From positions 1-64,000 of the IMG/VR virus record IMGVR_UViG_3300031707_002715: a stretch of DNA of 64,000 nucleotides, one strand, 5' to 3'. The DNA comes from a virus. The notes below the pieces were generated by a model. That model searched no databases and was not told the origin of the DNA. It saw nothing but the letters and a program-made list of their open reading frames with translations. Each line of letters begins with the position of its first letter. Position 1 is the first letter of the stretch. Below, one piece after another: positions 1-64,000 of this stretch. Both the position numbers and the translations under genes were made by a program.

Positions 1-1
1 A

Positions 2-346
2 ATTCAAGGAATTACGGGCATACAAGGAGTTCAGGGAATAACAGGTCAGCAAGCTATAACAGGTTCGCAAGGTGTACAAGGAATAACAGGAATTCAGGGA
101 ATAACAGGAATTCAGGGAATAACAGGAATTCAGGGAATAACAGGTCAGCAGGCTATAACAGGTTCACAAGGTGTGCAAGGAATAACAGGAATTCAGGGAA
201 TAACAGGTTCACAAGGTGTGCAGGGAATAACAGGCATTCGAGGAATAACGGGTATTCGAGGAATAACGGGTATTGGTGGAATAACAGGAAGTGGTGGAAT
301 TACTGGGGCTAATGGAATTACAGGTATTCAAGGACGAACAGGTCTT
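2..346 (+). repeat. Tandem Gly-X-Y coding repeat with 99-bp higher-order unit
   Basis: Nine-base Gly-X-Y codon triplets dominate, most often encoding GIT GIQ. A larger unit beginning GQQAITGSQGVQGITG occurs at about 44 and again at about 143, an exact 99-bp (33-residue) period with only a few base differences. Unit sequence then drifts to GITGIRGITGIR toward the globular head. Near-identical DNA units point to recent expansion by recombination or slippage. Confidence 0.85.
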
Positions 347-721
347 GAAGGCAGTGCTACAGGAATTTTAAATATCATTTTAGATGGAGGTGGCGCAGTA
401 TTATCGACTGGTGTTAAATTAGACATTGTATTGCCTTATAATTTGAATTTTTCAGCATGGAGATTATTGTCTAGAGAGACAGGATCAATTTCGATTGCAT
501 TATGGAAAAATACGTATGCTAATTATCCACCAACACAATCTAACGCTATGCATATTGGTGGGACGGGACCATTTATTGATACTAACATAAAAAATACTAA
601 TACTAATATTTCTGGCTGGGGAACGACTACAGGGACAGCGGAAGATATAATTCGAGTTAATATAGATTCTGTTACTAATATACAATTAGTAACATTAGCG
701 TTAAATTATAACAAATTTTAA
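2..721 (+). CDS. Collagen-like tail fibre protein, C-terminal part (5' end outside window)
   Basis: The frame is open from the first codon of the window to TAA at 719-721, so the gene starts upstream; the internal GTG at 173 lies inside the repeat and is not a credible start. About 115 residues of Gly-X-Y triplets, mostly Gly-Ile-Thr and Gly-Ile/Val-Gln, form a collagen-like rod. A globular C-terminal head of about 120 residues follows (ILDGGGAVLSTG, WKNTYANYPPT, IIRVNIDSVTNI), a type I recognise from phage and prophage collagen-like fibre tips. The likely role is a trimeric side or tail fibre that contacts the host surface. Threonine occupies many Y positions, a pattern O-glycosylated in some bacterial collagen-like proteins such as BclA, and the next intact genes are glycosyltransferases. 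The collagen rod and head are clear; the fibre role is strong inference. Confidence 0.85.
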   Translation: MQGITGIQGVQGITGQQAITGSQGVQGITGIQGITGIQGITGIQGITGQQAITGSQGVQGITGIQGITGSQGVQGITGIRGITGIRGITGIGGITGSGGITGANGITGIQGRTGLEGSATGILNIILDGGGAVLSTGVKLDIVLPYNLNFSAWRLLSRETGSISIALWKNTYANYPPTQSNAMHIGGTGPFIDTNIKNTNTNISGWGTTTGTAEDIIRVNIDSVTNIQLVTLALNYNKF

Positions 722-770
722 CTATCTGTGAATTTACGATAAAATACTGCAAGAACTTCAAGTTATATAA

Positions 771-1283
771 CGACAGAAGATAACAACTACAAGTCCACAG
801 GCATTTATAAGTTTAGCACTATCTGGCAGTTTTATAGATACTAGCAATGATAGTACTGCATTGACAAGTAAACTTACTTTTACAGGAAATGGCATTTTTC
901 AAATAAAATGGCCAGGATTAAGTGGTATAAAAGATTTTTCTAACGATACTTTAGCTTTCTATGGTAATGATACAGTAAAATTAGATAGTCATTATTATTT
1001 GGTTAAAAGACTTATATTAAGAACAAATAGGACATGTACATTTAACGCAGGCGATTCTTTAGGAATTTCATATTATATTACGGGCGACTGGAACGGAGCT
1101 ACATTAAATTCTAATTCTCCAGGATCATATTATTATTTAACTATTCCGTCTACTGTTGGAACGGGTGTTAGAGGAATGCAAATAAGCGATTGCTATAATT
1201 ATGGCATACCGATGACAGTTAATATGGGGGCAGATAGGGGTCATAATTATGGTATCACATATGTTAAGAAAAATATCTGGTAG
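771..1283 (+). pseudogene. Orphan fibre-tip domain with no normal start codon
   Basis: The frame opens after TAA at 768-770 and runs to TAG at 1281-1283. The first codons read RQKITTTSPQAFISLALSG and lead into a Gly/Tyr/Asn-rich beta-type domain of about 165 residues (FTGNGIFQIKWPG, SLGISYYITGDW). No ATG or GTG lies near the beginning; the first possible start is TTG at 861, which has no ribosome-binding sequence and would cut into the fold. The upstream fibre frame stops at 721, before this frame opens, so ribosomal frameshifting cannot join them. The lysine-Ile-Thr-Thr-Thr opening suggests a domain once fused to Gly-Ile-Thr repeats. Best explained as the remnant of an exchanged or duplicated fibre tip; translation from TTG cannot be excluded. 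Confidence 0.6.
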
Positions 1284-1345
1284 AATAATTAAAATTGATG
1301 ATTTAATTAGTCAATAATAACATATTTAAATGAAGGACGATGTAG

Positions 1346-4300
1346 ATGCATACATTGGGATTAAGCATAATAGTCAGCGACGAAGTGTTTGAAATCGATA
1401 GATGTTTAAAAAGTGTTACGCAGGGTTCATTGTTTGATGAAATTGTCGTAACGATGACTGTTAATAATGTAGAAGTCGAATCTGTAATTAAAAAGTACAC
1501 TGACAAGATATATTTCTTTGAATGGATTAAGGATTTCTCTGCTGCTAGGAATTTTTGCCTCGATAAAATGACGACTGATTTTGTTCTTTGGCTTGATTCA
1601 GACGACATCATAACTCTTCAAAATTTTCAAAAACTGCAAGAATTAAAATCTACAATAAATGATCACGACGTGTACATGATCACATATAATTATTTTCATG
1701 ATAATCAGGGTCGACCGTACATCATTCAACCTCGAGAAAGAATTTTTCGTAGAATTGACTCATTACGTTGGCACGGTGCAATTCATGAAGTATTGTTATG
1801 TAATGTAATGCATAAAATATGTCAGCGTAGAGATATTGCCATTGATCATTATCGAATAAAGCCGTTTAACGCATTACGAAATATTGAGATTTTACGACAT
1901 CAATTTGAATTGCATCCTGATGATGCTAGATATCATTTTTATCTTGGTCGTGATATTGTCGAAGAAGGTTTATTTGGTAAACCAGAATTATTAAATGAAG
2001 GATATTCAATACTTGAAGCTTTTTTGAAGAAAAATTATGGTTTTAGTGAAGACCGCGTGATGGCTTGTCTAAAATTGGCGCAATGTTATTTAGCTAAAGG
2101 CGACTTTGAAACGGCTAAAAATTATGCGCTTCAGGGCATGACAATATCTGACAAATATGCAGAGCTTTATTTAGTATTAGGTGAAGTTTATAGGGCTTTA
2201 GGCAATTATGATCTTGCGATACAGTATAATGAAGAAGCATTGACGAGGAATCTCGATGCAGGTTTTGCTCAAATGCCGGAACAATACAAATTAAAACCTG
2301 CTACGAATTTATCATTACTTTATTATTGGAACAAGGGCGACAAAGATAAGTCGTTTCAATATAATAGAATAGCATTGCAGTGTGATCCAAATAATGCAAA
2401 TTTCTTATATAATCAGAAGGTGTTACTGACTGAAATGTCGACAAAGATATCGGTAATATGGTTTGTGCCGACTTTTAATACACAAAATCCAGTCGTCAGG
2501 ATTCGTTATTACAATAGTCATTTAGCATTAATTACACTGAACATTCGGTCGATGATCGTGACTGCTTATTATCATTTAAGTATAAATCAAATTGTGCAAG
2601 AGACAGCTAATAACGCAGTTTTTGTTTTCACACAAAAATCAGATTTTGATATTAAACTAGCGACGGCTTTAAAAGCTGCAGGAAAAAAAGTCGTAATTGA
2701 TGTTTGTGAATCATTATTCTATAATGCAGGAGATTTAAACAATATTAATGCTTTTGATATGGTCACTTGTTGTTCAACATATTTATCGCAAGAACTTAAG
2801 ACGTATGGTATTAATAAGACTAGAGTTATTAAAGACGCTATTGAAGATAGACCGGTCGAACATAATTATGAGAATAATGATCAATTAAAAGCAGTTTACG
2901 CAGGTATGGGCGGTAATAGTTTTCTAGTAACTGACGTACTTAAAGATATTATAGAATCTGCGGGTTATGAATTAGTCGTTATAAGTGAATGGGACAATGC
3001 AACTAAAAAATGGGACATGAATACTTGGCACGAAGAAATGAACAAGTGCGATGTTTCATTATGTCCTCAAAGGGTCGATATTCAACCTGCAAAATCAAAT
3101 GTAAAAGTCACTACGGCCATGTCATTGGGGTTGCCTGTCATTGCATCACCTATTTTAGCATATAAAGAAATTATTAGTCACGGAGAAAATGGATATTTAT
3201 GTGAAACGAAACATGACTGGTACAAAGCGTTAATTGAATTAAAAAGTGGACAAATTAGAAAACAAGTCGGAGAACGAGGGAAATCGTCAATTAGTCATTA
3301 TACCAGTGTAGCTATAATTAATGAATGGATAGGACTGTTTTATGACATATTACATCAAGAATCGAAGTCTGAATCAAGTGTTATAACTGACATAAAGGTG
3401 CGTACGCCGGTAGATATTATTATTTTGAACTACAATAATTTAGACTATTTAAAATTGTGTATAAGTTCTATATTATTAAATACAGATTATCCATATCACA
3501 TTATAATATCTGATGCAGGCAGCAGTGATAAAGAAGTCTGGGACTATTTTAGTGTTTTAAAAGGTTTTACCATTATTGGTAGTTCTAATATTCGACTTAA
3601 TTTTTCACAGGCGTGTAATGCTGCAATGTCAGTGTCTAGATCAAAATATTTCGTCATTTTAAATTCTGATGTTATTGTTTCGAAGGGTTGGCTTAATAAC
3701 CTTGTTGAAAAATTAGGTACAGTGCCACGGTTAGCTGCTTGTGGTGTATTAAGCAATTGCGACAGAGGATGGTTGCACGGTATTGAGGGTCGACCTTTTT
3801 ATCAAATGCGCACTACGAAAGGAATCGAGTTAGTTCCAGGAATGACAAAGGAACAAATAGATGTCGATGATCTTTATCAATTTATGGAATCATCAAATAA
3901 AAATCTTAAAGGTACATTTATTGAACAAGAGTGGATTGCAGCTTATGCAACTATTTTTGTAAGATCAGCTATTAATGAAATTGGTGGATTTGATGAAGAA
4001 TATAAAAATGGTTGCGAAGATCGCGACATTTGCATACGGCTCAAGAAATATCATTATGTGATTGGACAAGCTATAGACTCGTTCGTTTATCATTTCGGTG
4101 GTATATCTCGTGGTGCATATGAAAAAGAATGCTACGATGTTTTTCACGAAGAAGATGTTTATAATCATAATCGTATGTTCAATAAATGGGCAAAAGAAAA
4201 AATCGTAATATATACAGGACCGGCTTGGGAAAAATGGGATAAAAATACTGTTAATAAAGGCATGGGAGGGTCAGAGACATGGGCTGCTAGATTAGCTGAA

Positions 4301-5770
4301 CAATTTAGTATTTTAGGTTATGATGTGACAGTCTACAATGACATGGCTGATATGAATGCCACTGTGGTAGAGTCGACGAGTGAAAGATATAGACACTATA
4401 GTAAAGTAATTGATGACTTCAAATGTGATTGTATAGATTATTTTATTGCATCGCGCACTACAGACATATTTTCCATTCCATATTTGCACGCCATAAATAA
4501 ATATGTGATGATACACGATATTTGGTTGTCGCAAGATCCAAATTATAACATTCAAGAATGGCAAATTGATAAATACATGGTATTGAGTGACTGGCATAAG
4601 TCTTACGTTATGCAGCATCATAAAATACCTGAGAAAAAGATTGTATTTACTGCTAATGGTAGCGATCAACAGCTTTACGAAAATGCAGATAATGTTCAGA
4701 AGAACAATAAAATATTTTATAGTTCTAGTCCTGATCGGGGTCTTTATGAGTTATTGCAAATGTTCCCGAAAATTCGTGAAAAAGTGCCGAATTTAGAATT
4801 AGTTGTTGCGTATGGATTTTATAATTGGGAACAAGCGATAAAGCAGCGAGGCAACGAAAACGAATTAACATATTGTAACGCAATTAAACAATTGTTAAAT
4901 CAGCCGGGTATAAAGTTTATTGGCAGGGTGTCAAAAGAAGAGTTGGCAGAAGAACAGATGCAATGTAAAGCGTGGTTGTATCCTACAGCGTTTTGGGAGA
5001 CGTTTTGTATTTCTAGCGTTGAAGCAGGTTTAGCTAAATGTGCAATATTATCAACTAAACTTGCAGGATTAATCACGACTGTTGGTGATAGCGGGATATT
5101 AATCGATGGTGATAATAAATCGAATACTTATCAAGAAAAATTTATTGAGGAGAGTATTAAGCTGCTAACTAATGAAGAATATAGATTAGCATGGGCTAAA
5201 AAAGCGTACGATAAAATGAAACAATATCGATGGGACGTTATAGCTAAAGATTGGAAACACATTTTTGACGCTAGACAAATTAAATGTTTAAATTTGGGAT
5301 GTAATGATTTATACATATCGGGATTTATAAACATTGACATTAATACTAATATAAAAACTGATTTGAACTATGATATTAGACGATTAAAAGAAAAGTTTGA
5401 ATATTCATCTATTGATTTTATTTATGCAGGGCATATTATTAATTGTTTATCATTTAATGAAGCTGTGCAAGTAATGAAAGATTGTCACGACATTTTAAAA
5501 TATAAACACGATATTATTGTCGTCGTGCCAGATTATGAGTACTGTATGAAGAATTGTCTTGTTGAAGAAGCCTCTCAAATTTTGCTTAATAATGGTAATT
5601 GTAAAGACATTTATGATGAACAACGTTTAAAGAAATTATTTCAACTTGCATGTTTTCAAAATATCACTCGAATGTCATTATTAGACGTTCCATATATTTT
5701 TAAAGTTATAACAAATGGTGAGACTCAGATTCAGCCATGGCAAATAGCTGTTAAAGGATCGAAGCTATGA
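1346..5770 (+). CDS. Giant multidomain glycosyltransferase (GT2-TPR-GT4-GT2-GT4-methyltransferase-like)
   Basis: 1474 residues. ATG follows AAGGACGA at ordinary spacing. Domains in order: GT2 domain at 1-190 with DSDD at 84-87 and the RIFRR...RWHGAIHE segment seen in SunS-like and related enzymes; TPR-like helical repeats at about 195-345; a GT4-like domain at about 367-665 (SLGLPVIASP, GENGYLC); a second GT2 domain at about 687-935 with NSD near 772 and GCEDRDICIRLKK; a second GT4-like domain at about 950-1300 (KGMGGSETWAARLA, YPTAFWETFCISSVEAG); and a C-terminal SAM-methyltransferase-like domain from about 1311 (LNLGCND) that lacks the usual EHxLEH stretch. It probably builds an oligosaccharide from nucleotide sugars, perhaps directly on protein. 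The two following genes overlap it by ATGA junctions. Domain classes are confident; acceptor and sugars are unknown. Confidence 0.85.
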   Translation: MHTLGLSIIVSDEVFEIDRCLKSVTQGSLFDEIVVTMTVNNVEVESVIKKYTDKIYFFEWIKDFSAARNFCLDKMTTDFVLWLDSDDIITLQNFQKLQELKSTINDHDVYMITYNYFHDNQGRPYIIQPRERIFRRIDSLRWHGAIHEVLLCNVMHKICQRRDIAIDHYRIKPFNALRNIEILRHQFELHPDDARYHFYLGRDIVEEGLFGKPELLNEGYSILEAFLKKNYGFSEDRVMACLKLAQCYLAKGDFETAKNYALQGMTISDKYAELYLVLGEVYRALGNYDLAIQYNEEALTRNLDAGFAQMPEQYKLKPATNLSLLYYWNKGDKDKSFQYNRIALQCDPNNANFLYNQKVLLTEMSTKISVIWFVPTFNTQNPVVRIRYYNSHLALITLNIRSMIVTAYYHLSINQIVQETANNAVFVFTQKSDFDIKLATALKAAGKKVVIDVCESLFYNAGDLNNINAFDMVTCCSTYLSQELKTYGINKTRVIKDAIEDRPVEHNYENNDQLKAVYAGMGGNSFLVTDVLKDIIESAGYELVVISEWDNATKKWDMNTWHEEMNKCDVSLCPQRVDIQPAKSNVKVTTAMSLGLPVIASPILAYKEIISHGENGYLCETKHDWYKALIELKSGQIRKQVGERGKSSISHYTSVAIINEWIGLFYDILHQESKSESSVITDIKVRTPVDIIILNYNNLDYLKLCISSILLNTDYPYHIIISDAGSSDKEVWDYFSVLKGFTIIGSSNIRLNFSQACNAAMSVSRSKYFVILNSDVIVSKGWLNNLVEKLGTVPRLAACGVLSNCDRGWLHGIEGRPFYQMRTTKGIELVPGMTKEQIDVDDLYQFMESSNKNLKGTFIEQEWIAAYATIFVRSAINEIGGFDEEYKNGCEDRDICIRLKKYHYVIGQAIDSFVYHFGGISRGAYEKECYDVFHEEDVYNHNRMFNKWAKEKIVIYTGPAWEKWDKNTVNKGMGGSETWAARLAEQFSILGYDVTVYNDMADMNATVVESTSERYRHYSKVIDDFKCDCIDYFIASRTTDIFSIPYLHAINKYVMIHDIWLSQDPNYNIQEWQIDKYMVLSDWHKSYVMQHHKIPEKKIVFTANGSDQQLYENADNVQKNNKIFYSSSPDRGLYELLQMFPKIREKVPNLELVVAYGFYNWEQAIKQRGNENELTYCNAIKQLLNQPGIKFIGRVSKEELAEEQMQCKAWLYPTAFWETFCISSVEAGLAKCAILSTKLAGLITTVGDSGILIDGDNKSNTYQEKFIEESIKLLTNEEYRLAWAKKAYDKMKQYRWDVIAKDWKHIFDARQIKCLNLGCNDLYISGFINIDINTNIKTDLNYDIRRLKEKFEYSSIDFIYAGHIINCLSFNEAVQVMKDCHDILKYKHDIIVVVPDYEYCMKNCLVEEASQILLNNGNCKDIYDEQRLKKLFQLACFQNITRMSLLDVPYIFKVITNGETQIQPWQIAVKGSKL

Positions 5771-6927
5771 TTAGTATTATTGTTAACGTGACTAATGAAG
5801 AGCAGTATAACAATTTTTTCTTACCAGGATTAGAAGAGTCAATCGTTTATACGAAAAAATTAGGTTTTTCAAATTTAGATATTATCGCTATCCGTAGTAC
5901 TGAATCAATAACAAAAATATATAATGATGGTATTAGACGCGCAAAATACGCTATTAAAGTATTTGTTCATCAAGATGTGAAAGTACTAAATGTTGATTGG
6001 ATTACAAAATTATTTTATGCGTTTGCTGTAGACTGTGATATTGCTCTTGTCGGTGTTGTTGGTTCAACATTGACAATCGATGATAATTTTTGTGCTATAG
6101 ATCGAAAGTATAAAATAGGTGAACTATTTCTAGGTAAAAATTATGAAGATGTTCAATATAATATTTTTACAGATAGGTTCGTGCAAGTTCAAGTGATAGA
6201 TAGATTTTTTATGGCGACGAATAGAAGTATATTTTGGGATGAAAATTTAAAAGAGACAGACCTTTACGATGTTGATTATTGTAATACGATTAATGACATG
6301 AAATTGAAAATTGCAACTATGCCGCACAAGATGTGGCATATTGGAGACGCTGCACTTAATAGTGACAGGAGTTATTTCGATAAAAAATGGCAGATTAAAC
6401 AAAGACGAGAAGGTGATATTAAGTTACATCTCGGTTGTGGTAATAGGAGAAAAGACGGGTACATTAATGTTGATGTTTTCCCCGGTCAGAATGTTGATGA
6501 AGTGTTTAGTATCGATTCTATACCTTATGATGATAATTCTGTAACTGCAATATATTCTGAACATGTTTTAGAACATTTACCGTTCAATAGGACGGAAAAA
6601 GCGATTAAAGAATTTTATAGGGTTTTAAAAGAGGGCGCAGAATTACATTTAAAAATACCTGACCTCGAACAATGTTGCAAACAATATGTGGCATCAGCGG
6701 GCGATGCGTTTAAACGATGGTGGTATAAGTGCACTATTTATGGAATCCAACAGAGTCAAGCCGGTGAACCTGATGAAGCCCAAATACATAAAAGCGGTTT
6801 TTCAAAAGACGAAATAAAAATTGTGCTTGAACGAAATGGATTTAAAGTTACATATATTGAAAATTATGATGGGTTTAAAACACCTTCAGTAGAAGTCAAA
6901 GCGCTTAAATTGCATGAAAAACTATGA
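5767..6927 (+). CDS. Glycosyltransferase-methyltransferase fusion
   Basis: 386 residues, starting in an ATGA overlap with the upstream gene, so translation is probably coupled. Residues 1-200 form a GT-A-like domain of the type that begins SIIVNVTNEEQYNNF and carries an acidic HQDVKV motif near residue 70, with a later acidic ETDLYDVDYC segment. Residues 215-386 are a class I SAM-dependent methyltransferase: motif I LHLGCGNRRKDGYINVD, then SIPYDDNSVTAIYSEHVLEHL and FYRVLKEGAELHLKIPD. The likely job is sugar transfer coupled with O-methylation of the glycan, in the cytoplasm. The methyltransferase half is paralogous to the C-terminal half of the next gene, including a shared AGEPxEAQxHxSG(F/Y)SKxEIK segment. 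Confidence 0.82.
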   Translation: MISIIVNVTNEEQYNNFFLPGLEESIVYTKKLGFSNLDIIAIRSTESITKIYNDGIRRAKYAIKVFVHQDVKVLNVDWITKLFYAFAVDCDIALVGVVGSTLTIDDNFCAIDRKYKIGELFLGKNYEDVQYNIFTDRFVQVQVIDRFFMATNRSIFWDENLKETDLYDVDYCNTINDMKLKIATMPHKMWHIGDAALNSDRSYFDKKWQIKQRREGDIKLHLGCGNRRKDGYINVDVFPGQNVDEVFSIDSIPYDDNSVTAIYSEHVLEHLPFNRTEKAIKEFYRVLKEGAELHLKIPDLEQCCKQYVASAGDAFKRWWYKCTIYGIQQSQAGEPDEAQIHKSGFSKDEIKIVLERNGFKVTYIENYDGFKTPSVEVKALKLHEKL

Positions 6928-7949
6928 ATATGATTGACGCTGTGGACGTAATTATACCACACTATAACAACGTTGACGGCATTAGATCTAGCATTGACGT
7001 CATCGTCAAGCATGTCGATTTATGCTGTGTGAATTTATTTATCTCAGATGCCGGTAGCAATGATCAAACGTGGCAAGATTTAAATTTAATTAAAGGTGTG
7101 ACATTATTAGATAAACAAAACAAGCAAATAGATTATTTTGACGCTTGTAATAATGGCGTGATGAATTCACGCTGTCGATTTTTTGTAATATTAAATCCAG
7201 TAATTATTGATACTGAGTTTAGTTTATCTGATGCTGTCGACAAAATGAAGACTATTCCACGAATGGCTGCGTGTAAAGTGTCACAGAATGCAATTATTTT
7301 TGCACGATCAGCAGTAATAGAAGACGGACTGTTTAGTGCTAGTTTACATGCGAAATTAAAAAAGCATTATATGCTCGATGAAGCTATCGATTGGTCGACT
7401 TTTAATTTTAGTAATAAAAAAAGAACGAGGAAATTAAATTTAGGATGCGGTAATCAAAGAGTTAGTGGATATATTGGTTCAGATATATTTATGTGCAATG
7501 GCGTAGATGAAATTTATTCTATGGACAAGATACCTTATAAAGATTCGACGATTGATGGTATTTACTCTGAACATGCATTAGAGCATTTAGAATTTTTAAA
7601 AGTCGAATGTGCGTTAAAAGAATGGTATAGGGTTTTAAAAAATGATTGTGAATTAATATTGAAAATACCTGATTTTGAATTGTGTTGTCAATGTTATTTA
7701 AATCCTCCAGAACAGGCGTTAAAAGAAGTTGATTTTAATGTCGATTTAGCTAAGCAATGGTTTAAGTACACGATTTTTGGCATACAAGAAAGTTTAGCCG
7801 GAGAACCAAATGAAGCGCAAACGCATAGGTCGGGTTATTCTAAATCAGAGATTAAAAAGACGATAGAAAATGCAGGGTTTAAAATTATTACTATTTCAAA
7901 TTATAATGGCTATGATACTCCTTCAATTGAAGTACATGCAGTGAAATAG
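6924..7949 (+). CDS. Methyltransferase with degenerate GT2 domain
   Basis: 341 residues, again starting in an ATGA overlap. The N-terminal 160 residues align by eye with the second GT2 domain of the 1474-residue protein (VDVIIPHYNN, ISDAGSNDQTW, FFVILNPVIID). Where the active copy reads ILNSDVIV this one reads ILNPVIID, so the aspartate of the metal-binding site is lost, and the domain is shortened before the acceptor-binding part. The C-terminal 175 residues form an apparently intact SAM methyltransferase (LNLGCGNQRVSGYI, IYSEHALEHLEF, EWYRVLKNDCELILKIPDFE). It is probably an active methyltransferase with a non-catalytic GT remnant that may bind partner or substrate. It closes the sugar cluster; 76 nt separate it from the next gene. 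Confidence 0.8.
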   Translation: MNMIDAVDVIIPHYNNVDGIRSSIDVIVKHVDLCCVNLFISDAGSNDQTWQDLNLIKGVTLLDKQNKQIDYFDACNNGVMNSRCRFFVILNPVIIDTEFSLSDAVDKMKTIPRMAACKVSQNAIIFARSAVIEDGLFSASLHAKLKKHYMLDEAIDWSTFNFSNKKRTRKLNLGCGNQRVSGYIGSDIFMCNGVDEIYSMDKIPYKDSTIDGIYSEHALEHLEFLKVECALKEWYRVLKNDCELILKIPDFELCCQCYLNPPEQALKEVDFNVDLAKQWFKYTIFGIQESLAGEPNEAQTHRSGYSKSEIKKTIENAGFKIITISNYNGYDTPSIEVHAVK

Positions 7950-8025
7950 TTTCTTTCCTTAATTCTTCCTTAATAAAATCACAATAATTGAGATAGTCCG
8001 TAAAACGTATTGAAAAGGATATTTT

Positions 8026-8370
8026 ATGCGAACTTTTAAACGTGGAGATACTGCAGATTCAAGATTCATTTTCATTGACGTAAACACTCGTGAACCGATC
8101 GACGTGTTAAGTCCAGTGTATAATATTGTTCATTTTGAATCTAATACTGAATTCGTCGATGTGCCGTCGACAGCATTGACTAGAGTGGGTCTCGGTGAAT
8201 ATTTAGCATCGTGGACGATCCCTGATACTGCTGCAGAAAATGAAACATATTTTGTTACAGCGAGCGGAACACATCCGACTCAAGGCACAAATACTGAGAT
8301 TGAAGACAGTTATAATGTAGCATCAGCAGCATTCTTTTCTAATATGGTCGTCAAATTTACTAAGGATTAA
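8026..8370 (+). CDS. Small beta-sandwich virion protein, paralogue 1
   Basis: 114 residues, with AAAAGGA 9 nt before ATG. It begins RTFKRGDTADSRFIFIDV and has the strand pattern GEYLASWTIPDTAAENETYFVTA. The same layout (N-terminal D-rich strand, then G-x-Y-x-x-W/P, then G-x-x-x-I-x-W-type strand) recurs in the genes at 8372, 9376 and 9919, so the four look like members of one Ig-like family. The products are probably head-tail connector or neck decoration proteins because the longest copy carries a connector-like extension. First gene of the + strand run after the sugar cluster. The exact function is unknown. Confidence 0.7.
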   Translation: MRTFKRGDTADSRFIFIDVNTREPIDVLSPVYNIVHFESNTEFVDVPSTALTRVGLGEYLASWTIPDTAAENETYFVTASGTHPTQGTNTEIEDSYNVASAAFFSNMVVKFTKD

Positions 8371-8371
8371 C

Positions 8372-8743
8372 ATGATTTACTTAGGCAAATTATTGACAAA
8401 AGACGATCTAAAGATATTTTTCTTTGATATTGATGGCGTTATGCCGATTGATCCCGCAGTTGTTTCATATACGATATTTGATCTTACGCATAACAAGAAA
8501 GAGATAATTAGACAAACGATTAATAGTAAACCGATGAGATATGATATAGGTCATTATTTTGTACCCATTCATTTAGATCCATTGATATTTCGAACAGGTC
8601 GACATCTTATACAGTGGGCATTTAAAAGATTTACAGATTTAGATACACAAATGGTCAATGATACATTTGATATAACACGGCCAACATATTGGGCGGGTGA
8701 ATTTTGCAACGTGCCATACGCGGTCGATAAGACAATACCATGA
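8372..8743 (+). CDS. Small beta-sandwich virion protein, paralogue 2
   Basis: 123 residues. ATG follows the upstream stop by one base, and its AAGGA lies inside the end of the preceding gene. Core features are LKIFFFDIDGVMPIDPAVVSYTIFD and GHYFVPIHLD followed by GRHLIQWAF, matching the pattern of its neighbours at 8026, 9376 and 9919. The C-terminal 30 residues (Thr/Trp/Pro-rich) are unlike the others. Presumed structural component of the neck or head-tail junction; this is inferred from paralogy and position only. Confidence 0.68.
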   Translation: MIYLGKLLTKDDLKIFFFDIDGVMPIDPAVVSYTIFDLTHNKKEIIRQTINSKPMRYDIGHYFVPIHLDPLIFRTGRHLIQWAFKRFTDLDTQMVNDTFDITRPTYWAGEFCNVPYAVDKTIP

Positions 8744-8991
8744 ATATAAAAACTGAAAATTTAATATCTTCGATTGTAAGGGCTACAATGTGGCAACATT
8801 TACCGGGCTATCAAAGATTCTTAAACGAAATGTCAAATAATAAAGTAAATAAAAGCGATGCTATTAAGATTGTTAGTGCGCTTGAATCAGGACTAGAAGT
8901 AGGTTCAATACCGAAAGTCACTAATGTAAATCAATGGACATGTAGAAAAGTAATAGACACAGCATATAAATATGATTTATTGAAGAGGTAA
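8740..8991 (+). CDS. Small helical protein of unknown function
   Basis: 83 residues, ATGA overlap with the upstream gene, stop TAA just before the next ribosome-binding site. The sequence (VRATMWQHLPGYQRFLNEMS, IKIVSALESGLEVGS, CRKVIDTAYKYDLLKR) is predicted by eye to be mostly helical with a basic C-terminus. I do not recognise a family. Tight coupling within the connector genes argues that it is real and expressed with them, perhaps as an assembly factor or small virion protein. Confidence 0.6.
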   Translation: MNIKTENLISSIVRATMWQHLPGYQRFLNEMSNNKVNKSDAIKIVSALESGLEVGSIPKVTNVNQWTCRKVIDTAYKYDLLKR

Positions 8992-8993
8992 AC

Positions 8994-9365
8994 ATGCCAA
9001 TTGCACACGACATAATAACAAAAAATCTAATAACAGATACCGTATGTGGCTTGTTTAATGGTGGTGCAGTGCTTATGTTCAAGACTGACGCTGATGTAAT
9101 CGTAGCTCAAATCGCACTTGATGCAATTGCATTTGCTGCTGCGGCGAACGGCGAAGCGATAGCTAACGGATTTCCTAAAACGACTATCGTGTCGATTGCC
9201 GGTACTGTTTCTAAATTTGAAATAAGAAATTCATTAGATGCGCCTAAAATATTTGGCACAGTTTCATTACCTGGTAACAATGGTGATATTGAACTTTCAG
9301 TGCTTGAATATGCAATAAGTGATCCTATTACATTAGCATCTTTAAATTATAGAGTACTAAGTTAG
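8994..9365 (+). CDS. Small phage structural protein (Ala-rich, beta-type)
   Basis: 123 residues, with GAAGAGG before ATG. The pattern GGAVLMFKTDADVIVAQIAL, then an Ala-rich stretch with FAAAANGEAIAN, then KFEIRNSLDAPKIFGTVSLPG resembles a widespread family of about 120-residue phage virion proteins found near connector and tail genes. That resemblance is from memory of the family pattern and has not been tested by search. It sits between members of the beta-sandwich family, consistent with a neck or capsid-decoration role. Confidence 0.62.
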   Translation: MPIAHDIITKNLITDTVCGLFNGGAVLMFKTDADVIVAQIALDAIAFAAAANGEAIANGFPKTTIVSIAGTVSKFEIRNSLDAPKIFGTVSLPGNNGDIELSVLEYAISDPITLASLNYRVLS

Positions 9366-9375
9366 GAACTTTAAT

Positions 9376-9909
9376 ATGAATTTTGGCGGCGTAACAATGA
9401 AAGGTTATGATACAATTGCTGCAGCTATTGCTAAGTTGATTCCTGTGTATATTTTTATGAACGATAATCCATTTGATCCTTATTCTGTTTATTACACTAT
9501 TTATGGTGTTTGCGGTCAAACTATTCAGACGAATCAACAAGCCACAAGATTTACGACGGGTGAATATTATGCTAATTTTCCATGGACTGTGCAGACTGCT
9601 ACATTAAAAATGGGAACATTTAAAATAGTATGGGATATAAAAGAATCATATTATAGCACTGTAACATCTGTAACAGATGAATTTTCAGTGTATAAAGCAC
9701 GATCACAATCGTGTCAGGCGCCACATTTGCCGACCGGTTATGATCCAAATAAACGTCAATCTGGTACCGGAAATTTTCCAGATTTTGGTTATCCAAATGC
9801 TTGCTGGCAATATTCTTATTCGCAATATAATTTGCAATGGGGTATTACTTGTGGATCGTATGTGAATTTTACAAGGCAATCGGGCACATGTAATTATCCA
9901 TGTTGCTAA
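9376..9909 (+). CDS. Beta-sandwich virion protein with Cys/Tyr-rich tail, paralogue 3
   Basis: 177 residues. ATG at 9376 is preceded by TAGGAAC; a second in-frame ATG lies 12 codons later, but the first has the better site. The N-terminal 110 residues match the neighbours' domain (VYIFMNDNPFDPYSVYYTIY, GEYYANFPWTV, GTFKIVWDIKES). The last 65 residues are a low-complexity tail rich in Gln, Tyr, Gly, Pro and Cys, with six cysteines ending in CNYPCC. The tail could be disulfide- or metal-stabilised, or an exposed surface region. Likely virion component; function unknown. Confidence 0.68.
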   Translation: MNFGGVTMKGYDTIAAAIAKLIPVYIFMNDNPFDPYSVYYTIYGVCGQTIQTNQQATRFTTGEYYANFPWTVQTATLKMGTFKIVWDIKESYYSTVTSVTDEFSVYKARSQSCQAPHLPTGYDPNKRQSGTGNFPDFGYPNACWQYSYSQYNLQWGITCGSYVNFTRQSGTCNYPCC

Positions 9910-9918
9910 GGATGAAAT

Positions 9919-10812
9919 ATGAATGCATTAAGATGTGGCGACACTACTACAAGAGATAATTTAAATGTGTTTATTTATGACAGGACGGGTCGGTTAAAAG
10001 ACCCATATAGTATAACGTTTGATCTTTATGATGTGACGTCTGGTATACCAGTATTAATCGGTGGACCTGATAGATTACCGATAAAATTCGCTGTTGGTAG
10101 TTATTTTGCTCCATGGCAAGTACCGACAAATGAAAATCTTGGATCACATAAAATAGTCTGGAAAATAAAAGAAACAGTTTCTAGTGTGGCTTCTTTAAAT
10201 CCAGAAGAATTTGAAATTGTTTCAAGACTGACTTTAATAAATGAGGAATATCCAGAACCAATAAAACGATTAATTTTCAAATTGAGAGTCAAATTAAGAG
10301 ATGTGAATCCGGACAGAGATTATCATTTCTCGCCCCCGACATCATTACAAGAAATAGCGGGATTTACTGAAACACGTGGATATCGGTGGCCAGACGAGTC
10401 GTTAGTCAATCATATTGAAGATGCAAGTAATTATATAAATTTATTTCCACCAGCAACAACGTATGATATGATGACATTTCCAGCTGCATGGGAACCATTG
10501 ATGTTAATGGAAGCTGAAGTTAATGCATTATACGATTTGTCAATTTTATGGGCTAATGAAGAATTTAACTATTCATTAGCTGGAATTTCATTAGATATTA
10601 GACGGTCAGACAAATATTCTGGATTAGCTAACCAACTTCAATCTATGGTTGACAAACGACTCGAGACTGCAAAAAAGAGAATACTTTGTACAGTCGGATT
10701 ACGACAGGATAGATATACATATAGCAGAGGGGCTAGTTTGGGGCCATGGACGAGCGGGCAAAATATAAAGCGCTGGACTGGGTCGAGATTCAATAGGATT
10801 CAAATTGGATAG
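9919..10812 (+). CDS. Head-tail connector-like protein with N-terminal beta-sandwich, paralogue 4
   Basis: 297 residues, with AAGGATG before ATG. Residues 1-95 are the fourth copy of the shared domain (LRCGDTTTRDNLNVFIYD, GSYFAPWQVPTNENLGSHKIVWKIKE). Residues 110-297 are mostly helical: RLIFKLRVKLRDVNPDRDYHF, then a WPDESLVNHIEDA segment and a C-terminal region with SRFNRI. The LR(V)KLRD-xNPDRxYHF plus helical layout is what I associate with head-tail adaptor proteins of large myoviruses, but this is family memory, not an alignment. Last gene before a 125-nt gap and the accessory block. Confidence 0.6.
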   Translation: MNALRCGDTTTRDNLNVFIYDRTGRLKDPYSITFDLYDVTSGIPVLIGGPDRLPIKFAVGSYFAPWQVPTNENLGSHKIVWKIKETVSSVASLNPEEFEIVSRLTLINEEYPEPIKRLIFKLRVKLRDVNPDRDYHFSPPTSLQEIAGFTETRGYRWPDESLVNHIEDASNYINLFPPATTYDMMTFPAAWEPLMLMEAEVNALYDLSILWANEEFNYSLAGISLDIRRSDKYSGLANQLQSMVDKRLETAKKRILCTVGLRQDRYTYSRGASLGPWTSGQNIKRWTGSRFNRIQIG

Positions 10813-10937
10813 TTTTGACCAAATGGTACCGTGTCCTATTACAGTTCCCATAGCGAACGTAAATTAATCTTGTTTTACGGCATATAATATTAACCATAGG
10901 AGGCCTAAAAACAACAACATTAACAACGAGGTGAAAC
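10813..10937 (+). promoter_or_regulatory. Intergenic region with possible -10 box
   Basis: This gap separates the connector genes from the accessory block. A perfect TATAAT sits at 10883-10888, but no convincing -35 hexamer lies 16-18 nt upstream. AGGAGG at 10899-10904 is too far from the GTG at 10938 to serve it; the nearer GAGGTG at 10928-10933 is the probable ribosome-binding site. No strong hairpin was found. A promoter here is plausible but weakly supported. Confidence 0.25.
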
Positions 10938-12167
10938 GTGGACTTAGCCATTCATCAATGCAAAGATTGTGGTACAGAAGTTAGAGTTAATAAGTATAGT
11001 ACATTCTTTAGATGTAAAGAATGCAAAGAAAAACATCGACAACGAACATTAATTGAAAGATCGAAAAACAAATGTACTAATTGCGGAAAAGAGTTTGAAA
11101 AAGATATACATTCAAGAGAATATCACTGCCCTGAATGTAAATTAAAAGTAGAAATGTTAAAAACTCATACACGATGTAGTCGATGCTGTAGAATATTACA
11201 TAGAGATAATTTTCCCATAGGCAATACAACTGTTTGTTTTGATTGTAGAAACAATAGAGAAGAAGAAAAGGAACAGTTAAAAAATAAAATATATTTGCGA
11301 TCTTGTTATCGTTGTGGAGCCAATGTACAAACTACAAGATTTGCAACTATTGTAATATGCGATAATTGTGAAGAACAAAAGCAATTACAAAAGTTTGAAA
11401 AAAAGAAAACGGTATTTATTAGAAAATGTTTAACTTGCGGTTGTGATGTCGAGGTTAAAAGTGGTCACATAACATTTATTCATTGTGATAAATGTAAATC
11501 AGAACAACATGAAGCTAAATACAAAAAACGGCAATTTAAAGAAAATTCGTTCAAATGCAAATATTGTGGTAATAGAGAGACTGTCAATGATGAAGATAAA
11601 AAAACATATAATTACAAAACCTATGTATGCACTAAGTGTAGAGTAAATATAACGTATAAAGTTAGACGTGTAGAAAAAAGATGCATTGTTTGTGACAAGT
11701 TAATGATAGCTGATAAAAGAAGAACGACTGTTGTTTGTAATGAATGTAAGTCTAAAGGATTAAAACCTGACTTAATCAAATTTGGCGTTAAACAGCATTT
11801 TGGTTATTATGGTACAGCTTCTGATGGACATAAATGGTGGTCGTTAAATGAACAAGATGTTGAAGAATGGTTAATACATAATAATATACGACACATATGT
11901 CAAGCTAGAATCGGTGACACAATAAAGCACGCAGATCAGTATTTACCAGATTATGATTTATATATTGAGATTGATGGTTTGAGTAGAAAAGATGATATTG
12001 ATTGGAATGGTAAATTATCTTTATATGATAAGTTAAGCTTAAAATATAAAATAGTAAAACCTGTAGAACATCATTATTATATGAACAAAGATAAATGTTT
12101 TGAAGAATTAGATAAAGAATTTGAATTTTTGAAACCAATAAATACTACAAATGAAACATCTAGCTAA
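10938..12167 (+). CDS. Seven-zinc-ribbon protein with putative nuclease domain
   Basis: 409 residues from GTG preceded by GAGGTGAAAC. Fourteen CxxC motifs (CKDC, CKEC, CTNC, CPEC, CSRC, CFDC, CYRC, CDNC, CLTC, CDKC, CKYC, CTKC, CIVC, CNEC) pair into about seven zinc ribbons across residues 1-275. The C-terminal 125 residues (HFGYYGTASDGHKWWSLNE, VEEWLIHNNI, ADQYLPDYDLYIEIDG, KLSLYDKLSLKYKIV) have the acidic D...ExD and later Lys layout of restriction-endonuclease-like (VSR or PD-(D/E)XK) folds. It is probably a DNA-binding nuclease, perhaps homing-type, inserted in the structural genes. The C-terminus overlaps the next gene by 17 nt. Metal binding is clear; nuclease activity is inferred. Confidence 0.75.
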   Translation: MDLAIHQCKDCGTEVRVNKYSTFFRCKECKEKHRQRTLIERSKNKCTNCGKEFEKDIHSREYHCPECKLKVEMLKTHTRCSRCCRILHRDNFPIGNTTVCFDCRNNREEEKEQLKNKIYLRSCYRCGANVQTTRFATIVICDNCEEQKQLQKFEKKKTVFIRKCLTCGCDVEVKSGHITFIHCDKCKSEQHEAKYKKRQFKENSFKCKYCGNRETVNDEDKKTYNYKTYVCTKCRVNITYKVRRVEKRCIVCDKLMIADKRRTTVVCNECKSKGLKPDLIKFGVKQHFGYYGTASDGHKWWSLNEQDVEEWLIHNNIRHICQARIGDTIKHADQYLPDYDLYIEIDGLSRKDDIDWNGKLSLYDKLSLKYKIVKPVEHHYYMNKDKCFEELDKEFEFLKPINTTNETSS

Positions 12168-13167
12168 AATTCAAACTGAGTTTTTGAAATATTCAAATGA
12201 TGCGCAGTATTTCTTGGACCAGGCGATCAAACGAAATGACAGGAAGGCTATTAATTATTGGTTGAAAATATTGAATAGGAGGGCTAGGAAAAAGTATCCA
12301 GCAGAAATTATAACCAATAGAGAGTTTCAAGAGTTAAAGAAACGACCTAATGATAAGATTGAGATCGATAAGGTTAAAAAAGAAGCGATTAAAAAATTTG
12401 AGCAGTTAGGTTTTTCAAGCTTGCCCGTTAGAGATATCAAGCCATTGCAAGAATTAACGGATGTAGATAAGAGGAAAGTGTTAAAGAATCATAATGGTGT
12501 GCCAAAATATGGTTTTACAGTTAATGGTAATGTATACTTAAATATGAAAGTGATAGATGAGGGCGGAGAGTTTACTTTAGAGGACGTAGTGTATCATGAG
12601 TTGGGTCATCATGTTTTTCATAGTCAATATCAGTCCCAGATAATCGAGATAATGAATAAATATGGGTTAGATGAAGATTATGATGAAGATTTTGCTGAGT
12701 TATTTAGTTATAAGATGACCGGTAAGTTGAATGACGAGAGTTTGAAGATGTATAAAGTGTTTCGAGATTTTGAGAGTGATGTGTTAGGAAATATAAAAAC
12801 AGAATTTGAAAAGTATTTGAGTGATACTATTAGTGATGATTTGAGAGGTTTGCCGTTTATTACTAGTGTTAATATTGGTAGAGATTTTTACGATAATTAT
12901 CAAGTAGTAGCAGAAGATGAAAGAGTGTCTGGTCTAAATACTAGGATAAATGTTAATTTGAGCGATGATCACGTAGAATTTAATACGATTAGTGTTAATA
13001 AAAAAGATCGTGGTAAGGGTTATTCTTCAGCGATGGTAAAAGTAATTAATGATGCAATTCTTGGGTCTGAAAAGAAAGATATTCCAGTGTACGTGTCTGA
13101 TCCTAGAGATCAAAATTTTTGGGAGCATATGAAAGATAAATTTCCTAAATTGAATTGGCGAATATAA
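12151..13167 (+). CDS. Zincin metallopeptidase fused to GNAT-like domain, tagged N-terminus
   Basis: 338 residues, overlapping the upstream gene by 17 nt. It opens with the tag MKHLAKIQTEFLK shared with the next two genes. Residues 140-190 carry a zincin site: HELGH at 149-153 and a downstream DFAELFS with Glu183 as the probable third ligand, as in gluzincin-type minimal metallopeptidases. The C-terminal 90 residues look like the second half of an N-acetyltransferase (GNAT): VEFNTISVNKKDRGKGYSSAM contains the acetyl-CoA-binding R-G-x-G-x-x-S pattern near residue 285, followed by FWEHM. A peptidase plus acetyltransferase fusion is unusual in a phage structural region. Possible roles are modification of host proteins on entry or virion maturation. 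Both motifs are directly visible; substrates are unknown. Confidence 0.72.
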   Translation: MKHLAKIQTEFLKYSNDAQYFLDQAIKRNDRKAINYWLKILNRRARKKYPAEIITNREFQELKKRPNDKIEIDKVKKEAIKKFEQLGFSSLPVRDIKPLQELTDVDKRKVLKNHNGVPKYGFTVNGNVYLNMKVIDEGGEFTLEDVVYHELGHHVFHSQYQSQIIEIMNKYGLDEDYDEDFAELFSYKMTGKLNDESLKMYKVFRDFESDVLGNIKTEFEKYLSDTISDDLRGLPFITSVNIGRDFYDNYQVVAEDERVSGLNTRINVNLSDDHVEFNTISVNKKDRGKGYSSAMVKVINDAILGSEKKDIPVYVSDPRDQNFWEHMKDKFPKLNWRI

Positions 13168-13176
13168 AGAATAGTT

Positions 13177-13455
13177 ATGAAATATTTTGCAAGTATTCAG
13201 CGTGAATTTTTGAAATATGCTATTGTTTTTTCATCAAAAGAAGAGTTTGAAGAGTACATGAAAAAACATCCTAAGGGTGATAGGCAAAATCATTCAATTA
13301 AAGTACCAAAACTTGGCGATGAGGAACATAGCTTAGGTCAATCTAGAATGTTCACTAATAAAGGTTGGTTGTATTTCGACCAAGATGACGAAGGTCGAAA
13401 AGATTTAGATGAAGAACGAAGAAAACTACAATCATTTTTAAAGAGGGAAGAATAA
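13177..13455 (+). CDS. Small tagged protein with HPKGDRxNH motif
   Basis: 92 residues, 9 nt after the upstream stop. It starts with the shared tag MKYFASIQREFLKY and continues FSSKEEFEEYMKKHPKGDRQNHS, a charged helix and loop of a kind I have seen in proteins of large phages (YxKxHPxADxxNH). The rest is highly charged, with KDLDEERRKLQSFLKREE at the end. No catalytic motif was found. Because the tag is most of the similarity to its neighbours, it may be a packaged cargo or internal protein; this is inference. Its stop overlaps the next ATG by one base. Confidence 0.65.
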   Translation: MKYFASIQREFLKYAIVFSSKEEFEEYMKKHPKGDRQNHSIKVPKLGDEEHSLGQSRMFTNKGWLYFDQDDEGRKDLDEERRKLQSFLKREE

Positions 13456-14264
13456 TGAGACATTTCGCGAGGATTCAGGTCGAATTTTTGAAATTAGTCG
13501 CTGATGACATGAGTGGAACAGTTCACAAGGAGAATGAGAAGCGTTTCGAATTGTCTGAATTGCCGGACGAATGTAAAGATCTAAAACCGACGCTTATCAA
13601 GCAAGGCACATTAAGACAGTGTAATAATGGTAATAATAATATTGTCGCTTATGCTCGTATTAGGATGAAAAAAGAAGCAGATGATGAGCCGAAATATAGT
13701 CTCGGCGTGAAGCATTATCCGTTGCATCAAGAAGCTGAGACCGAAGTTTCGAAAGAGATGTTTGATAGTTTTTATCCCGATAATGTCGATAGGCCTGAAG
13801 AGAAACTGCGGTATAGTTTGCCTGGCAAATGGGACGTCGACGTTAAAGACAGCGGTAATAAGATTGTGGCTGAATGCGAAGCAAATGAAGTTAGAGTGCC
13901 GAAGCATTGGAAAATTAAGAAGACATTTAAGTATGCAAATTTGACTAGTGATATGGAGACAAGTATAGATAAACCGTCAAAGATTTCAGTGTTTTTGGGT
14001 GGTGAGGTCGAAGATAATACGTGGCGGAAAGATTTAAAGAAAATGTATAAAGATTTAGTATTTCTTGATCCGTATGATGACGATTGGAAACCGACTAATA
14101 ACATTTATGATGAGTGTGCTGCTATGGTCAAGGCTGATAAAGTGATATTTTATAAAGGCGGAGATTTAACGAATAAAGAAAAAGAATTTTTAAAAGCGAT
14201 TGGTAAGTCGTTTCAAGAATTCAATGATTTAAATTCGCTAAGAAAATACGTGAGTGAATTATGA
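13455..14264 (+). CDS. CYTH-domain plus nucleoside deoxyribosyltransferase-like fusion, tagged N-terminus
   Basis: 269 residues with the tag MRHFARIQVEFLK. Residues 26-168 show CYTH (triphosphate tunnel) features: an ExExR variant of the ExExK signature (ENEKR), LIKQGTL, YARIRMKK, YSLGVKHY, EAETEVSKEMF, EEKLRYSLPG, KWDVDV, IVAECEANEV and RVPKHWKI. Residues 176-240 match the nucleoside 2-deoxyribosyltransferase-like fold: ISVFLGGEVEDNTWRKDL, VFLDPYDDDW, and DECAAMVKADKVIFYKGG. CYTH enzymes hydrolyse triphosphates or cyclise ATP; the second fold cleaves or transfers N-glycosidic bonds. The combination suggests a nucleotide- or signal-handling enzyme, possibly against host nucleotide-based defence. 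Domain calls are by motif; activity is inferred. The next gene starts in its ATGA stop. Confidence 0.68.
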   Translation: MRHFARIQVEFLKLVADDMSGTVHKENEKRFELSELPDECKDLKPTLIKQGTLRQCNNGNNNIVAYARIRMKKEADDEPKYSLGVKHYPLHQEAETEVSKEMFDSFYPDNVDRPEEKLRYSLPGKWDVDVKDSGNKIVAECEANEVRVPKHWKIKKTFKYANLTSDMETSIDKPSKISVFLGGEVEDNTWRKDLKKMYKDLVFLDPYDDDWKPTNNIYDECAAMVKADKVIFYKGGDLTNKEKEFLKAIGKSFQEFNDLNSLRKYVSEL

Positions 14265-14680
14265 ACAACAAGATTATCGTGGCAATTGATTTTGACGGTA
14301 CGATTGTGCGAGCAGAAGATCCGACATTGATTAATGTGACAAAAGATTTTGTTTTGTTGCCTCATGCAAAAGAAGTGCTAGATTGGATGTATCAATATTT
14401 TTTCTGCATTTTGTGGACGTGTCGTGATGACGTCGCATTGCAAAATGCATTAAGCTTTTTAAGTAGAAATAACATTAAATTTCATGCAATAAATCAAAAT
14501 GCACCATTTTTAGATTTTCAAACTAGTAATAAAATTTATTTTGATTATAGTATTGATGATAGAACAAGTATGAATAGTATAGATTGGTTAGTGATACGAC
14601 AATATTTACAGAAAAAATATTTGAAGACTGATGAAGAAACTATCGTTGACAAAGTATTAATTGAGGTCTATCCATGTTAA
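14261..14680 (+). CDS. HAD-superfamily phosphatase
   Basis: 139 residues, ATGA overlap with the upstream gene. Motif I DFDGT is at 10-14, giving nucleophile Asp10 and acid/base Asp12; motif II is Thr53 in LWTCRDD; an acidic DYSIDDR segment near 95-101 supplies the C-terminal metal ligands. The small size and motif spacing resemble compact phage and bacterial HAD phosphatases, some of which act on nucleotides. It lacks the N-terminal tag of the three preceding products. Position next to the CYTH-NDT fusion suggests a shared nucleotide pathway, which is inference. Confidence 0.78.
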   Translation: MNNKIIVAIDFDGTIVRAEDPTLINVTKDFVLLPHAKEVLDWMYQYFFCILWTCRDDVALQNALSFLSRNNIKFHAINQNAPFLDFQTSNKIYFDYSIDDRTSMNSIDWLVIRQYLQKKYLKTDEETIVDKVLIEVYPC

Positions 14681-17460
14681 AGTTTCAATCGTTTTCACCT
14701 GATAAAAATAGCACCGGTGTGTCACAGACGACGCCTGTTTATTTTGAGATACGTAATTTACAGACCACGGCTGTTAAAAATACAATAAATGTAAAAATTA
14801 ATGGCATCGATGCACTAATTAACGGTGTATTTCAGACAGGTTTTTCAGGTGCAATAAATAATAATGTTCACGGCTATGATGTTTATGTTCAACACGTGGT
14901 CGTATTTACTCATGGTCAAATAATAAACGTCTGGTTGTCAGTTAATGATAATAATGGATACGCATTTATTGATTCTTATCATTTTACTGTGATAATTAAC
15001 GATACTGTTGCACCGTCTACGATTGCGAATCCTAAAGGTGGAACGTATGCGTCTCATCAACTCGTACGATTAATTGTAAGTAAGCCATCAAGTATTATTT
15101 ATTATACGATTGATGGTTTAATGCCGACAACTAGTTCTACTGTGTATTTTAGTCCAATAGTCATCGCGCAAAACACAACATTAAAGTTTTTTAGCATCGA
15201 TTCTGATGGCAATAGAGATTATGTGCATGTCGAAGTCTATCAGCTTGATGCATCGGTTGACGATCATGTAGTACCAGTCACTACAGCAAGTATTATAAGC
15301 GGTACATATTATGATCCAATATCTATAACGTTATCGTGCAGTGAGCCTGCGACAATTTATTGGACGACTGATGGTTCGATACCGACATTAACGAATTATG
15401 CAGGTAAAGATAGTTCTGGTACTATAATTAAAGTCACTTCAAATTCGACATTGAAATTTTTTGCAATTGATGAGTTTGGTAATCAAGAAAGCGTTAAAGA
15501 AGAAACATACGTTATTAGTTCTAAAGAAAATAACATTGTACCAACAAACGTATTTGTTAATTTTCCATATATTAAGAATACTGTAGATATTTCATGGGAT
15601 GATATGATGCCGATGCAATCTGAAATTATGGGTTATAACGTCTATCGGTCTCAAGTCGATGCACAATATTTAGAAAACATTGTGTCTCACGATGTATTGA
15701 CGACAGATAATGTTTATTCTAAAGAAGATGGAACGTTTGTAAAAATTAATACCGATTTGGTAACGACGACATTTTATCGCGATCAATATCTTAATAGAGT
15801 CATTCTTAAAGAAGACGTGTCAGATCAATTTAGGTTTTCGACATTAATTGATGTCAATACTGATTTTAGCGGGCAAATTGTTAATAGCGATCAATGGAAT
15901 GCAATTGATCCTGATAGGTTATTTAATCAATCAGACGGTATAAATTTTATTGATGGGTATGGTAACAATCGTGGAGCATATTTTCAATCAGCATTTATAT
16001 TATCCGGAGATTTCGATATACAAACTGCATATAAATTATATGATTGGCCGATAACAGATTCAATTGATCATTCTGAGTGCGCATTTATCGTGTCGTATAA
16101 TCAATATTCATATGTTAAAGTATCGAGAGTTAGATATGAAGCAACAGACTACATTATTAGCGAAGCATTTGTGGATTCGACTAGAATTGGTATAGTCAGA
16201 ATATTAATATCAGGTGGAGAAGGAAGCATTAGAATTGTTCGATCAGGTCCGACTAATTCTGATATTTCTACTTATTATTATGATGGTAGCACATGGGTAC
16301 TATTAGATTCTTATATTGATTTTACGAGAAATGATATCCAGGTTAAATTTTATGCAAAAAGTTCTAATGTTGGTATAAATATAAAATTTCTTTATTTTCA
16401 GGCGACCACAGCTAACGCAAAATTACCATTAATAAAAGATGTACGAGGCAATTACAGTATTCAAGTTAGACATACGCCAATAGCAACTAGTAGAACTGAA
16501 AAATTGTACACAGATCAACTATTTGATGTTGAAGTGTTTATTGATGGTAAAAAAGCTGCCATTAAATCTGTTGATGGATTAAAAGGCGTAATAATTTTAG
16601 ATACAGAACGACAATACGATCAGACTTTACAAACATGGTACGAACCACCATTACCGTCGGTTCAATCTTTAGTTACGGTTACATATCAGTATAATGTTAA
16701 TTCAATAAAAATGAATTTGAGCAAGTTACCGTTTTATAAAGTGGTAGCTGTTTTAAGCGATAATTCTGAGACACGTCTTGAATGGTGTCCGTCTATAACG
16801 CTTCAGAGCGACAAGTTAGATTATATGTATCTCGAAGCTATACGACGTAATTCGTGGTTGCTTGATCAAGCCGGTGAAAGGGTGCTATTATTTATTCGAA
16901 AGACTACGGGTGAAAAATGTAAATGCTATAAACGTAATGAAAGGACTCATGGACAACCTCAAGTTGGTTCTTGTAAGATTTGTTGGGGTACGGGTTTTGT
17001 CGGTGGATATGAAGGGCCGTATGAAATTAGGATTTCGCCGTTTCAATCTGAACAAAGAATTAGCATGCAAGAACGAGGTATGAAATTAGAAAATATAGAA
17101 AGCACATGGACATCAATATCGCCAATTATAACGCAAAGAGATTTTATCGCTCGTAGAAACAGTCAAATGTATGCAATTGGTCCGATATCTACACCTCAAG
17201 TTAGAGGCATTGCGACGCAGCAGCATTTTTCTGTTGAGCATATTGATTCGACTGATATAAGATATGAATTTGTTGCATCATTAAATCTATTTAATTATCA
17301 AAGGCAAGTGGGATTAAGAAAACCATTTGCTCATTATACTGATGATCAAGTTATCATTGATGGAGAAGTGACAGAAAATGATAAAATAAGGACAGACAAA
17401 GGTGTTGATTTTGATAGTAAAAAAGGACGGACTATAACTTTTGAAAACTCTCTGTTTTAA
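14674..17460 (+). CDS. Large neck or tail virion protein with Ig-like repeats and zinc motif
   Basis: 928 residues, overlapping the HAD gene by 7 nt. Residues 1-110 form a beta-rich N-terminal domain. Two chitobiase C-terminal-type Ig repeats follow (STIANPKGGTYASHQLVRL with YYTIDGLMPTT, and TTASIISGTYYDPISITL with YWTTDGSIPT). Next comes an FN3-like stretch (VDISWDDMMP, GYNVYRSQ), a jelly-roll-like region, and one copy of a VDGLKGVIIL...VTVTYQYN module also found in the sheath and baseplate. Near residue 750 lies a CKC...H...CKICWGTGFVGG motif, probably a metal site. The C-terminal 150 residues are unrecognised. Likely a neck or tail-attached structural protein of the virion. Confidence 0.7.
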   Translation: MLKFQSFSPDKNSTGVSQTTPVYFEIRNLQTTAVKNTINVKINGIDALINGVFQTGFSGAINNNVHGYDVYVQHVVVFTHGQIINVWLSVNDNNGYAFIDSYHFTVIINDTVAPSTIANPKGGTYASHQLVRLIVSKPSSIIYYTIDGLMPTTSSTVYFSPIVIAQNTTLKFFSIDSDGNRDYVHVEVYQLDASVDDHVVPVTTASIISGTYYDPISITLSCSEPATIYWTTDGSIPTLTNYAGKDSSGTIIKVTSNSTLKFFAIDEFGNQESVKEETYVISSKENNIVPTNVFVNFPYIKNTVDISWDDMMPMQSEIMGYNVYRSQVDAQYLENIVSHDVLTTDNVYSKEDGTFVKINTDLVTTTFYRDQYLNRVILKEDVSDQFRFSTLIDVNTDFSGQIVNSDQWNAIDPDRLFNQSDGINFIDGYGNNRGAYFQSAFILSGDFDIQTAYKLYDWPITDSIDHSECAFIVSYNQYSYVKVSRVRYEATDYIISEAFVDSTRIGIVRILISGGEGSIRIVRSGPTNSDISTYYYDGSTWVLLDSYIDFTRNDIQVKFYAKSSNVGINIKFLYFQATTANAKLPLIKDVRGNYSIQVRHTPIATSRTEKLYTDQLFDVEVFIDGKKAAIKSVDGLKGVIILDTERQYDQTLQTWYEPPLPSVQSLVTVTYQYNVNSIKMNLSKLPFYKVVAVLSDNSETRLEWCPSITLQSDKLDYMYLEAIRRNSWLLDQAGERVLLFIRKTTGEKCKCYKRNERTHGQPQVGSCKICWGTGFVGGYEGPYEIRISPFQSEQRISMQERGMKLENIESTWTSISPIITQRDFIARRNSQMYAIGPISTPQVRGIATQQHFSVEHIDSTDIRYEFVASLNLFNYQRQVGLRKPFAHYTDDQVIIDGEVTENDKIRTDKGVDFDSKKGRTITFENSLF

Positions 17461-17471
17461 GGTTTTATAAT
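17441..17471 (+). promoter_or_regulatory. Candidate sigma70-like promoter before the 17497 gene
   Basis: TTGAAA at 17441-17446 and TATAAT at 17466-17471 are separated by 19 nt, slightly longer than ideal. The -10 falls in the short gap after the upstream stop codon and the -35 in its 3' end. The sequence is AT-rich, so chance occurrence is possible. Confidence 0.25.
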
Positions 17472-17496
17472 TCAGAACATTAAAAAGGAGAACATT

Positions 17497-17943
17497 ATGT
17501 ACCCAGCAGACGTCGATGTAACTCTTAGAAATGCAGCAGCAAATGATTTAATCAGACAGACATATGATTATGATGCTTTTATTGAATTATCAGCATTAAC
17601 ATTTACTCAGGCGAGACTTCAAATTAAGAATACTTTTAATAATTATACTACATCGAAATTGGTGCTAATAGCACCAACAACGCCTGTAACATTATTAATT
17701 GGTGATAGCGTCACGCCCGATGGGACGTTGCAATTAAAAGCTATGCTGTATCGAAATTCTACTGATCCAGCACTAGATGTTACTACAACTGTGCAATGGA
17801 TTACGATTCCGTCGCCGACAGCTATTGTCACTGTTTTAAATGGGTTAGTGACAGCAAATTCTGCTGGCGCAATTCAAATTTATGCAAAAGTTCCAGGTGT
17901 TGGAAATCTTGAAACAACTAGATTAACAATAACGGTGGCATAA
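17497..17943 (+). CDS. BIG2-like Ig-domain virion protein
   Basis: 148 residues, with a strong AAAAAGGAG ribosome-binding site. The N-terminal 60 residues include an Ala/Thr-rich helical start (VTLRNAAANDLIRQT). The C-terminal 85 residues resemble a bacterial Ig-like group 2 domain: LLIGDSVTPDGTLQLKAML, TTTVQWITIPSP, VTVLNGLVTANSAGAIQIYA. Such domains often decorate capsids and tails and bind carbohydrate surfaces weakly. A well-translated, stand-alone copy here may be an abundant decoration or neck protein. Confidence 0.68.
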   Translation: MYPADVDVTLRNAAANDLIRQTYDYDAFIELSALTFTQARLQIKNTFNNYTTSKLVLIAPTTPVTLLIGDSVTPDGTLQLKAMLYRNSTDPALDVTTTVQWITIPSPTAIVTVLNGLVTANSAGAIQIYAKVPGVGNLETTRLTITVA

Positions 17944-17944
17944 T

Positions 17945-18553
17945 ATGTCAGAAGTTTCATTACCTACTGCGTTAGGTTCACGTCGTGAGACATCGATAAA
18001 TGATATAGATCATTTACCGTTGGGTAATATACTGTATGAAATAGATAATGAAGTTATACGTAAAAAAAATACAGCGACAAATGAATTGACGACGTCAAAT
18101 AATTTTTTAGTTAGCATTTTACAGATAATAAAAAATTCAACGACGTCATTGACTGTAAAATATTTTTCAGGTGATAAAATTTATACCAATGAATCATTTA
18201 TCGATACTGATATTATAACTGTAAGTTATACTTATAATAAAACAGCAGCTGTAACGACGAATTTAAATGACGACACTGAAGGCGTCGAACAAAAGACGAT
18301 TAATAATCCAGACATTTATGACAGGAATAAGAATTATGATGATTATTCGCAATTGACATACATGAGCAGAAGTTTAGTCGGCAAAGCTTCAAAACAGACA
18401 GGAACGACATTACACGACATGCAGATGATGACTGCGTTTGATAAAAAGAACAATACGAGAATCGTACAGCAAGAATATCGAGACTATAAAGAGTCGCATT
18501 ATAATTTAGTGTCGTCACCGTTTACAACTGCTGAAAAGTTCATTATTCCATGA
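17945..18553 (+). CDS. Virion-associated protein of unknown function
   Basis: 202 residues, starting one base after the upstream stop with no strong ribosome-binding site, so probably translationally coupled. The central segment (ELTTSNNFLVSILQIIKN, TVKYFSGDKIYTNESF, DIITVSYTY) is closely matched by a segment of the very large protein at the end of the window (near 62860-63020). The C-terminal half is charged and probably helical (YMSRSLVGKASKQTG, MMTAFDKKNNTRIVQQEYR). No known family was recognised. Position suggests a neck or adaptor component. Confidence 0.62.
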   Translation: MSEVSLPTALGSRRETSINDIDHLPLGNILYEIDNEVIRKKNTATNELTTSNNFLVSILQIIKNSTTSLTVKYFSGDKIYTNESFIDTDIITVSYTYNKTAAVTTNLNDDTEGVEQKTINNPDIYDRNKNYDDYSQLTYMSRSLVGKASKQTGTTLHDMQMMTAFDKKNNTRIVQQEYRDYKESHYNLVSSPFTTAEKFIIP

Positions 18554-18831
18554 AATTAAAAATTAATCATTTACGATTAAAAAACGATATTGAACGAGAC
18601 AATAGACATGATATAATAAATTTACGTAGGAAAAAGAAATATCGAATTGCAAGCGTATTAAAAATATGGCCGGAACATAAAGTCGTAGCAATTATTTATG
18701 AAGCTTTGATGCACAATGTGAAATTATTAATTACAGATGATGTAATGATTTTAAATAAAGATTCAATCATTGAAAAAGAATTTGGATTGAAGGTGCAAAA
18801 TGCAGCTAAAAGTCAAGTTAGTTCAATTTGA
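18550..18831 (+). CDS. Small basic protein of unknown function
   Basis: 93 residues with an ATGA start overlap. It is rich in Lys and Arg in the first half (LRLKNDIERDNRHDIINLRRKKKYR) and ends with a hydrophobic-acidic region (KLLITDDVMILNKDSI). Its last 32 nt overlap the start of the next gene. The overlap arrangement supports a real gene; I do not recognise the family. Confidence 0.55.
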   Translation: MKLKINHLRLKNDIERDNRHDIINLRRKKKYRIASVLKIWPEHKVVAIIYEALMHNVKLLITDDVMILNKDSIIEKEFGLKVQNAAKSQVSSI

Positions 18832-19252
18832 TACTGATGCATTGAGAAAAAAGAGAGCTGCTATTATTAAAAAAATCGCAACGCGTGGTGTTAAAATTTT
18901 TAGGTCTGAAATTACAAAGAGGCGATTAATTAATACCGGTAATTTAAAAGAAAGTGTCGGTGCAACATTAAGGAAGAATGGCGTCACTATTGACATTGGT
19001 GCAGATTATGCCGAGATTTTAAATAGGGGTGTTAGAAAACATAAGATGACTTATTTGATTGATAAGGGTCCGATACCGATTGTGACGAAAAAAGGTAAAA
19101 CGATATTTCGAGTCGCTACTGAAAACGATATTCGACTTAAAGGAAAGTGGCGACATCCGGGATTTAAAAGGGGCCAAGGTTTTTATGATATTAGTGTAAA
19201 TAAAGTTGAAGATGAATGCAAAGAAATAATATTAAGTGAAGGCCTAGTATGA
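18800..19252 (+). CDS. HK97 gp10-like tail completion / neck protein
   Basis: 150 residues. ATG lies 32 nt inside the upstream gene, with AAGGTGC just ahead of it. The start is supported by family length. Family features are basic N-terminal helices (LRKKRAAIIKKIATRGVKIFRSEI), NTGNLKESVGATLRKNG and the characteristic DIGADYAEILNRGVRKHK, where the conserved Y-A-x-x-x-x-x-G loop is visible. Members of this family sit at the head-tail interface and complete the neck. Neighbouring genes fit that location. Confidence 0.7.
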   Translation: MQLKVKLVQFDTDALRKKRAAIIKKIATRGVKIFRSEITKRRLINTGNLKESVGATLRKNGVTIDIGADYAEILNRGVRKHKMTYLIDKGPIPIVTKKGKTIFRVATENDIRLKGKWRHPGFKRGQGFYDISVNKVEDECKEIILSEGLV

Positions 19253-19923
19253 ATATTTCACTCGGCGAAAGGATTTGGTTTGATCATATGAGGGCAATTG
19301 TACCAGAATATGTAAGATTAATAGGCCGTGTTATTGGTGAAGTGCAGATAACAGATATTAATAAGAGAGTTTTTTATAATAGAATAATTGATATACCTGC
19401 AACTGAAGCTAATAGATCGCAAGATTTATTAAATGCTGTAGCTAAAAAATGGGTCGAAATTGTTCAAGGAAAAGAACATTTAAAAAATTTAACTACTAAT
19501 AACTATTCGTCTGAAATTATTAGGAGTGAGATACCTATTGCACAACAAACTGTGCAACAAAATGTCGATTTGAAAGACATTAAAAATTATATTGATAAGA
19601 CATTACAAACTTCGACGACTGCAATATTAGATCAATTAAAAGTGCTACAGTCAAAAGACAATAATTTTGTCGTGAAGAGTGATATTGATAAAAATACAAT
19701 TGCTGCGATTGTTGAGCAATTGGCTGATAAGATTTCGATTGAAAAACCTGTACAAAAAGACATCATTAAACTCGATAAGCCCGAAGATGTGTTTATAAAT
19801 CTCGATGAAGATAAAGAGTTAAAAACAAATATCAATGAAGACAATTTGGGCATCGTAACGACAAAGGAAGATAAAAAAGCTAAGTCAATTGCAAAAAAAT
19901 TAAAAACAATTAAAGGAGATTAA
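19249..19923 (+). CDS. Virion/neck protein with coiled-coil C-terminus
   Basis: 224 residues, ATGA overlap. The first 85 residues appear globular (LGERIWFDHMRAIVPEYVRLIGRVIGEV, AVAKKWVEIVQ). The remainder is low-complexity, Lys/Asp/Asn-rich and helix-prone (VDLKDIKNYIDKTLQ, AAIVEQLADKISIEK) with a strongly basic end (KEDKKAKSIAKKLKTIK). No family was recognised. Tight coupling to the gp10-like gene suggests a neck or head-completion role. Confidence 0.58.
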   Translation: MNISLGERIWFDHMRAIVPEYVRLIGRVIGEVQITDINKRVFYNRIIDIPATEANRSQDLLNAVAKKWVEIVQGKEHLKNLTTNNYSSEIIRSEIPIAQQTVQQNVDLKDIKNYIDKTLQTSTTAILDQLKVLQSKDNNFVVKSDIDKNTIAAIVEQLADKISIEKPVQKDIIKLDKPEDVFINLDEDKELKTNINEDNLGIVTTKEDKKAKSIAKKLKTIKGD

Positions 19924-19926
19924 TAT

Positions 19927-20985
19927 ATGGACATGAAACAACCAAAAAAATTAATAAAAGGAGACAGTGCTATGGAAAAGAATCGCAAACGAGGAATTGG
20001 AGCTGACGTTGGAACTGCATTTATCAATAGCGCGATAATTGACGACAATGGTGATGTTAAAATAAAAACTCAACGTGATGCATTTTTTGATATAGAGAAC
20101 GATAAATTTGCGCGTAATATGCTTAATGCTAATAAAGCGAATTATATTGAGTCTGATGATAGCAAATTATTATATGTTGTCGGTCAAGAAGCTTTAAATT
20201 TCGCTAATGTGTTTAAGAAAGAAATTAGACGGCCATTGCAAAAAGGCGTCATTAGCACTCGCGAACCTGAAGCGCTATTGATGATAAAAACAATTATAAA
20301 GAATGTGCTTGGTAAACCTGCATGTGAAAATGAAATTTGTAAGTTTTCTGTACCGGCAACGCCAATTGATGCAGATTACAATATAATTTATCACGAGAAT
20401 ATACTTAAATCATTTATTGAGTCATTTGGTTTTAAGGCAGAACCAATTAATGAAGCTAGAGCTATTTGTTATTCTGAACTCGATGAAGAACAATTCACAG
20501 GTCTTTCATTAAGCTTCGGGGCCGGAATGGTTAACGTGTGCTGTACATATATGGGAGCTGTGTCAATTGAATTTTCAGTATCTAGAAGTGGTGATTGGAT
20601 TGATGATAGTGCTGCACAAGCTATTGGTGAAAGAACTGCAAAAATGACAGCGATTAAAGAAGCTGGTATAGATTTATTGATGCCGAAAGATCGTTATGAA
20701 GAATCTATAAGTATATTTTATAGAAATTTCATTGCGTACGTAGTTAAATGTTTTGAGAAGAAATTAGCTGAAACAGTAAATGTGCCTGAATTTCCACAAC
20801 CAATTCCCATAATTTTAGCCGGTGGAACATCGTTGGCAAAGTCATTTGATAAGGTGTTTAAACAGGAAATTGAAAAGATAAAGTTACCGTTTGCAGTAAA
20901 AGAAGTTAGATTAGCAGAAGATCAAATGTTTGCCGTCGTAAAAGGCTGCTTATATGCATCAATGTCAGAATATGATGAGGAATAA
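19927..20985 (+). CDS. Actin-like ATPase (ParM/MreB-type fold)
   Basis: 352 residues from ATG 19927 or 337 from ATG 19972; each has a good GGAG site (19915-19918 and 19960-19963). The fold begins at RGIGADVGTAF (phosphate-1 loop, DxGT), so the second start leaves a more typical N-terminus. The phosphate-2 loop reads LSFGAGMVNV, with Ser where actins have the Asp of DxGxG. The adenosine motif ILAGGTSLAKSFDKVF is intact. ParM and MreB relatives form nucleotide-dependent filaments; phage versions can segregate or move DNA. The gene stands in the middle of neck and tail genes. Fold confident; polymerisation and hydrolysis uncertain because of the altered loop. Confidence 0.8.
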   Translation: MDMKQPKKLIKGDSAMEKNRKRGIGADVGTAFINSAIIDDNGDVKIKTQRDAFFDIENDKFARNMLNANKANYIESDDSKLLYVVGQEALNFANVFKKEIRRPLQKGVISTREPEALLMIKTIIKNVLGKPACENEICKFSVPATPIDADYNIIYHENILKSFIESFGFKAEPINEARAICYSELDEEQFTGLSLSFGAGMVNVCCTYMGAVSIEFSVSRSGDWIDDSAAQAIGERTAKMTAIKEAGIDLLMPKDRYEESISIFYRNFIAYVVKCFEKKLAETVNVPEFPQPIPIILAGGTSLAKSFDKVFKQEIEKIKLPFAVKEVRLAEDQMFAVVKGCLYASMSEYDEE

Positions 20986-21001
20986 AACAAAGGAGGATAG
21001 A

Positions 21002-21307
21002 ATGAATTTGACAGAAAAAGTGGTTGATCGTATTGTAAAAGAGGCTTGTATTACTAAGCAAGCAAAAATGTTCGATGTCGGTGATGTTGTCACTTTAGTT
21101 GATCAAGTTCAAGGTTTGAATAAAGGTTCATTATATAAAGTAACAAAAAATTCAAATCCTGATATGATATCTATCGCTGATTATAATCCCGAAAAAGTTG
21201 GCGTTGAACTTGGTAAAGGTAATACTGCTGAATATCAAGGTGAAATGGGAGATGAAATTGGAGAATACAGGGTCGATCATTTTGTACGTTATAACAATGA
21301 GCAATAA
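21002..21307 (+). CDS. Small SH3/KOW-like protein
   Basis: 101 residues. ATG 21002 is chosen because a perfect AGGAGG lies just upstream at 20991-20996; an in-frame ATG at 20954 inside the actin-like gene has no such site. An N-terminal amphipathic helix (MNLTEKVVDRIVKEA) precedes a small beta-barrel-like segment FDVGDVVTLVDQVQGLNKGSLYKV, typical of SH3/KOW-like folds. Function unknown; possibly a small virion or assembly protein expressed with the actin-like protein. Confidence 0.62.
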   Translation: MNLTEKVVDRIVKEACITKQAKMFDVGDVVTLVDQVQGLNKGSLYKVTKNSNPDMISIADYNPEKVGVELGKGNTAEYQGEMGDEIGEYRVDHFVRYNNEQ

Positions 21308-21309
21308 TA

Positions 21310-22515
21310 ATGTTCTATCGTATCACGAATGTCACAAAGAAAATTATAATTCAAGAGCTCCAGGCACTGTTTATTGACCATCCTATATTTGGTGATAATA
21401 ATCTAGTGATAACTAATAAGTTCCAGTTTCCTGAAAAACCGAAATATGCTATTGTTGTAAAAGCTGCGAGTGCTGATTCAATTAAGTTATCTCTAGATAA
21501 TTTTAAAGGTACGATTTCTTCTTATACGACATTGGCTAATTTAAAGGGCCAGCCTGGTAGGATGATTGAATGGGTTCGGGAAGATGTTAACAATATAAAA
21601 AATGTAGTTAAACCTGGTTTTTATGTAGTCGAAATGATTGATGATGAAAAGTTCATTGTAAAGCCTTATTTAACAGTGGCAGATGAAGTTTTAGAAATTG
21701 AAACTAGTGGATTTAAACACGCATTTTTAAAATATAAAAATATAAACCCTGGTAGTGAATGTATAATAAGCGAAACTGCTAGAAAATTACCGAGAGACGA
21801 TTATTATACTATCGATTATGCGAATGGCGAGGTTACTTTTTTAAAATCGATTGATGATTTTGGTCAATTGACTGTAGATTATCAATACATTGTTGATCAA
21901 TCAGAACAGTTTGATATCAAACCAGAAACTGCGAACAATACAGCTATTCCTGGTGTAGTAATGGCATTTGGTAACTTTATAAAAAAAGGCGGAATACAGG
22001 TCGTAGTCGTATATCCTTCAAGGCAAGAAGTCGCAAAATCATATCTCGGTAAGTGGAAACTTACAATAAATTTGTCGATTGTTGCCCAAGACACAGATAC
22101 TCAAGAACAATTAGCTGATTTGGCAGCAATGTATTTATGGTCTGTGTTGCAAGACAAATTGGTCGATGATGGTATTTATATTGGTGATTTTAGCTTGGGA
22201 GGAGAGTCAGAAGAAGAGGAAGTTAAGACGTCAAATGAATTAGCATTTTTAGCTGATTTATCTTTTTCAGTGGAAGTTGAATGGGAAGCATTTCAACCAA
22301 TTTTAGGAGTGATAAAGCAAGTGTTTTTAAATAGAGTAGAAGACTTTGGAAAATATGACGATCCTGAGTTTGGTATAAGATCAACAAGATCATTTACAGT
22401 CGCACAACGAGGCGTAGATTATAAAGTCGGTTTACAACCAGTTGAATCTTTAACTCCCGTTTTAATTCGACCTGTCCAACGTTATACTCTTATCGGTTCA
22501 CGAACTCAAGTTTAA
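21310..22515 (+). CDS. Virion protein, possible tail terminator or sheath-terminator
   Basis: 401 residues, starting 2 nt after the upstream stop. The opening FYRITNVTKKIIIQELQALF and the later QEVAKSYLGKWKLTINLSIVAQDTDTQEQLADLAAMYLWSVLQ fit the helix-plus-sheet arrangement of tail terminator-like proteins. Between them is a copy of the dispersed beta module (PRDDYYTIDYANGEVTFL...LTVDYQYI). Located between neck genes and the fibre-sheath region, as expected for a protein closing the tail tube or sheath. The virion role is likely; the specific terminator call is inferred from layout and position. Confidence 0.55.
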   Translation: MFYRITNVTKKIIIQELQALFIDHPIFGDNNLVITNKFQFPEKPKYAIVVKAASADSIKLSLDNFKGTISSYTTLANLKGQPGRMIEWVREDVNNIKNVVKPGFYVVEMIDDEKFIVKPYLTVADEVLEIETSGFKHAFLKYKNINPGSECIISETARKLPRDDYYTIDYANGEVTFLKSIDDFGQLTVDYQYIVDQSEQFDIKPETANNTAIPGVVMAFGNFIKKGGIQVVVVYPSRQEVAKSYLGKWKLTINLSIVAQDTDTQEQLADLAAMYLWSVLQDKLVDDGIYIGDFSLGGESEEEEVKTSNELAFLADLSFSVEVEWEAFQPILGVIKQVFLNRVEDFGKYDDPEFGIRSTRSFTVAQRGVDYKVGLQPVESLTPVLIRPVQRYTLIGSRTQV

Positions 22516-22527
22516 TGGGACATTATT

Positions 22528-22680
22528 ATGAACGATGAAAAAATTATAGACGATGTCGTTAAAAACACTATTGAAAGTCATCCATCAAAAAAAGAAGAAA
22601 AAGGTATTTATTATGACTTTCAAAACACATTGTCAGATCAACAGAAATATAATGACCCTATTAAGCAACGAGAACAATAA
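22528..22680 (+). CDS. Small acidic hypothetical protein (50 aa)
   Basis: A short open frame from ATG 22528 to TAA 22680, with GGGA 7 nt upstream, fills the gap after the previous gene. The product (MNDEKIIDDVVKNTI, KKEEKGIYYDF, SDQQKYNDPIKQREQ) is charged and probably disordered. In character it resembles the acidic 111-residue protein encoded between sheath and tube. The position and codon choice fit a real gene, but the length leaves doubt. Confidence 0.5.
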   Translation: MNDEKIIDDVVKNTIESHPSKKEEKGIYYDFQNTLSDQQKYNDPIKQREQ

Positions 22681-22753
22681 TACTTTTCTTATTGATTGAT
22701 TTTTCTTGTAATTCTAACATTACGATTGTTAATGGAACAATAGGAGGATTTCT

Positions 22754-25700
22754 GTGAGCAATCCTGCAGTTGCATATGTTGGCGATTATTCGTTTTCATT
22801 GTCTGATTTAGATGATAATGGTCGTAAAAGATATGTCATGGCTGTCCAAAGAGGAAAGCCAGTTCTTGATAAAGAATTGACAGAGACGGCGTACCGTGGT
22901 CTCGAGTTTGTTAGACGATATTTAGAAAGAAATATCGGTGATTGTGCACTCGGTGCTAATTCATTTAAAATAATGGAAAATGTCGCTGATAATTCGAGCA
23001 ATTTTAAAGTTTTAGGTGGAACGTCTGATAAACCTGCAGTTTTAGTACTTAAGGGATTTCCATTAGTATTGTTTGGTGATATTACTTATAAACAACAAGG
23101 GTCTGGTGGATCGTTAACTGATGATTATTTTACTAATACGACTATACCGGCCATAAGCGTACCGGTTGCACCAAGAGTAGACACTGTTTACATCGACATG
23201 TATTTAGCTGAAGTCAGCAGTGAACCTGGCAGCGAATATCAAGACTCTTCAATAAAAGATCCATCGCTTGCTATACAATCTGCAAATAGATTTAGAATAG
23301 TTCAAGACTTTTTAGTTGCAGAAGGCACAACTTCTATACCGGCCGACGGACTAGATGCTAATAATGTTTATCATCGATATATTAAACTTGCAGAAATTCA
23401 GCGTCGAACAAGCGATCCCCAAATTTTGCAAGCAGACATCACAGATAAACGATTACCAATAATAAGTCCTGACGGTGGGACTACAATATATCAACAAGGC
23501 GTATCGACATTAGAATCATTATCGAATGGCACGGGAAACCTCGACGTTGACAATGTTGTTATAGAAGACGATTTGACAGTTCACGGCACTGTCACTATTA
23601 TAGATCAGACACACGTACACCAAGAGAAATTAACTATTACATGCGACACTGCAAGTACAGATGCAGTTACAATTAATAAATCACTTTCAGGTGACGGAAT
23701 CGTAATAAACAAATCTAGTGGAACAGGATATGCAATACACGTCACAGCTGGTACATCAAAATTATCATCATTATCAGTGAACAGCGTTGATGTTGATGAA
23801 TTTTCTAATGATGGCACATTGGCAGGTAATTCAGATCTAGCTGTACCGACTGAAAAAGCTGTAAAAACATACGTTGATTATACAAGCGGTGGTGGTTTTG
23901 GGACAACAAATCAAATTGCAAGATTTGTAAGTCCCACTGTTATTCGCAATTCAAATTTAAATGATGACAATGTGCGACTATTGATTAATTTAGTAACTGT
24001 ATTTCAAGATACTTCTTTAGGTTCTATAGGTGGACAAGGTTATTATGTAAGAAATGTAAATTTAAATGGTTTCACATATCTTAGAGCAGAAGGTCCTTTT
24101 CCTAGCAGTGGATTATCTTTAAATGCATATCTTGATTTTACTGCCGGTGCAGTTTTTGGGATAACTAAAGCTAGAACAAATCACTTGTTATCAACTAATG
24201 ATGCTAATGCATTATTTATTGAACAACAATCTAACAAACCAATTTATATCGGCAATAACGGCATTTGTGCGATAACAGTCAATAGTGTTGGTCATGTTGG
24301 TATTGGCGGCACATTCGTACCTTATCCATTTTGTTCGTTTGTCCAGTCTTATTTTGGCAGTAATGTTGGTATAATGGTTACACCGACTGTCGGTTTAAGT
24401 TTAAATGTTTATGGAATGTCGTTCTTTTCAAGTGTACTAAGTGGCGGTGTTTCTCTTAGCGATAATACTCGTGCGAGTCAAATAGTTACTCATGCGACAG
24501 CAACTGCTGATCCTGGTAAATTTCATTGGTCATTAGGCGTCGGTTCAACTGTTAGTGACTTAAGGTGGAGGATTGGTTTAATAAATACTGATAGCGGTAA
24601 TGCTGGATCAGACTTAATTATTAACAGACGAAATTCTGGAAATGATGTAAAAACGCTCATCATTAAACGTGATACAGGATGTGTCGGTATTGGCACGACT
24701 GATAATGCAGGCAGCCCATTTACTTCCACATTAACACTGTTTAACAGTAGCAATAACACATTACAACTCATAGGAACAGGACCGTACAATTCTTATGGAA
24801 CTATATATTGGAGCGATGCGAACACTTATTTACAAGAATACAGTTATAGTAGATTAAAATTCGCTGCATATTATGGCATGTTTTTTGATACTTATATTGG
24901 CATAAACACAGAATCTGATATAAATTATAGATTAAAAGTTAACAGTAATGCATATTTCACAGATGATACTTATATTGGTGTTAAAATAAATGACGTCGAC
25001 ACGATCAGTACAATTGTGACTGAAAATGTGGCTGGCAGTGATTCTAACGATTATGTCAACGCGGCTTCTATTGATGTTTTAAACGATTTAATACCTGTCG
25101 TTAACGTTTATGAATATGGTGAAACAGTTAGAATACATGCACCCTATGGAGGAAATTTACCGAGTCCATTGGTTGAAGGCGTTGATTATTATGTCTTGGC
25201 AATTAGTCCTGGATGGATAGCACTTGCATTAACAAAATATAATGCTATACATTCTATATACATCGATATAACGGATCAAGGTACTGGCGTTGCATATGAT
25301 GTTCTTCGTCGTAAACACGTTAAGCATTTTACATTATCATCAGGTTTTGGTACATCTGCTGTAAGGTGGACAATTGGTTTATTAAGCACAGAAGAAGGAT
25401 CTGATACTGGATCAGATTTATGCATTAGACATTATGATGACACCGGTAATATAAAAAGTAGAGTAATGCCACCGATTACAATTAAACGAAGTGTTAATTG
25501 GATTGGTATTTATAATGCTGATCCTGAATATTTAGTAGATATTGGTGATCCTTATTCAGATCAATGGTCAAGAATTTCAGGCAATTTATATGTGGGTAGT
25601 TTATATCCCACTACATCAGCTATTGGATTGCCTACGATTGGTGACGCTGCACGATTTTTTAATTCTGGATATATAACAGATATGGCGATCGCCAATATTC

Positions 25701-27526
25701 GTGGTAAATTTATATCTGAAGGTGGAAATAATAATCTTACTGTAAATGTGCAAAACGGACAATTTGTAACGGTTTCAGCTGGTCCCGGCACGATTTTTGG
25801 CGGTGGTGCACATTGGCAATTGTGGACAGATTTTTATCCTTCTAATTTAAGATGGGGATTTAATTTAATTAATTCTGAATCGGGAGCAAATACAGGCAGC
25901 GATTTGTATTTATTATGTTATGATGACGCTGGTGCTATTTTAAATGTAGCAATTCGTTTTAAAAGATCAACCGGTTATGTTGGTATAGCAATAACAACTG
26001 ATCCTTTTTATGCCCTTGATGTCGGGGCGTCAGTAAGATTTCAAGCAACAGCATATGTTGGCAGCTTACAAAGATCGACTGCAAGTTCATCAATCGGAAC
26101 TCAGGCTTCGCCATTTTTTAATGCATACGTAAGCAGTATTTATACTAGTACACTTCATGCAGACACTTTAATGCCTCGAACGCCGGCAGAGGGTGGCAGC
26201 AATAGATTAGTGTTAAACATGGCTGCCGGTGGTGAATTTGCAACTTATATACCGACTGCTGGTACAGCGATTATGTCTCATTGGCATTTGGCTACGACCG
26301 CTCTTATATCTGGTCGACGGTGGTCGTGGGGGATGCATAATAATGAAACGGGCGGTGGCAGTGGTTACGGTGGCAGCGACTTAGTACTTAATCGAAGTAA
26401 TAATTCTGGTATAACAGATAGCACGCCGATAATAGAATGTAATAGAAGCACAGGCGTAGTATCAATTAATGATATTAGGACACGTAATTTTCCGGAAGGA
26501 TATATTGATGGTTTGGAAATGAGTTGGCAATTAGTTGGCGGCGATATTTATACAATTTACTTCTCTTCAGGTGTGGCTGCTATTAATCTTAATGCTAGTA
26601 ATAGAATGATAAAAAGTTCAGGTTGTTCTAAACGTGTGCTTAATATGGGATCATTTGTTCCCTGGGTTGCCGGCAATAATAATGGTGGTGTAGCATCTAC
26701 AGTTCTTAATTTGCCACCATTGTCTATCACGGGCACTGAAATTGCGACTGCAGATTTTACGCCATTGAATCCTGCAGATTTAACTAATATTATGGAGGGC
26801 GATATTTTTCAATGCTATTTTCCTGGTAATAGCAATTTTGGTATTACAGGGGCTGCAAAGGTGCTATCAAAAACAGGCACGACTGTTACATTTGATAATC
26901 CTTTTTTAGCAGCTGGTGCATTGTCTATAGTTTTTGTTGGTCGGTGGCTACATGCATTTGCAGTGACAAATATAGATGACATAAATTCGTGCGATTTTGG
27001 ATTTGATACGTCTTTTTATGGTTCAAATTTACTGGCAATGACATCACCAATGTCAGCTGCACGACGAGTTGGATCTATTTTAGTAATGCGAGATTTTTCG
27101 ACGATGACGCCGCTTATAAGACCATTCACTCAACAAAGTGATTATTTTATATTTGCACAATCAACGAATATTAATTACAATTTACATTGGTTTAATGTAC
27201 AGACTCCTGCATTACAATCACAATATTCTGTTAGATTACTTACACCACCAGAAGTTAATTGCAAGGCTAAATTTATTATTAATATTCATAATGCGTCTGC
27301 GTCAACTGTTAGATATTTAGTCACTGACGGTAATGCGACTGTACCGACAATGCCAGTAGCAACATATATTTATGTGCCTGCTTTTATAGGTGAGCACACG
27401 ACGATTTATGAAGTAGGCACAAGCACGAATTCAAAGTTTTATATGTCATTTCTCAACGGTGGTACAGTATCGTGGCAAATGGGTTCAATGCAATTGGGTT
27501 ACACAGATTTTAGAGGTAAAAGATGA
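22754..27526 (+). CDS. Long tail fibre protein with repeated distal domain
   Basis: 1590 residues from GTG 22754, preceded by a perfect AGGAGG. The N-terminal 230 residues look like a baseplate- or neck-attachment domain (DYSFSLSDLDDNGRKRYVMAV, TAYRGLEFVRRYLERNIG). A shaft begins with LTVHGTVTIIDQTHVHQEKLTI and DLAVPTEKAVKTYVD, a motif common in tail fibres. Four copies of a R-W-x-x-G...E/S-x-G...GSDL...TG-x-V-G-I domain lie near residues 604, 871, 1033 and 1189. A G-x-x-V...LPSPLVEGVDYYVLAIS module also occurs once. No chaperone or tip peptidase motif was seen. It is probably the main receptor-contacting fibre. The next gene begins in its ATGA stop. Confidence 0.85.
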   Translation: MSNPAVAYVGDYSFSLSDLDDNGRKRYVMAVQRGKPVLDKELTETAYRGLEFVRRYLERNIGDCALGANSFKIMENVADNSSNFKVLGGTSDKPAVLVLKGFPLVLFGDITYKQQGSGGSLTDDYFTNTTIPAISVPVAPRVDTVYIDMYLAEVSSEPGSEYQDSSIKDPSLAIQSANRFRIVQDFLVAEGTTSIPADGLDANNVYHRYIKLAEIQRRTSDPQILQADITDKRLPIISPDGGTTIYQQGVSTLESLSNGTGNLDVDNVVIEDDLTVHGTVTIIDQTHVHQEKLTITCDTASTDAVTINKSLSGDGIVINKSSGTGYAIHVTAGTSKLSSLSVNSVDVDEFSNDGTLAGNSDLAVPTEKAVKTYVDYTSGGGFGTTNQIARFVSPTVIRNSNLNDDNVRLLINLVTVFQDTSLGSIGGQGYYVRNVNLNGFTYLRAEGPFPSSGLSLNAYLDFTAGAVFGITKARTNHLLSTNDANALFIEQQSNKPIYIGNNGICAITVNSVGHVGIGGTFVPYPFCSFVQSYFGSNVGIMVTPTVGLSLNVYGMSFFSSVLSGGVSLSDNTRASQIVTHATATADPGKFHWSLGVGSTVSDLRWRIGLINTDSGNAGSDLIINRRNSGNDVKTLIIKRDTGCVGIGTTDNAGSPFTSTLTLFNSSNNTLQLIGTGPYNSYGTIYWSDANTYLQEYSYSRLKFAAYYGMFFDTYIGINTESDINYRLKVNSNAYFTDDTYIGVKINDVDTISTIVTENVAGSDSNDYVNAASIDVLNDLIPVVNVYEYGETVRIHAPYGGNLPSPLVEGVDYYVLAISPGWIALALTKYNAIHSIYIDITDQGTGVAYDVLRRKHVKHFTLSSGFGTSAVRWTIGLLSTEEGSDTGSDLCIRHYDDTGNIKSRVMPPITIKRSVNWIGIYNADPEYLVDIGDPYSDQWSRISGNLYVGSLYPTTSAIGLPTIGDAARFFNSGYITDMAIANIRGKFISEGGNNNLTVNVQNGQFVTVSAGPGTIFGGGAHWQLWTDFYPSNLRWGFNLINSESGANTGSDLYLLCYDDAGAILNVAIRFKRSTGYVGIAITTDPFYALDVGASVRFQATAYVGSLQRSTASSSIGTQASPFFNAYVSSIYTSTLHADTLMPRTPAEGGSNRLVLNMAAGGEFATYIPTAGTAIMSHWHLATTALISGRRWSWGMHNNETGGGSGYGGSDLVLNRSNNSGITDSTPIIECNRSTGVVSINDIRTRNFPEGYIDGLEMSWQLVGGDIYTIYFSSGVAAINLNASNRMIKSSGCSKRVLNMGSFVPWVAGNNNGGVASTVLNLPPLSITGTEIATADFTPLNPADLTNIMEGDIFQCYFPGNSNFGITGAAKVLSKTGTTVTFDNPFLAAGALSIVFVGRWLHAFAVTNIDDINSCDFGFDTSFYGSNLLAMTSPMSAARRVGSILVMRDFSTMTPLIRPFTQQSDYFIFAQSTNINYNLHWFNVQTPALQSQYSVRLLTPPEVNCKAKFIINIHNASASTVRYLVTDGNATVPTMPVATYIYVPAFIGEHTTIYEVGTSTNSKFYMSFLNGGTVSWQMGSMQLGYTDFRGKR
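23605..23880 (+). other. Fibre shaft start segment (HVHQEKL to EKAVKTYVD)
   Basis: Inside the long fibre gene, this stretch encodes the transition from the attachment domain to the trimeric shaft. It includes the short repeat-like strands VTINKSLSGDGIVINKSSG and the fibre motif LAVPTEKAVKTYVD. It is a useful boundary for domain-swap comparison with other fibres. Confidence 0.55.
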
Positions 27527-27786
27527 GATCAAAATTAACATGTTTACAAAAAAATTCGTTTTCGAAAAATGTTTCAATAGTTAGAAATAAAGATAAAAAT
27601 TTTAAAAATAAAAATGAATTAGTTGAATTTATACAAAATATAAAAATAGCTAGCACTGATGTATACACAGTTGACTTGTATATAAAGTGTGCATGCGGTA
27701 AAGAACATATATTCAAATCTGTAAATGAACTGTCAGCTTCAAATTTGGTATGCAATTGCGGGCAAATGATTATTGAATATAAATGA
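27523..27786 (+). CDS. Small zinc-ribbon-like protein
   Basis: 87 residues, starting in the ATGA stop of the fibre gene. Two Cys pairs, CACGKEHIF and CNCGQMI, spaced about 27 residues apart form a probable single zinc ribbon. The N-terminal half is basic (KNSFSKNVSIVRNKDKNFKNK). Function unknown; coupling to the fibre gene suggests an assembly or regulatory partner. A strong bidirectional terminator follows 27 nt downstream. Confidence 0.62.
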   Translation: MRSKLTCLQKNSFSKNVSIVRNKDKNFKNKNELVEFIQNIKIASTDVYTVDLYIKCACGKEHIFKSVNELSASNLVCNCGQMIIEYK

Positions 27787-27813
27787 CGTCATAATGTGGC
27801 TGCTAACGTTATT

Positions 27814-27846
27814 AAAAAAGCTGTTGAGAAAATCAACAGCTTTTTT
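27814..27846. terminator. Bidirectional intrinsic terminator
   Basis: A perfect 14-bp stem (AAAAAAGCTGTTGA, 27814-27827, paired with 27833-27846) closes a GAAAA loop. The A and T tracts at the two ends make it work in both orientations. It lies between the convergent + strand fibre operon and the minus-strand gene ending at 27853. Confidence 0.9.
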
Positions 27847-27852
27847 ATTGTT

Positions 27853-29553
27853 TTATTGTCGATAATCTGGTCGAGCAATAATCGATGAGAATGAATAATT
27901 AAGACTATCTTGTGAAACGTTAATTGATACAGAATCATTATTAATTGACATTGTTTTAATGATGCTAGTGTTAGTGTCAAGTTTACTAATAGTAGTTATT
28001 AATCCTGATGTAATAGTCGGAGTCAATGAATCAATTGCTCCGTTAATCATTTTGTGATATTTATGAACTACATCAGTAAATGTTGATGTAATTGTTATTG
28101 TATCATTCATATTAATATACTTACCAGTCTGGGTGCCATTTAAAATTATCGTCGTGTCTGAATCATTCAATTGAAAAGTCGCTGTTAAATCATAATTAAG
28201 TCTTATGCATTCGATTACATCAAATTGTCGACCGTTACTGGCAATTGCTTTCTTTTCCTTAATAGCTTGACTCTTGTAAATGCCAGATGTCGGTAAATAT
28301 TTTGGACCAATGCTGTTCTGATAGGGAATATAGATATTCCCGCTTTCATGAAGAAATTTATGAGCTTCAACAGTGTCTATAAATATAATAGTATCATAAG
28401 TCGAATTTGAATCAAATAAAGTCGATGAATTGGTTTTAAAAGCGTATATTGGAATTGGAAATGAATCATAATTCTGCCAAGTGCAAAATATATTACTATG
28501 AATAATCAATTCATAATTGTGATCGATTCTTGTCAGGAAAGAAAGAAGCAGATTTGTGAACGTTGAATCGTAAATTGCAGCAGTATCAACAATTACTTGC
28601 TTTTCAGATAAGGTAAATAGCGCGCCAATTTCTGGTTCATTAATTTGATTGACAGTAATTGTACCGACATCGACGTTGCCATATCGATTTGAGAAGCTGT
28701 ATTGATTGCTGCAGCCGATGTAATTGGTATCAGTGTTATTGAACACTTTTACGTATAATGAATATTTTTTTGACAGGTCAGATGCAAAATATGCGAAAGT
28801 GCTAAATCGAATTGTTCCGTTCACTTCCATTGATTCGAGGCTCAATACTTGCTGATTTGTAGGATGATCTGATTCCCACAACACAGCTTCTACTTTACCA
28901 ATATTAGTCATTTGCACGTGACCAAATATTTCTCGTTGAATGATGAATGTTGTCGGTAAAGTATCAATTAACGATGAAATTTGAATGTCATCTATGACGA
29001 TACTATCTTTTGAAATTTGCAATGTGTCTGCATCAATCAATGTTTTTGCTAAAGCAAAATATGACTGACAGTTAGTTAAATTGATTTTAGTCGATTGTGT
29101 ATTAATGATTTTGCTTTGGTAAAAAGAATTGTCAATTTGCACTTTGAGAATATAACAAGCAGAAGACAATTTAGGATAAGATATCAAATTACTTCCGGCA
29201 GGTAAAGATTTATTGATTGACATTACGCTTTTACCATTTAAGGAATAAATGTTAAATTGTACTTTTGCCGGTTTTACGAGGTTAAAGTTTAAGAACGATT
29301 CTGTTATTTGCACCGATAAGACGTCTAATTGATGCGTTGGTAAGTTATAAATAACGGGCAGCTTTGTACCTTGCAAATGGTACGAACCGTCCGACGTCGT
29401 TGTAGACTTAAGTTGTGTATGCAGCAATTGAACTACGGCATTTACAACAGGACTACCATTGTTATTCACGATTTTGCCCGACAAATCTACAGGTTGATTT
29501 GCCATTGCAAGACCGACAATAAGACACACGAGAAGCATCGACCAACGAATCAT
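27853..29553 (-). CDS. Secreted host-like surface protein with T9SS-sorting-like domain (moron candidate)
   Basis: 566 residues on the opposite strand to everything else, with its own AGGGAGG ribosome-binding site on the minus strand. A signal peptide (MIRWSMLLVCLIVGLAMA, probable cut after AMA) is followed by a carboxypeptidase-regulatory-like domain (VDLSGKIVNNNGSPVVNAVV, TTTSDGSYHLQG). Residues about 90-150 resemble a type IX secretion sorting domain (VQFNIYSLNGKSVM, LPAGSNLISYPKL, ACYILKVQIDNSFY) but are internal rather than C-terminal. About 400 further residues are beta-rich and unrecognised. This architecture is typical of secreted Fibrobacterota and Bacteroidota proteins. It probably acts at the envelope of the infected or lysogenised cell, for example in exclusion or surface change; that role is inferred. 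Confidence 0.78.
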   Translation of the reverse strand: MIRWSMLLVCLIVGLAMANQPVDLSGKIVNNNGSPVVNAVVQLLHTQLKSTTTSDGSYHLQGTKLPVIYNLPTHQLDVLSVQITESFLNFNLVKPAKVQFNIYSLNGKSVMSINKSLPAGSNLISYPKLSSACYILKVQIDNSFYQSKIINTQSTKINLTNCQSYFALAKTLIDADTLQISKDSIVIDDIQISSLIDTLPTTFIIQREIFGHVQMTNIGKVEAVLWESDHPTNQQVLSLESMEVNGTIRFSTFAYFASDLSKKYSLYVKVFNNTDTNYIGCSNQYSFSNRYGNVDVGTITVNQINEPEIGALFTLSEKQVIVDTAAIYDSTFTNLLLSFLTRIDHNYELIIHSNIFCTWQNYDSFPIPIYAFKTNSSTLFDSNSTYDTIIFIDTVEAHKFLHESGNIYIPYQNSIGPKYLPTSGIYKSQAIKEKKAIASNGRQFDVIECIRLNYDLTATFQLNDSDTTIILNGTQTGKYINMNDTITITSTFTDVVHKYHKMINGAIDSLTPTITSGLITTISKLDTNTSIIKTMSINNDSVSINVSQDSLNYSFSSIIARPDYRQ

Positions 29554-29904
29554 AAAACCTCCCTTTAAGGGTTGAAGATTTTCTATGACTTTTCAGATAA
29601 ACGAGATTGAACCCATCTCCTGTCCTAATACTATAATCAGGTTGAAAATGTTAGTGGGTTTCAAAATGTGGTTGTTTAAATAGTTATTTTATTATTGGTA
29701 TTTTATAGGCAGATTATAATAATGCGTAGATTGTCAATATGTGGCGGTATTCTAATGGTTTTATTTTTAGTTCAATTATGATTGCAATTTCCTTTATAAT
29801 AGTCTAAATTATAGCGGCCAACGACTAAAAGATTTAATTAGATTCACCCTCATTTGAGTATTCCAGAATAACAAAATAAGTTACTATTTTGAAAGGACGT
29901 TATT
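29554..29904. promoter_or_regulatory. Divergent intergenic region between moron and sheath gene
   Basis: This 351-nt AT-rich gap holds no gene. On the + strand, TATAAT at 29795-29800 with a weak TTCAAT at 29771-29776 (18-nt spacer) could drive the sheath gene, whose GAAAGGACG ribosome-binding site precedes ATG 29905. On the minus strand, a perfect TTGACA occurs at 29737-29732, but the nearest TATAAT (29718-29713) is only 13 nt away. An imperfect inverted repeat (29607-29615 and 29655-29664, TTGAACCCA type) lies in the leader of the minus gene. Divergent promoters are expected here; exact boxes are uncertain. Confidence 0.4.
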
Positions 29905-32670
29905 ATGGCAGCATTTGTATCAGGTTATCTTGCGCCAGGCGTTTATGACAGAACGCTGTTAGACCCTAATGTTGCGAGTTTATTGGGTGGTCTTAGAATT
30001 CCAATCGTTATTGGAACTGGTCAAGAACAAAAGTCGTTATTGAATCAAGACATGGTTCGCGGTTCGTCAGCTTCAGTAGATAACAAAGCGTCAAATGAAG
30101 ATGTGTCATCTCAAGCTGATGGTGCAAATACCGTATTCCAAGTCACATATTTTCCTATTGTAACAGGTGAGGGTAGCGGAATTGTTACTAATAGGGTGTC
30201 AGACATCACTGTAAAAGTCAATAATAATCCAGTGCCGGTTACTCGAGTCGATGGACTTAACGGTTTAGTCACGTTACAAATACCACCTGCAGCTACAGAT
30301 AGTGTTTCTATTACGTATTATTTTAAATTGACAGATACAAAAGTCGATAATGAAAATGTGTCTGATCAAGCTACAGGTAGTAATAGAACGTTTTATACGC
30401 ATTATAAGCCGATTACTGATGGTCGAGGAAGTGGAACGCCGACTACGACGATCACTGACGTTGTTGCTAAAGTAAATTCGTTAGTTGTTACCATTTCTGA
30501 AGTCAATGGCACTGATGGTACTGTAGTTTTAACAAATCCGCCCGGTGGATCTGATACAGTGACACTTTCATATTGGTTTAATCAATATGCAGACACTTTT
30601 GATCTTTTGCCGCAAAATAATTTAACGAGCGTTTTGTCTGTTGGCGATTCACCAGATCTTAATAATTATATTGAAGGTGTTGATTTTATTATTCTTGATG
30701 GTGATAAGATTCAATGGGGTGCGGGTTTCAAACTCAGCGTCATAACTCATACTTCAGGTTCAGTCTATTTTGATGATACTCAGATTTCAACACTTTTGGT
30801 TGACGATCGTATTATTTTAGAAGACGTGTCGAGTCAATTTACTGGTGTTGAAAATCATTGTGTTGTTCGGTATTTACCGATTGTTGATGGTAATGGTAGA
30901 GATATCGTGACAGACGATCCTACTAAAGTTAAAGCTTATGTTAATAGCACTGAAGTTGATGTCACAAGAGTTGATGGTGCTACGGGTACAATTTATCTCA
31001 AGAATATTCCGGCACCCGCAACTAGAGTAGAAGTATCATATTGGAGAAGTGAATTAATTGATGAGACTTATACTCTTGAAGTTGTGACTGCCGGTGTTGC
31101 CGGTGTAGGAACTTACAAGATTACGACCGTTGTTCAAGGCTCATTGTATAATGTCAAGGTCACCGGTTATACGTCTATTGTCACACCTACAATGATGGAT
31201 TCTCTTGGTGCTCATTTAAAAGCTAATAAGAATAGAGCCGTTGATGAAGTCGTAACATTGACATTTACAAGCGCGACTGAATTCACTGTTACATCTTCAA
31301 ATCCCGATGGTACAGGTACAGGCACGACAACCACTGGCAAAACAGGACATACGTTTATAGATTCAATAACCGGACTTCAATTTACAATTACGCCTGATGC
31401 CGGTTATTCTGGTGGTGATACTATTACTCTTAAATGTCATAATGATGACGTGCCTGGCACGCGATCAGCCGGTCCTGGAACAGGTACAGCAGGTCCATTT
31501 GAAACAGGCGTGTCGATTACAAATTATGTAATTCCCGGTGCTAGAGTAATTGTTTCTGATACAGCAAATACAGTATCAGCTGATAAAACTAATATACAGA
31601 CTTTTGATAAAGCTGGTAGTGAACCCGCTGTTGGTTCGACATATTATATTAGCTACTATTATCAGAAGGATGATTTTGAGCCTAAAGTTTTTACTAAATT
31701 TAAAGATATTACGTCTGAATATGGCGATTTGGCTATTGGTAATGCTATTACATTATCAGCATTTTTGATGATGATTAATGGCGCTGTTGCAGTTATGTGC
31801 AAGCAAGTGCTAAAAGAAACGGGCGAAGACACTGCGACAGACCAAGCTTATATAGATGCGCTTAAGGAAATTGAGAAACCAGTTAATGGTATTAAACCTC
31901 GAGTTATTCATGTTACCACTACATCTCAGACTGTGATTGCTGCACTTAAAACACATTTGGCACAAATGTCGTCTGAACGTAGACGGTCAGAAAGGACAGC
32001 TTTTATTGGATTTGCAGTTGGAACAGAACCTCAAGACGCTGCAAATTATGCAAAGTCTCTTAGTTATGGTCGTCTTGTAGCTGTTTATCCTGATGGTGCA
32101 ATAATTGGATTGACAGATGAACGAGGTGTAGAATCTGAATACATTCTCGATGGCAGCTATATGGCTGCTGCGCTTACAGGATTGAACATTAGTACAGCGT
32201 ATGATGTTGCAGAACCAATGACTCGAAAGACGATTACTGGTTTTAAGAGACTTATTAGAGTCATGGACGAAGTTGAAATGGATGAGACTGCTTCTGCCGG
32301 TGTAACAATAATTCAAGACGAATCTGGAGTAATGAAAGTTCGTCATGCATTGACGACTGATATTGGCAACGTATTTAATAAAGCGCCAAATATCATAACG
32401 ATCATGGACGAAACACAGATTCAAGCTCGAGCAGCGCTCGACCAATATATTGGTAAGAAATTCTTACCTAATACGGCCGGTAACGTTGCTTCTACATTAG
32501 CTGCCACACTTTCAGCATTAAAAGAAGCAGAGATTATTTCTGATTATGCGAATGTTACTGCTGAACCTTCAGATACTGATCCTAATTATTTGGTCGCTGA
32601 AGCTTTCTATAAACCAGTATTTGAATTATCATATATCAGAATAACATTCAATATTAGAGCAAAACTCTAA
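29905..32670 (+). CDS. Contractile tail sheath protein with inserted beta modules
   Basis: 921 residues, much longer than a minimal sheath. The N-terminus FVSGYLAPGVYDRTLLD is the sheath start that links neighbouring subunits. The conserved C-terminal third (SERRRSERTAFIGFAVG, SYGRLVAVYPDGAIIG, GSYMAAALTGLN, ENPxT-equivalent PMTRKTITGF, then FLPNTAGNVAS and FELSYIRITFNIRAKL) is clearly a sheath domain. Between them are three copies of a VSSQxTG...VNxxxVxVTRVDGxxGxVxLxxPP...VxVSYW module at about residues 60-150, 150-225 and 310-380, probably forming outward-facing protrusions. The sheath polymerises around the tube and contracts on infection. Start supported by GAAAGGACG. Confidence 0.92.
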   Translation: MAAFVSGYLAPGVYDRTLLDPNVASLLGGLRIPIVIGTGQEQKSLLNQDMVRGSSASVDNKASNEDVSSQADGANTVFQVTYFPIVTGEGSGIVTNRVSDITVKVNNNPVPVTRVDGLNGLVTLQIPPAATDSVSITYYFKLTDTKVDNENVSDQATGSNRTFYTHYKPITDGRGSGTPTTTITDVVAKVNSLVVTISEVNGTDGTVVLTNPPGGSDTVTLSYWFNQYADTFDLLPQNNLTSVLSVGDSPDLNNYIEGVDFIILDGDKIQWGAGFKLSVITHTSGSVYFDDTQISTLLVDDRIILEDVSSQFTGVENHCVVRYLPIVDGNGRDIVTDDPTKVKAYVNSTEVDVTRVDGATGTIYLKNIPAPATRVEVSYWRSELIDETYTLEVVTAGVAGVGTYKITTVVQGSLYNVKVTGYTSIVTPTMMDSLGAHLKANKNRAVDEVVTLTFTSATEFTVTSSNPDGTGTGTTTTGKTGHTFIDSITGLQFTITPDAGYSGGDTITLKCHNDDVPGTRSAGPGTGTAGPFETGVSITNYVIPGARVIVSDTANTVSADKTNIQTFDKAGSEPAVGSTYYISYYYQKDDFEPKVFTKFKDITSEYGDLAIGNAITLSAFLMMINGAVAVMCKQVLKETGEDTATDQAYIDALKEIEKPVNGIKPRVIHVTTTSQTVIAALKTHLAQMSSERRRSERTAFIGFAVGTEPQDAANYAKSLSYGRLVAVYPDGAIIGLTDERGVESEYILDGSYMAAALTGLNISTAYDVAEPMTRKTITGFKRLIRVMDEVEMDETASAGVTIIQDESGVMKVRHALTTDIGNVFNKAPNIITIMDETQIQARAALDQYIGKKFLPNTAGNVASTLAATLSALKEAEIISDYANVTAEPSDTDPNYLVAEAFYKPVFELSYIRITFNIRAKL

Positions 32671-33006
32671 ATGAAGGTCGCTTTCAATAATACTAGGTAC
32701 AAGGATCATCCGGAAGATAAAGATACGGATGATTCTTGGTTGTTTACTGAATCAGGAGCTGAAAGGGTTCATCCGGGTCAACTCGGTCTTGATAAAGATA
32801 ATTATCTTTACAATGATACGAACGCTGACAAGTATAATGCAGGTAAAGATATTCAACAAGTGCATGGTCAACCTAAAGGAGTGACACCCGATCTTGGTCC
32901 AGTAAATCAATTTGAAAGTGACAAGAAAGTTTTTGATGATGATTCAGTAAAATCGTTTAATAATGAAGAACAATTGATTCAAGACATCATACACAAGCGG
33001 AGGTAA
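32671..33006 (+). CDS. Acidic disordered protein between sheath and tube
   Basis: 111 residues; ATG directly follows the sheath stop codon, so translation is probably coupled. The product is highly charged and lacks hydrophobic core segments (NNTRYKDHPEDKDTDDSWLF, VHPGQLGLDKDNYLYNDTNA, FESDKKVFDDDSVKSF) and ends in IQDIIHKRR. No family was recognised. It may be a short-lived assembly factor or a flexible virion component; the position is constant with sheath and tube but gives no clear function. Confidence 0.6.
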   Translation: MKVAFNNTRYKDHPEDKDTDDSWLFTESGAERVHPGQLGLDKDNYLYNDTNADKYNAGKDIQQVHGQPKGVTPDLGPVNQFESDKKVFDDDSVKSFNNEEQLIQDIIHKRR

Positions 33007-33009
33007 CTT

Positions 33010-33648
33010 ATGGCATCGAATAGTTACATTTATCAACAGGGTTCAACTCCTAATACTAGTTTGTTGAATAGCCAAAAAGTAAAAGTATATACTGCACATC
33101 CGGGCGGGGCTGATCCTACTGCTAATCAAATTGGAATCCTTCAATCTTGGGCACCGTCTCAGTCTAGACCGACAGAACCAGTAAGAGGCATTGGTCACGG
33201 TGACAGAGTCGCCGAACAATCTGTCGGTGTGACAGAATTAACGGGATCGCTTAGCATTGCAGTCATGTATTTAGTAAACATTATGCAAGTGCTCGGTTAC
33301 AATGCGGGTGCTTCTGGTGCAGTTCGCTCTTTGAAGCATCACAGGTGGCCGTTTGATATTAAAGAACAAATCATTATTCCTGATTTTATTCAAAGAGATT
33401 TAACATATCAGCAAGGTTCGAACAAGACTGCCGGTGTGTCGAATGGCAATATTATTCAGACATACTATGAAGGTTGCTGGATGCAGGATTATAACATCAC
33501 ATTTGAAATCGGAGCTTCAACGATAATGCAAGACTGCACCGTTAATATTACGGATGTATATGATCCAGCCGTTGGCCGCGGCTTTTATGGTGAATCACTA
33601 GTTGATAGAGACATTACAACTATCAGCAAGCTCATTCGTCTTACGTAA
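33010..33648 (+). CDS. Tail tube protein
   Basis: 212 residues, with CGGAGG before ATG. It follows the sheath gene as in most myoviruses and shows the tube-type beta-barrel with an N-terminal arm (MASNSYIYQQGSTPNTSLLN), an EPVRGIGHGDRVAEQSVGVTELTGSLSIAVMYL segment, and a C-terminal NITFEIGASTIMQDCTVNITDVYDP typical of strand exchange between rings. It forms the stacked hexameric inner tube through which DNA is delivered. A terminator lies directly downstream, consistent with high expression of sheath and tube as one unit. Confidence 0.85.
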   Translation: MASNSYIYQQGSTPNTSLLNSQKVKVYTAHPGGADPTANQIGILQSWAPSQSRPTEPVRGIGHGDRVAEQSVGVTELTGSLSIAVMYLVNIMQVLGYNAGASGAVRSLKHHRWPFDIKEQIIIPDFIQRDLTYQQGSNKTAGVSNGNIIQTYYEGCWMQDYNITFEIGASTIMQDCTVNITDVYDPAVGRGFYGESLVDRDITTISKLIRLT

Positions 33649-33671
33649 TTTTTACATCTGTAATCCCGCCG

Positions 33672-33709
33672 AGGTGCTCATTGACCAGAAATGGGAGAGC
33701 ACCTTTTTC
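33672..33709 (+). terminator. Intrinsic terminator after the tail tube gene
   Basis: AGGTGCTC (33672-33679) pairs with GAGCACCT (33697-33704) over a 17-nt loop and is followed by TTTTCT. The stem is GC-rich for this genome. It ends the sheath-tube transcript. Confidence 0.82.
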
Positions 33710-33732
33710 TTCTTCAATTCTTCGTTATATTC

Positions 33733-33766
33733 TTGTAAATTTTTTGTAATAAGTTTATACTATTAC
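33733..33766 (+). promoter_or_regulatory. Sigma70-like promoter with overlapping palindrome
   Basis: TTGTAA at 33733-33738 and TATACT at 33756-33761 are spaced exactly 17 nt. An inverted repeat, GTAATA at 33746-33751 and TATTAC at 33761-33766, spans the -10 box and could be an operator. It sits just after the tube terminator and 62 nt before the chaperone-like gene, so it probably drives the tape measure-baseplate operon. Confidence 0.65.
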
Positions 33767-33827
33767 AATAGGTGAATTATGTAATCAATTAATCAAGATT
33801 AATTTCTAGACTTAGAGGATTCATCTT

Positions 33828-35153
33828 ATGGATGATATGTTTACTGATATTAGATCTCTAATCTTTAATGGTTTTATTGCAGAAACAATAAAATTTGATG
33901 AATTTATCGTCACAATTCACACACTCGGAACAGCTGAAGAAAATAGTATTATTGAGACGTATGAACACTTGCCGAACGAATACAATTTAATGGCTGCTGT
34001 TGACACAGTGCAAAGAGCAGTATATTTTATTAATGGTTGTAAAATAACTGATGAAACTAAAAAGCTTATATACGATTGGCCACGACAAATTATTACAAAA
34101 ATTTTTGATATATACTTGACAATGGCTGACCGAGTACGTACAGCCACAAAGCTTATCAATGAATTTATAAAAACTGATGAATCAAAGTTACGATGGGCTG
34201 TAATAAAGTCGACTAAAACAAGTCTTAATAGTGTCGCTATTACTGGAAATATTGAATTAGAATCTAGGGGGTTGTCGTATATTCAACAAGTATGGATTTT
34301 TTTAAATCAACAAGAAGACTCAGTCGAACAAAATAAGCTCGATTGGAATAAAGTTGAATATATGACAGATACTATTTGCACATTTGTGAATCCAAAGGCG
34401 ATGCAACAAGTGCAGAGCAGGAAAAAATTGTTGCAAGATGAACAAGCAATTAAAGAAAAAAGAAATGAAATTCAACAGATTGAACAAGATTCAAAGGAGA
34501 AACTCATGATTGAAAATACGGCTGATGAATTATTTGATGCTTTAAGTAGGAAGCAAAGCGAAACTGTGCTGCAATATCACGACCGTGTTGAAAAATCGAT
34601 AGTTAAAGCATTTTCTGAAGATGAACACGATAAAATCATTCGCGAATATGAGGAAAACGAATTTAGAAAACAATTACGGATAAAGAAAGAAAATGCTAGA
34701 CGCGCGAAAATATTACATGAAAAGAAGATGGTTAATGCGATCGTTATAGACGTACCGGCGCTTAAAGGTATCGAAGTAGGATTTCATCAAGTATCGACGC
34801 TCGGTGATGATATTATAGAAGTCCAAGAAACAGGATTATGGATTGTTAACAATGTTGATTATGCTGATGTTGTGTCGATAACTTCGTTTAGTTTACTTAA
34901 GAATAGAGATAAAATTTTTAAAGAAGTAACAGGCGAAACAGATGAAGAAACAATGAAATATATTGAACAATATTTACAAGAAGAAGAACAAGAGAAATCA
35001 GACGTAGTTAAAAGAATTGAGGTATTACAAAAGACGTTAGATCCTAATGAGACAATGCTTGATAAAAGAGAAAGAATTATAGTTTCAAATAAAAATAAAT
35101 TTGAAAGTCAACAACAGGAAATGATTAATCAAATTCAAAAAGAACAACGATAG
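33828..35153 (+). CDS. Tail assembly chaperone-like protein, long paralogue
   Basis: 441 residues, with AGAGGA before ATG. The N-terminal 110 residues (FIVTIHTLGTAEENSIIETYEH, AAVDTVQRAVYFINGCKITDE, WPRQIITKIFDIY) match the pattern of the two shorter genes that follow: a beta hairpin, a helix containing V-x-x-x-A-R/V-A-I-x-x-V/I-N, and a helix ending in Y. The rest is a long charged coiled coil (QSRKKLLQDEQAIKEKRNEIQ, EYEENEFRKQLRIKKENARR) and a small C-terminal domain. Position between tube and tape measure is where chaperones (gpG/GT-type) are encoded. The chaperone call is from position and fold pattern, not a family hit. Confidence 0.62.
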   Translation: MDDMFTDIRSLIFNGFIAETIKFDEFIVTIHTLGTAEENSIIETYEHLPNEYNLMAAVDTVQRAVYFINGCKITDETKKLIYDWPRQIITKIFDIYLTMADRVRTATKLINEFIKTDESKLRWAVIKSTKTSLNSVAITGNIELESRGLSYIQQVWIFLNQQEDSVEQNKLDWNKVEYMTDTICTFVNPKAMQQVQSRKKLLQDEQAIKEKRNEIQQIEQDSKEKLMIENTADELFDALSRKQSETVLQYHDRVEKSIVKAFSEDEHDKIIREYEENEFRKQLRIKKENARRAKILHEKKMVNAIVIDVPALKGIEVGFHQVSTLGDDIIEVQETGLWIVNNVDYADVVSITSFSLLKNRDKIFKEVTGETDEETMKYIEQYLQEEEQEKSDVVKRIEVLQKTLDPNETMLDKRERIIVSNKNKFESQQQEMINQIQKEQR

Positions 35154-35169
35154 ATTAAAAGGAGATAAT

Positions 35170-35634
35170 ATGTCGATTAAAAAATTTGAAGACCCATTAC
35201 TGGTAATGAATGCAATAGCTGAGCTAAGACATAGATCAAAAGATGTAATCGTTGACGCTAATTTTAGTGTTACAATTAGATCATTGGGTGCTAAAGATGA
35301 AACTGATTCGTTTATTGCTTGTATGAATTTATGGGGTCAGGCATTTATTTATCAACATAAGCTCGAGACGTTATCCAGAGCTATTACTCATGTTAATAAG
35401 ATATCTTTAGACAAATTAAGTACTGATGAGAAAAGAAATATAATTTCGACATGGAGTCAGGATTTAGTTGATGAATTATATTTAGAATATGCAAAGCTAT
35501 TGGGATCGTTAGATGAGTTTTTTAAGAATATCGAGTTGACAGCTCAAACAAATGTTATTGGTGTAAAAGACGCAGAAGCAAAAAGGGCGATAATGAAAAA
35601 AGAATCAGATTCAAAGGAGATTAAGAATGGCTGA
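35170..35634 (+). CDS. Tail assembly chaperone-like protein, paralogue 2
   Basis: 154 residues, with AAAGGAGAT before ATG. Core: FSVTIRSLGAKDETDSFIACMN, then KLETLSRAITHVNKISLDKLS, then IISTWSQDLVDELYLEYAKL, matching the genes on either side. The C-terminus is charged. No slippery sequence joins it productively to the next gene, so the lambda-style frameshift fusion is not evident. Overlaps the next gene by 8 nt. Confidence 0.62.
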   Translation: MSIKKFEDPLLVMNAIAELRHRSKDVIVDANFSVTIRSLGAKDETDSFIACMNLWGQAFIYQHKLETLSRAITHVNKISLDKLSTDEKRNIISTWSQDLVDELYLEYAKLLGSLDEFFKNIELTAQTNVIGVKDAEAKRAIMKKESDSKEIKNG

Positions 35635-36052
35635 TGAAAATGAAACAAAAGCATTAGATGCATTAAAATCGCTTGAATCGTATAAATATCAAGAGAGAGC
35701 AGTCACGGTCAGCGATGTCAAAATAGTTTTGGCACCGCTAATGTCAAAAGAAGTAATAGAAATATTTGAAAATAGTAATAAGTATAATGATACAGAAGCA
35801 AGTGTACAGTCATTGAAAGTCGAAACTGTCGCTAGAGCTATAATATCAGTTAATGATATTAAGTTAGATCCAAAGGGAATGTTAAAACAAAAATTAGATA
35901 TTGTATTGTCATTTGGTGATGAATTAGTGGATTATTTATTTAGTGAGTATTGTATTTTAGATAAAGTGATTAAGTTGGCTGTTGAACAAAAAGAATTTAA
36001 TGAAGTTGATGCGAGAGGTGCTGCTGAAATAAAGGATGAAAAGAAGGGTTAA
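35627..36052 (+). CDS. Tail assembly chaperone-like protein, paralogue 3
   Basis: 141 residues, starting 8 nt inside the previous gene behind AAAGGAG. The fold pattern repeats: VKIVLAPLMSKEVIEIFENS, LKVETVARAIISVNDIKLDPKG, and FGDELVDYLFSEYCILDKVI. It lies 3 nt before the tape measure ATG. The third member of a run of related proteins, probably acting together to coat or deliver the tape measure during tail assembly. Confidence 0.64.
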   Translation: MADENETKALDALKSLESYKYQERAVTVSDVKIVLAPLMSKEVIEIFENSNKYNDTEASVQSLKVETVARAIISVNDIKLDPKGMLKQKLDIVLSFGDELVDYLFSEYCILDKVIKLAVEQKEFNEVDARGAAEIKDEKKG

Positions 36053-36055
36053 AAA

Positions 36056-39000
36056 ATGGCTCGTAAATCTAAAATTATATTAGATGTTGATTTTGGCGAA
36101 ATTGACGAGTCTAGAGTGAAAGAATTGAGTAAACATCTCGGTGAGAAATTCCGTAAAGAGCATATAGATTTTGGATGGACTGAAGTCGAGAAATCGATTA
36201 CCGGTGTTCAAAAGCAATTGACAAGTATTGATAAAGAAAGTGATCAGGCTAATCAAAAACTCAAAAGTGTTGGTGAAAAAATACACGATAACATGAGTAA
36301 GTTAGAAAAGGTTCAATCTAGAATTAATGATCAAAATGTTAAAAGCAGTGAGAAAGTAATTGATTTTGAGCGTAAGATTCAAGATATGAAGGTTAAAAGA
36401 GCAAAGATAGATGCGCAGTTAAGTAATTTATCAGATAAGACTGATGAAAAGTCAATGAATAAAGCAGCGTTATTGCAAGATGAAAAGGCAAGGGCAGCAC
36501 AAGATTATGAATTGCTCGTGAATCAATTAAAAGAAGAAGCTAATAAGAGTGAAGAAGAACAGAACAAATTGATAGCAGATAGATTAGATACTGAATCGAC
36601 GCTTGAAGATTTGTATAAGCAACACGCAGATATTAAAGATGAAGCTACAAAAAAGCAAGAAGAGTATAATGGTTTATTAGCTGAAGAAGTAGATTATACT
36701 GATAAATTGAAGACTATGCAAAAAGAACGTGCAGAGATGGTTAGTGCTATTGCGACTGAATTGAAAAAATCAAATAGTTATATGACGGATGATGAGGCGT
36801 TAACTCATGCTAAAAAATATATTTCTTATGATCAAAAGCAGACTGTATTTGAGAAAAAGCATATCGACATGTTTAAAAAGTCAAAGAAAAATCGAAAAGA
36901 AGAACTTAAAGATAAAATGGCAGAATTAAAGTTACATAAAGCAGTTTTGGCTAGTCAACACGTGGGATGGCTCGAGCGGGGTAAAATAATTAGAGCTGAG
37001 AAGATGCAATTAAAGCACGAGTTGGGATTTAAAAAGCCAGGTTTACGAGAAAAATTAGTTGAGAAAGTAAAGCCTGGTGCTGTTGTAGGAGAACAGGCGG
37101 GTCAATTAATGGCTGTCGTTGGTAAACTTGCGGCACCGTTGCTTGCTCTTGGTGGTCTCGCAGGTATAATTATGACGATATTGAAGTTTAATAAAGAAGT
37201 GGCTGAAGCGAGGAAACAATTATTTTTATTTGGTGCTACAGGTAGTGATGCATGGGCTAGAATTGAGAAGGGAAACTTGGCAGGCGCAAAGTCTACAGAT
37301 GGATATATTAGAGTATTAGAGTCAATGTGGGATAGAGTGGGTATGAAATATGATGAAGCATTACAAAATGTCGGTGCACTTACAAATGCAGGTATAAATT
37401 TAAACGATGTAATGAGACATAACGCTGAAACATTTGTTGAAGTCGAGCACATGGCAATGTTGTCGGGAAAGACGTTTGGTGATATGGCTGCCATTTCTGG
37501 TGAATGGGTTACAGACATGAATATTAGCACTTCTAGATTAATGGATACGTTTGTTACATTAAGGCATGGAGCTGCAAATGCTGATATGACAACAACTAGA
37601 TTTTTCTCTAGTATAATGAATGCAGCACAAGGATTAATGCTTTATGGTACTCATGTTGAAGATGTTTCGACTGCGATGTCAAATTTAGTTAAAGGGTCTA
37701 AATTAGGTCAAAAAGAAGCTACTGGGTTGGCGACTAGTTTGGTGACTTTATCAAGTACAATGACTGATGAACAAAAATTTTTAGTAATACAACAAACAGA
37801 TGTAATTAAAAAGCTTGAACAAGAACGAAATGAATTGCAAAATAATGAAAATCAAAGAAATAAAGAAATAGATAATCTTATTGCGAAAAGAAATAAATTA
37901 GAACAACAACATAAAATATTAAGTGTCAGTGATGAAAAAAGATTAGCATTATTGCAAGAAGAAAAAGATAGACTTGATAAATTAAGTGGTACTATATTTG
38001 AGTCGGGCGCTGGCGCTTTTGAGAAAAGTGTTAGGGCTTTTGAAGCGCTTAAACCGGCGGATCAAGTCGAAGCAGCCGTTAAAGCCATTGTTAAGATGAA
38101 AGATGCGACGATAAATATTAACGATCCTAAGCAACTCTCTGAAGTATTGAGAAAATTCGGTAGGACTGAACTTACTCGACTCGGTAAGGTTTTTGGAATG
38201 CCGGAAGATACGTGGAGATTGATTGAAGATAATGCTCTTCAAGGTAAAAAATTAAGTGATATAGGTAAGTCAATAACTGACGAAGAAGAGAAGAAAGCAA
38301 AAGAGAAAGCGTCAGAGCAAGCTGCCATTATCGCTCAAGGTACAAAACCAATACAAGACACTATTGAACAGACTATAGCAAGATGGCTTCGCAATATTTA
38401 TATGATTCTTGAGAAATTTTTTGATGTAGTGATGGATTGGTTAGGAAGAGATTATAAAAAGTCATTACAGCTTAGTGATGATATTATTGATGAATTGAAA
38501 AAACAACAAGATAGGCATGCAGAATTATTGACTGATATTAAAGAAACTGAGTTAAAAATACAAAAAGAAGCTAATGCTAAAAAGAAGCAAGAATTAGAAA
38601 AGCAAAAGGATTTATATGAATCGCAAGAAAAAACTGTTAATAAAAATATAAAGACGCTAATGGAGAGTAAAGGTGACATAAAAGCTTTACAAACAGTGCA
38701 ATCAATACCTATTATTGGTGGAAAGGTAGCTAACATTCTTTATGATGCTGAAAGCCGGATGAAAGAAGCTGGAAAAGCTACAAGAGATGTACAGGAACAG
38801 ACAGCTGCTGACATCATTAATGATCCAGGGGCGTCAAAAGAAGATAAAGATAAAGCTGCGGGATTTATTTTAGGAACAGAACCTACATTGGATGTTAAGA
38901 GGACTAATTACGCTACTGGAGGAACAGAACCTACATTGGATGTTAAGAGGACTAATTACGCTACTGGTGGAACAGAACCCGCATTGGATGTTAAGAAGAA

Positions 39001-39337
39001 GAAGACTAATTACGCTACTGGTGGTTATACTGGTTTAGGATCACAGAATGCTGTAGCTGGATTAGTTCATAATAAAGAGTTTGTATTTGATGCTATGTCG
39101 ACTAGAAAAGCCGGTCCTGAAAATCTAGCAATGCTTATGCGAGCAATCAAAACTACGCCAGCAATTACCAGACCGACGGATATTGCTAGATCGATTGGTG
39201 GCGGAACAACGGCTACTACGACTGCCGGTTCTAATGTTATAAACACTGTAACTATTCAAGTTAACCAACGCGATAGGCAAGAAATTGAACAGATAGTTTA
39301 CAAAGTACTATATGGTGAAAGACGAGTAGGTTACTAA
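36056..39337 (+). CDS. Tape measure protein
   Basis: 1093 residues. The length and order (directly after chaperone-like genes and before baseplate genes) define it. The N-terminal 330 residues are almost continuous coiled coil rich in Lys, Glu and Gln. Residues about 345-378 hold a hydrophobic stretch (LAAPLLALGGLAGIIMTIL) that may insert in the host membrane. A further coiled coil lies at about 580-640 and another at 800-860. Three copies of GTEPTLDVKRTNYATG start near residue 940, followed by GLVHNKEFVFDAMSTRKAG, a tail-tape-measure C-terminal motif. It sets tail length and is ejected ahead of DNA. No peptidase or lysozyme motif was found. Confidence 0.88.
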   Translation: MARKSKIILDVDFGEIDESRVKELSKHLGEKFRKEHIDFGWTEVEKSITGVQKQLTSIDKESDQANQKLKSVGEKIHDNMSKLEKVQSRINDQNVKSSEKVIDFERKIQDMKVKRAKIDAQLSNLSDKTDEKSMNKAALLQDEKARAAQDYELLVNQLKEEANKSEEEQNKLIADRLDTESTLEDLYKQHADIKDEATKKQEEYNGLLAEEVDYTDKLKTMQKERAEMVSAIATELKKSNSYMTDDEALTHAKKYISYDQKQTVFEKKHIDMFKKSKKNRKEELKDKMAELKLHKAVLASQHVGWLERGKIIRAEKMQLKHELGFKKPGLREKLVEKVKPGAVVGEQAGQLMAVVGKLAAPLLALGGLAGIIMTILKFNKEVAEARKQLFLFGATGSDAWARIEKGNLAGAKSTDGYIRVLESMWDRVGMKYDEALQNVGALTNAGINLNDVMRHNAETFVEVEHMAMLSGKTFGDMAAISGEWVTDMNISTSRLMDTFVTLRHGAANADMTTTRFFSSIMNAAQGLMLYGTHVEDVSTAMSNLVKGSKLGQKEATGLATSLVTLSSTMTDEQKFLVIQQTDVIKKLEQERNELQNNENQRNKEIDNLIAKRNKLEQQHKILSVSDEKRLALLQEEKDRLDKLSGTIFESGAGAFEKSVRAFEALKPADQVEAAVKAIVKMKDATININDPKQLSEVLRKFGRTELTRLGKVFGMPEDTWRLIEDNALQGKKLSDIGKSITDEEEKKAKEKASEQAAIIAQGTKPIQDTIEQTIARWLRNIYMILEKFFDVVMDWLGRDYKKSLQLSDDIIDELKKQQDRHAELLTDIKETELKIQKEANAKKKQELEKQKDLYESQEKTVNKNIKTLMESKGDIKALQTVQSIPIIGGKVANILYDAESRMKEAGKATRDVQEQTAADIINDPGASKEDKDKAAGFILGTEPTLDVKRTNYATGGTEPTLDVKRTNYATGGTEPALDVKKKKTNYATGGYTGLGSQNAVAGLVHNKEFVFDAMSTRKAGPENLAMLMRAIKTTPAITRPTDIARSIGGGTTATTTAGSNVINTVTIQVNQRDRQEIEQIVYKVLYGERRVGY
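38873..39022 (+). repeat. 48-bp in-frame tandem repeat in tape measure gene
   Basis: Units start at 38873, 38921 and 38969. The first two are 48 bp and nearly identical (GTEPTLDVKRTNYATG); the third is 54 bp, with a KKKK insertion. Because tape measure length sets tail length, copy-number change here would alter tail length by whole residues. Confidence 0.9.
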
Positions 39338-40044
39338 TGAGCGTAGATAGCACAATTACTGGTCTACAAAATACAATTATTGCGCTAAGTGAGACTGATA
39401 ACAAATTACGCCGTGTAACAGAAGAGTTTACGGGTCAACCTTTTCCGGTCCAGGTCAGTAATAATAAAGTCTTAAACAGAAAACCAATAATCTGGCAAAT
39501 AAGAGATTTACCAGACAAGTATAAGTTACCAGATTTAATAATGCAAATTAATCCACGAAATTTGAGTTCGATCTACAAACAATTAATTAATCGTAGAAGA
39601 ACTATTGGTGGATTTTGTGAGACGCATTGGGGCGAGGAACTTGATGAATTGTCATCTTCTGGTCGCACTCAAAATTTTTATGGGCAATTTGGATTGACTA
39701 ATGAAGATAGACGAGACACTCAAGGATTTATGGAATTTGAAAAGTTTGTTAACATTTATAAAAACAACGGCACATTATTTGATGAAAAAAGTAGCATGAT
39801 AGTCGCTCAAGGATCAGTGGTCATGAATTATGATAGTGCAGTATATAGAGGTTATTTCGATTCATTATCTATCAATGAAATAGGCGATAAACAATTTGAA
39901 CTCGAATATGATTTTTCATTTAAAGTGACTCAGGAATTATATCCTGGTCGAATTAAATCATTTAGAAATGTAACGACTGTTCTAAAGCCGGGTGCGCCAA
40001 GAAATGATCACATTACATTAGACATTACGAGCATTCAAGGATAA
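39337..40044 (+). CDS. Baseplate/tube-initiator-like protein, paralogue A
   Basis: 235 residues; ATG overlaps the tape measure stop by one base. The core MQINPRNLSSIYKQLINRRRTIGGFCETHWGEELDELSSSGRT, with NIYKNNG and YDSAVYRGYFDSLSINE downstream, is the pattern of tail-tube initiator or LysM-type baseplate proteins found just after tape measures. The following gene encodes a shorter relative. Probably forms part of the ring that nucleates tube polymerisation on the baseplate hub. Family name is by pattern memory, so the exact equivalence (for example to T4 gp48 or gp54) is uncertain. Confidence 0.62.
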   Translation: MSVDSTITGLQNTIIALSETDNKLRRVTEEFTGQPFPVQVSNNKVLNRKPIIWQIRDLPDKYKLPDLIMQINPRNLSSIYKQLINRRRTIGGFCETHWGEELDELSSSGRTQNFYGQFGLTNEDRRDTQGFMEFEKFVNIYKNNGTLFDEKSSMIVAQGSVVMNYDSAVYRGYFDSLSINEIGDKQFELEYDFSFKVTQELYPGRIKSFRNVTTVLKPGAPRNDHITLDITSIQG

Positions 40045-40047
40045 TTT

Positions 40048-40596
40048 ATGGTAAATATTATAGGTTGCAAAATACCCGTAAAACCAATGTTTTTTGAATT
40101 AGACATTGACGAGCCACCGCCTGTATTGATGCTCGCAATCAATCCTGACGAATTTCAAAAAACTTTCACAAAAAGAGTCACTCAAAGTCGTAAACGAGTG
40201 ACGACTAAAGATCAAGGTGCATATTTGCATAATTTTGCGTTTGATGAACTAGACGTACTAGCTTGTTCTGGAACATCAGCCATGTTTTATGGTTCAAACG
40301 GTTTAACTGTCGATGCCAGGAGAGACACGTTAGGATTTCGTAATTTGAGGAGCTTAATAGAAATCTATAGAAATAATGGTAGGAATTATTTTACGAGGCC
40401 GGATAGTTTTTCACAAGTTAATGGCGGTAGTAGTTTAATAAAATCAGTTGGTAGAGTTATTGTCGCGTATGATGATATTGTTTATAGAGGATCGTTCGAT
40501 TCTTTTAAGCTTGATGAGACTGAAGAGAAACCATTTAATTTTGCGTTTAATTTTCAGTTTACTGTTAGCAGAACAATAGACGTGAGAAATTCATGA
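40048..40596 (+). CDS. Baseplate/tube-initiator-like protein, paralogue B
   Basis: 182 residues. It repeats the pattern of the preceding protein without its N-terminal 60 residues: LAINPDEFQKTFTKRVTQSRKR, FDELDVLACSGTSAMFYGSNGL, RRDTLGFRNLRSLIEIYRNNG and YDDIVYRGSFDSFKLDE. The pair arose by tandem duplication and probably occupies successive rings near the hub. The next gene starts in its ATGA stop. Confidence 0.62.
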   Translation: MVNIIGCKIPVKPMFFELDIDEPPPVLMLAINPDEFQKTFTKRVTQSRKRVTTKDQGAYLHNFAFDELDVLACSGTSAMFYGSNGLTVDARRDTLGFRNLRSLIEIYRNNGRNYFTRPDSFSQVNGGSSLIKSVGRVIVAYDDIVYRGSFDSFKLDETEEKPFNFAFNFQFTVSRTIDVRNS

Positions 40597-42839
40597 ATCA
40601 GAATCAGTACAAACAACCAACAGTCGACACTGTTGCACCTGATGCTGTTATTTACATCGATGGCGATCGCACTATTAAATTGAAACGAATTAATACTAAT
40701 GGCCAAATAGTCGATGATGCTGTCGACTTTATGAACTTTGTTAGTAGCATCTCTGTGTCTAAAGGTATTGATCGTGTACCAGGCGAAGCATCAATATCAG
40801 TTAGGGCACCGAAATATATGTTTGACGGTATATATGGCTCTATAAAAAATGTATTGTCGACAATGTTGGAAGTTGAAATTTATATTAGGGGTCGTTTTTT
40901 AGTACAAGGCGAACCTCAATATTATCCGGTATTCTGGGGAATGATAACGAATCTTTCTGAGTCTGAAACTGCGGGTGATTTTATAACAACAACAATAACT
41001 TGCCAAGACATGATGAGGTGGTTACAAATTACGAGCGTCAACGTTCAACCGTCTGCATATAATTCAACGATGCCTCTCGATGCAAATGGTGAAACAGGAT
41101 TGAACAATCAAATGACTGCATTTGGAACATTTTTCGTAAAGACAAGCGCGCCGGGTATAATAGCAAATCTGTTGTCGTTATCTATAAATGAAAACTTTTT
41201 TGATTTTAAAAATATCACTGATAGAAGTGTAGCTATTGATAAAGCAATCATTGATTCTACTGTTAAATTTGATAATTTTAGAGATGCTAATGATCAATTA
41301 ATAAAGAAGTGGAATGAAAAATTTAGCGCGCTTTCGACTGCATTATATATTTACGGTTATAAAGGACCAGGACGAACAAACATAAATAATATAAAAGATA
41401 TTAGCATTGATTTAAGCGCGTATTCATATATTTATGGCACTCGAGTCATCACTGTTAAAAAAGTAGATAGCAATGGAAATGTCATTGCCACTGAGACACA
41501 AAAAACAGATATGCCGCGGATAGACATTTCAGTGCTATATCCAGAGGGAGCAGAGGCATTTAACACTGCGTCAGCACCAATATTTGTATCGAATTTACAA
41601 AATAGATTAGAAGTCGCGAACAATGCAAAAGAGCAAATGCATTTTGAATTTTTTCAAGATGTTGATGGCACTGTTGTATTGAAACCACAATTTTATAACA
41701 TTGATACTAGAAGCAATCCTATATACGTTATAGAAGATATTGATATCGAAAATATAAACATAGTCGAAGATGAAAGTCAAGTGTGGACTAGAATTGACGT
41801 GCAAGGCACGCCGACAAATGGGTTTCTTTATAGTCAAGGACCAGACACAGCTAATTCATATCATGGATTTGCAATTGCTTTTGATAAATTAGAAAAATAT
41901 GGATTACGACAACAGACAATTAATACAAATTTTCTTACAAGTGTAGAAAATGTTTATTTGTATGCTAGACGTGAACTTAGCAGACGAAACAGTTTAGTAG
42001 TCAACGGATCGATTTCTATTGAAGGGCGGCCAGAATTAAAATTAGGTTATCCAGTATACCTTCCTGGAAAAGATGCATTTTATTATGTTACAGGGATCGA
42101 CCACGAATTTACATTTGGTGAATCTTTTACGACTAGATTAACAGTTACAGCTATAAGACAGAAAAAACGAGATGCGCTAGGCGAAATTCTCAAAAATTTA
42201 TATACTAAAACTGACGGCACGTCATCTACCCAAAATAATATCGCAGGTAAAGACGTGTCGTCTGATGCTGATAATATAATGAAAAATATTTCAAAACTTT
42301 GCGATCCATCACAGTCTGTAACTTTTACTGCCCAGCGACCAGTTTATAAATATAAAACGCTTGATGATATTTTGCAATATCAAGGTACATTTAGATTTAT
42401 TTACAATGGGAGCGATCAGCAATCATCAGATCCTCGAATATATCAGCAGGTCACAGATAAAGAAGGGTACATATTGAATGGTGAAGGTTTTCCATTTGGT
42501 AGAGATTTATCATTAACTGAAGATTTTCGTATAGTAGTTTCAGATGCGACCCAAAAATCAGGCACTGAAATTGCATCATCAATGACGTTGATGACAGCAA
42601 CGGGCAGTCAAAAGAGCGTGTTAAGTTTTCAACAACCATTAACGCTCAACCAAGTTGAAGACGTTAGAATATTAAAAGGATTAGGAAATAGATCAGCATC
42701 TAGTATTGCAGCTGCAATGCAACCATCGTCAGAGTCGACTGAAGCACTTAGTAAGCAATCTTTAACATCTTCGACGCTCGATGCTAATCAGGTATCATTT
42801 GGTAAAGCTAAGAAAGTACCGTCAACGACTGGGAAATAA
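40593..42839 (+). CDS. Baseplate hub protein (gp27/gpD-like)
   Basis: 748 residues. The N-terminal beta-barrel (MNFVSSISVSKGIDRVPGEASISV, YYPVFWGMITNLSESET, TTTITCQDMMRWL) and central region (MHFEFFQDVDGTVVLKPQFYN, QVWTRIDVQGTPTNG, RRELSRRNSLVVNGSISIEGRPELKLGYPVYLP, YYVTGIDHEFTFGESFTTRLTV) match gp27/late-control-D-type hubs. The last 190 residues, after the core, are an extension of unknown role. It links tube to spike in the baseplate centre. The ATGA overlap and the spike gene 2 nt downstream fit. Confidence 0.8.
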   Translation: MNQNQYKQPTVDTVAPDAVIYIDGDRTIKLKRINTNGQIVDDAVDFMNFVSSISVSKGIDRVPGEASISVRAPKYMFDGIYGSIKNVLSTMLEVEIYIRGRFLVQGEPQYYPVFWGMITNLSESETAGDFITTTITCQDMMRWLQITSVNVQPSAYNSTMPLDANGETGLNNQMTAFGTFFVKTSAPGIIANLLSLSINENFFDFKNITDRSVAIDKAIIDSTVKFDNFRDANDQLIKKWNEKFSALSTALYIYGYKGPGRTNINNIKDISIDLSAYSYIYGTRVITVKKVDSNGNVIATETQKTDMPRIDISVLYPEGAEAFNTASAPIFVSNLQNRLEVANNAKEQMHFEFFQDVDGTVVLKPQFYNIDTRSNPIYVIEDIDIENINIVEDESQVWTRIDVQGTPTNGFLYSQGPDTANSYHGFAIAFDKLEKYGLRQQTINTNFLTSVENVYLYARRELSRRNSLVVNGSISIEGRPELKLGYPVYLPGKDAFYYVTGIDHEFTFGESFTTRLTVTAIRQKKRDALGEILKNLYTKTDGTSSTQNNIAGKDVSSDADNIMKNISKLCDPSQSVTFTAQRPVYKYKTLDDILQYQGTFRFIYNGSDQQSSDPRIYQQVTDKEGYILNGEGFPFGRDLSLTEDFRIVVSDATQKSGTEIASSMTLMTATGSQKSVLSFQQPLTLNQVEDVRILKGLGNRSASSIAAAMQPSSESTEALSKQSLTSSTLDANQVSFGKAKKVPSTTGK

Positions 42840-42841
42840 AT

Positions 42842-44941
42842 ATGGCGCCTCAAAAAGCATTTGTGCAAAAAGGAGATGACCCTTCATTAGGTCAATATGT
42901 AGATTTTTACAAATTTCTACAAATTGGTCGTATTATTAGGGTCGACAATGAACGTAATTTAGTCGATATTCAATTTGGATCTAACCCTATATTGTCTCAT
43001 GGCGTGCCGATAACTAATCCGTTATTTACTGGTCGAGCATTTATTGGCGGTATGCCCGAAGAAGGATCGATTGTCGTCTGTGGTTTCATAAAATTAACAA
43101 ATAAAATCGGGACGCCAATAATACTCGCTTATCTAGATAATGAATATTATAGGGCATTAAATTACATTTATAATAATGGTAAGACAACAGATGATATTAG
43201 AGATTTAACTAGTATACACGATAAAATTGGCTGGAATGTACGGCGACTTAAAAAGAGAAAGCAATATCCGGGCGATGTTAGCTTTGAGTCTACTCACGGA
43301 TCAGAGGTTTTTCTCGATGATAGTATCCTCATTTCAGATTCAAAACTTAATGAGATATTATTCTCGAGTCCAGATCGTACTATATACAGTAATTCTATTA
43401 ATAATCGTATCTATACTAATGCTGCTAGGATAATAAATGGTCTCATTACTCGTCAATTTGCTCCAGCGATTGAACCAGTATTAATGGACAATGGTAAGCC
43501 GTTGTACATAGTCACTGACGGTCAATCTGTTGATGAAAATGGTAAGGCATTTACTGAATTAAGAACAGAAGTTAGAGAAGTCGCAAATGCTGTTTTGGAC
43601 GTTATTGAGTCTTATGATTATCGCGATTTTGCAGACGACACGTCTAAAGGTCGATTATTAGTTACACAGTTATTAGGTACCTTAGTAGGTAATGAGCAAA
43701 GCGTGATTGAAAAATATGGTAAGATTTTAAGACCACAAATATTCACCGGCGAAGGTCGAATTGTTGTCGATGATATAACTTGCAAGGCTAATGAGTTTTA
43801 TAATCTAGCATCAGCGTATCAATTAAAATTTGCTAGTAGTACGAAATTCGATGTTGATAAAGAAGGGCATACGTTTATTCATTTAGCTGGGTCATCTGCA
43901 TTACATCCGCTGGGCGCAAATAGATCGTTAGAATTTGCAGCTGATGGTAGTATTAAGTTATCAATTGGAAAAGAAAATGTCGGTGGTAAATCAGTAGAAT
44001 TAGATACTGTCGGTAAAGTTAAAATGAATTTTGGTTCAGATAAAGCATCGTTAAAAAGTTGCGAATGGGTACTAGATAGGTCATTACATATAACTGTTAA
44101 CGCACCTAATGCTGATGGTAATGCTAAGACAGAAGAATATTTTGGTAATGTAAGCGAATCAGTGCATGGTGATAAAAATACGACAGTTGATGGGTCGTAC
44201 CATTTGATTGTTAAGGGTAAAATTCAAGAAGATATTCATGGGGCAAAAATCGAGAATTATATAAATGATAAGATGACAAATTACGGTGGAGATTATCAAG
44301 AAATCGTCATTAAACAGAAACAAAGTAAGTTGGGTGAGGGTTTAAGGACAGATATTGCTACAAAAGGTGATGAGTTAATCATAACTGAAGGTAGTAAAAA
44401 AGAGACGTTAACATTAGGTAGTAAAGAAGTTACTATTGTCGCAGGTGATAGCAAAGAGACATTGTCATTAGGCAATAAAGAGACGACAGTCTTGGCGGGC
44501 AATATTAAAGAATCGATTACGAAAGGTAATAAAGAAGAAAGCATCGTTTTAGGAGATCATAAAATCGATGTTGTTACAGGCAATATAACAGAAAATGTTA
44601 AGTTGGGTGATAGTAAGGAAGACATTGCTTCTGGGAGTAAGACGATAACGATTAAATTAGGTAATTTTGAAGTTACTATTACGACAGGTAATATAACGAT
44701 AAAATCAACACTCGGAACTATCAATATGAGCTCTGACACACAAAAAGTCACAATAAATGGAATGGTTGGAGTAGATATAATTAGTGCAGCTACAATAAAT
44801 GTCCAAGCGCCTCTAGTAAAAATCGGCGGAATGCCAGCACAGGGAGGTATTGTTTCTGGGTTACCGGGAATACCATCACACTTAGATTATATTTGTGGCA
44901 TTCCATTAATGGGCTCAAAGACAGTGAGTGTTATGTCATAA
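42842..44941 (+). CDS. Central spike protein (gp5/VgrG-like, no lysozyme)
   Basis: 699 residues. Residues about 25-100 form an OB-fold (IGRIIRVDNERNLVDIQFG, FIGGMPEEGSIVVCGFI). A long middle region follows without a lysozyme active site. From residue 523 a repetitive beta-helix starts: eleven 9-residue units with Gly at position 4 (LTLGSKEVT, IVAGDSKET, LSLGNKETT and so on), ending near 621. The tip region contains MPAQGGIVSGLPGIPSHLDYIC. It is the trimeric membrane-piercing needle of the contractile tail. Cell-wall degradation must come from another protein. Confidence 0.85.
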   Translation: MAPQKAFVQKGDDPSLGQYVDFYKFLQIGRIIRVDNERNLVDIQFGSNPILSHGVPITNPLFTGRAFIGGMPEEGSIVVCGFIKLTNKIGTPIILAYLDNEYYRALNYIYNNGKTTDDIRDLTSIHDKIGWNVRRLKKRKQYPGDVSFESTHGSEVFLDDSILISDSKLNEILFSSPDRTIYSNSINNRIYTNAARIINGLITRQFAPAIEPVLMDNGKPLYIVTDGQSVDENGKAFTELRTEVREVANAVLDVIESYDYRDFADDTSKGRLLVTQLLGTLVGNEQSVIEKYGKILRPQIFTGEGRIVVDDITCKANEFYNLASAYQLKFASSTKFDVDKEGHTFIHLAGSSALHPLGANRSLEFAADGSIKLSIGKENVGGKSVELDTVGKVKMNFGSDKASLKSCEWVLDRSLHITVNAPNADGNAKTEEYFGNVSESVHGDKNTTVDGSYHLIVKGKIQEDIHGAKIENYINDKMTNYGGDYQEIVIKQKQSKLGEGLRTDIATKGDELIITEGSKKETLTLGSKEVTIVAGDSKETLSLGNKETTVLAGNIKESITKGNKEESIVLGDHKIDVVTGNITENVKLGDSKEDIASGSKTITIKLGNFEVTITTGNITIKSTLGTINMSSDTQKVTINGMVGVDIISAATINVQAPLVKIGGMPAQGGIVSGLPGIPSHLDYICGIPLMGSKTVSVMS
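44408..44704 (+). repeat. Eleven perfect 27-bp (nonapeptide) spike repeats
   Basis: Eleven consecutive 9-residue units with pattern (I/L/V)-x-x-G-(N/D/S)-x-x-x-x occupy exactly 297 bp. Units alternate in character (odd units more like LSLGNKETT, even more like VLAGNIKES), giving an 18-residue superperiod. The DNA differs between units, so this is conserved protein structure rather than recent duplication. It forms the triple beta-helix shaft of the spike. Confidence 0.88.
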
Positions 44942-44955
44942 TATAAAGAGGAATC

Positions 44956-45573
44956 ATGCCAATTTCTGGTCCTATTCTTGCGCAATTAATATACGCTGAA
45001 ATGTTAAGTGCCGGTATGACAGGTCAATATACATTTAAGATGGCTCAAGCAGTCGGTAATGGTGTCATAATTACTGTCTTATCATCGGCTGTTTATAATG
45101 GTATATCTACAGGATTTGCAATAGGTGCTGGCACATCAGTTGGCACATTATCGGGATCGATCGTAATCGGTAAAACTGTTGGATCATTGATTTTTACATC
45201 AATGACGTCGTTGGGTTTAGTGGGTCAAAAGTCGCAACAATTTGCAGGTGCAATAGGGAATGCTGTCGCAAATCATATGTCGATGGCCATAGTTCAAGGT
45301 GCGTCTGTGCCTGTAGCTATTGGTAGTGGTACAGGAATTATTTCTGGTGTTGTCGTGCCGTTAATGACAAATAATATATTGATGCAAATGTCAATGATGG
45401 GTTTCACGGGTCAAAAGATTTTTCAATTAGCGCAAGGCATTTCGATCGGAGTTTGCACTGCGATTCAAATGTCGGTAGCGACAACATCGATTACAGGTAT
45501 AGCTATAGGCACAGTACCACCAGCACTTCCACCGATACCGATGTCTGGAACAGATACTGGTAAAATCGTATAG
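44956..45573 (+). CDS. Small-residue-rich protein with three internal repeats
   Basis: 205 residues, with AAGAGGAATC before ATG. Three copies of a roughly 63-residue repeat: each has M-x-x-x-G-(M/L/F)-x-G-Q-(Y/K)-x-x-x-x-A-x-A-I/V-G-N-x-V (for example LSAGMTGQYTFKMAQAVGNGV and MMGFTGQKIFQLAQGISIGV), followed by a Gly/Ala/Thr-rich strand region. Despite its hydrophobicity it lacks a signal peptide or long membrane segments. Such proteins are commonly encoded beside the spike in large myoviruses, and it may fill or cap the baseplate centre. Function is inferred from position only. Confidence 0.6.
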   Translation: MPISGPILAQLIYAEMLSAGMTGQYTFKMAQAVGNGVIITVLSSAVYNGISTGFAIGAGTSVGTLSGSIVIGKTVGSLIFTSMTSLGLVGQKSQQFAGAIGNAVANHMSMAIVQGASVPVAIGSGTGIISGVVVPLMTNNILMQMSMMGFTGQKIFQLAQGISIGVCTAIQMSVATTSITGIAIGTVPPALPPIPMSGTDTGKIV

Positions 45574-45581
45574 GAGAAAAA

Positions 45582-48500
45582 ATGCCGCAGTTAACTGAAC
45601 GTGATAGAGGACTATTACAGAATCAGATTAACGATTTGCAAAGCAGTAATCAACAATTACAAGACGGCATTGTGTCCGATACGAATCAATTAAACACATT
45701 GACGTTGACAGATATTGTATCGAAAAAATTTTTAGATGAAAAACACGCATATATTTATGCATTAGAAGAAGAAAGACGATTATTATCAGGTAAAACAATA
45801 ATAGCACCAGTTCAAGAAGCTGCTTTTTGGATAACGACGCCGGAACAAAACGTTAGTGTCACAGTTAATGATGGTCGATTTGTTGCTAAAAAGAATGATA
45901 TTACATTTGTCGATGTGCCGATAATACCATCAAGGGCATATAATGTTTCTAAATCTGTCGGTCTAGATTTTGAAATTTGGACTCGAGATAGACACGGATC
46001 GACGACGTCTGAGAAAAATGTTCCATCGTCGTATACAATTCATTCAGGCAATAATAAATTAGTTATTATTATTGACGGCAATACTGCTGATGTAAAAATA
46101 TTTGAAGACATTTTAGTAGACCAACAATCAATAGTCATTGATGCTATGGTACTATCTGCTAAAATTAAAGAGGGATTAGAACTTGTAGGTTTCACTAACG
46201 CGCAGTGTTTTTATAATTCTAGCATTGCTACTTTTACAATTGCATCAGGCACTATGGGACCGACTTCTACTGCTGAAGTCGTAACGTCGACAAATCTGAC
46301 AGATTTGTCAAATTTAATGAAGTTTACTAATAATCAGGTAATGGTTGCAGGTAAGTATGCTAATAATAAGTTAAATGTAAAAATTGATGGTCAAACACAA
46401 CAAATCCAGTTGATAACTGATATTAGAAAAGCGACGCAGAGTTCATTGGGTTTAGCAATTGATGATTATAGTGTTGATTGGCGCCAGGATTTTAGTGATG
46501 GACCGATGTTTCCAGCACAACCGAATAATGGTCCAAAAATCGCGATAACGATACAGAATAAATTAAGAGAAGTAGGGTCCGGTGGGTTTACGACAGCTGA
46601 ATGCGTTTATTATACAAATAGTCAAAAATTTGTAATTTATTCAGGCACTTTTGGTCATACTTCTTCTGTTGAAATATTACCGGCTGATGATATTAACAGA
46701 GATTTACGACCGTTTATCGGCATGGACGCACCGACAGATGTTAAAAATAACGAAACATCTTACGAGACTCTTCAAGATCTTTATAATTATCTTAATCAAA
46801 AAACGTGTTTGCAATGTACTAATTTATTAAATCCGATATATAAATGTTATTCATTATTGTCGATTAACAATATCGCAATTTCAAATCGACAATTAATTTT
46901 ACAAACTACATCTGAATATTATGCTGCTCATAATTCATTGCCAAAGTTATATGGTAATAAATTACGAGTAGATAATACAAATGACAAATTTGATTTAAAT
47001 GAGGGTTCAGGTGTGATTACTGTGACACTAGTACACGGCAATTATGCAGAGTCTGAATTAGCAGAAGCATTGCAAGATTTGTTAAATATTGGTAGTAATG
47101 TATATACTATATTGTATAAAAAATCGACGTTTAAAATAACGGCTACTAGTAATTTTACACCGTTATTTAATTCGGGACCGAATAAATCAAGGAATATATC
47201 CGTATGTATGGGATTTGCAAATTTTGTTGACCCGCCAGCGGGTAAAACATTTACAAGTAATATTGTATCATTTTCTGGGCCTGATTTTTTCAGTATGGCA
47301 TCAATACCTCAATTAGTACCGATGTCATATTTCAATAATCAACCGCCGTATTATTATGTGTCTGTGACAGAACAGGCAATGACAATGAATGAGTTGATAT
47401 ATTTACAAACAGAAGATAATAGTGGCACGGGCTTAATCAATTTGATTAAGGCACAGAATGACATTTATAATGAAGCAAATATTATCGCCTGGGAGAATGT
47501 AGCGACTGAAGAATTAATTATCGTAAATGAATTAATTGAAAATGTCCAGTTGCAGATAACTGCATATAGTTCTGTCAGCATGACTGATGCAAATTATAAT
47601 AATTTAGTAAATGAACTAAATAGTTTGACAGTTAATAAAAACAGTCTGATTCAATATTTGTCGTCTCACGATTATTTATTAAATTTACGCATAAGCAGCG
47701 CTTCTTATATATTTGGCGCTGTGTTTACTGAAGGCGGGACAGAACAGTTGCAAGTATTATTTCTAGCGCCAAATAACGATAGAATATATAATTTACCGGC
47801 AATTGAATTTAGATATGCCGATAATAAGTATATACCAATGAATAATGCGAGTCTTATTTATAGCAATAACGTATTATTTGAGCTTTTTATTCAGACGGCA
47901 TTTAGTATTAAGAGTAATGTGACAAATGCTTTTGGTCATGCTATAATAGATACAAAGTTAACAATAACTGATACATATATTTCTAGTGTAGTATATTGGT
48001 CTGGCGGTGATGCTGAACATTTTCATTATGATTTTTCGACGTATCCTACTATTAAACAGATATTTGATGTCATAGTTAACGATTATCCGACAGATTATAC
48101 TACGACGTTAGGTTTAGCAATGTTATGGTCAAAAAAGCCAGAAACGTTCTTAATTAATAATGGTGAACAGTTTCAAATTAAAGTTGCTACCGGTCCAACG
48201 CAAACTATTACTTTTTCAGTCTTTCCGGCGATTTTATCGTCTGGTGCATCTCCATCTATAGCAGCCATTGTCGGTGACACGTTGACGTTATCTATTAATG
48301 GTGAACCTGCGATTACAATAGCATTTCCGATGTCTACAAATTCGGGAACTGAAACTGCAGCAATGTTACAATCTTTAGTTAGAGCATCGATTGCTGCTAG
48401 CGTAAATAATCAATTAGGCTATTCTAATTTTACTTGTGCGTATTCTGGTGTTTATACGTTAATGTGTGGTACATCTGGTGTAGGTTCATCTATTAACGTG

Positions 48501-49166
48501 CTTGGTGGGACGTTATCTACCAAATTAGTATTAACAGGATCTGTGTCTGGTTCGGGCGCAGTTAGTAATAATACTGCGATTACTACTGCCACTATGGTTT
48601 CGCTTTTATCAAGTTTCACAGGTGTCACAGTTTCAAGCGATAATTTGTTTTTAAAATTTACGGCTAATAATGCTGGTGATAAAATAGAAATTATTTCAAA
48701 TACATTAACGAATAGAGTCGGATTTTCAAGCGGCAATTTAATAAGCGATCCAGTTACAGAATTGGCAAGCGTCAATTGCACATCGATGCAAAATGTGAGC
48801 AATCAATCGATTCAATTAGCACCATTTAATGTGCTCCGGGGTTATGAAAATCGAGGAAATATAACTGCTAATTTTACTATAACAGATAATGTACGATTAA
48901 ATGCAAGATTAAATGACGTCGTCATTAGAGAATCATCTATTACGACCAGACTGTCGCAGATGACTAGTAGGATACCCGCTATCGAATCATTGTTAACGGC
49001 TACAATATATACGGATAGATGGAATGAAGTCATCAAACGATTAAATAAGAAAACGGGATCGTATTATAAAGTTGGCGAGAAGGAACAGAATATTATAAAT
49101 GAACAAAATATGATAACTGAAAATAATACTAAAATAGCTGAATTACAAGCAATGTTAGGAGTTTAA
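45582..49166 (+). CDS. Large baseplate protein with hook/flagellin-like repeats
   Basis: 1194 residues, with TAGGAG before ATG. It begins with a coiled coil (QNQINDLQSSNQQLQDGI). Three regions, about residues 159-248, 258-385 and 866-985, share a layout seen in hook and flagellin IN repeats: IIIDGNTADVKIFEDIL, then a helix, then FTNAQCFYNSSIATFTIASGTMGPTSTAEVV; the second copy has VKIDGQTQQIQL and KFVIYSGTFGHTSSVEI. A second coiled coil closes the protein (EKEQNIINEQNMITENNTKIAEL). Probably a baseplate periphery or fibre-attachment protein. Confidence 0.65.
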   Translation: MPQLTERDRGLLQNQINDLQSSNQQLQDGIVSDTNQLNTLTLTDIVSKKFLDEKHAYIYALEEERRLLSGKTIIAPVQEAAFWITTPEQNVSVTVNDGRFVAKKNDITFVDVPIIPSRAYNVSKSVGLDFEIWTRDRHGSTTSEKNVPSSYTIHSGNNKLVIIIDGNTADVKIFEDILVDQQSIVIDAMVLSAKIKEGLELVGFTNAQCFYNSSIATFTIASGTMGPTSTAEVVTSTNLTDLSNLMKFTNNQVMVAGKYANNKLNVKIDGQTQQIQLITDIRKATQSSLGLAIDDYSVDWRQDFSDGPMFPAQPNNGPKIAITIQNKLREVGSGGFTTAECVYYTNSQKFVIYSGTFGHTSSVEILPADDINRDLRPFIGMDAPTDVKNNETSYETLQDLYNYLNQKTCLQCTNLLNPIYKCYSLLSINNIAISNRQLILQTTSEYYAAHNSLPKLYGNKLRVDNTNDKFDLNEGSGVITVTLVHGNYAESELAEALQDLLNIGSNVYTILYKKSTFKITATSNFTPLFNSGPNKSRNISVCMGFANFVDPPAGKTFTSNIVSFSGPDFFSMASIPQLVPMSYFNNQPPYYYVSVTEQAMTMNELIYLQTEDNSGTGLINLIKAQNDIYNEANIIAWENVATEELIIVNELIENVQLQITAYSSVSMTDANYNNLVNELNSLTVNKNSLIQYLSSHDYLLNLRISSASYIFGAVFTEGGTEQLQVLFLAPNNDRIYNLPAIEFRYADNKYIPMNNASLIYSNNVLFELFIQTAFSIKSNVTNAFGHAIIDTKLTITDTYISSVVYWSGGDAEHFHYDFSTYPTIKQIFDVIVNDYPTDYTTTLGLAMLWSKKPETFLINNGEQFQIKVATGPTQTITFSVFPAILSSGASPSIAAIVGDTLTLSINGEPAITIAFPMSTNSGTETAAMLQSLVRASIAASVNNQLGYSNFTCAYSGVYTLMCGTSGVGSSINVLGGTLSTKLVLTGSVSGSGAVSNNTAITTATMVSLLSSFTGVTVSSDNLFLKFTANNAGDKIEIISNTLTNRVGFSSGNLISDPVTELASVNCTSMQNVSNQSIQLAPFNVLRGYENRGNITANFTITDNVRLNARLNDVVIRESSITTRLSQMTSRIPAIESLLTATIYTDRWNEVIKRLNKKTGSYYKVGEKEQNIINEQNMITENNTKIAELQAMLGV

Positions 49167-49168
49167 TT

Positions 49169-49375
49169 ATGTCTGAACAGATTAAATGGGAGAAAACTAA
49201 TAGTATTGGTTTTCAAAATATTTTGCAACCCATTCTTGTTGGATTAAAAGAAGCATTAGAACATGAAAAAAGTGAATTAGTGCATAAACTAAGTAATTTG
49301 AAGCGTCTCGGAGTAATACAAATGAATAAAATAGAGCTCGATAAGAAACTTGATGAAATGAGAACAATCAAATGA
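49169..49375 (+). CDS. Small helical protein
   Basis: 68 residues, with TAGGAG near ATG and an ATGA junction to the next gene. The middle (VGLKEALEHEKSELVHKLSNL) is strongly helical and charged. No family was recognised. The tight coupling suggests a structural accessory or chaperone for the large protein that follows. Confidence 0.55.
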   Translation: MSEQIKWEKTNSIGFQNILQPILVGLKEALEHEKSELVHKLSNLKRLGVIQMNKIELDKKLDEMRTIK

Positions 49376-52300
49376 TTCAATTATCATCATCAATATTAGA
49401 CTTTGGCTCATTATCTAAGGGTCAGACATCGACTAGACAGGTAACGATTTATAATATTAGTGCTAGCAGCGTTAATATTACAAATATAATAAGTTCTAGT
49501 TCGGATTATGAAATAGCACCGTTAGCATTTTCTATCGATGCTAATAGTTCGAAAAATATATCAATCAAATATACTGCAAATGATATATTATTTGCTATAG
49601 GTACTATTTCTGTCTCTAACACTGCAGGTCCTGATGAAGTGATTAATACGACTGCGAATATTTTAGAACCAATAGTGATTTTAATTACAAGCCCGCTAAA
49701 TTTTCCGAAATTAAGTATCGATGATTCTTTAACGTTATCGAAGAACATTGGTAATTCTGCATCAAATGGATCACAATTAATTGCTAACGTATTATCGATA
49801 GATTCTAATTTTGTTGTGATGTCTCCTGTAATTATAGTCAATGCCGGTTCAACTGCTGATATCTTAATAAAGTTTTTGCCTACGACTGTCGGTATTAAGA
49901 GTGGGACGATAAATATTACGACGAATGATTCGATAGGTAGTTATTCTTTTAATGTTAACGGTGAAGCAGTGATTCCTACTTACACATTATCGAGCTCGTT
50001 TCTTAGTTTTGGGTCGGTACCTGTCAATGATTATAAGACGATGACATTTAGCGTTACAAATACTAGTATTGACGTGAATTTGATCATAAGTTCGGTAACG
50101 ATCGGTGATAGCGTGTTTTCAATAGACGTTTCTAGCGTCACTATTGCTCCTTTACAATCACAAATATTTACTGTGACATTTTTGCCATTGACATCTGAGA
50201 CTATATCTGGTTTAATAGCATTATCAAATAACACAGGCAGTGACATTAATGTAAACTATTCTGGCACCGGTTTAATTGTGCCAGCAATACAATTATTAAG
50301 TACTAACATCGATATCGGAATATACACTATTTTTATTAGTAAAACATTTGACATTACGATTCAAAATGTCGGCGTTGTTGATTTAGTAATAAACGATATT
50401 GTTTTTCCTATAATTAGTGGCACGATTTTCTCTTCGTCAATTTCTTATCCTTATATAGTTAATCGAGGTGATGAAGTAGTTGTAACTGTGACAGTTAATT
50501 CAAGTGTCGAAATCACATATTCCGGTATAATTTCAATTGTCAGTAACGCTTATAATAGTCCTCATGCCATTAATATAAGCGGCATCTCACAGTCAGCGTT
50601 AATAGTAGTCGACGTTGCCAGTTTAGATTTTGGTACGATTCAGGTAGGCGAACAAAAAATATTATCATTCGTGGTGAAAAACACTAGAGATGTAGATTTA
50701 TCGGTATTGATTAATGATATAAATGCATTTACTGTGTCCGAGAATAATTTTATAGTTTCTGGTCATAGTTCGCACACGATCAGCGTGACATTTACATTAG
50801 ACACTGTAGGTTCTGTAAGCGAAGTATTAACGATAATTTCTAATGATATTTTTAGTCCGACAGTCGCAGTAAACTTATTAGGATCTGCTGACGTTAACCA
50901 TTCATTCACATTGATACCTGACAAAATTACGAATAACTATATATCTAAAAGTATAACTAGCATTACTGAATTAACAATAATAAATAGAAGCTTATTGACA
51001 GCAACAATTGATAGTTTGACAGTCACTGATTTGCTGGGTGTTGCAACATATAGTATTACAGTTAACAATTTACCGGTAACGTTAGCTCCGGGTGAAGCTA
51101 CGATAGTCGACGTTTCATTACTGGCATCCACTGTTGGTAAAGTCGCAAGCGATCTTAAATTTAATACTCACGTTAGTGGTATTGCGACTTCAATTGTGAT
51201 TAGATATGAGGGTGAAATATTTGCACCGACAATTAATTTATCAGACGATAGTATCAATTTTGGTAGTGTAGCAGTCGGTGATACTAGTTTTGAAAATGTC
51301 ATTATCACGAATGATAACAGCAATGTTGATTTATCGGTAGAACTAACGTCAAATAACGATGCTTTTCATTTCAAGCAATCGGGCGAAGACGATAATTTAG
51401 TCGTATCGTATGTTAATTCAAAATATGTCGTCGACACTACTAAACAGGGATTAATACTAGATTCAGTGACTGTAGTCGATAGTTTAACGGGCGAACAATA
51501 TGCGTTAGGTGATCCTGCAAATGTAAATGAGTTCTCAGTAAATACAGACACCGGTGTGATAACTGTAAATTCTGTATTAAATAATAAATCGTTAAATGTT
51601 AGATACGATCACAAGTTGTCGACGCTTACACTTAATATACATGCTAATGCAAGTACTACAATAAGTATAGGATTTTCTCCACAAAGAACGGGAATACAAT
51701 TTGGTACAATAACAGTGTTATCTAATGATGATGTCAATCCGACGCTTATAATTAGTTTAGCTGGTGATGGCATACCCAACATAGCATCGATGATTCAAGA
51801 CAGCGCTTTAGTTAAATTTATAGCAAAAGTCGGTAAGTCTGTGTCACAAAAAGTCAAGCTTAAAAATACAGGGACTGTAAAATTATATGTTACTAGCGTG
51901 ACATGTGTATTACCATTTTCTGTTGCAAATAGTCAATATGGTATTGATCCTAATGAAACGTTTGACCTCGAAATAATATTTCAACCGACTAATGATTCTG
52001 ATATAAATCAAACTGTGACAGTCCATAGTAATGCTCCAGATTTAATTATACCGGTCAATGGTCAAGGCGCATATTCGCATATATTATTGCCGACTTCATT
52101 TGATTTCGGTGAATCGCCCATTAATATAAAAACTGATAAAATATTAACAGTTAGTAACACTGCAATTGTGAATTTAGATGTGCAATTACAAATTAATTCA
52201 GCTTATTTTTCTGTTACGCCATTAGATTTCACAATATTGGCCAATAGCACTTACGACGTTGTCGTTTCTTTTAAACCGACTGAAGAAATTACATATTCTA

Positions 52301-55020
52301 AAAGTTTAAAAATAATAAGCGACGATCCGACGCAACACGAGATTAATTATACTATTACAGGTATTGGTAAAAATAAGCCAGTAATCGAAGTTGCATCTCG
52401 GTTAGAGTTCGATAGGACAAACGTTAGAGAAACTTCACAGAAAATGCTCGAAGTATTTAATCGCGGATCTGCGACATTACAAATAACAAACATATCTATA
52501 ATAGAGAATTTAGCATCGTATTCAATTTCATCGGCGTCATTTGCTAGCATTCCACCGGGTGCATCGACTCAATTTACGATAATATTTTCACCGCAAAGCG
52601 CGCCGAAAGATTATATTACTGGTAAACTCAAAATAGTGAATAATACTGACAATCCTAATGTTGAAGTGCTACTTAAAGGAAAAGGCAATCAACCGAAAGG
52701 TGAATGGCAAGCATTTAATTTAAGCTCGATGATGCCTGACGCGATAATTTCTACAGCAAATGCCATCGATGATGTAATCGATCCATTAAAGACGGTGTTA
52801 AATCTTATTAAGCAAGTAGTTGATTTAGTAAAAGTATTATTAATCGATACGCAAAGTGCGTTAAAAGTTATTTTGGATAAGATATTTAAAGTTATTAAGA
52901 ACTATACAGACGATCTGCTATCATTTGGTGTGTACATTTTACCCATATTTCCGAGTACGTCATATTACGATCCCGATAATAATACGAGCGATTTTGCAAA
53001 ATTTTTAGCGAGTATTGGTGGTGGATCAGATTATTTTAAAAGGAAGATTGCCGATTCATTTGATGATTTATATGATAGTCAAAGACCGCAGTTTTCTGAT
53101 TCTGCTATTTGTGGTGCATATGTGATTGCAGTTGATTCCGGAAATGTTTCTGAAGTAGTAAAGGGTATTATCGCGTTAAATAAAATATTTACTGCTGTTG
53201 ATTGGCAACCAAATGTGCAAGAACCACAATCATTAGAAGCCATATCCGGTTCTCAAGTCATATTACGATGGGAATTACCAGAATTTTTGACGTTTAATGT
53301 TGCAGGTATTTTTAATAAACAGAAGTTTATAGATCTTATTGAAGGGTTTGAAGTTTATCGGTCTGAAGAGCCGTTAAAGATGGTGACTGCTACTCAGAGA
53401 CACACTGATCCAAATAATTCTGCGACACAAATATCGAATGTCGGTGATGTTATTGATGTGACAACGTTTAGAAAGTTAGATCCAATAGGTACAGTCGCTG
53501 CCGATCAATATCATTTTAGGATTGAAAATTTTGCTACGGGTTGGAAAAATGCAGACAATAAAGATACAGCAAAAGCAATGGGTTATGAATTTAATGACGA
53601 TGATGTCCAATTGGGCAAAAATTATTATTATGTTGTCAGGACAAAGCTCGGCGACATATATAGTAAATTGTCAAATGAAGTTACAGGTTCTAGAATTGAT
53701 ATTGAAATATTGCCGGCAACAGATGCACTTAATCGATGCGTCAATTTTAGATGTATTAAAACTAAAGGAAATACAAAAATAATACGCACGTTGCAGCGAC
53801 CGATCGTTAAATTAATCAATAGAACCGGTATTATTATTCAATCAGAGTCTAGATATAATAAAAATGGTGTTATACCAGATGCAAATGAGCAGCAAGTCAA
53901 CACATTTACTTTTTTTATTAGCTCTGTGAATATTGATATCAATAATATAATTATAAGAAATCCGACAGAAGCTGAGCGAAGAATTGCAGTCGATAAGTTG
54001 ACTGTAAAGTCGACATTATTTTTTGATAATGGTGAAATAAAGATCTGGGACGATGGCACTTCTACGGGTACAAGTGGTACGAGCAATACAGATATTGAGT
54101 TAAATAGGGAAGGATATTTTAACATTTTGAATGATACAAAGTTAGTTCCCGGTTGGGATTTATTAGTGACGTATAGAAACAATAATACATATTTAACTAT
54201 AAACGACATATCAAATGCTGGGTACAAACAAGGTGATTATATAGTAATTGAATATTACGCTAGTGATTATACGGCGCAATGTACAAAACAAATGGACGTT
54301 TTTGATGCTTTTAAATGTAATAGTGGTGAAAATAAAGGTATATGTCCCAATTATTCTAATGCCAGATGTATATATCATGGTGGGACTGTTTGTTTAAATA
54401 ATGGTAATACGAAACTCGGTAATAGATGTATATCTAATAAAACATTTTTTGATGCATATAGGTGTCAAGATTCATCGATGGGTGGTGAAGTTAAAGCTAT
54501 TGACAAAATGAAAAGGAATGATCTTAATTATTGTATCGATACTACTGGAGTCTGTGCAGGATATCAATCGTTAAGCGAACAGAGTGTCGGATTATATCCA
54601 AACTGGATAGCATTGACGTCAATGATGTCGCTTATAAAGCCCGTAGACGATTTTATTTTGACATTACAAGCATGGGTTAATAGAGAGATTGATGCGATAC
54701 AAAAAGGGTCACAGACAGTCGAACAGTTCATTGATTTATTGTCAAATAAGATTGAAGAATTAGAAAAGTTTATAGATACAATACAAAAAATATTAGATAC
54801 ATTGCTTTCAATTTTTAGTAGTAATGTTGGTTTTTATATATTGTCTATAGACGCTGCGACAGGCGGGCCGCAACGTGTAAAACAGTTAATTCAATCGGCT
54901 GAAGGCGGGCCTAGTTCTGGATCGAGCGGTTATACTGCTGGTATAGTTTTGTTTATTGGAGCGCCTGATGCAAAAACTGTTCGAACAACGTATCAATTTT
55001 TAAGATTGTTTTTCAAATGA
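49372..55020 (+). CDS. Giant baseplate protein with ten ASPM-SPD2-Hydin-type Ig repeats
   Basis: 1882 residues. Residues 1-1106 hold about ten ASPM-SPD-2-Hydin (choice-of-anchor D) Ig repeats of about 105 residues (first strand LDFGSLSKGQ, LSFGSVPVND, LDFGTIQVGE, INFGSVAVGD, FDFGESPINI and divergent relatives). One repeat contains an inserted copy of the dispersed TDTGVITV...VRYDHK module. Residues 1110-1190 are amphipathic helices (IDDVIDPLKTVLNLIKQVVDLVK). FN3-like parts follow, then nine cysteines between about 1636 and 1728 (CTKQ, CNSG, CPNY, CIYH and others), then a helical C-terminus. Probably a very long baseplate arm or surface-exposed strut. Confidence 0.75.
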   Translation: MIQLSSSILDFGSLSKGQTSTRQVTIYNISASSVNITNIISSSSDYEIAPLAFSIDANSSKNISIKYTANDILFAIGTISVSNTAGPDEVINTTANILEPIVILITSPLNFPKLSIDDSLTLSKNIGNSASNGSQLIANVLSIDSNFVVMSPVIIVNAGSTADILIKFLPTTVGIKSGTINITTNDSIGSYSFNVNGEAVIPTYTLSSSFLSFGSVPVNDYKTMTFSVTNTSIDVNLIISSVTIGDSVFSIDVSSVTIAPLQSQIFTVTFLPLTSETISGLIALSNNTGSDINVNYSGTGLIVPAIQLLSTNIDIGIYTIFISKTFDITIQNVGVVDLVINDIVFPIISGTIFSSSISYPYIVNRGDEVVVTVTVNSSVEITYSGIISIVSNAYNSPHAINISGISQSALIVVDVASLDFGTIQVGEQKILSFVVKNTRDVDLSVLINDINAFTVSENNFIVSGHSSHTISVTFTLDTVGSVSEVLTIISNDIFSPTVAVNLLGSADVNHSFTLIPDKITNNYISKSITSITELTIINRSLLTATIDSLTVTDLLGVATYSITVNNLPVTLAPGEATIVDVSLLASTVGKVASDLKFNTHVSGIATSIVIRYEGEIFAPTINLSDDSINFGSVAVGDTSFENVIITNDNSNVDLSVELTSNNDAFHFKQSGEDDNLVVSYVNSKYVVDTTKQGLILDSVTVVDSLTGEQYALGDPANVNEFSVNTDTGVITVNSVLNNKSLNVRYDHKLSTLTLNIHANASTTISIGFSPQRTGIQFGTITVLSNDDVNPTLIISLAGDGIPNIASMIQDSALVKFIAKVGKSVSQKVKLKNTGTVKLYVTSVTCVLPFSVANSQYGIDPNETFDLEIIFQPTNDSDINQTVTVHSNAPDLIIPVNGQGAYSHILLPTSFDFGESPINIKTDKILTVSNTAIVNLDVQLQINSAYFSVTPLDFTILANSTYDVVVSFKPTEEITYSKSLKIISDDPTQHEINYTITGIGKNKPVIEVASRLEFDRTNVRETSQKMLEVFNRGSATLQITNISIIENLASYSISSASFASIPPGASTQFTIIFSPQSAPKDYITGKLKIVNNTDNPNVEVLLKGKGNQPKGEWQAFNLSSMMPDAIISTANAIDDVIDPLKTVLNLIKQVVDLVKVLLIDTQSALKVILDKIFKVIKNYTDDLLSFGVYILPIFPSTSYYDPDNNTSDFAKFLASIGGGSDYFKRKIADSFDDLYDSQRPQFSDSAICGAYVIAVDSGNVSEVVKGIIALNKIFTAVDWQPNVQEPQSLEAISGSQVILRWELPEFLTFNVAGIFNKQKFIDLIEGFEVYRSEEPLKMVTATQRHTDPNNSATQISNVGDVIDVTTFRKLDPIGTVAADQYHFRIENFATGWKNADNKDTAKAMGYEFNDDDVQLGKNYYYVVRTKLGDIYSKLSNEVTGSRIDIEILPATDALNRCVNFRCIKTKGNTKIIRTLQRPIVKLINRTGIIIQSESRYNKNGVIPDANEQQVNTFTFFISSVNIDINNIIIRNPTEAERRIAVDKLTVKSTLFFDNGEIKIWDDGTSTGTSGTSNTDIELNREGYFNILNDTKLVPGWDLLVTYRNNNTYLTINDISNAGYKQGDYIVIEYYASDYTAQCTKQMDVFDAFKCNSGENKGICPNYSNARCIYHGGTVCLNNGNTKLGNRCISNKTFFDAYRCQDSSMGGEVKAIDKMKRNDLNYCIDTTGVCAGYQSLSEQSVGLYPNWIALTSMMSLIKPVDDFILTLQAWVNREIDAIQKGSQTVEQFIDLLSNKIEELEKFIDTIQKILDTLLSIFSSNVGFYILSIDAATGGPQRVKQLIQSAEGGPSSGSSGYTAGIVLFIGAPDAKTVRTTYQFLRLFFK

Positions 55021-55049
55021 TAATCACGTATATTTGTTGGAGGTTTTAA

Positions 55050-55514
55050 ATGGCTTTTGATTTTTTAGGTACTTTTTCAAAGCAAGAATTAGATAATTTA
55101 AGGACATTTTTACAGGGCGAATTAGATAAAGTTGATGCTCAAGTTAATCACATGATTTTAGAGTCGAATAAGTTGCAGAAAACGTTAATAGAAGTAATAA
55201 ATCAGTCAAATCTAATAAATTCAAAATCGAAATCATTTGAGAATACTTTTCATAGACAGATTCAATCTCAGGTTGATGATTCAGATGCAGCATTATTAGT
55301 GCAAAGAGTTAAACAACCATTTTATCAAAATATAAAAGAAAAAGATTATTACGAGCACAAAATGCGAAAATTGATAGATAAGATCGAGCAATTGCAAGAG
55401 CGAGTCCATCAATTGAGGATATCTAAAGGTGAATTTAGGACTGATATCGAGACTATAAATTCATTATTTGATTCTAAACACGACTTTTTAACAGTTGAAA
55501 AAGAGGTTGTTTAA
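55050..55514 (+). CDS. Coiled-coil baseplate protein
   Basis: 154 residues, with TTGGAGG before ATG. Two long coiled coils (ELDNLRTFLQGELDKVDAQ and KMRKLIDKIEQLQERVHQLRIS) flank a central loop. Its stop overlaps the next start by one base. Its place just before the wedge genes suggests a wedge or inter-subunit connector; no family was recognised. Confidence 0.58.
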   Translation: MAFDFLGTFSKQELDNLRTFLQGELDKVDAQVNHMILESNKLQKTLIEVINQSNLINSKSKSFENTFHRQIQSQVDDSDAALLVQRVKQPFYQNIKEKDYYEHKMRKLIDKIEQLQERVHQLRISKGEFRTDIETINSLFDSKHDFLTVEKEVV

Positions 55515-57007
55515 TGTCGTATGACACAAAACTTTTAAGGTATTGTGATCATCGAGTGATTGAAGAAGATCATACAGTTGATGTAGATTTTTTAACTGTG
55601 TACTTGAATTCTTTTGTTGCTAACAATAACAATGTAACTGTTAGAGTTAATAGTGTTGTATGGGACAGAAATAATAAGTCAGAAGTATTATTTGAAGAAG
55701 ATGTTACGAGTCAAGTCACAGGTGTAAATTCAAACTTTTCAGTTTCGAGAACGCCGATTTATAATGGTGCGAATAAAAAACAAATAGCGACAAAATTGAC
55801 AGACGTTGTGGTGCAAGTGACAGTTTATAATGAGGATGCGTCGGCTCAATTTACAGGCGGTACAGATAAATTATTAGTAACACAACATCGACCATTAATG
55901 TCAAATTATGATATTTATGCAGTACAATTGACAGAAAATGATGTTACAGTCACAGTTAATTCTATTGAAGCGGAGATAGATTCGATCGAACCAGTTCATG
56001 GTAAGATCATGTTAAAAGACGCACCGCCTGTTAGTGCAACTGTGATAGTGACGTATAATTATCGGGCCCATGTTCAAGCATTTAATGCAGATACGGGTGT
56101 AATTACTATTAAAGAAAAACCTGTGATCGGTCAAGACGTTATCATTTCTTATTATTACTTGACAAATGATGGTTGGAAAATTAATAACGATGTACAACTA
56201 AAAAGCAGTACGATTATATTTGATAGACCAAAACAGACAAATAATTTTTTAGTGCAAGATGAAGATGATTCAGATCAATTTACGGGACTTGAAGATCGTT
56301 TTTATACTAAAAATAAACCGATCATTCCGCCGAGAGCTAAGTTAAATACTGATCCGTCATCGACGATGATAACACAAATTATTGTTAAGATTAATGGTCA
56401 ACGAATAATGCCGGTTAATTTTAATGCCGATACTGGATTAATTGTTTTAGGATTGATACCTACAACGACAGATGTAGTAACTGTGACATATAATTATCGT
56501 AGTAGTAATCCTGCAGATATAATTTCAGTTGATTATCAGGTGGATATAAATGGTTGTAAGAAATGTAAACGTACGGGTCAAGTTAACGATTTTGATTATG
56601 ATAAATTGGGTGAACTCATAACAGTTATTGATGAACAGAAATTGATGCAAGACGTGCTCAAATTTACAATAGCTGTTAAAGGTTCGAATGCAGCTAATCC
56701 ATGGTGGGGAACATCGTTAGTTTCTTTTATTGGAACTGCCCATACGTCAGAATATTATGATCCTAAATTTAAAAGCGAGATAATTGATGGTGGAGAAAAA
56801 TTAAAAGACTTACAAATGCAACAGTCACAGTATCAAGAAGTCACAGATAATGAGTTTTTTAGTTATTTTGGTAACATAACAGTCGAACAAAGCGATTATG
56901 ATTTTAACTTTTACGAAATAACTGCGACGATAGTTTCGCAGGCGGCAACTGCGATCTCAATGACGACGTCGTTGTATTTTAATAAGCCGTTGACGTCAGT
57001 ATCATAA
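55514..57007 (+). CDS. gp25-like baseplate wedge protein with N-terminal beta modules
   Basis: 497 residues. The first 330 residues hold three copies of the dispersed module, each opening with ED(V/A/D)S/T-(S/A/D)Q(V/F)TG (FEEDVTSQVTG, EDASAQFTGGTDK, DEDDSDQFTGLEDRF) and ending in VTYNYR. A CKKC motif follows near residue 350. The C-terminal 150 residues (LGELITVIDEQKLMQDVLKFTI, NPWWGTSLVSFIG) have the order of a gp25/GpW wedge domain, and the next gene is a J/gp6-like protein, the usual partner. It joins the wedge to the sheath base. The gp25 assignment is moderate. Confidence 0.66.
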   Translation: MSYDTKLLRYCDHRVIEEDHTVDVDFLTVYLNSFVANNNNVTVRVNSVVWDRNNKSEVLFEEDVTSQVTGVNSNFSVSRTPIYNGANKKQIATKLTDVVVQVTVYNEDASAQFTGGTDKLLVTQHRPLMSNYDIYAVQLTENDVTVTVNSIEAEIDSIEPVHGKIMLKDAPPVSATVIVTYNYRAHVQAFNADTGVITIKEKPVIGQDVIISYYYLTNDGWKINNDVQLKSSTIIFDRPKQTNNFLVQDEDDSDQFTGLEDRFYTKNKPIIPPRAKLNTDPSSTMITQIIVKINGQRIMPVNFNADTGLIVLGLIPTTTDVVTVTYNYRSSNPADIISVDYQVDINGCKKCKRTGQVNDFDYDKLGELITVIDEQKLMQDVLKFTIAVKGSNAANPWWGTSLVSFIGTAHTSEYYDPKFKSEIIDGGEKLKDLQMQQSQYQEVTDNEFFSYFGNITVEQSDYDFNFYEITATIVSQAATAISMTTSLYFNKPLTSVS

Positions 57008-57021
57008 TAAGGAGTTTATAA

Positions 57022-60000
57022 ATGGCAAGACCTTCACAACCGACTGGATTAACGACAGAGGCTTCTAGTAATTCTATTATAATAAATTGGACAGCGAATC
57101 CAGAGCCAGATGTTAAAGGTTATAACATATATAATTCTACTACGTCAGGTGGTGGAATTAGCGGTTATGTTAAATTGAATAATGAACTTATTACAACGTA
57201 TAGTAGGATAGACGACGTAGTGACAAATAGCACGACGACAGTCCAGACAATTGGCGGTCAGCGTACAACTACGACCATTGAGACGATAACACAGATTGTT
57301 ATATTCGCTTTTACACATTCAGATTTACTTGATACAAAGCCTCAATATTATGTATTAACAGCTGTCAATAATTCAGATGAAGAAAGCTTATATTCTATTG
57401 AAATTTATGACGTACCATTAATTTTATCGACGGTGCTCGTCGAATTTCCAGTAAGAAGCACGAGCGACGTTACAAAGTCAATGATCGCGAATGTATTGAC
57501 TCGTTATCCAAATATTGATATTAAACCAGGCACGATGACTCGTGATATTCATATTGATCCTCATGCATCAGAATTTGGATTTCTTTATACATATATTGAT
57601 TTTTTGGTGCGATCAGAATCATTTATTACATTATTAGAAATTGATGATCCGACAAATACGGGCACGTCAATTGCTGTGTCGCAGTCAACATACAAACAAC
57701 AATTGAAAGCTGCGATGCAATTGACGAACGACAGTGATGTGCAATCTATAATTGATTTTGCGTTTGACAAACTGGCAAATAATTTTAATACGTTTAGGAA
57801 AGCAGCGACTGCGTCGATCGGTGAAGTTGTATTTTATACGCAGATAGAACCGACAGCGACCATAACTGTTCCACAAGGTACAGTTATATCTACAACATCG
57901 ACGTCTGCTAAGCCGGCTATTAATTTTCAAACTCTAGCCGAGGCGAAGATGTTGATCGGTTCAATCGATCAATACTTTAATGAAGTTACACAACGATATG
58001 AGTTAACTGTTTCTATTCAAGCAATTACGACGGGCGAAGTGACGAACGTCGGCTCTAATACTATTAACAATTCTACGTTTACACAATTGCAAGTGACAAA
58101 TATAAAGCCGACTGAAGGAGGAAATGATATTGAAAGTAATAGGAGTCTTGCTAGTCGAGCGATGTTAGCATTTACTGGTCTTGATGTTGGAACAAGAGAC
58201 GGATATTTAAGAACTGCGATTGAAACGCAGTACGTTTATGATGTTTTAGTGGTTGATGCAGGAAATACATTGATGCAAAGAGACTACGATGCAGTTAGAA
58301 GTCAACATGCATACGGTAAAGTTGATATATACTTTAAAGGCAGTGTCTTAATTAGCTTTGTAGAGACGTTTGGATTTTTATTCAAAGGCGCTTATAGAGA
58401 AGACGTCAACATTGATACTACAACACTGAGTGCAGCAAGCGCTACGAATATGAGAATATTTGTAATAAATTCTGAAGTTTCGACATCGTACCCAGTATAT
58501 TTAATTCAAGAGATAATAAATGTCACAAAATCAGATTCTTTTGATTTAACAGGAAATTTCACATTATACAAAAATGCAGTAATAATGCCAAAGACACAAT
58601 ATTTATTGGATTTGTCGTCGGGATTGATTACATTTTACACACAAATATTTCTCGGCGATAGCGTTACTGCAGATTATGAGTATAAAGTGCCGATCGTAAA
58701 TGAAGTCGTTATTGCATCTGCGACAGGCGGTGAAATAAGTGCTTATCTTGATGCAAATGCTTTAGCGAGAAATGTCGCAATATTCACTGATAAAATTTAT
58801 CTTAATAGGATCAGCGCGTTTTCAATCGATCCGTCGACAGACCAATTAACAATATTACTCGGGCACGTATATCACACTGGTGATATTGCAAGAGTCGCAA
58901 GCACTGGTACTTTACCAAGTCCTTTAATTGCGAACACAGATTATTACGTTATTAAAATATCAAATACTAGATTAAAATTAGCGACGACGTTAAGCAATGC
59001 AACAAATGGTATAGCGATCGACATAATCACTTCTGGTGTCGGTGCGCTTTCGATACAACCGTCAACGAAGATAACATTAATCAGAGATGTAGATTATGCT
59101 ATTTATTATAAAACTGTCGGTGTTCATCAGGTAGGATTGATTATGTTTTCTTTTATATCATTTCCTACGGGACTTACTTCAAGTGATGTAATTACAGCTG
59201 ATTATTCATACGTCGAACCAATTGTAGGCGAAGTCGTTATTGCTAGTGCAGTAGGAAACGAAACTACGGCTAATTTAGCGCACGGTAATGTAGTTGAAGC
59301 ATTTGTTATAGAATCTAATGGCATATCTATCGACATTAATAATACTAATGCGATAAATTATTTAATTAACATCGCATTAACAGATATCATTCGAGTGACT
59401 TATAAATATAAGAAAGCTGACAGCGCTATTTTTAGTAATCAACCGGTCGATTCAATTAATTCTGTTACTACTAGCACGGGCGATCCTTTACAAGAAGGCA
59501 CGCAATATTTATTTAACAAAGTTGATGATATTTTGCTCACTGGCAATTCAGTTAGAACGCAGCGTAGCATTCAATTGATATATGATAGCACGTCAGGATT
59601 GCCGGCAGGCGAACTGTTTGATTATAGTGAACATGTCAGTTTAGTAGGTACTGAATATAAAACATTGAGTAAAAAGGGAATAGACGTTCATACTATAGTT
59701 GTTAAAAATATAGCAGGCACTATTACATACAATATAAATAACGATTACGTGTTGGATTTGCCGGAAACACCATTTTATTACATGCAAATTGCTAGATCAA
59801 CGACGTCGACAATTGGTGATGGTCAAACTGTGGTCATCAGTTATAAATACGGAGAATCGATAACTGTTTCTTACAATGTCAATTCATTAATAAAAACGAT
59901 ACAAGATAAAGTCGATGTAAGAAGACACATCACGGCCGATGTTCTAGTTAAAAGTGCGAATAGGATTGATGTTGACATTGAATTTACAGTTAAATTAAGA

Positions 60001-60558
60001 TTGAACGCAAGTGGTCCTGTGGTAATAGACGCATTAACTAATGATTTAAATTCACTATTTGATCAAAAGAAAATGGGTGAACGTATAAATCAGAGTGACA
60101 TTATTGCAATAGCAGACGACAATAATGGTGTCGATTACGTGATGCTACCATTAACTAGGATGGCGATATCAGACGGAACGCACATCGCTAACGAAATAAT
60201 ACCTAGAAATACAGTGTGGTCAGTTTATCAAGTCGGTGTTGTTACATCATATAAAACGCCAAGCCATGTGTTAAAATATAATACTGCTGGTAGCGCAAGC
60301 GATAGTTCAAAATTTTGGCGAATTAGTGCTAATGACGTAGCATTACAACTAGTGAGCTCTCCAAATGATGTCGCAGCAGGTGCGAGTAGAGGATATATCA
60401 GCAATGACGGAACGATTTACATTTCGACTGTTACAGATCCTACGGCATATACAATAACTGTAGCATATAATGTTTCTGATGAAACTGGGTCAAAAGACAT
60501 AATAACGACAGATTTAGATTATTTGAATTTAAAATCACTAGTAATTAACACTATCTAA
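57022..60558 (+). CDS. Baseplate J/gp6-like wedge protein, enlarged
   Basis: 1178 residues, with AAGGAG before ATG. An FN3-like start (TGLTTEASSNSIIINWTANPEPDVKGYNIYNS) precedes the wedge core: IDPHASEFGFLYTYIDFLV, PTATITVPQGTVIST, INFQTLAEAKM, TTGEVTNVGSNTI, GGNDIESNRSLASRAM. Later come copies of both dispersed modules: TQYLLDLSSGLITFYTQI...TADYEYK, and GTLPSPLIANTDYYVIKIS with RLKLATTLSNATNG. The C-terminus contains DVLVKSANRIDVDIEFTV, typical of J-type C-terminal parts. It dimerises in each baseplate wedge. Much longer than P2 gpJ (about 300 residues). Confidence 0.84.
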   Translation: MARPSQPTGLTTEASSNSIIINWTANPEPDVKGYNIYNSTTSGGGISGYVKLNNELITTYSRIDDVVTNSTTTVQTIGGQRTTTTIETITQIVIFAFTHSDLLDTKPQYYVLTAVNNSDEESLYSIEIYDVPLILSTVLVEFPVRSTSDVTKSMIANVLTRYPNIDIKPGTMTRDIHIDPHASEFGFLYTYIDFLVRSESFITLLEIDDPTNTGTSIAVSQSTYKQQLKAAMQLTNDSDVQSIIDFAFDKLANNFNTFRKAATASIGEVVFYTQIEPTATITVPQGTVISTTSTSAKPAINFQTLAEAKMLIGSIDQYFNEVTQRYELTVSIQAITTGEVTNVGSNTINNSTFTQLQVTNIKPTEGGNDIESNRSLASRAMLAFTGLDVGTRDGYLRTAIETQYVYDVLVVDAGNTLMQRDYDAVRSQHAYGKVDIYFKGSVLISFVETFGFLFKGAYREDVNIDTTTLSAASATNMRIFVINSEVSTSYPVYLIQEIINVTKSDSFDLTGNFTLYKNAVIMPKTQYLLDLSSGLITFYTQIFLGDSVTADYEYKVPIVNEVVIASATGGEISAYLDANALARNVAIFTDKIYLNRISAFSIDPSTDQLTILLGHVYHTGDIARVASTGTLPSPLIANTDYYVIKISNTRLKLATTLSNATNGIAIDIITSGVGALSIQPSTKITLIRDVDYAIYYKTVGVHQVGLIMFSFISFPTGLTSSDVITADYSYVEPIVGEVVIASAVGNETTANLAHGNVVEAFVIESNGISIDINNTNAINYLINIALTDIIRVTYKYKKADSAIFSNQPVDSINSVTTSTGDPLQEGTQYLFNKVDDILLTGNSVRTQRSIQLIYDSTSGLPAGELFDYSEHVSLVGTEYKTLSKKGIDVHTIVVKNIAGTITYNINNDYVLDLPETPFYYMQIARSTTSTIGDGQTVVISYKYGESITVSYNVNSLIKTIQDKVDVRRHITADVLVKSANRIDVDIEFTVKLRLNASGPVVIDALTNDLNSLFDQKKMGERINQSDIIAIADDNNGVDYVMLPLTRMAISDGTHIANEIIPRNTVWSVYQVGVVTSYKTPSHVLKYNTAGSASDSSKFWRISANDVALQLVSSPNDVAAGASRGYISNDGTIYISTVTDPTAYTITVAYNVSDETGSKDIITTDLDYLNLKSLVINTI

Positions 60559-60571
60559 TGTGAGGTAAATC

Positions 60572-63500
60572 TTGGCAATTCCTGTCACTAATAGTAATAT
60601 ATCTACTAGCTGGTGCACTAGTTTCTTTGCTGTTATTTTTGAGACTAATGAACCGTCACTTACTTATTATACTTTAGATGGTTCTATTCCGACGACATCA
60701 TCATCTTTATATACTAGTCCATTTATTATTGAAACTGAAGGAATCACTACTGTCAAATATTTTTCTATTAGCGATTCAACTCATGAGGCAAATATAGTTC
60801 AGACTGAGCAAGTTAAGATTGACGGTATTACTCCTATATCTACTATACATGTCAATATCAATCCTGACGGACAAAATAGCTGGTATATTACATTACCGGT
60901 AATTACTATAACTGCTAATGATGCAGTCTCTGGAGTCGATAAAATATATTATTCGTGGGACGGTGCTACATTTGTAGTATATACAGGAGGATCGTTTACT
61001 ATCCCTGGTGAAGGCATTCACTATTTACAAGTTTATTCCATAGATTTTGCGAGCAACAAAGAAGAAGTACAGACTAGAACATTTAAATACGACAACGTAG
61101 TGCCGTCGACTGCTATTACGATTCCGCTCGAAGTGTCTCATAATCCTGTCACTATCACTTTTACAGTGACAGATTCTGCTTCTGGTCAACAAAATACTTA
61201 CTATACTACTGACGGTTCGACGCCGACAACTGATTTAACACCGGCAACATCCTTTGAAATAAAGACATCGGGTTTATATGTTGTAAAATTCTTTTCAGTG
61301 GATAATGCCGGAAATATCGAATCTGTCAAACAGTCTGCACCGTTTAGACTTGAAATAGAACCGGCAGCTTTACAAGTTTTAATAACTGAAAGTTTTCCGA
61401 TTAATGGTGATAATTGCTGGTATAAATCATCACCACAAATCAGTTTGCTCACGACAAAACCTAATTTAGTTACGAGCCTCACATACAAAATTGCTCCGAG
61501 AGCAAAACCGACGACTGCTACTTATACAAGTACTGTTCATATAACTGGCACAATCAATTTGTCACAGGGTTCGTTTATTGCTTTAGAAATCGATCAGTCT
61601 AATAATCCACTAGTTATAAATATTCGCGGAGTTGATGCGACTCAGACTTCTATTCAAGACATAATTGATCAGATTAATAATACTGTTGGTGGTGATGTAC
61701 CAATAGCTAAACAGACTGATGTTAATGGATTGACTGGCACTGGATACATCACAGTGACATCACCGACTGGTGGATCGGGATCGCCGACGTCTGAGATTAA
61801 ATTTGTGAGTCCCGGGACATTTGATGCAACCGAAGTCGTGTTCGGCCTCAATATAGACACTTATCCGCACACGTTTACAGAGACATATCTTTATATAAAT
61901 TACACGAACCATTTTGTATTACCGAGCGATGGTTCGTGGTTAGTTTCAGCGATTGCAGTAACAGATACAGAGACTGCAACAGTAGAAAAAAATTATAATT
62001 TAGATTCTACAGCACCGATAACTGTGATTACAGTTGTTCCAGATCACGGTAGCGGTTTTTACACCACCACACCAGACATTACTTTTTCTGCCACAGATAA
62101 TGCTTCAGGTATTCATCATATTATCTATCAATTTGATGAAAATCCTACATTCGAATATCATCTTGAAGACGGGCCAATACATTTACCAAATACATCAAAA
62201 ATAATTCGATTAACGTATTTTTCGGTCGATGTCGCTGGAAATGTCGAAACGCCCAAAGAAAGACTATTCAATTTCGACAACATAAAACCTGTAACTAGCA
62301 CTGATGCGACTGCTATTAACGAATATAATGATCTTAATATCATATTATCGTGGGCTCACGTAATAGAATTCAACCCGATATCTGAAGAATATGAATTTAC
62401 ATTATTAACACCATCATTGCGACAAAATCTAACGACTTATACTGACTGGTCGACGATGATGTTATACTTGACATCATTAAACGTTGATTCTACGTCAAAG
62501 GTTTTCACAGTCGACTTACTAAATAATTATTTGGTGACATCTGTCACTCACAATTTAAGCACGGGCAATGTTCTTGAAGTCAGAAGCACGGTGCAATTAC
62601 CAAATCCATTATTAGCAAACAGGTATTATTATATAATAGCAATATCAGCGACTCAGATAAAAGTTGCAGACACTTATGATAATGCGTTACTCGGCACTGC
62701 CATAACTTTAACTAATACGGGCATCGGCGTCTTAACATTAAATAGAGCAAAACCAGAGATAGTAGTATCTGATCCGTTACGTATATTTTTGAAACCAGTG
62801 GACGATAGACAATACACTGTCGTAAATGAAAGAATATTGACGCAAGACGATGCAATTAACGAATTAACGACTGCAAATAATTTCTTAATAAGCGTTTCGA
62901 GAGTTTATAATAGTACTACTAGCACAACATTAACTGTCAAGTACACTTCTAATAATAAGATCTATACTAACGAAGTTTTTGCTGCGACTGATGTAATATA
63001 TGTTGATTACATTTATACTGGTATCAGCCATGTTTATTATGGAATAAATATTGAACCGTCGATATTAACGCCTGAAGGTGTGATAGTCGATCTAAATGAT
63101 AATGGTGTTAGCTCAATAAAATGGTTTGCAATTGATACAGCTGGTAATATAGAAGACACTAAAGATTTGAGTGCTACGGTCGCTGTTTTGAATAGGGCGC
63201 CCGTAGTTGATGTAAATATAGTAAAAAGTACTGATTTGACTGATTTTGTACCGAACGGCGATAATGATTGGTATAAATTAAATGAGTCGATTCCTACATT
63301 ACGACCAGAAATAAAGATTAATATTAAAAGCCCAAATGTATTTTTCTTTAATTATCATCCGACATTTATAAGCGTGAGCGGCCCTGGACCATATACGGTC
63401 CAATATCAAATACCATTTATAAACACGACATATGAAGAATTATCAGATGTTACACCGTATTTAAAAACTCGTGTAGAAAATATCACTAAGAATGAAGTAT

Positions 63501-64000
63501 ATACTGTTCAAACTCTTAGTGGTAACATCATCACGACCACTGCGACTATATTGCCTGCACCTAGTGATATAGTTCAAGTAGATTGTATATACTCTACATT
63601 ATTTGATGCTACTGTAGGTTCAGGTGCAAAAGTAATTACAATAGGTGATATACATAATCCAGATATAGTATTTGATTTTTCTGACAAGGCTAATCCGTAT
63701 TATTATCCTGAATCGCCGACTACTTATAATTTACAAGGTGAAAAAGATATAACGACTGTTGCTATAGATAAACGAGGTCGAGAAACGACAAATACTTCTA
63801 TACCTCAATTAAGCGGTCGCAACACGTTAAAATTAGATACTGATGCACCGATTTCTACAGATAATGCAGTTACTGGTTGGGTAAATCACGATGTCGTAGT
63901 GACAATCACATCAAATGATTTTGTACCGCCACCAGATCAGACTGCATCAGGCATTAACAGGATACTTTATAGTACTGACGGATCAGATCCGAATATAATC
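60572..64000 (+). CDS. Giant Ig-repeat virion protein (3' end outside window)
   Basis: From TTG 60572, preceded by TGAGG, the frame stays open with no stop to the last base, at least 1143 codons. I read the frame through by hand. It consists mainly of chitobiase-C/OmpL-type Ig repeats: SLTYYTLDGSIPTTSSSLYT, TYYTTDGSTPTTDLTPAT, SGVDKIYYSWDGATF, VYSIDFASNKEEVQTRTF and VKFFSVDNAGNIESVKQS. One hook-like segment (ITGTINLSQGSFIALEIDQS) lies near 61550. The NLLANRYYYIIAIS/IKVADTYDNALLGT module lies near 62600, and a copy of the 17945 gene's LTTANNFLIS...KIYTNE segment lies near 62860. Probably a long surface-exposed tail or baseplate appendage. Confidence 0.78.
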   Translation, partial: MAIPVTNSNISTSWCTSFFAVIFETNEPSLTYYTLDGSIPTTSSSLYTSPFIIETEGITTVKYFSISDSTHEANIVQTEQVKIDGITPISTIHVNINPDGQNSWYITLPVITITANDAVSGVDKIYYSWDGATFVVYTGGSFTIPGEGIHYLQVYSIDFASNKEEVQTRTFKYDNVVPSTAITIPLEVSHNPVTITFTVTDSASGQQNTYYTTDGSTPTTDLTPATSFEIKTSGLYVVKFFSVDNAGNIESVKQSAPFRLEIEPAALQVLITESFPINGDNCWYKSSPQISLLTTKPNLVTSLTYKIAPRAKPTTATYTSTVHITGTINLSQGSFIALEIDQSNNPLVINIRGVDATQTSIQDIIDQINNTVGGDVPIAKQTDVNGLTGTGYITVTSPTGGSGSPTSEIKFVSPGTFDATEVVFGLNIDTYPHTFTETYLYINYTNHFVLPSDGSWLVSAIAVTDTETATVEKNYNLDSTAPITVITVVPDHGSGFYTTTPDITFSATDNASGIHHIIYQFDENPTFEYHLEDGPIHLPNTSKIIRLTYFSVDVAGNVETPKERLFNFDNIKPVTSTDATAINEYNDLNIILSWAHVIEFNPISEEYEFTLLTPSLRQNLTTYTDWSTMMLYLTSLNVDSTSKVFTVDLLNNYLVTSVTHNLSTGNVLEVRSTVQLPNPLLANRYYYIIAISATQIKVADTYDNALLGTAITLTNTGIGVLTLNRAKPEIVVSDPLRIFLKPVDDRQYTVVNERILTQDDAINELTTANNFLISVSRVYNSTTSTTLTVKYTSNNKIYTNEVFAATDVIYVDYIYTGISHVYYGINIEPSILTPEGVIVDLNDNGVSSIKWFAIDTAGNIEDTKDLSATVAVLNRAPVVDVNIVKSTDLTDFVPNGDNDWYKLNESIPTLRPEIKINIKSPNVFFFNYHPTFISVSGPGPYTVQYQIPFINTTYEELSDVTPYLKTRVENITKNEVYTVQTLSGNIITTTATILPAPSDIVQVDCIYSTLFDATVGSGAKVITIGDIHNPDIVFDFSDKANPYYYPESPTTYNLQGEKDITTVAIDKRGRETTNTSIPQLSGRNTLKLDTDAPISTDNAVTGWVNHDVVVTITSNDFVPPPDQTASGINRILYSTDGSDPNII

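What the first reader, a model, noticed from the sequence alone, without database searches (positions are those of the whole stretch)
12151..14264. Three consecutive proteins share an N-terminal tag M(K/R)xxAxIQxEFLK
The first 13 residues of three otherwise unrelated products read MKHLAKIQTEFLK, MKYFASIQREFLK and MRHFARIQVEFLK. The conserved Glu after IQx recalls Glu-directed prohead cleavage sites, and T4 internal proteins and Alt carry short N-terminal capsid-targeting peptides (MKTYQEF type). Inference: a packaging tag that loads effector enzymes into the virion for delivery with DNA.
Basis: partly seen in the sequence, partly recalled or inferred. Interest (0 to 1): 0.78.

Follow-up and report, generated by a model that had tools for sequence, protein, structure and literature searches.

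The report
Shared packaging tag on giant-phage proteins
A family of giant bacterial viruses puts the same short peptide on the front of dozens of otherwise unrelated enzymes, and the evidence suggests that it is an address label that loads them into the virus head, is probably trimmed off there, and lets them be injected together with the viral DNA.

Summary
The three N-termini are at the stated coordinates. Ten proteins in this 126-kb phage record carry the tag. Across nine related giant-phage contigs I found about 100 (up to ~30 per genome), on roughly 60 unrelated bodies, often followed by a second motif (W..LS.EeQ..YL..HP.SK). The tag is conserved as protein, not as DNA, and is portable: a two-domain enzyme in the window has one tag, while in two relatives the domains are separate genes, each with its own tag. 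Bodies include an Alt-like ADP-ribosyltransferase; T4 Alt is the textbook virion-packaged enzyme.

The packaging idea is well supported; the proposed Glu-directed cleavage is not. An unbiased scan, which recovers T4's known (I/L)-x-E site, shows K-x-A is the over-represented pair in the head precursors of this clade. The tag carries K-x-A at residues 13-15, so I predict cleavage after residue 15. Bacillus phage G, a distant relative, has its own, different N-terminal tag (MKRLxKK[AS]) on ~30 proteins, with similar cargo (ADP-ribosyltransferase-like, nucleoside deoxyribosyltransferase).

Virion location and cleavage are inferred, not shown. Verdict: a new, greatly expanded variant of the T4 capsid-targeting sequence.

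The parts
12151..12195 (+). Tag 1, MKHLAKIQTEFLKYS (K13-Y-S15, a relaxed form of K-x-A)
12151..13167 (+). Tagged protein 1, 338 aa: HELGHH zinc-metalloprotease-like centre (weak SprT-like hit, E 0.03) and GNAT-acetyltransferase-like C-terminus (weak, E 0.06)
   Evidence: both domain hits are below the curated cut-offs
13177..13221 (+). Tag 2, MKYFASIQREFLKYA (canonical K13-Y-A15)
13177..13455 (+). Tagged protein 2, 92 aa: tag, degenerate second module (EEYMKKHPKGD) and a short conserved body; close relatives in G003 (55007-55291) and fused into G007/G008 proteins
13455..13499 (+). Tag 3, MRHFARIQVEFLKLV (K13 kept, A15 replaced by V)
13455..14264 (+). Tagged protein 3, 269 aa: domain 1 (residues ~20-156, CYTH-like by eye only) plus nucleoside 2-deoxyribosyltransferase-like domain 2 (PF15891, E 5e-5, below cut-off). 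The two domains are separate, separately tagged ORFs in G001 and G003
9919..10812 (+). Context: connector-protein homologue (Tunturi_5 gp319, E 2e-29) upstream of the tagged trio; 77-78% identical in G001/G002, where tagged genes also adjoin it
14674..17460 (+). Context: homologue of Tunturi_5 gp322 (minor tail protein, E 5e-33) downstream of the trio, so the tagged genes lie inside the virion-structure region
29905..32670 (+). Context: tail sheath (phrog_2839, E 6e-33), used to place the phage near Tunturi_5, LR745208 and Bacillus phage G

Best explanation
The peptide is a capsid-targeting sequence. During assembly a short N-terminal helix (residues ~2-15, centred on I-Q-x-E-F) docks each tagged protein onto the scaffold/core of the prohead. 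The phage's own prohead protease, whose specificity in this clade is inferred to be K-x-A, then cuts after residue 15 and releases the body inside the head. The body is injected with the DNA in the next infection. The second module (W..LS.EeQ..YL..HP.SK), present in about two thirds of copies, is a helical hairpin that stays on the cargo and may hold or guide it. Shown: the tag, its portability, its protein-level conservation, its K-x-A, the enrichment of K-x-A in head precursors, and the effector-type bodies. Inferred: docking, cleavage, packaging and injection.
For: (1) About 100 tagged proteins in nine contigs on ~60 body families, 42 of them singletons. (2) Codon use at conserved tag residues matches the genome background, so selection acts on the peptide. 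(3) Each separate polypeptide has its own tag: window protein 3 is two ORFs in G001 (57% and 55% identical parts) and in G003, each tagged. Fused ORFs keep an internal, decayed tag (G004 585-aa protein at residue 486; G007/G008 155-aa proteins at 58). A poly(A)/CCA-polymerase-type protein is untagged in G000 but tagged in G001/G002. (4) An unbiased residue-pair scan of head-module proteins puts K-x-A at rank 3 of 1933 (G001), 1 of 1978 (G002) and 1 of 1730 (Tunturi_5); tail genes of the own phage give rank 919. It is also enriched in phage G (rank 4 of 1951) and LR745208 (47 against 21.3 expected). The same scan on T4 gp67/68/21/22 returns its known I/L-x-E as ranks 1 and 3. Proteins with the most K-x-A genome-wide include scaffold, protease and portal; Ser is 3-fold enriched after the Ala. 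(5) K13-x-A15 is exact in 69 of 93 tags and relaxed in 79. (6) Cargo includes an Alt-like ADP-ribosyltransferase (PF03496 8.5e-20; PHROG Alt-like 3e-15), topoisomerase IB, M17 aminopeptidase and FtsK/SpoIIIE ATPase. (7) Bacillus phage G (MCP 47% identical) has a different shared N-terminus, MKRLxKK[AS], on 32 proteins (4.9 expected, maximum of 500 shuffles 13), including genes flanking its portal, protease and scaffold, with PARP-like and Nuc_deoxyri_tr2 cargo.
Against: I found no virion proteomics for this clade. The head module (MCP, protease, scaffold, portal) is not in the 126-kb record itself, only in relatives G001/G002. About a quarter of the tags lack an exact K-x-A, two of the three in the window among them, so cleavage may not be universal. 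In the module model the K-x-A lies inside a continuous helix (residues 2-20), not in an exposed loop. A few tags sit at C-termini or internally. Some cargo (CCA/poly(A) polymerase, aldo-keto reductase) has no obvious reason to be injected. Tunturi_5 has K-x-A enrichment but no detectable repeated tag, so the motif does not require a tag.
Confidence: 0.7

Rival explanations
1. The tag is a localisation signal for another site, such as an early-infection or replication compartment, a membrane or a phage-encoded hub, and has nothing to do with the head.
For: Portability and one tag per polypeptide fit any address label. Some cargo is metabolic or nucleic-acid related: CCA/poly(A) polymerase, topoisomerase IB.
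Against: K-x-A, the motif specific to head precursors of the clade, is conserved at the end of the tag. Cargo includes an Alt-like ADP-ribosyltransferase. Phage G shows a parallel tag on genes inside its head module.
Confidence: 0.17
2. The tag is a packaging signal but is not cleaved: it binds scaffold or portal and stays on the cargo. K-x-A at 13-15 is a coincidence of a Lys/Ala-rich helix end. (A sub-case of the packaging reading.)
For: K-x-A is not universal and lies in a predicted helix. T4 CTS work separates targeting from processing: Asp at position 10 blocks processing but not targeting (PMC9026906).
Against: K13-x-A15 is exact in 69 of 93 tags while residue 14 is free, the pattern expected of a P3-x-P1 protease site.
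Confidence: 0.22
3. Glu-directed cleavage after the conserved Glu10, as the first reader proposed (T4 or phiKZ type).
For: Glu10 is conserved in 88 of 92 tags; T4, phiKZ and SPN3US proteases cut after Glu (PMC9026906, PMC10052503).
Against: Q-x-E, [LI]-x-E, [SA]-x-E and EF are all at chance in head precursors of G001, G002 and Tunturi_5, whereas K-x-A has z 5.3-8.7.
Confidence: 0.04
4. The shared start is a DNA or RNA element (late promoter, ribosome-binding or recombination site) that happens to be coding, or the residue of one exploded gene family.
For: Genes often sit in head-to-tail clusters, which recombination could build.
Against: Codons at conserved residues follow genome-wide usage. 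Bodies are unrelated. Tags also occur internally or at C-termini.
Confidence: 0.02

Closest known systems
T4 capsid-targeting sequence (CTS) of IPI-III and Alt, removed by gp21
   Same: Short N-terminal peptide on unrelated internal proteins; ends at a P3-x-P1 prohead-protease motif; shares the look EF[IL]xEA with MKTYQEFIAEA (T4 sequence from memory); cargo includes an Alt-like ADP-ribosyltransferase.
   Different: Up to ~30 tagged proteins per genome against about four in T4; motif K-x-A instead of I/L-x-E; usually followed by a second HPxSK module; sequence homology to the T4 CTS not demonstrable over ~6 residues.
SPN3US / phiKZ head propeptides (gp245 / gp175 proteases)
   Same: Giant phages with many internal and ejected proteins, and N-terminal propeptides thought to target proteins to the prohead; SPN3US gp53 and gp54 share an identical 15-residue start (PMC5694885); Ser is preferred after the cut (PMC10052503), as Ser follows K-x-A here.
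   Different: Those sites are A/S-x-E and most of those propeptides are over 100 residues; no short tag common to dozens of proteins is described in the papers read.
P1 DarB N-terminal capsid-targeting signal
   Same: N-terminal 30 residues suffice to bring a reporter into the head (PMC9024508).
   Different: No consensus among the Dar N-termini was found there; different sequence, few cargo proteins.
Bacillus phage G N-terminal MKRLxKK[AS] set (found here)
   Same: Shared N-terminus on ~30 proteins, K-K-A/S ending, similar cargo types, related MCP, portal and protease.
   Different: Different tag sequence, no IQxEF, no HPxSK module.

Membership tests
T4-type capsid-targeting sequence | Short (10-20 aa) N-terminal peptide shared by otherwise unrelated proteins | tested here: met
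   ~15 aa tag on ~60 body families
T4-type capsid-targeting sequence | Peptide ends at the cleavage motif of the phage's own prohead protease | tested here: inconclusive
   K13-x-A15 coincides with the pair enriched in head precursors, but the protease specificity is inferred, not measured
T4-type capsid-targeting sequence | Cleavage motif is I/L-x-E (gp21 specificity) | tested here: not met
   [LI]-x-E at or below chance in head precursors
T4-type capsid-targeting sequence | Phage encodes prohead protease, scaffold and portal | tested here: met
   In relatives G001/G002: protease phrog_18299 9.7e-16, portal phrog_16240 3e-36, MCP phrog_2522 5.6e-69, acidic scaffold-like ORF between protease and MCP. 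Not found in the 126-kb own record, which is classed linear (often a fragment)
T4-type capsid-targeting sequence | Tagged proteins are found inside the head and need the tag to get there | not testable with these tools
   needs virion proteomics and tag-reporter fusions
T4-type capsid-targeting sequence | Sequence homology to MKTYQEFIAEA | not tested
   EF[IL]xEA resemblance seen by eye only; the tag profile A1 was not run against T4, and only the HPxSK profile was (no match)
phiKZ/SPN3US propeptides | S/A-x-E cleavage motif | tested here: not met
   [SA]-x-E at chance in head precursors
phiKZ/SPN3US propeptides | Long propeptides (mostly over 100 aa) | tested here: not met
   tag is ~15 aa
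Phage-nucleus (Chimallivirus) import | ChmA shell and Imp1/PicA importer; import without terminal signals | not tested
   The review PMC13282480 states nuclear import does not use conventional terminal signals; ChmA was not searched for

The most novel reading that the evidence does not exclude
This giant-phage clade, and phage G in parallel with its own tag, loads an interchangeable arsenal of about 30 enzymes into each head with one portable address peptide. A prohead protease of a new specificity, K-x-A, removes it. Virion-delivered effectors can then be read from genome sequence alone, and new ones are captured by gene fusion to the tag.
Probability: 0.55. Interest if true: 0.88.

Novelty: new variant of a known kind. 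Interest (0 to 1): 0.76.

Why it matters
If right, the tag turns genome sequence into a list of proteins that giant phages carry in their heads and inject. That list now rests on virion proteomics of a few cultured phages and includes defence-evasion and host-takeover enzymes. It gives a testable cleavage motif (K-x-A) for the prohead proteases of the phage G-like superclade, and a short peptide that could carry chosen proteins into very large heads.

Tried and rejected
Glu-directed cleavage: tested, head precursors show no x-x-E enrichment. DNA-level element: codon test negative. Tag in the nearest annotated relatives Tunturi_5, LR745208 and phage G with the A1 profile: no match; phage G turned out to have a different tag. 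Known family for the module: no significant Pfam, PHROG, NCBIfam, PADLOC or PDB match; BFVD fold search gave nothing. First HPxSK pattern was in the wrong register and found nothing; corrected. Protease structure from two sequences: pLDDT 31, unusable. CYTH identity of domain 1 of window protein 3 is my reading of the sequence only; the PDB profile search found nothing. My first list of untagged FtsK homologues was a gene-calling error: they carry the tag from an alternative start in frame or an upstream ATG, so that argument was dropped. The Yoloswag HPxSK match is not in the frame of the annotated glycosyltransferase, so its closeness to the protease is not used. In G001 and G002 the head module is not the single most K-x-A-rich gene block: windows around a 632-649 aa unknown protein exceed it; I read that protein as another head/core component, which is unproven.
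Full report
OBSERVATION. The window is bases 1-64000 of a 126,451-base phage record. Seven further N-terminal copies lie in the rest of the record, most of them in one minus-strand cluster at 96-101 kb. Several of these show a second conserved part, W..LS.EeQ..YL..HP.SK.

HOW FAR IT EXTENDS. A DNA pattern for the tag hit eight other IMG/VR contigs. A profile of ten tags found 119 places in nine records, with 35 in a 416-kb contig and 31 in a 330-kb contig. My own gene calls gave 107 proteins with tag and/or second module. Consensus over 92 unique tags is M[KN]H[LF]AxIQxEF[LVI]KxA; E10 is kept in 88, F11 in 90, K13 in 77 and A15 in 74, with position 14 free. Shuffled proteins give no site above score 14, against 95 N-terminal sites observed. 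After removing the module the bodies fall into 60 groups, 42 of them single; some remote homology may be missed at E 1e-3.

IT IS A PORTABLE PEPTIDE. Codons at conserved positions follow genome-wide usage, for example GAA/GAG 66/25 against 0.80/0.20 and ATT/ATA/ATC 53/29/5 against 0.54/0.34/0.11. Window protein 3 (13455-14264) is one tagged two-domain polypeptide; in contig G001 its halves are two adjacent ORFs, 57% and 55% identical to it, each with its own tag, and in G003 they are two tagged ORFs separated by a third tagged gene. Conversely, where two tagged ORFs have fused, the inner tag persists in decayed form (G004 585-aa protein, residue 486; G007/G008 155-aa proteins, residue 58). A poly(A)/CCA-polymerase-type protein is tagged in G001/G002 and untagged in the own genome. 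One tag per separate polypeptide is what an address label predicts.

WHAT CARRIES IT. Bodies with clear families: ADP-ribosyltransferase exoenzyme (8.5e-20; PHROG Alt-like RNA polymerase ADP-ribosyltransferase 3e-15), M17 aminopeptidase (5e-103), topoisomerase IB (2.5e-36), FtsK/SpoIIIE ATPase (1e-32), aldo-keto reductase (1.8e-24), poly(A)-polymerase head domain (2e-22). The window trio has only weak hits: SprT-like metalloprotease plus GNAT, none, and Nuc_deoxyri_tr2. The trio lies between homologues of Tunturi_5 head-tail connector and minor tail proteins.

THE CLEAVAGE MOTIF. The head genes were located in relatives G001 and G002 through Tunturi_5: TerL, portal, protease, scaffold-like acidic ORF and MCP in a row. 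They are not in the own 126-kb record. I then asked, without choosing a motif for the ranking, which residue pair (any two residues, 0-5 apart) is most over-represented in head-module proteins relative to shuffles of the same proteins. K-x-A ranks 3 of 1933 in G001, 1 of 1978 in G002 and 1 of 1730 in Tunturi_5, but 919 of 2205 in the own phage's tail genes. G001 and G002 are close relatives and not independent; Tunturi_5 is more distant. It is also raised in phage G (rank 4 of 1951) and in LR745208 (47 against 21.3; other spacings near chance except a mild excess of adjacent K-A). As a positive control the same scan of T4 gp67, gp68, gp21 and gp22 returns I-x-E and L-x-E, the documented gp21 motif, at ranks 1 and 3. 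Per protein, the K-x-A excess in G001 and G002 is led by a 632-649 aa unknown protein and includes the scaffold, the protease, a small neighbour of the unknown protein and, in G002, the portal. Ser is 3-fold enriched after the Ala, as it is at P1' in SPN3US (PMC10052503). Glu-type motifs are at chance. In the tag, K13-x-A15 is exact in 69 of 93 and [KR]-x-[AS] in 79. The natural reading is that the prohead protease cuts after residue 15. This is inference from sequence statistics.

A SECOND TAG IN A RELATIVE. A de novo search for short patterns shared by many N-termini recovers IQxEF in G001/G002 and, unasked, a different one in Bacillus phage G: MKRLxKK[AS]. A fixed version of that pattern occurs in the first 40 residues of 32 of 611 phage G ORFs, 4.9 expected (maximum of 500 shuffles 13), and in 1 of 328 at residues 100-140. 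The pattern was written after seeing the de novo result, so the count is descriptive. Carriers include gp13, gp17 and gp20, which flank its portal, protease and scaffold-position genes, a Nuc_deoxyri_tr2 enzyme (8e-16), a PARP-like protein (2.5e-4) and a SLOG protein (4e-6). The MCP of phage G is 47% identical to that of G001. Two relatives with different tags but similar cargo and the same K-x-A-rich head proteins argue for a shared loading principle. Tunturi_5 shows the K-x-A enrichment but no such tag.

STRUCTURE. AlphaFold2 on 56 aligned modules gives a helix 2-20, a turn, a helix 23-32, and low confidence from residue 49, with pLDDT near 90 over the first 40 residues. So the tag with its second module looks like a detached helical hairpin, not part of each enzyme's fold; only the module, not a full-length tagged protein, was modelled. 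The predicted cut lies inside the first helix, which would need local unwinding. The second module alone occurs, 1-4 copies each, in other large phages with different N-termini.

COMPARISON. T4 internal proteins and Alt enter the prohead by a 10-20-residue N-terminal capsid-targeting sequence that gp21 removes; targeting depends mainly on residues 4 and 7 and processing on 8 and 10 (PMC9026906). P1 DarB uses an N-terminal signal too (PMC9024508). SPN3US gp53 and gp54 have identical first 15 residues (PMC5694885). The present system works like these. It is not a member of the T4 gp21 set by cleavage specificity, and it is far larger in number of cargo proteins.

VERDICT. Packaging tag: probable. 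Cleavage after Glu: rejected on present evidence in favour of K-x-A. Virion location, cleavage and injection remain to be shown.

Noticed in passing
G001 215470-217368 and G002 217797-219746 (outside window): A 632-649 aa protein of unknown function has the strongest K-x-A excess in both genomes (21 against 6.8 and 24 against 7.2 expected); a weak homologue in Tunturi_5 (302827-304518) is also K-x-A rich. Candidate new core/inner-head protein.
   Followed up: partly
L131, L136, L137, L139-L142, L144, L146, L148, L150-L155, L158-L164, L166-L168, L170: The second module WWxxLSxEEQxxYLxxHPxSK occurs alone or with other N-terminal peptides in many other large-phage contigs; no database family searched describes it.
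   Followed up: partly
G001 41131-42402 and G002 30359-31630: A sigma-factor-like protein directly upstream of the large terminase carries the HPxSK module and an F/V-x-K-x-A/S stretch but not the IQxEF tag; possibly a virion-packaged sigma factor.
   Followed up: partly
window 10938-12167: Zinc-ribbon-rich 409-aa protein with an endonuclease-like C-terminus between the connector gene and the tagged trio; looks like an inserted homing-type nuclease.
   Followed up: no
L007 1869-4835 (record 100869-103835, minus): SF2 helicase ORF of 988 aa that appears to contain an intein with a LAGLIDADG-like endonuclease.
   Followed up: no
G002 216552-216671: A C-terminal tag on a 133-aa ORF continues in frame past a TGA, suggesting a recently split or decaying tagged gene.
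   Followed up: no
L129 5001-5078 (Erwinia phage Yoloswag NC_047815): The HPxSK match lies in a long open frame overlapping, but out of frame with, the annotated glycosyltransferase; the annotated reading may be wrong there.
   Followed up: partly
window 14261-14680: HAD-like phosphatase-type ORF (phrog_1238) directly after the tagged trio, without a tag.
   Followed up: no
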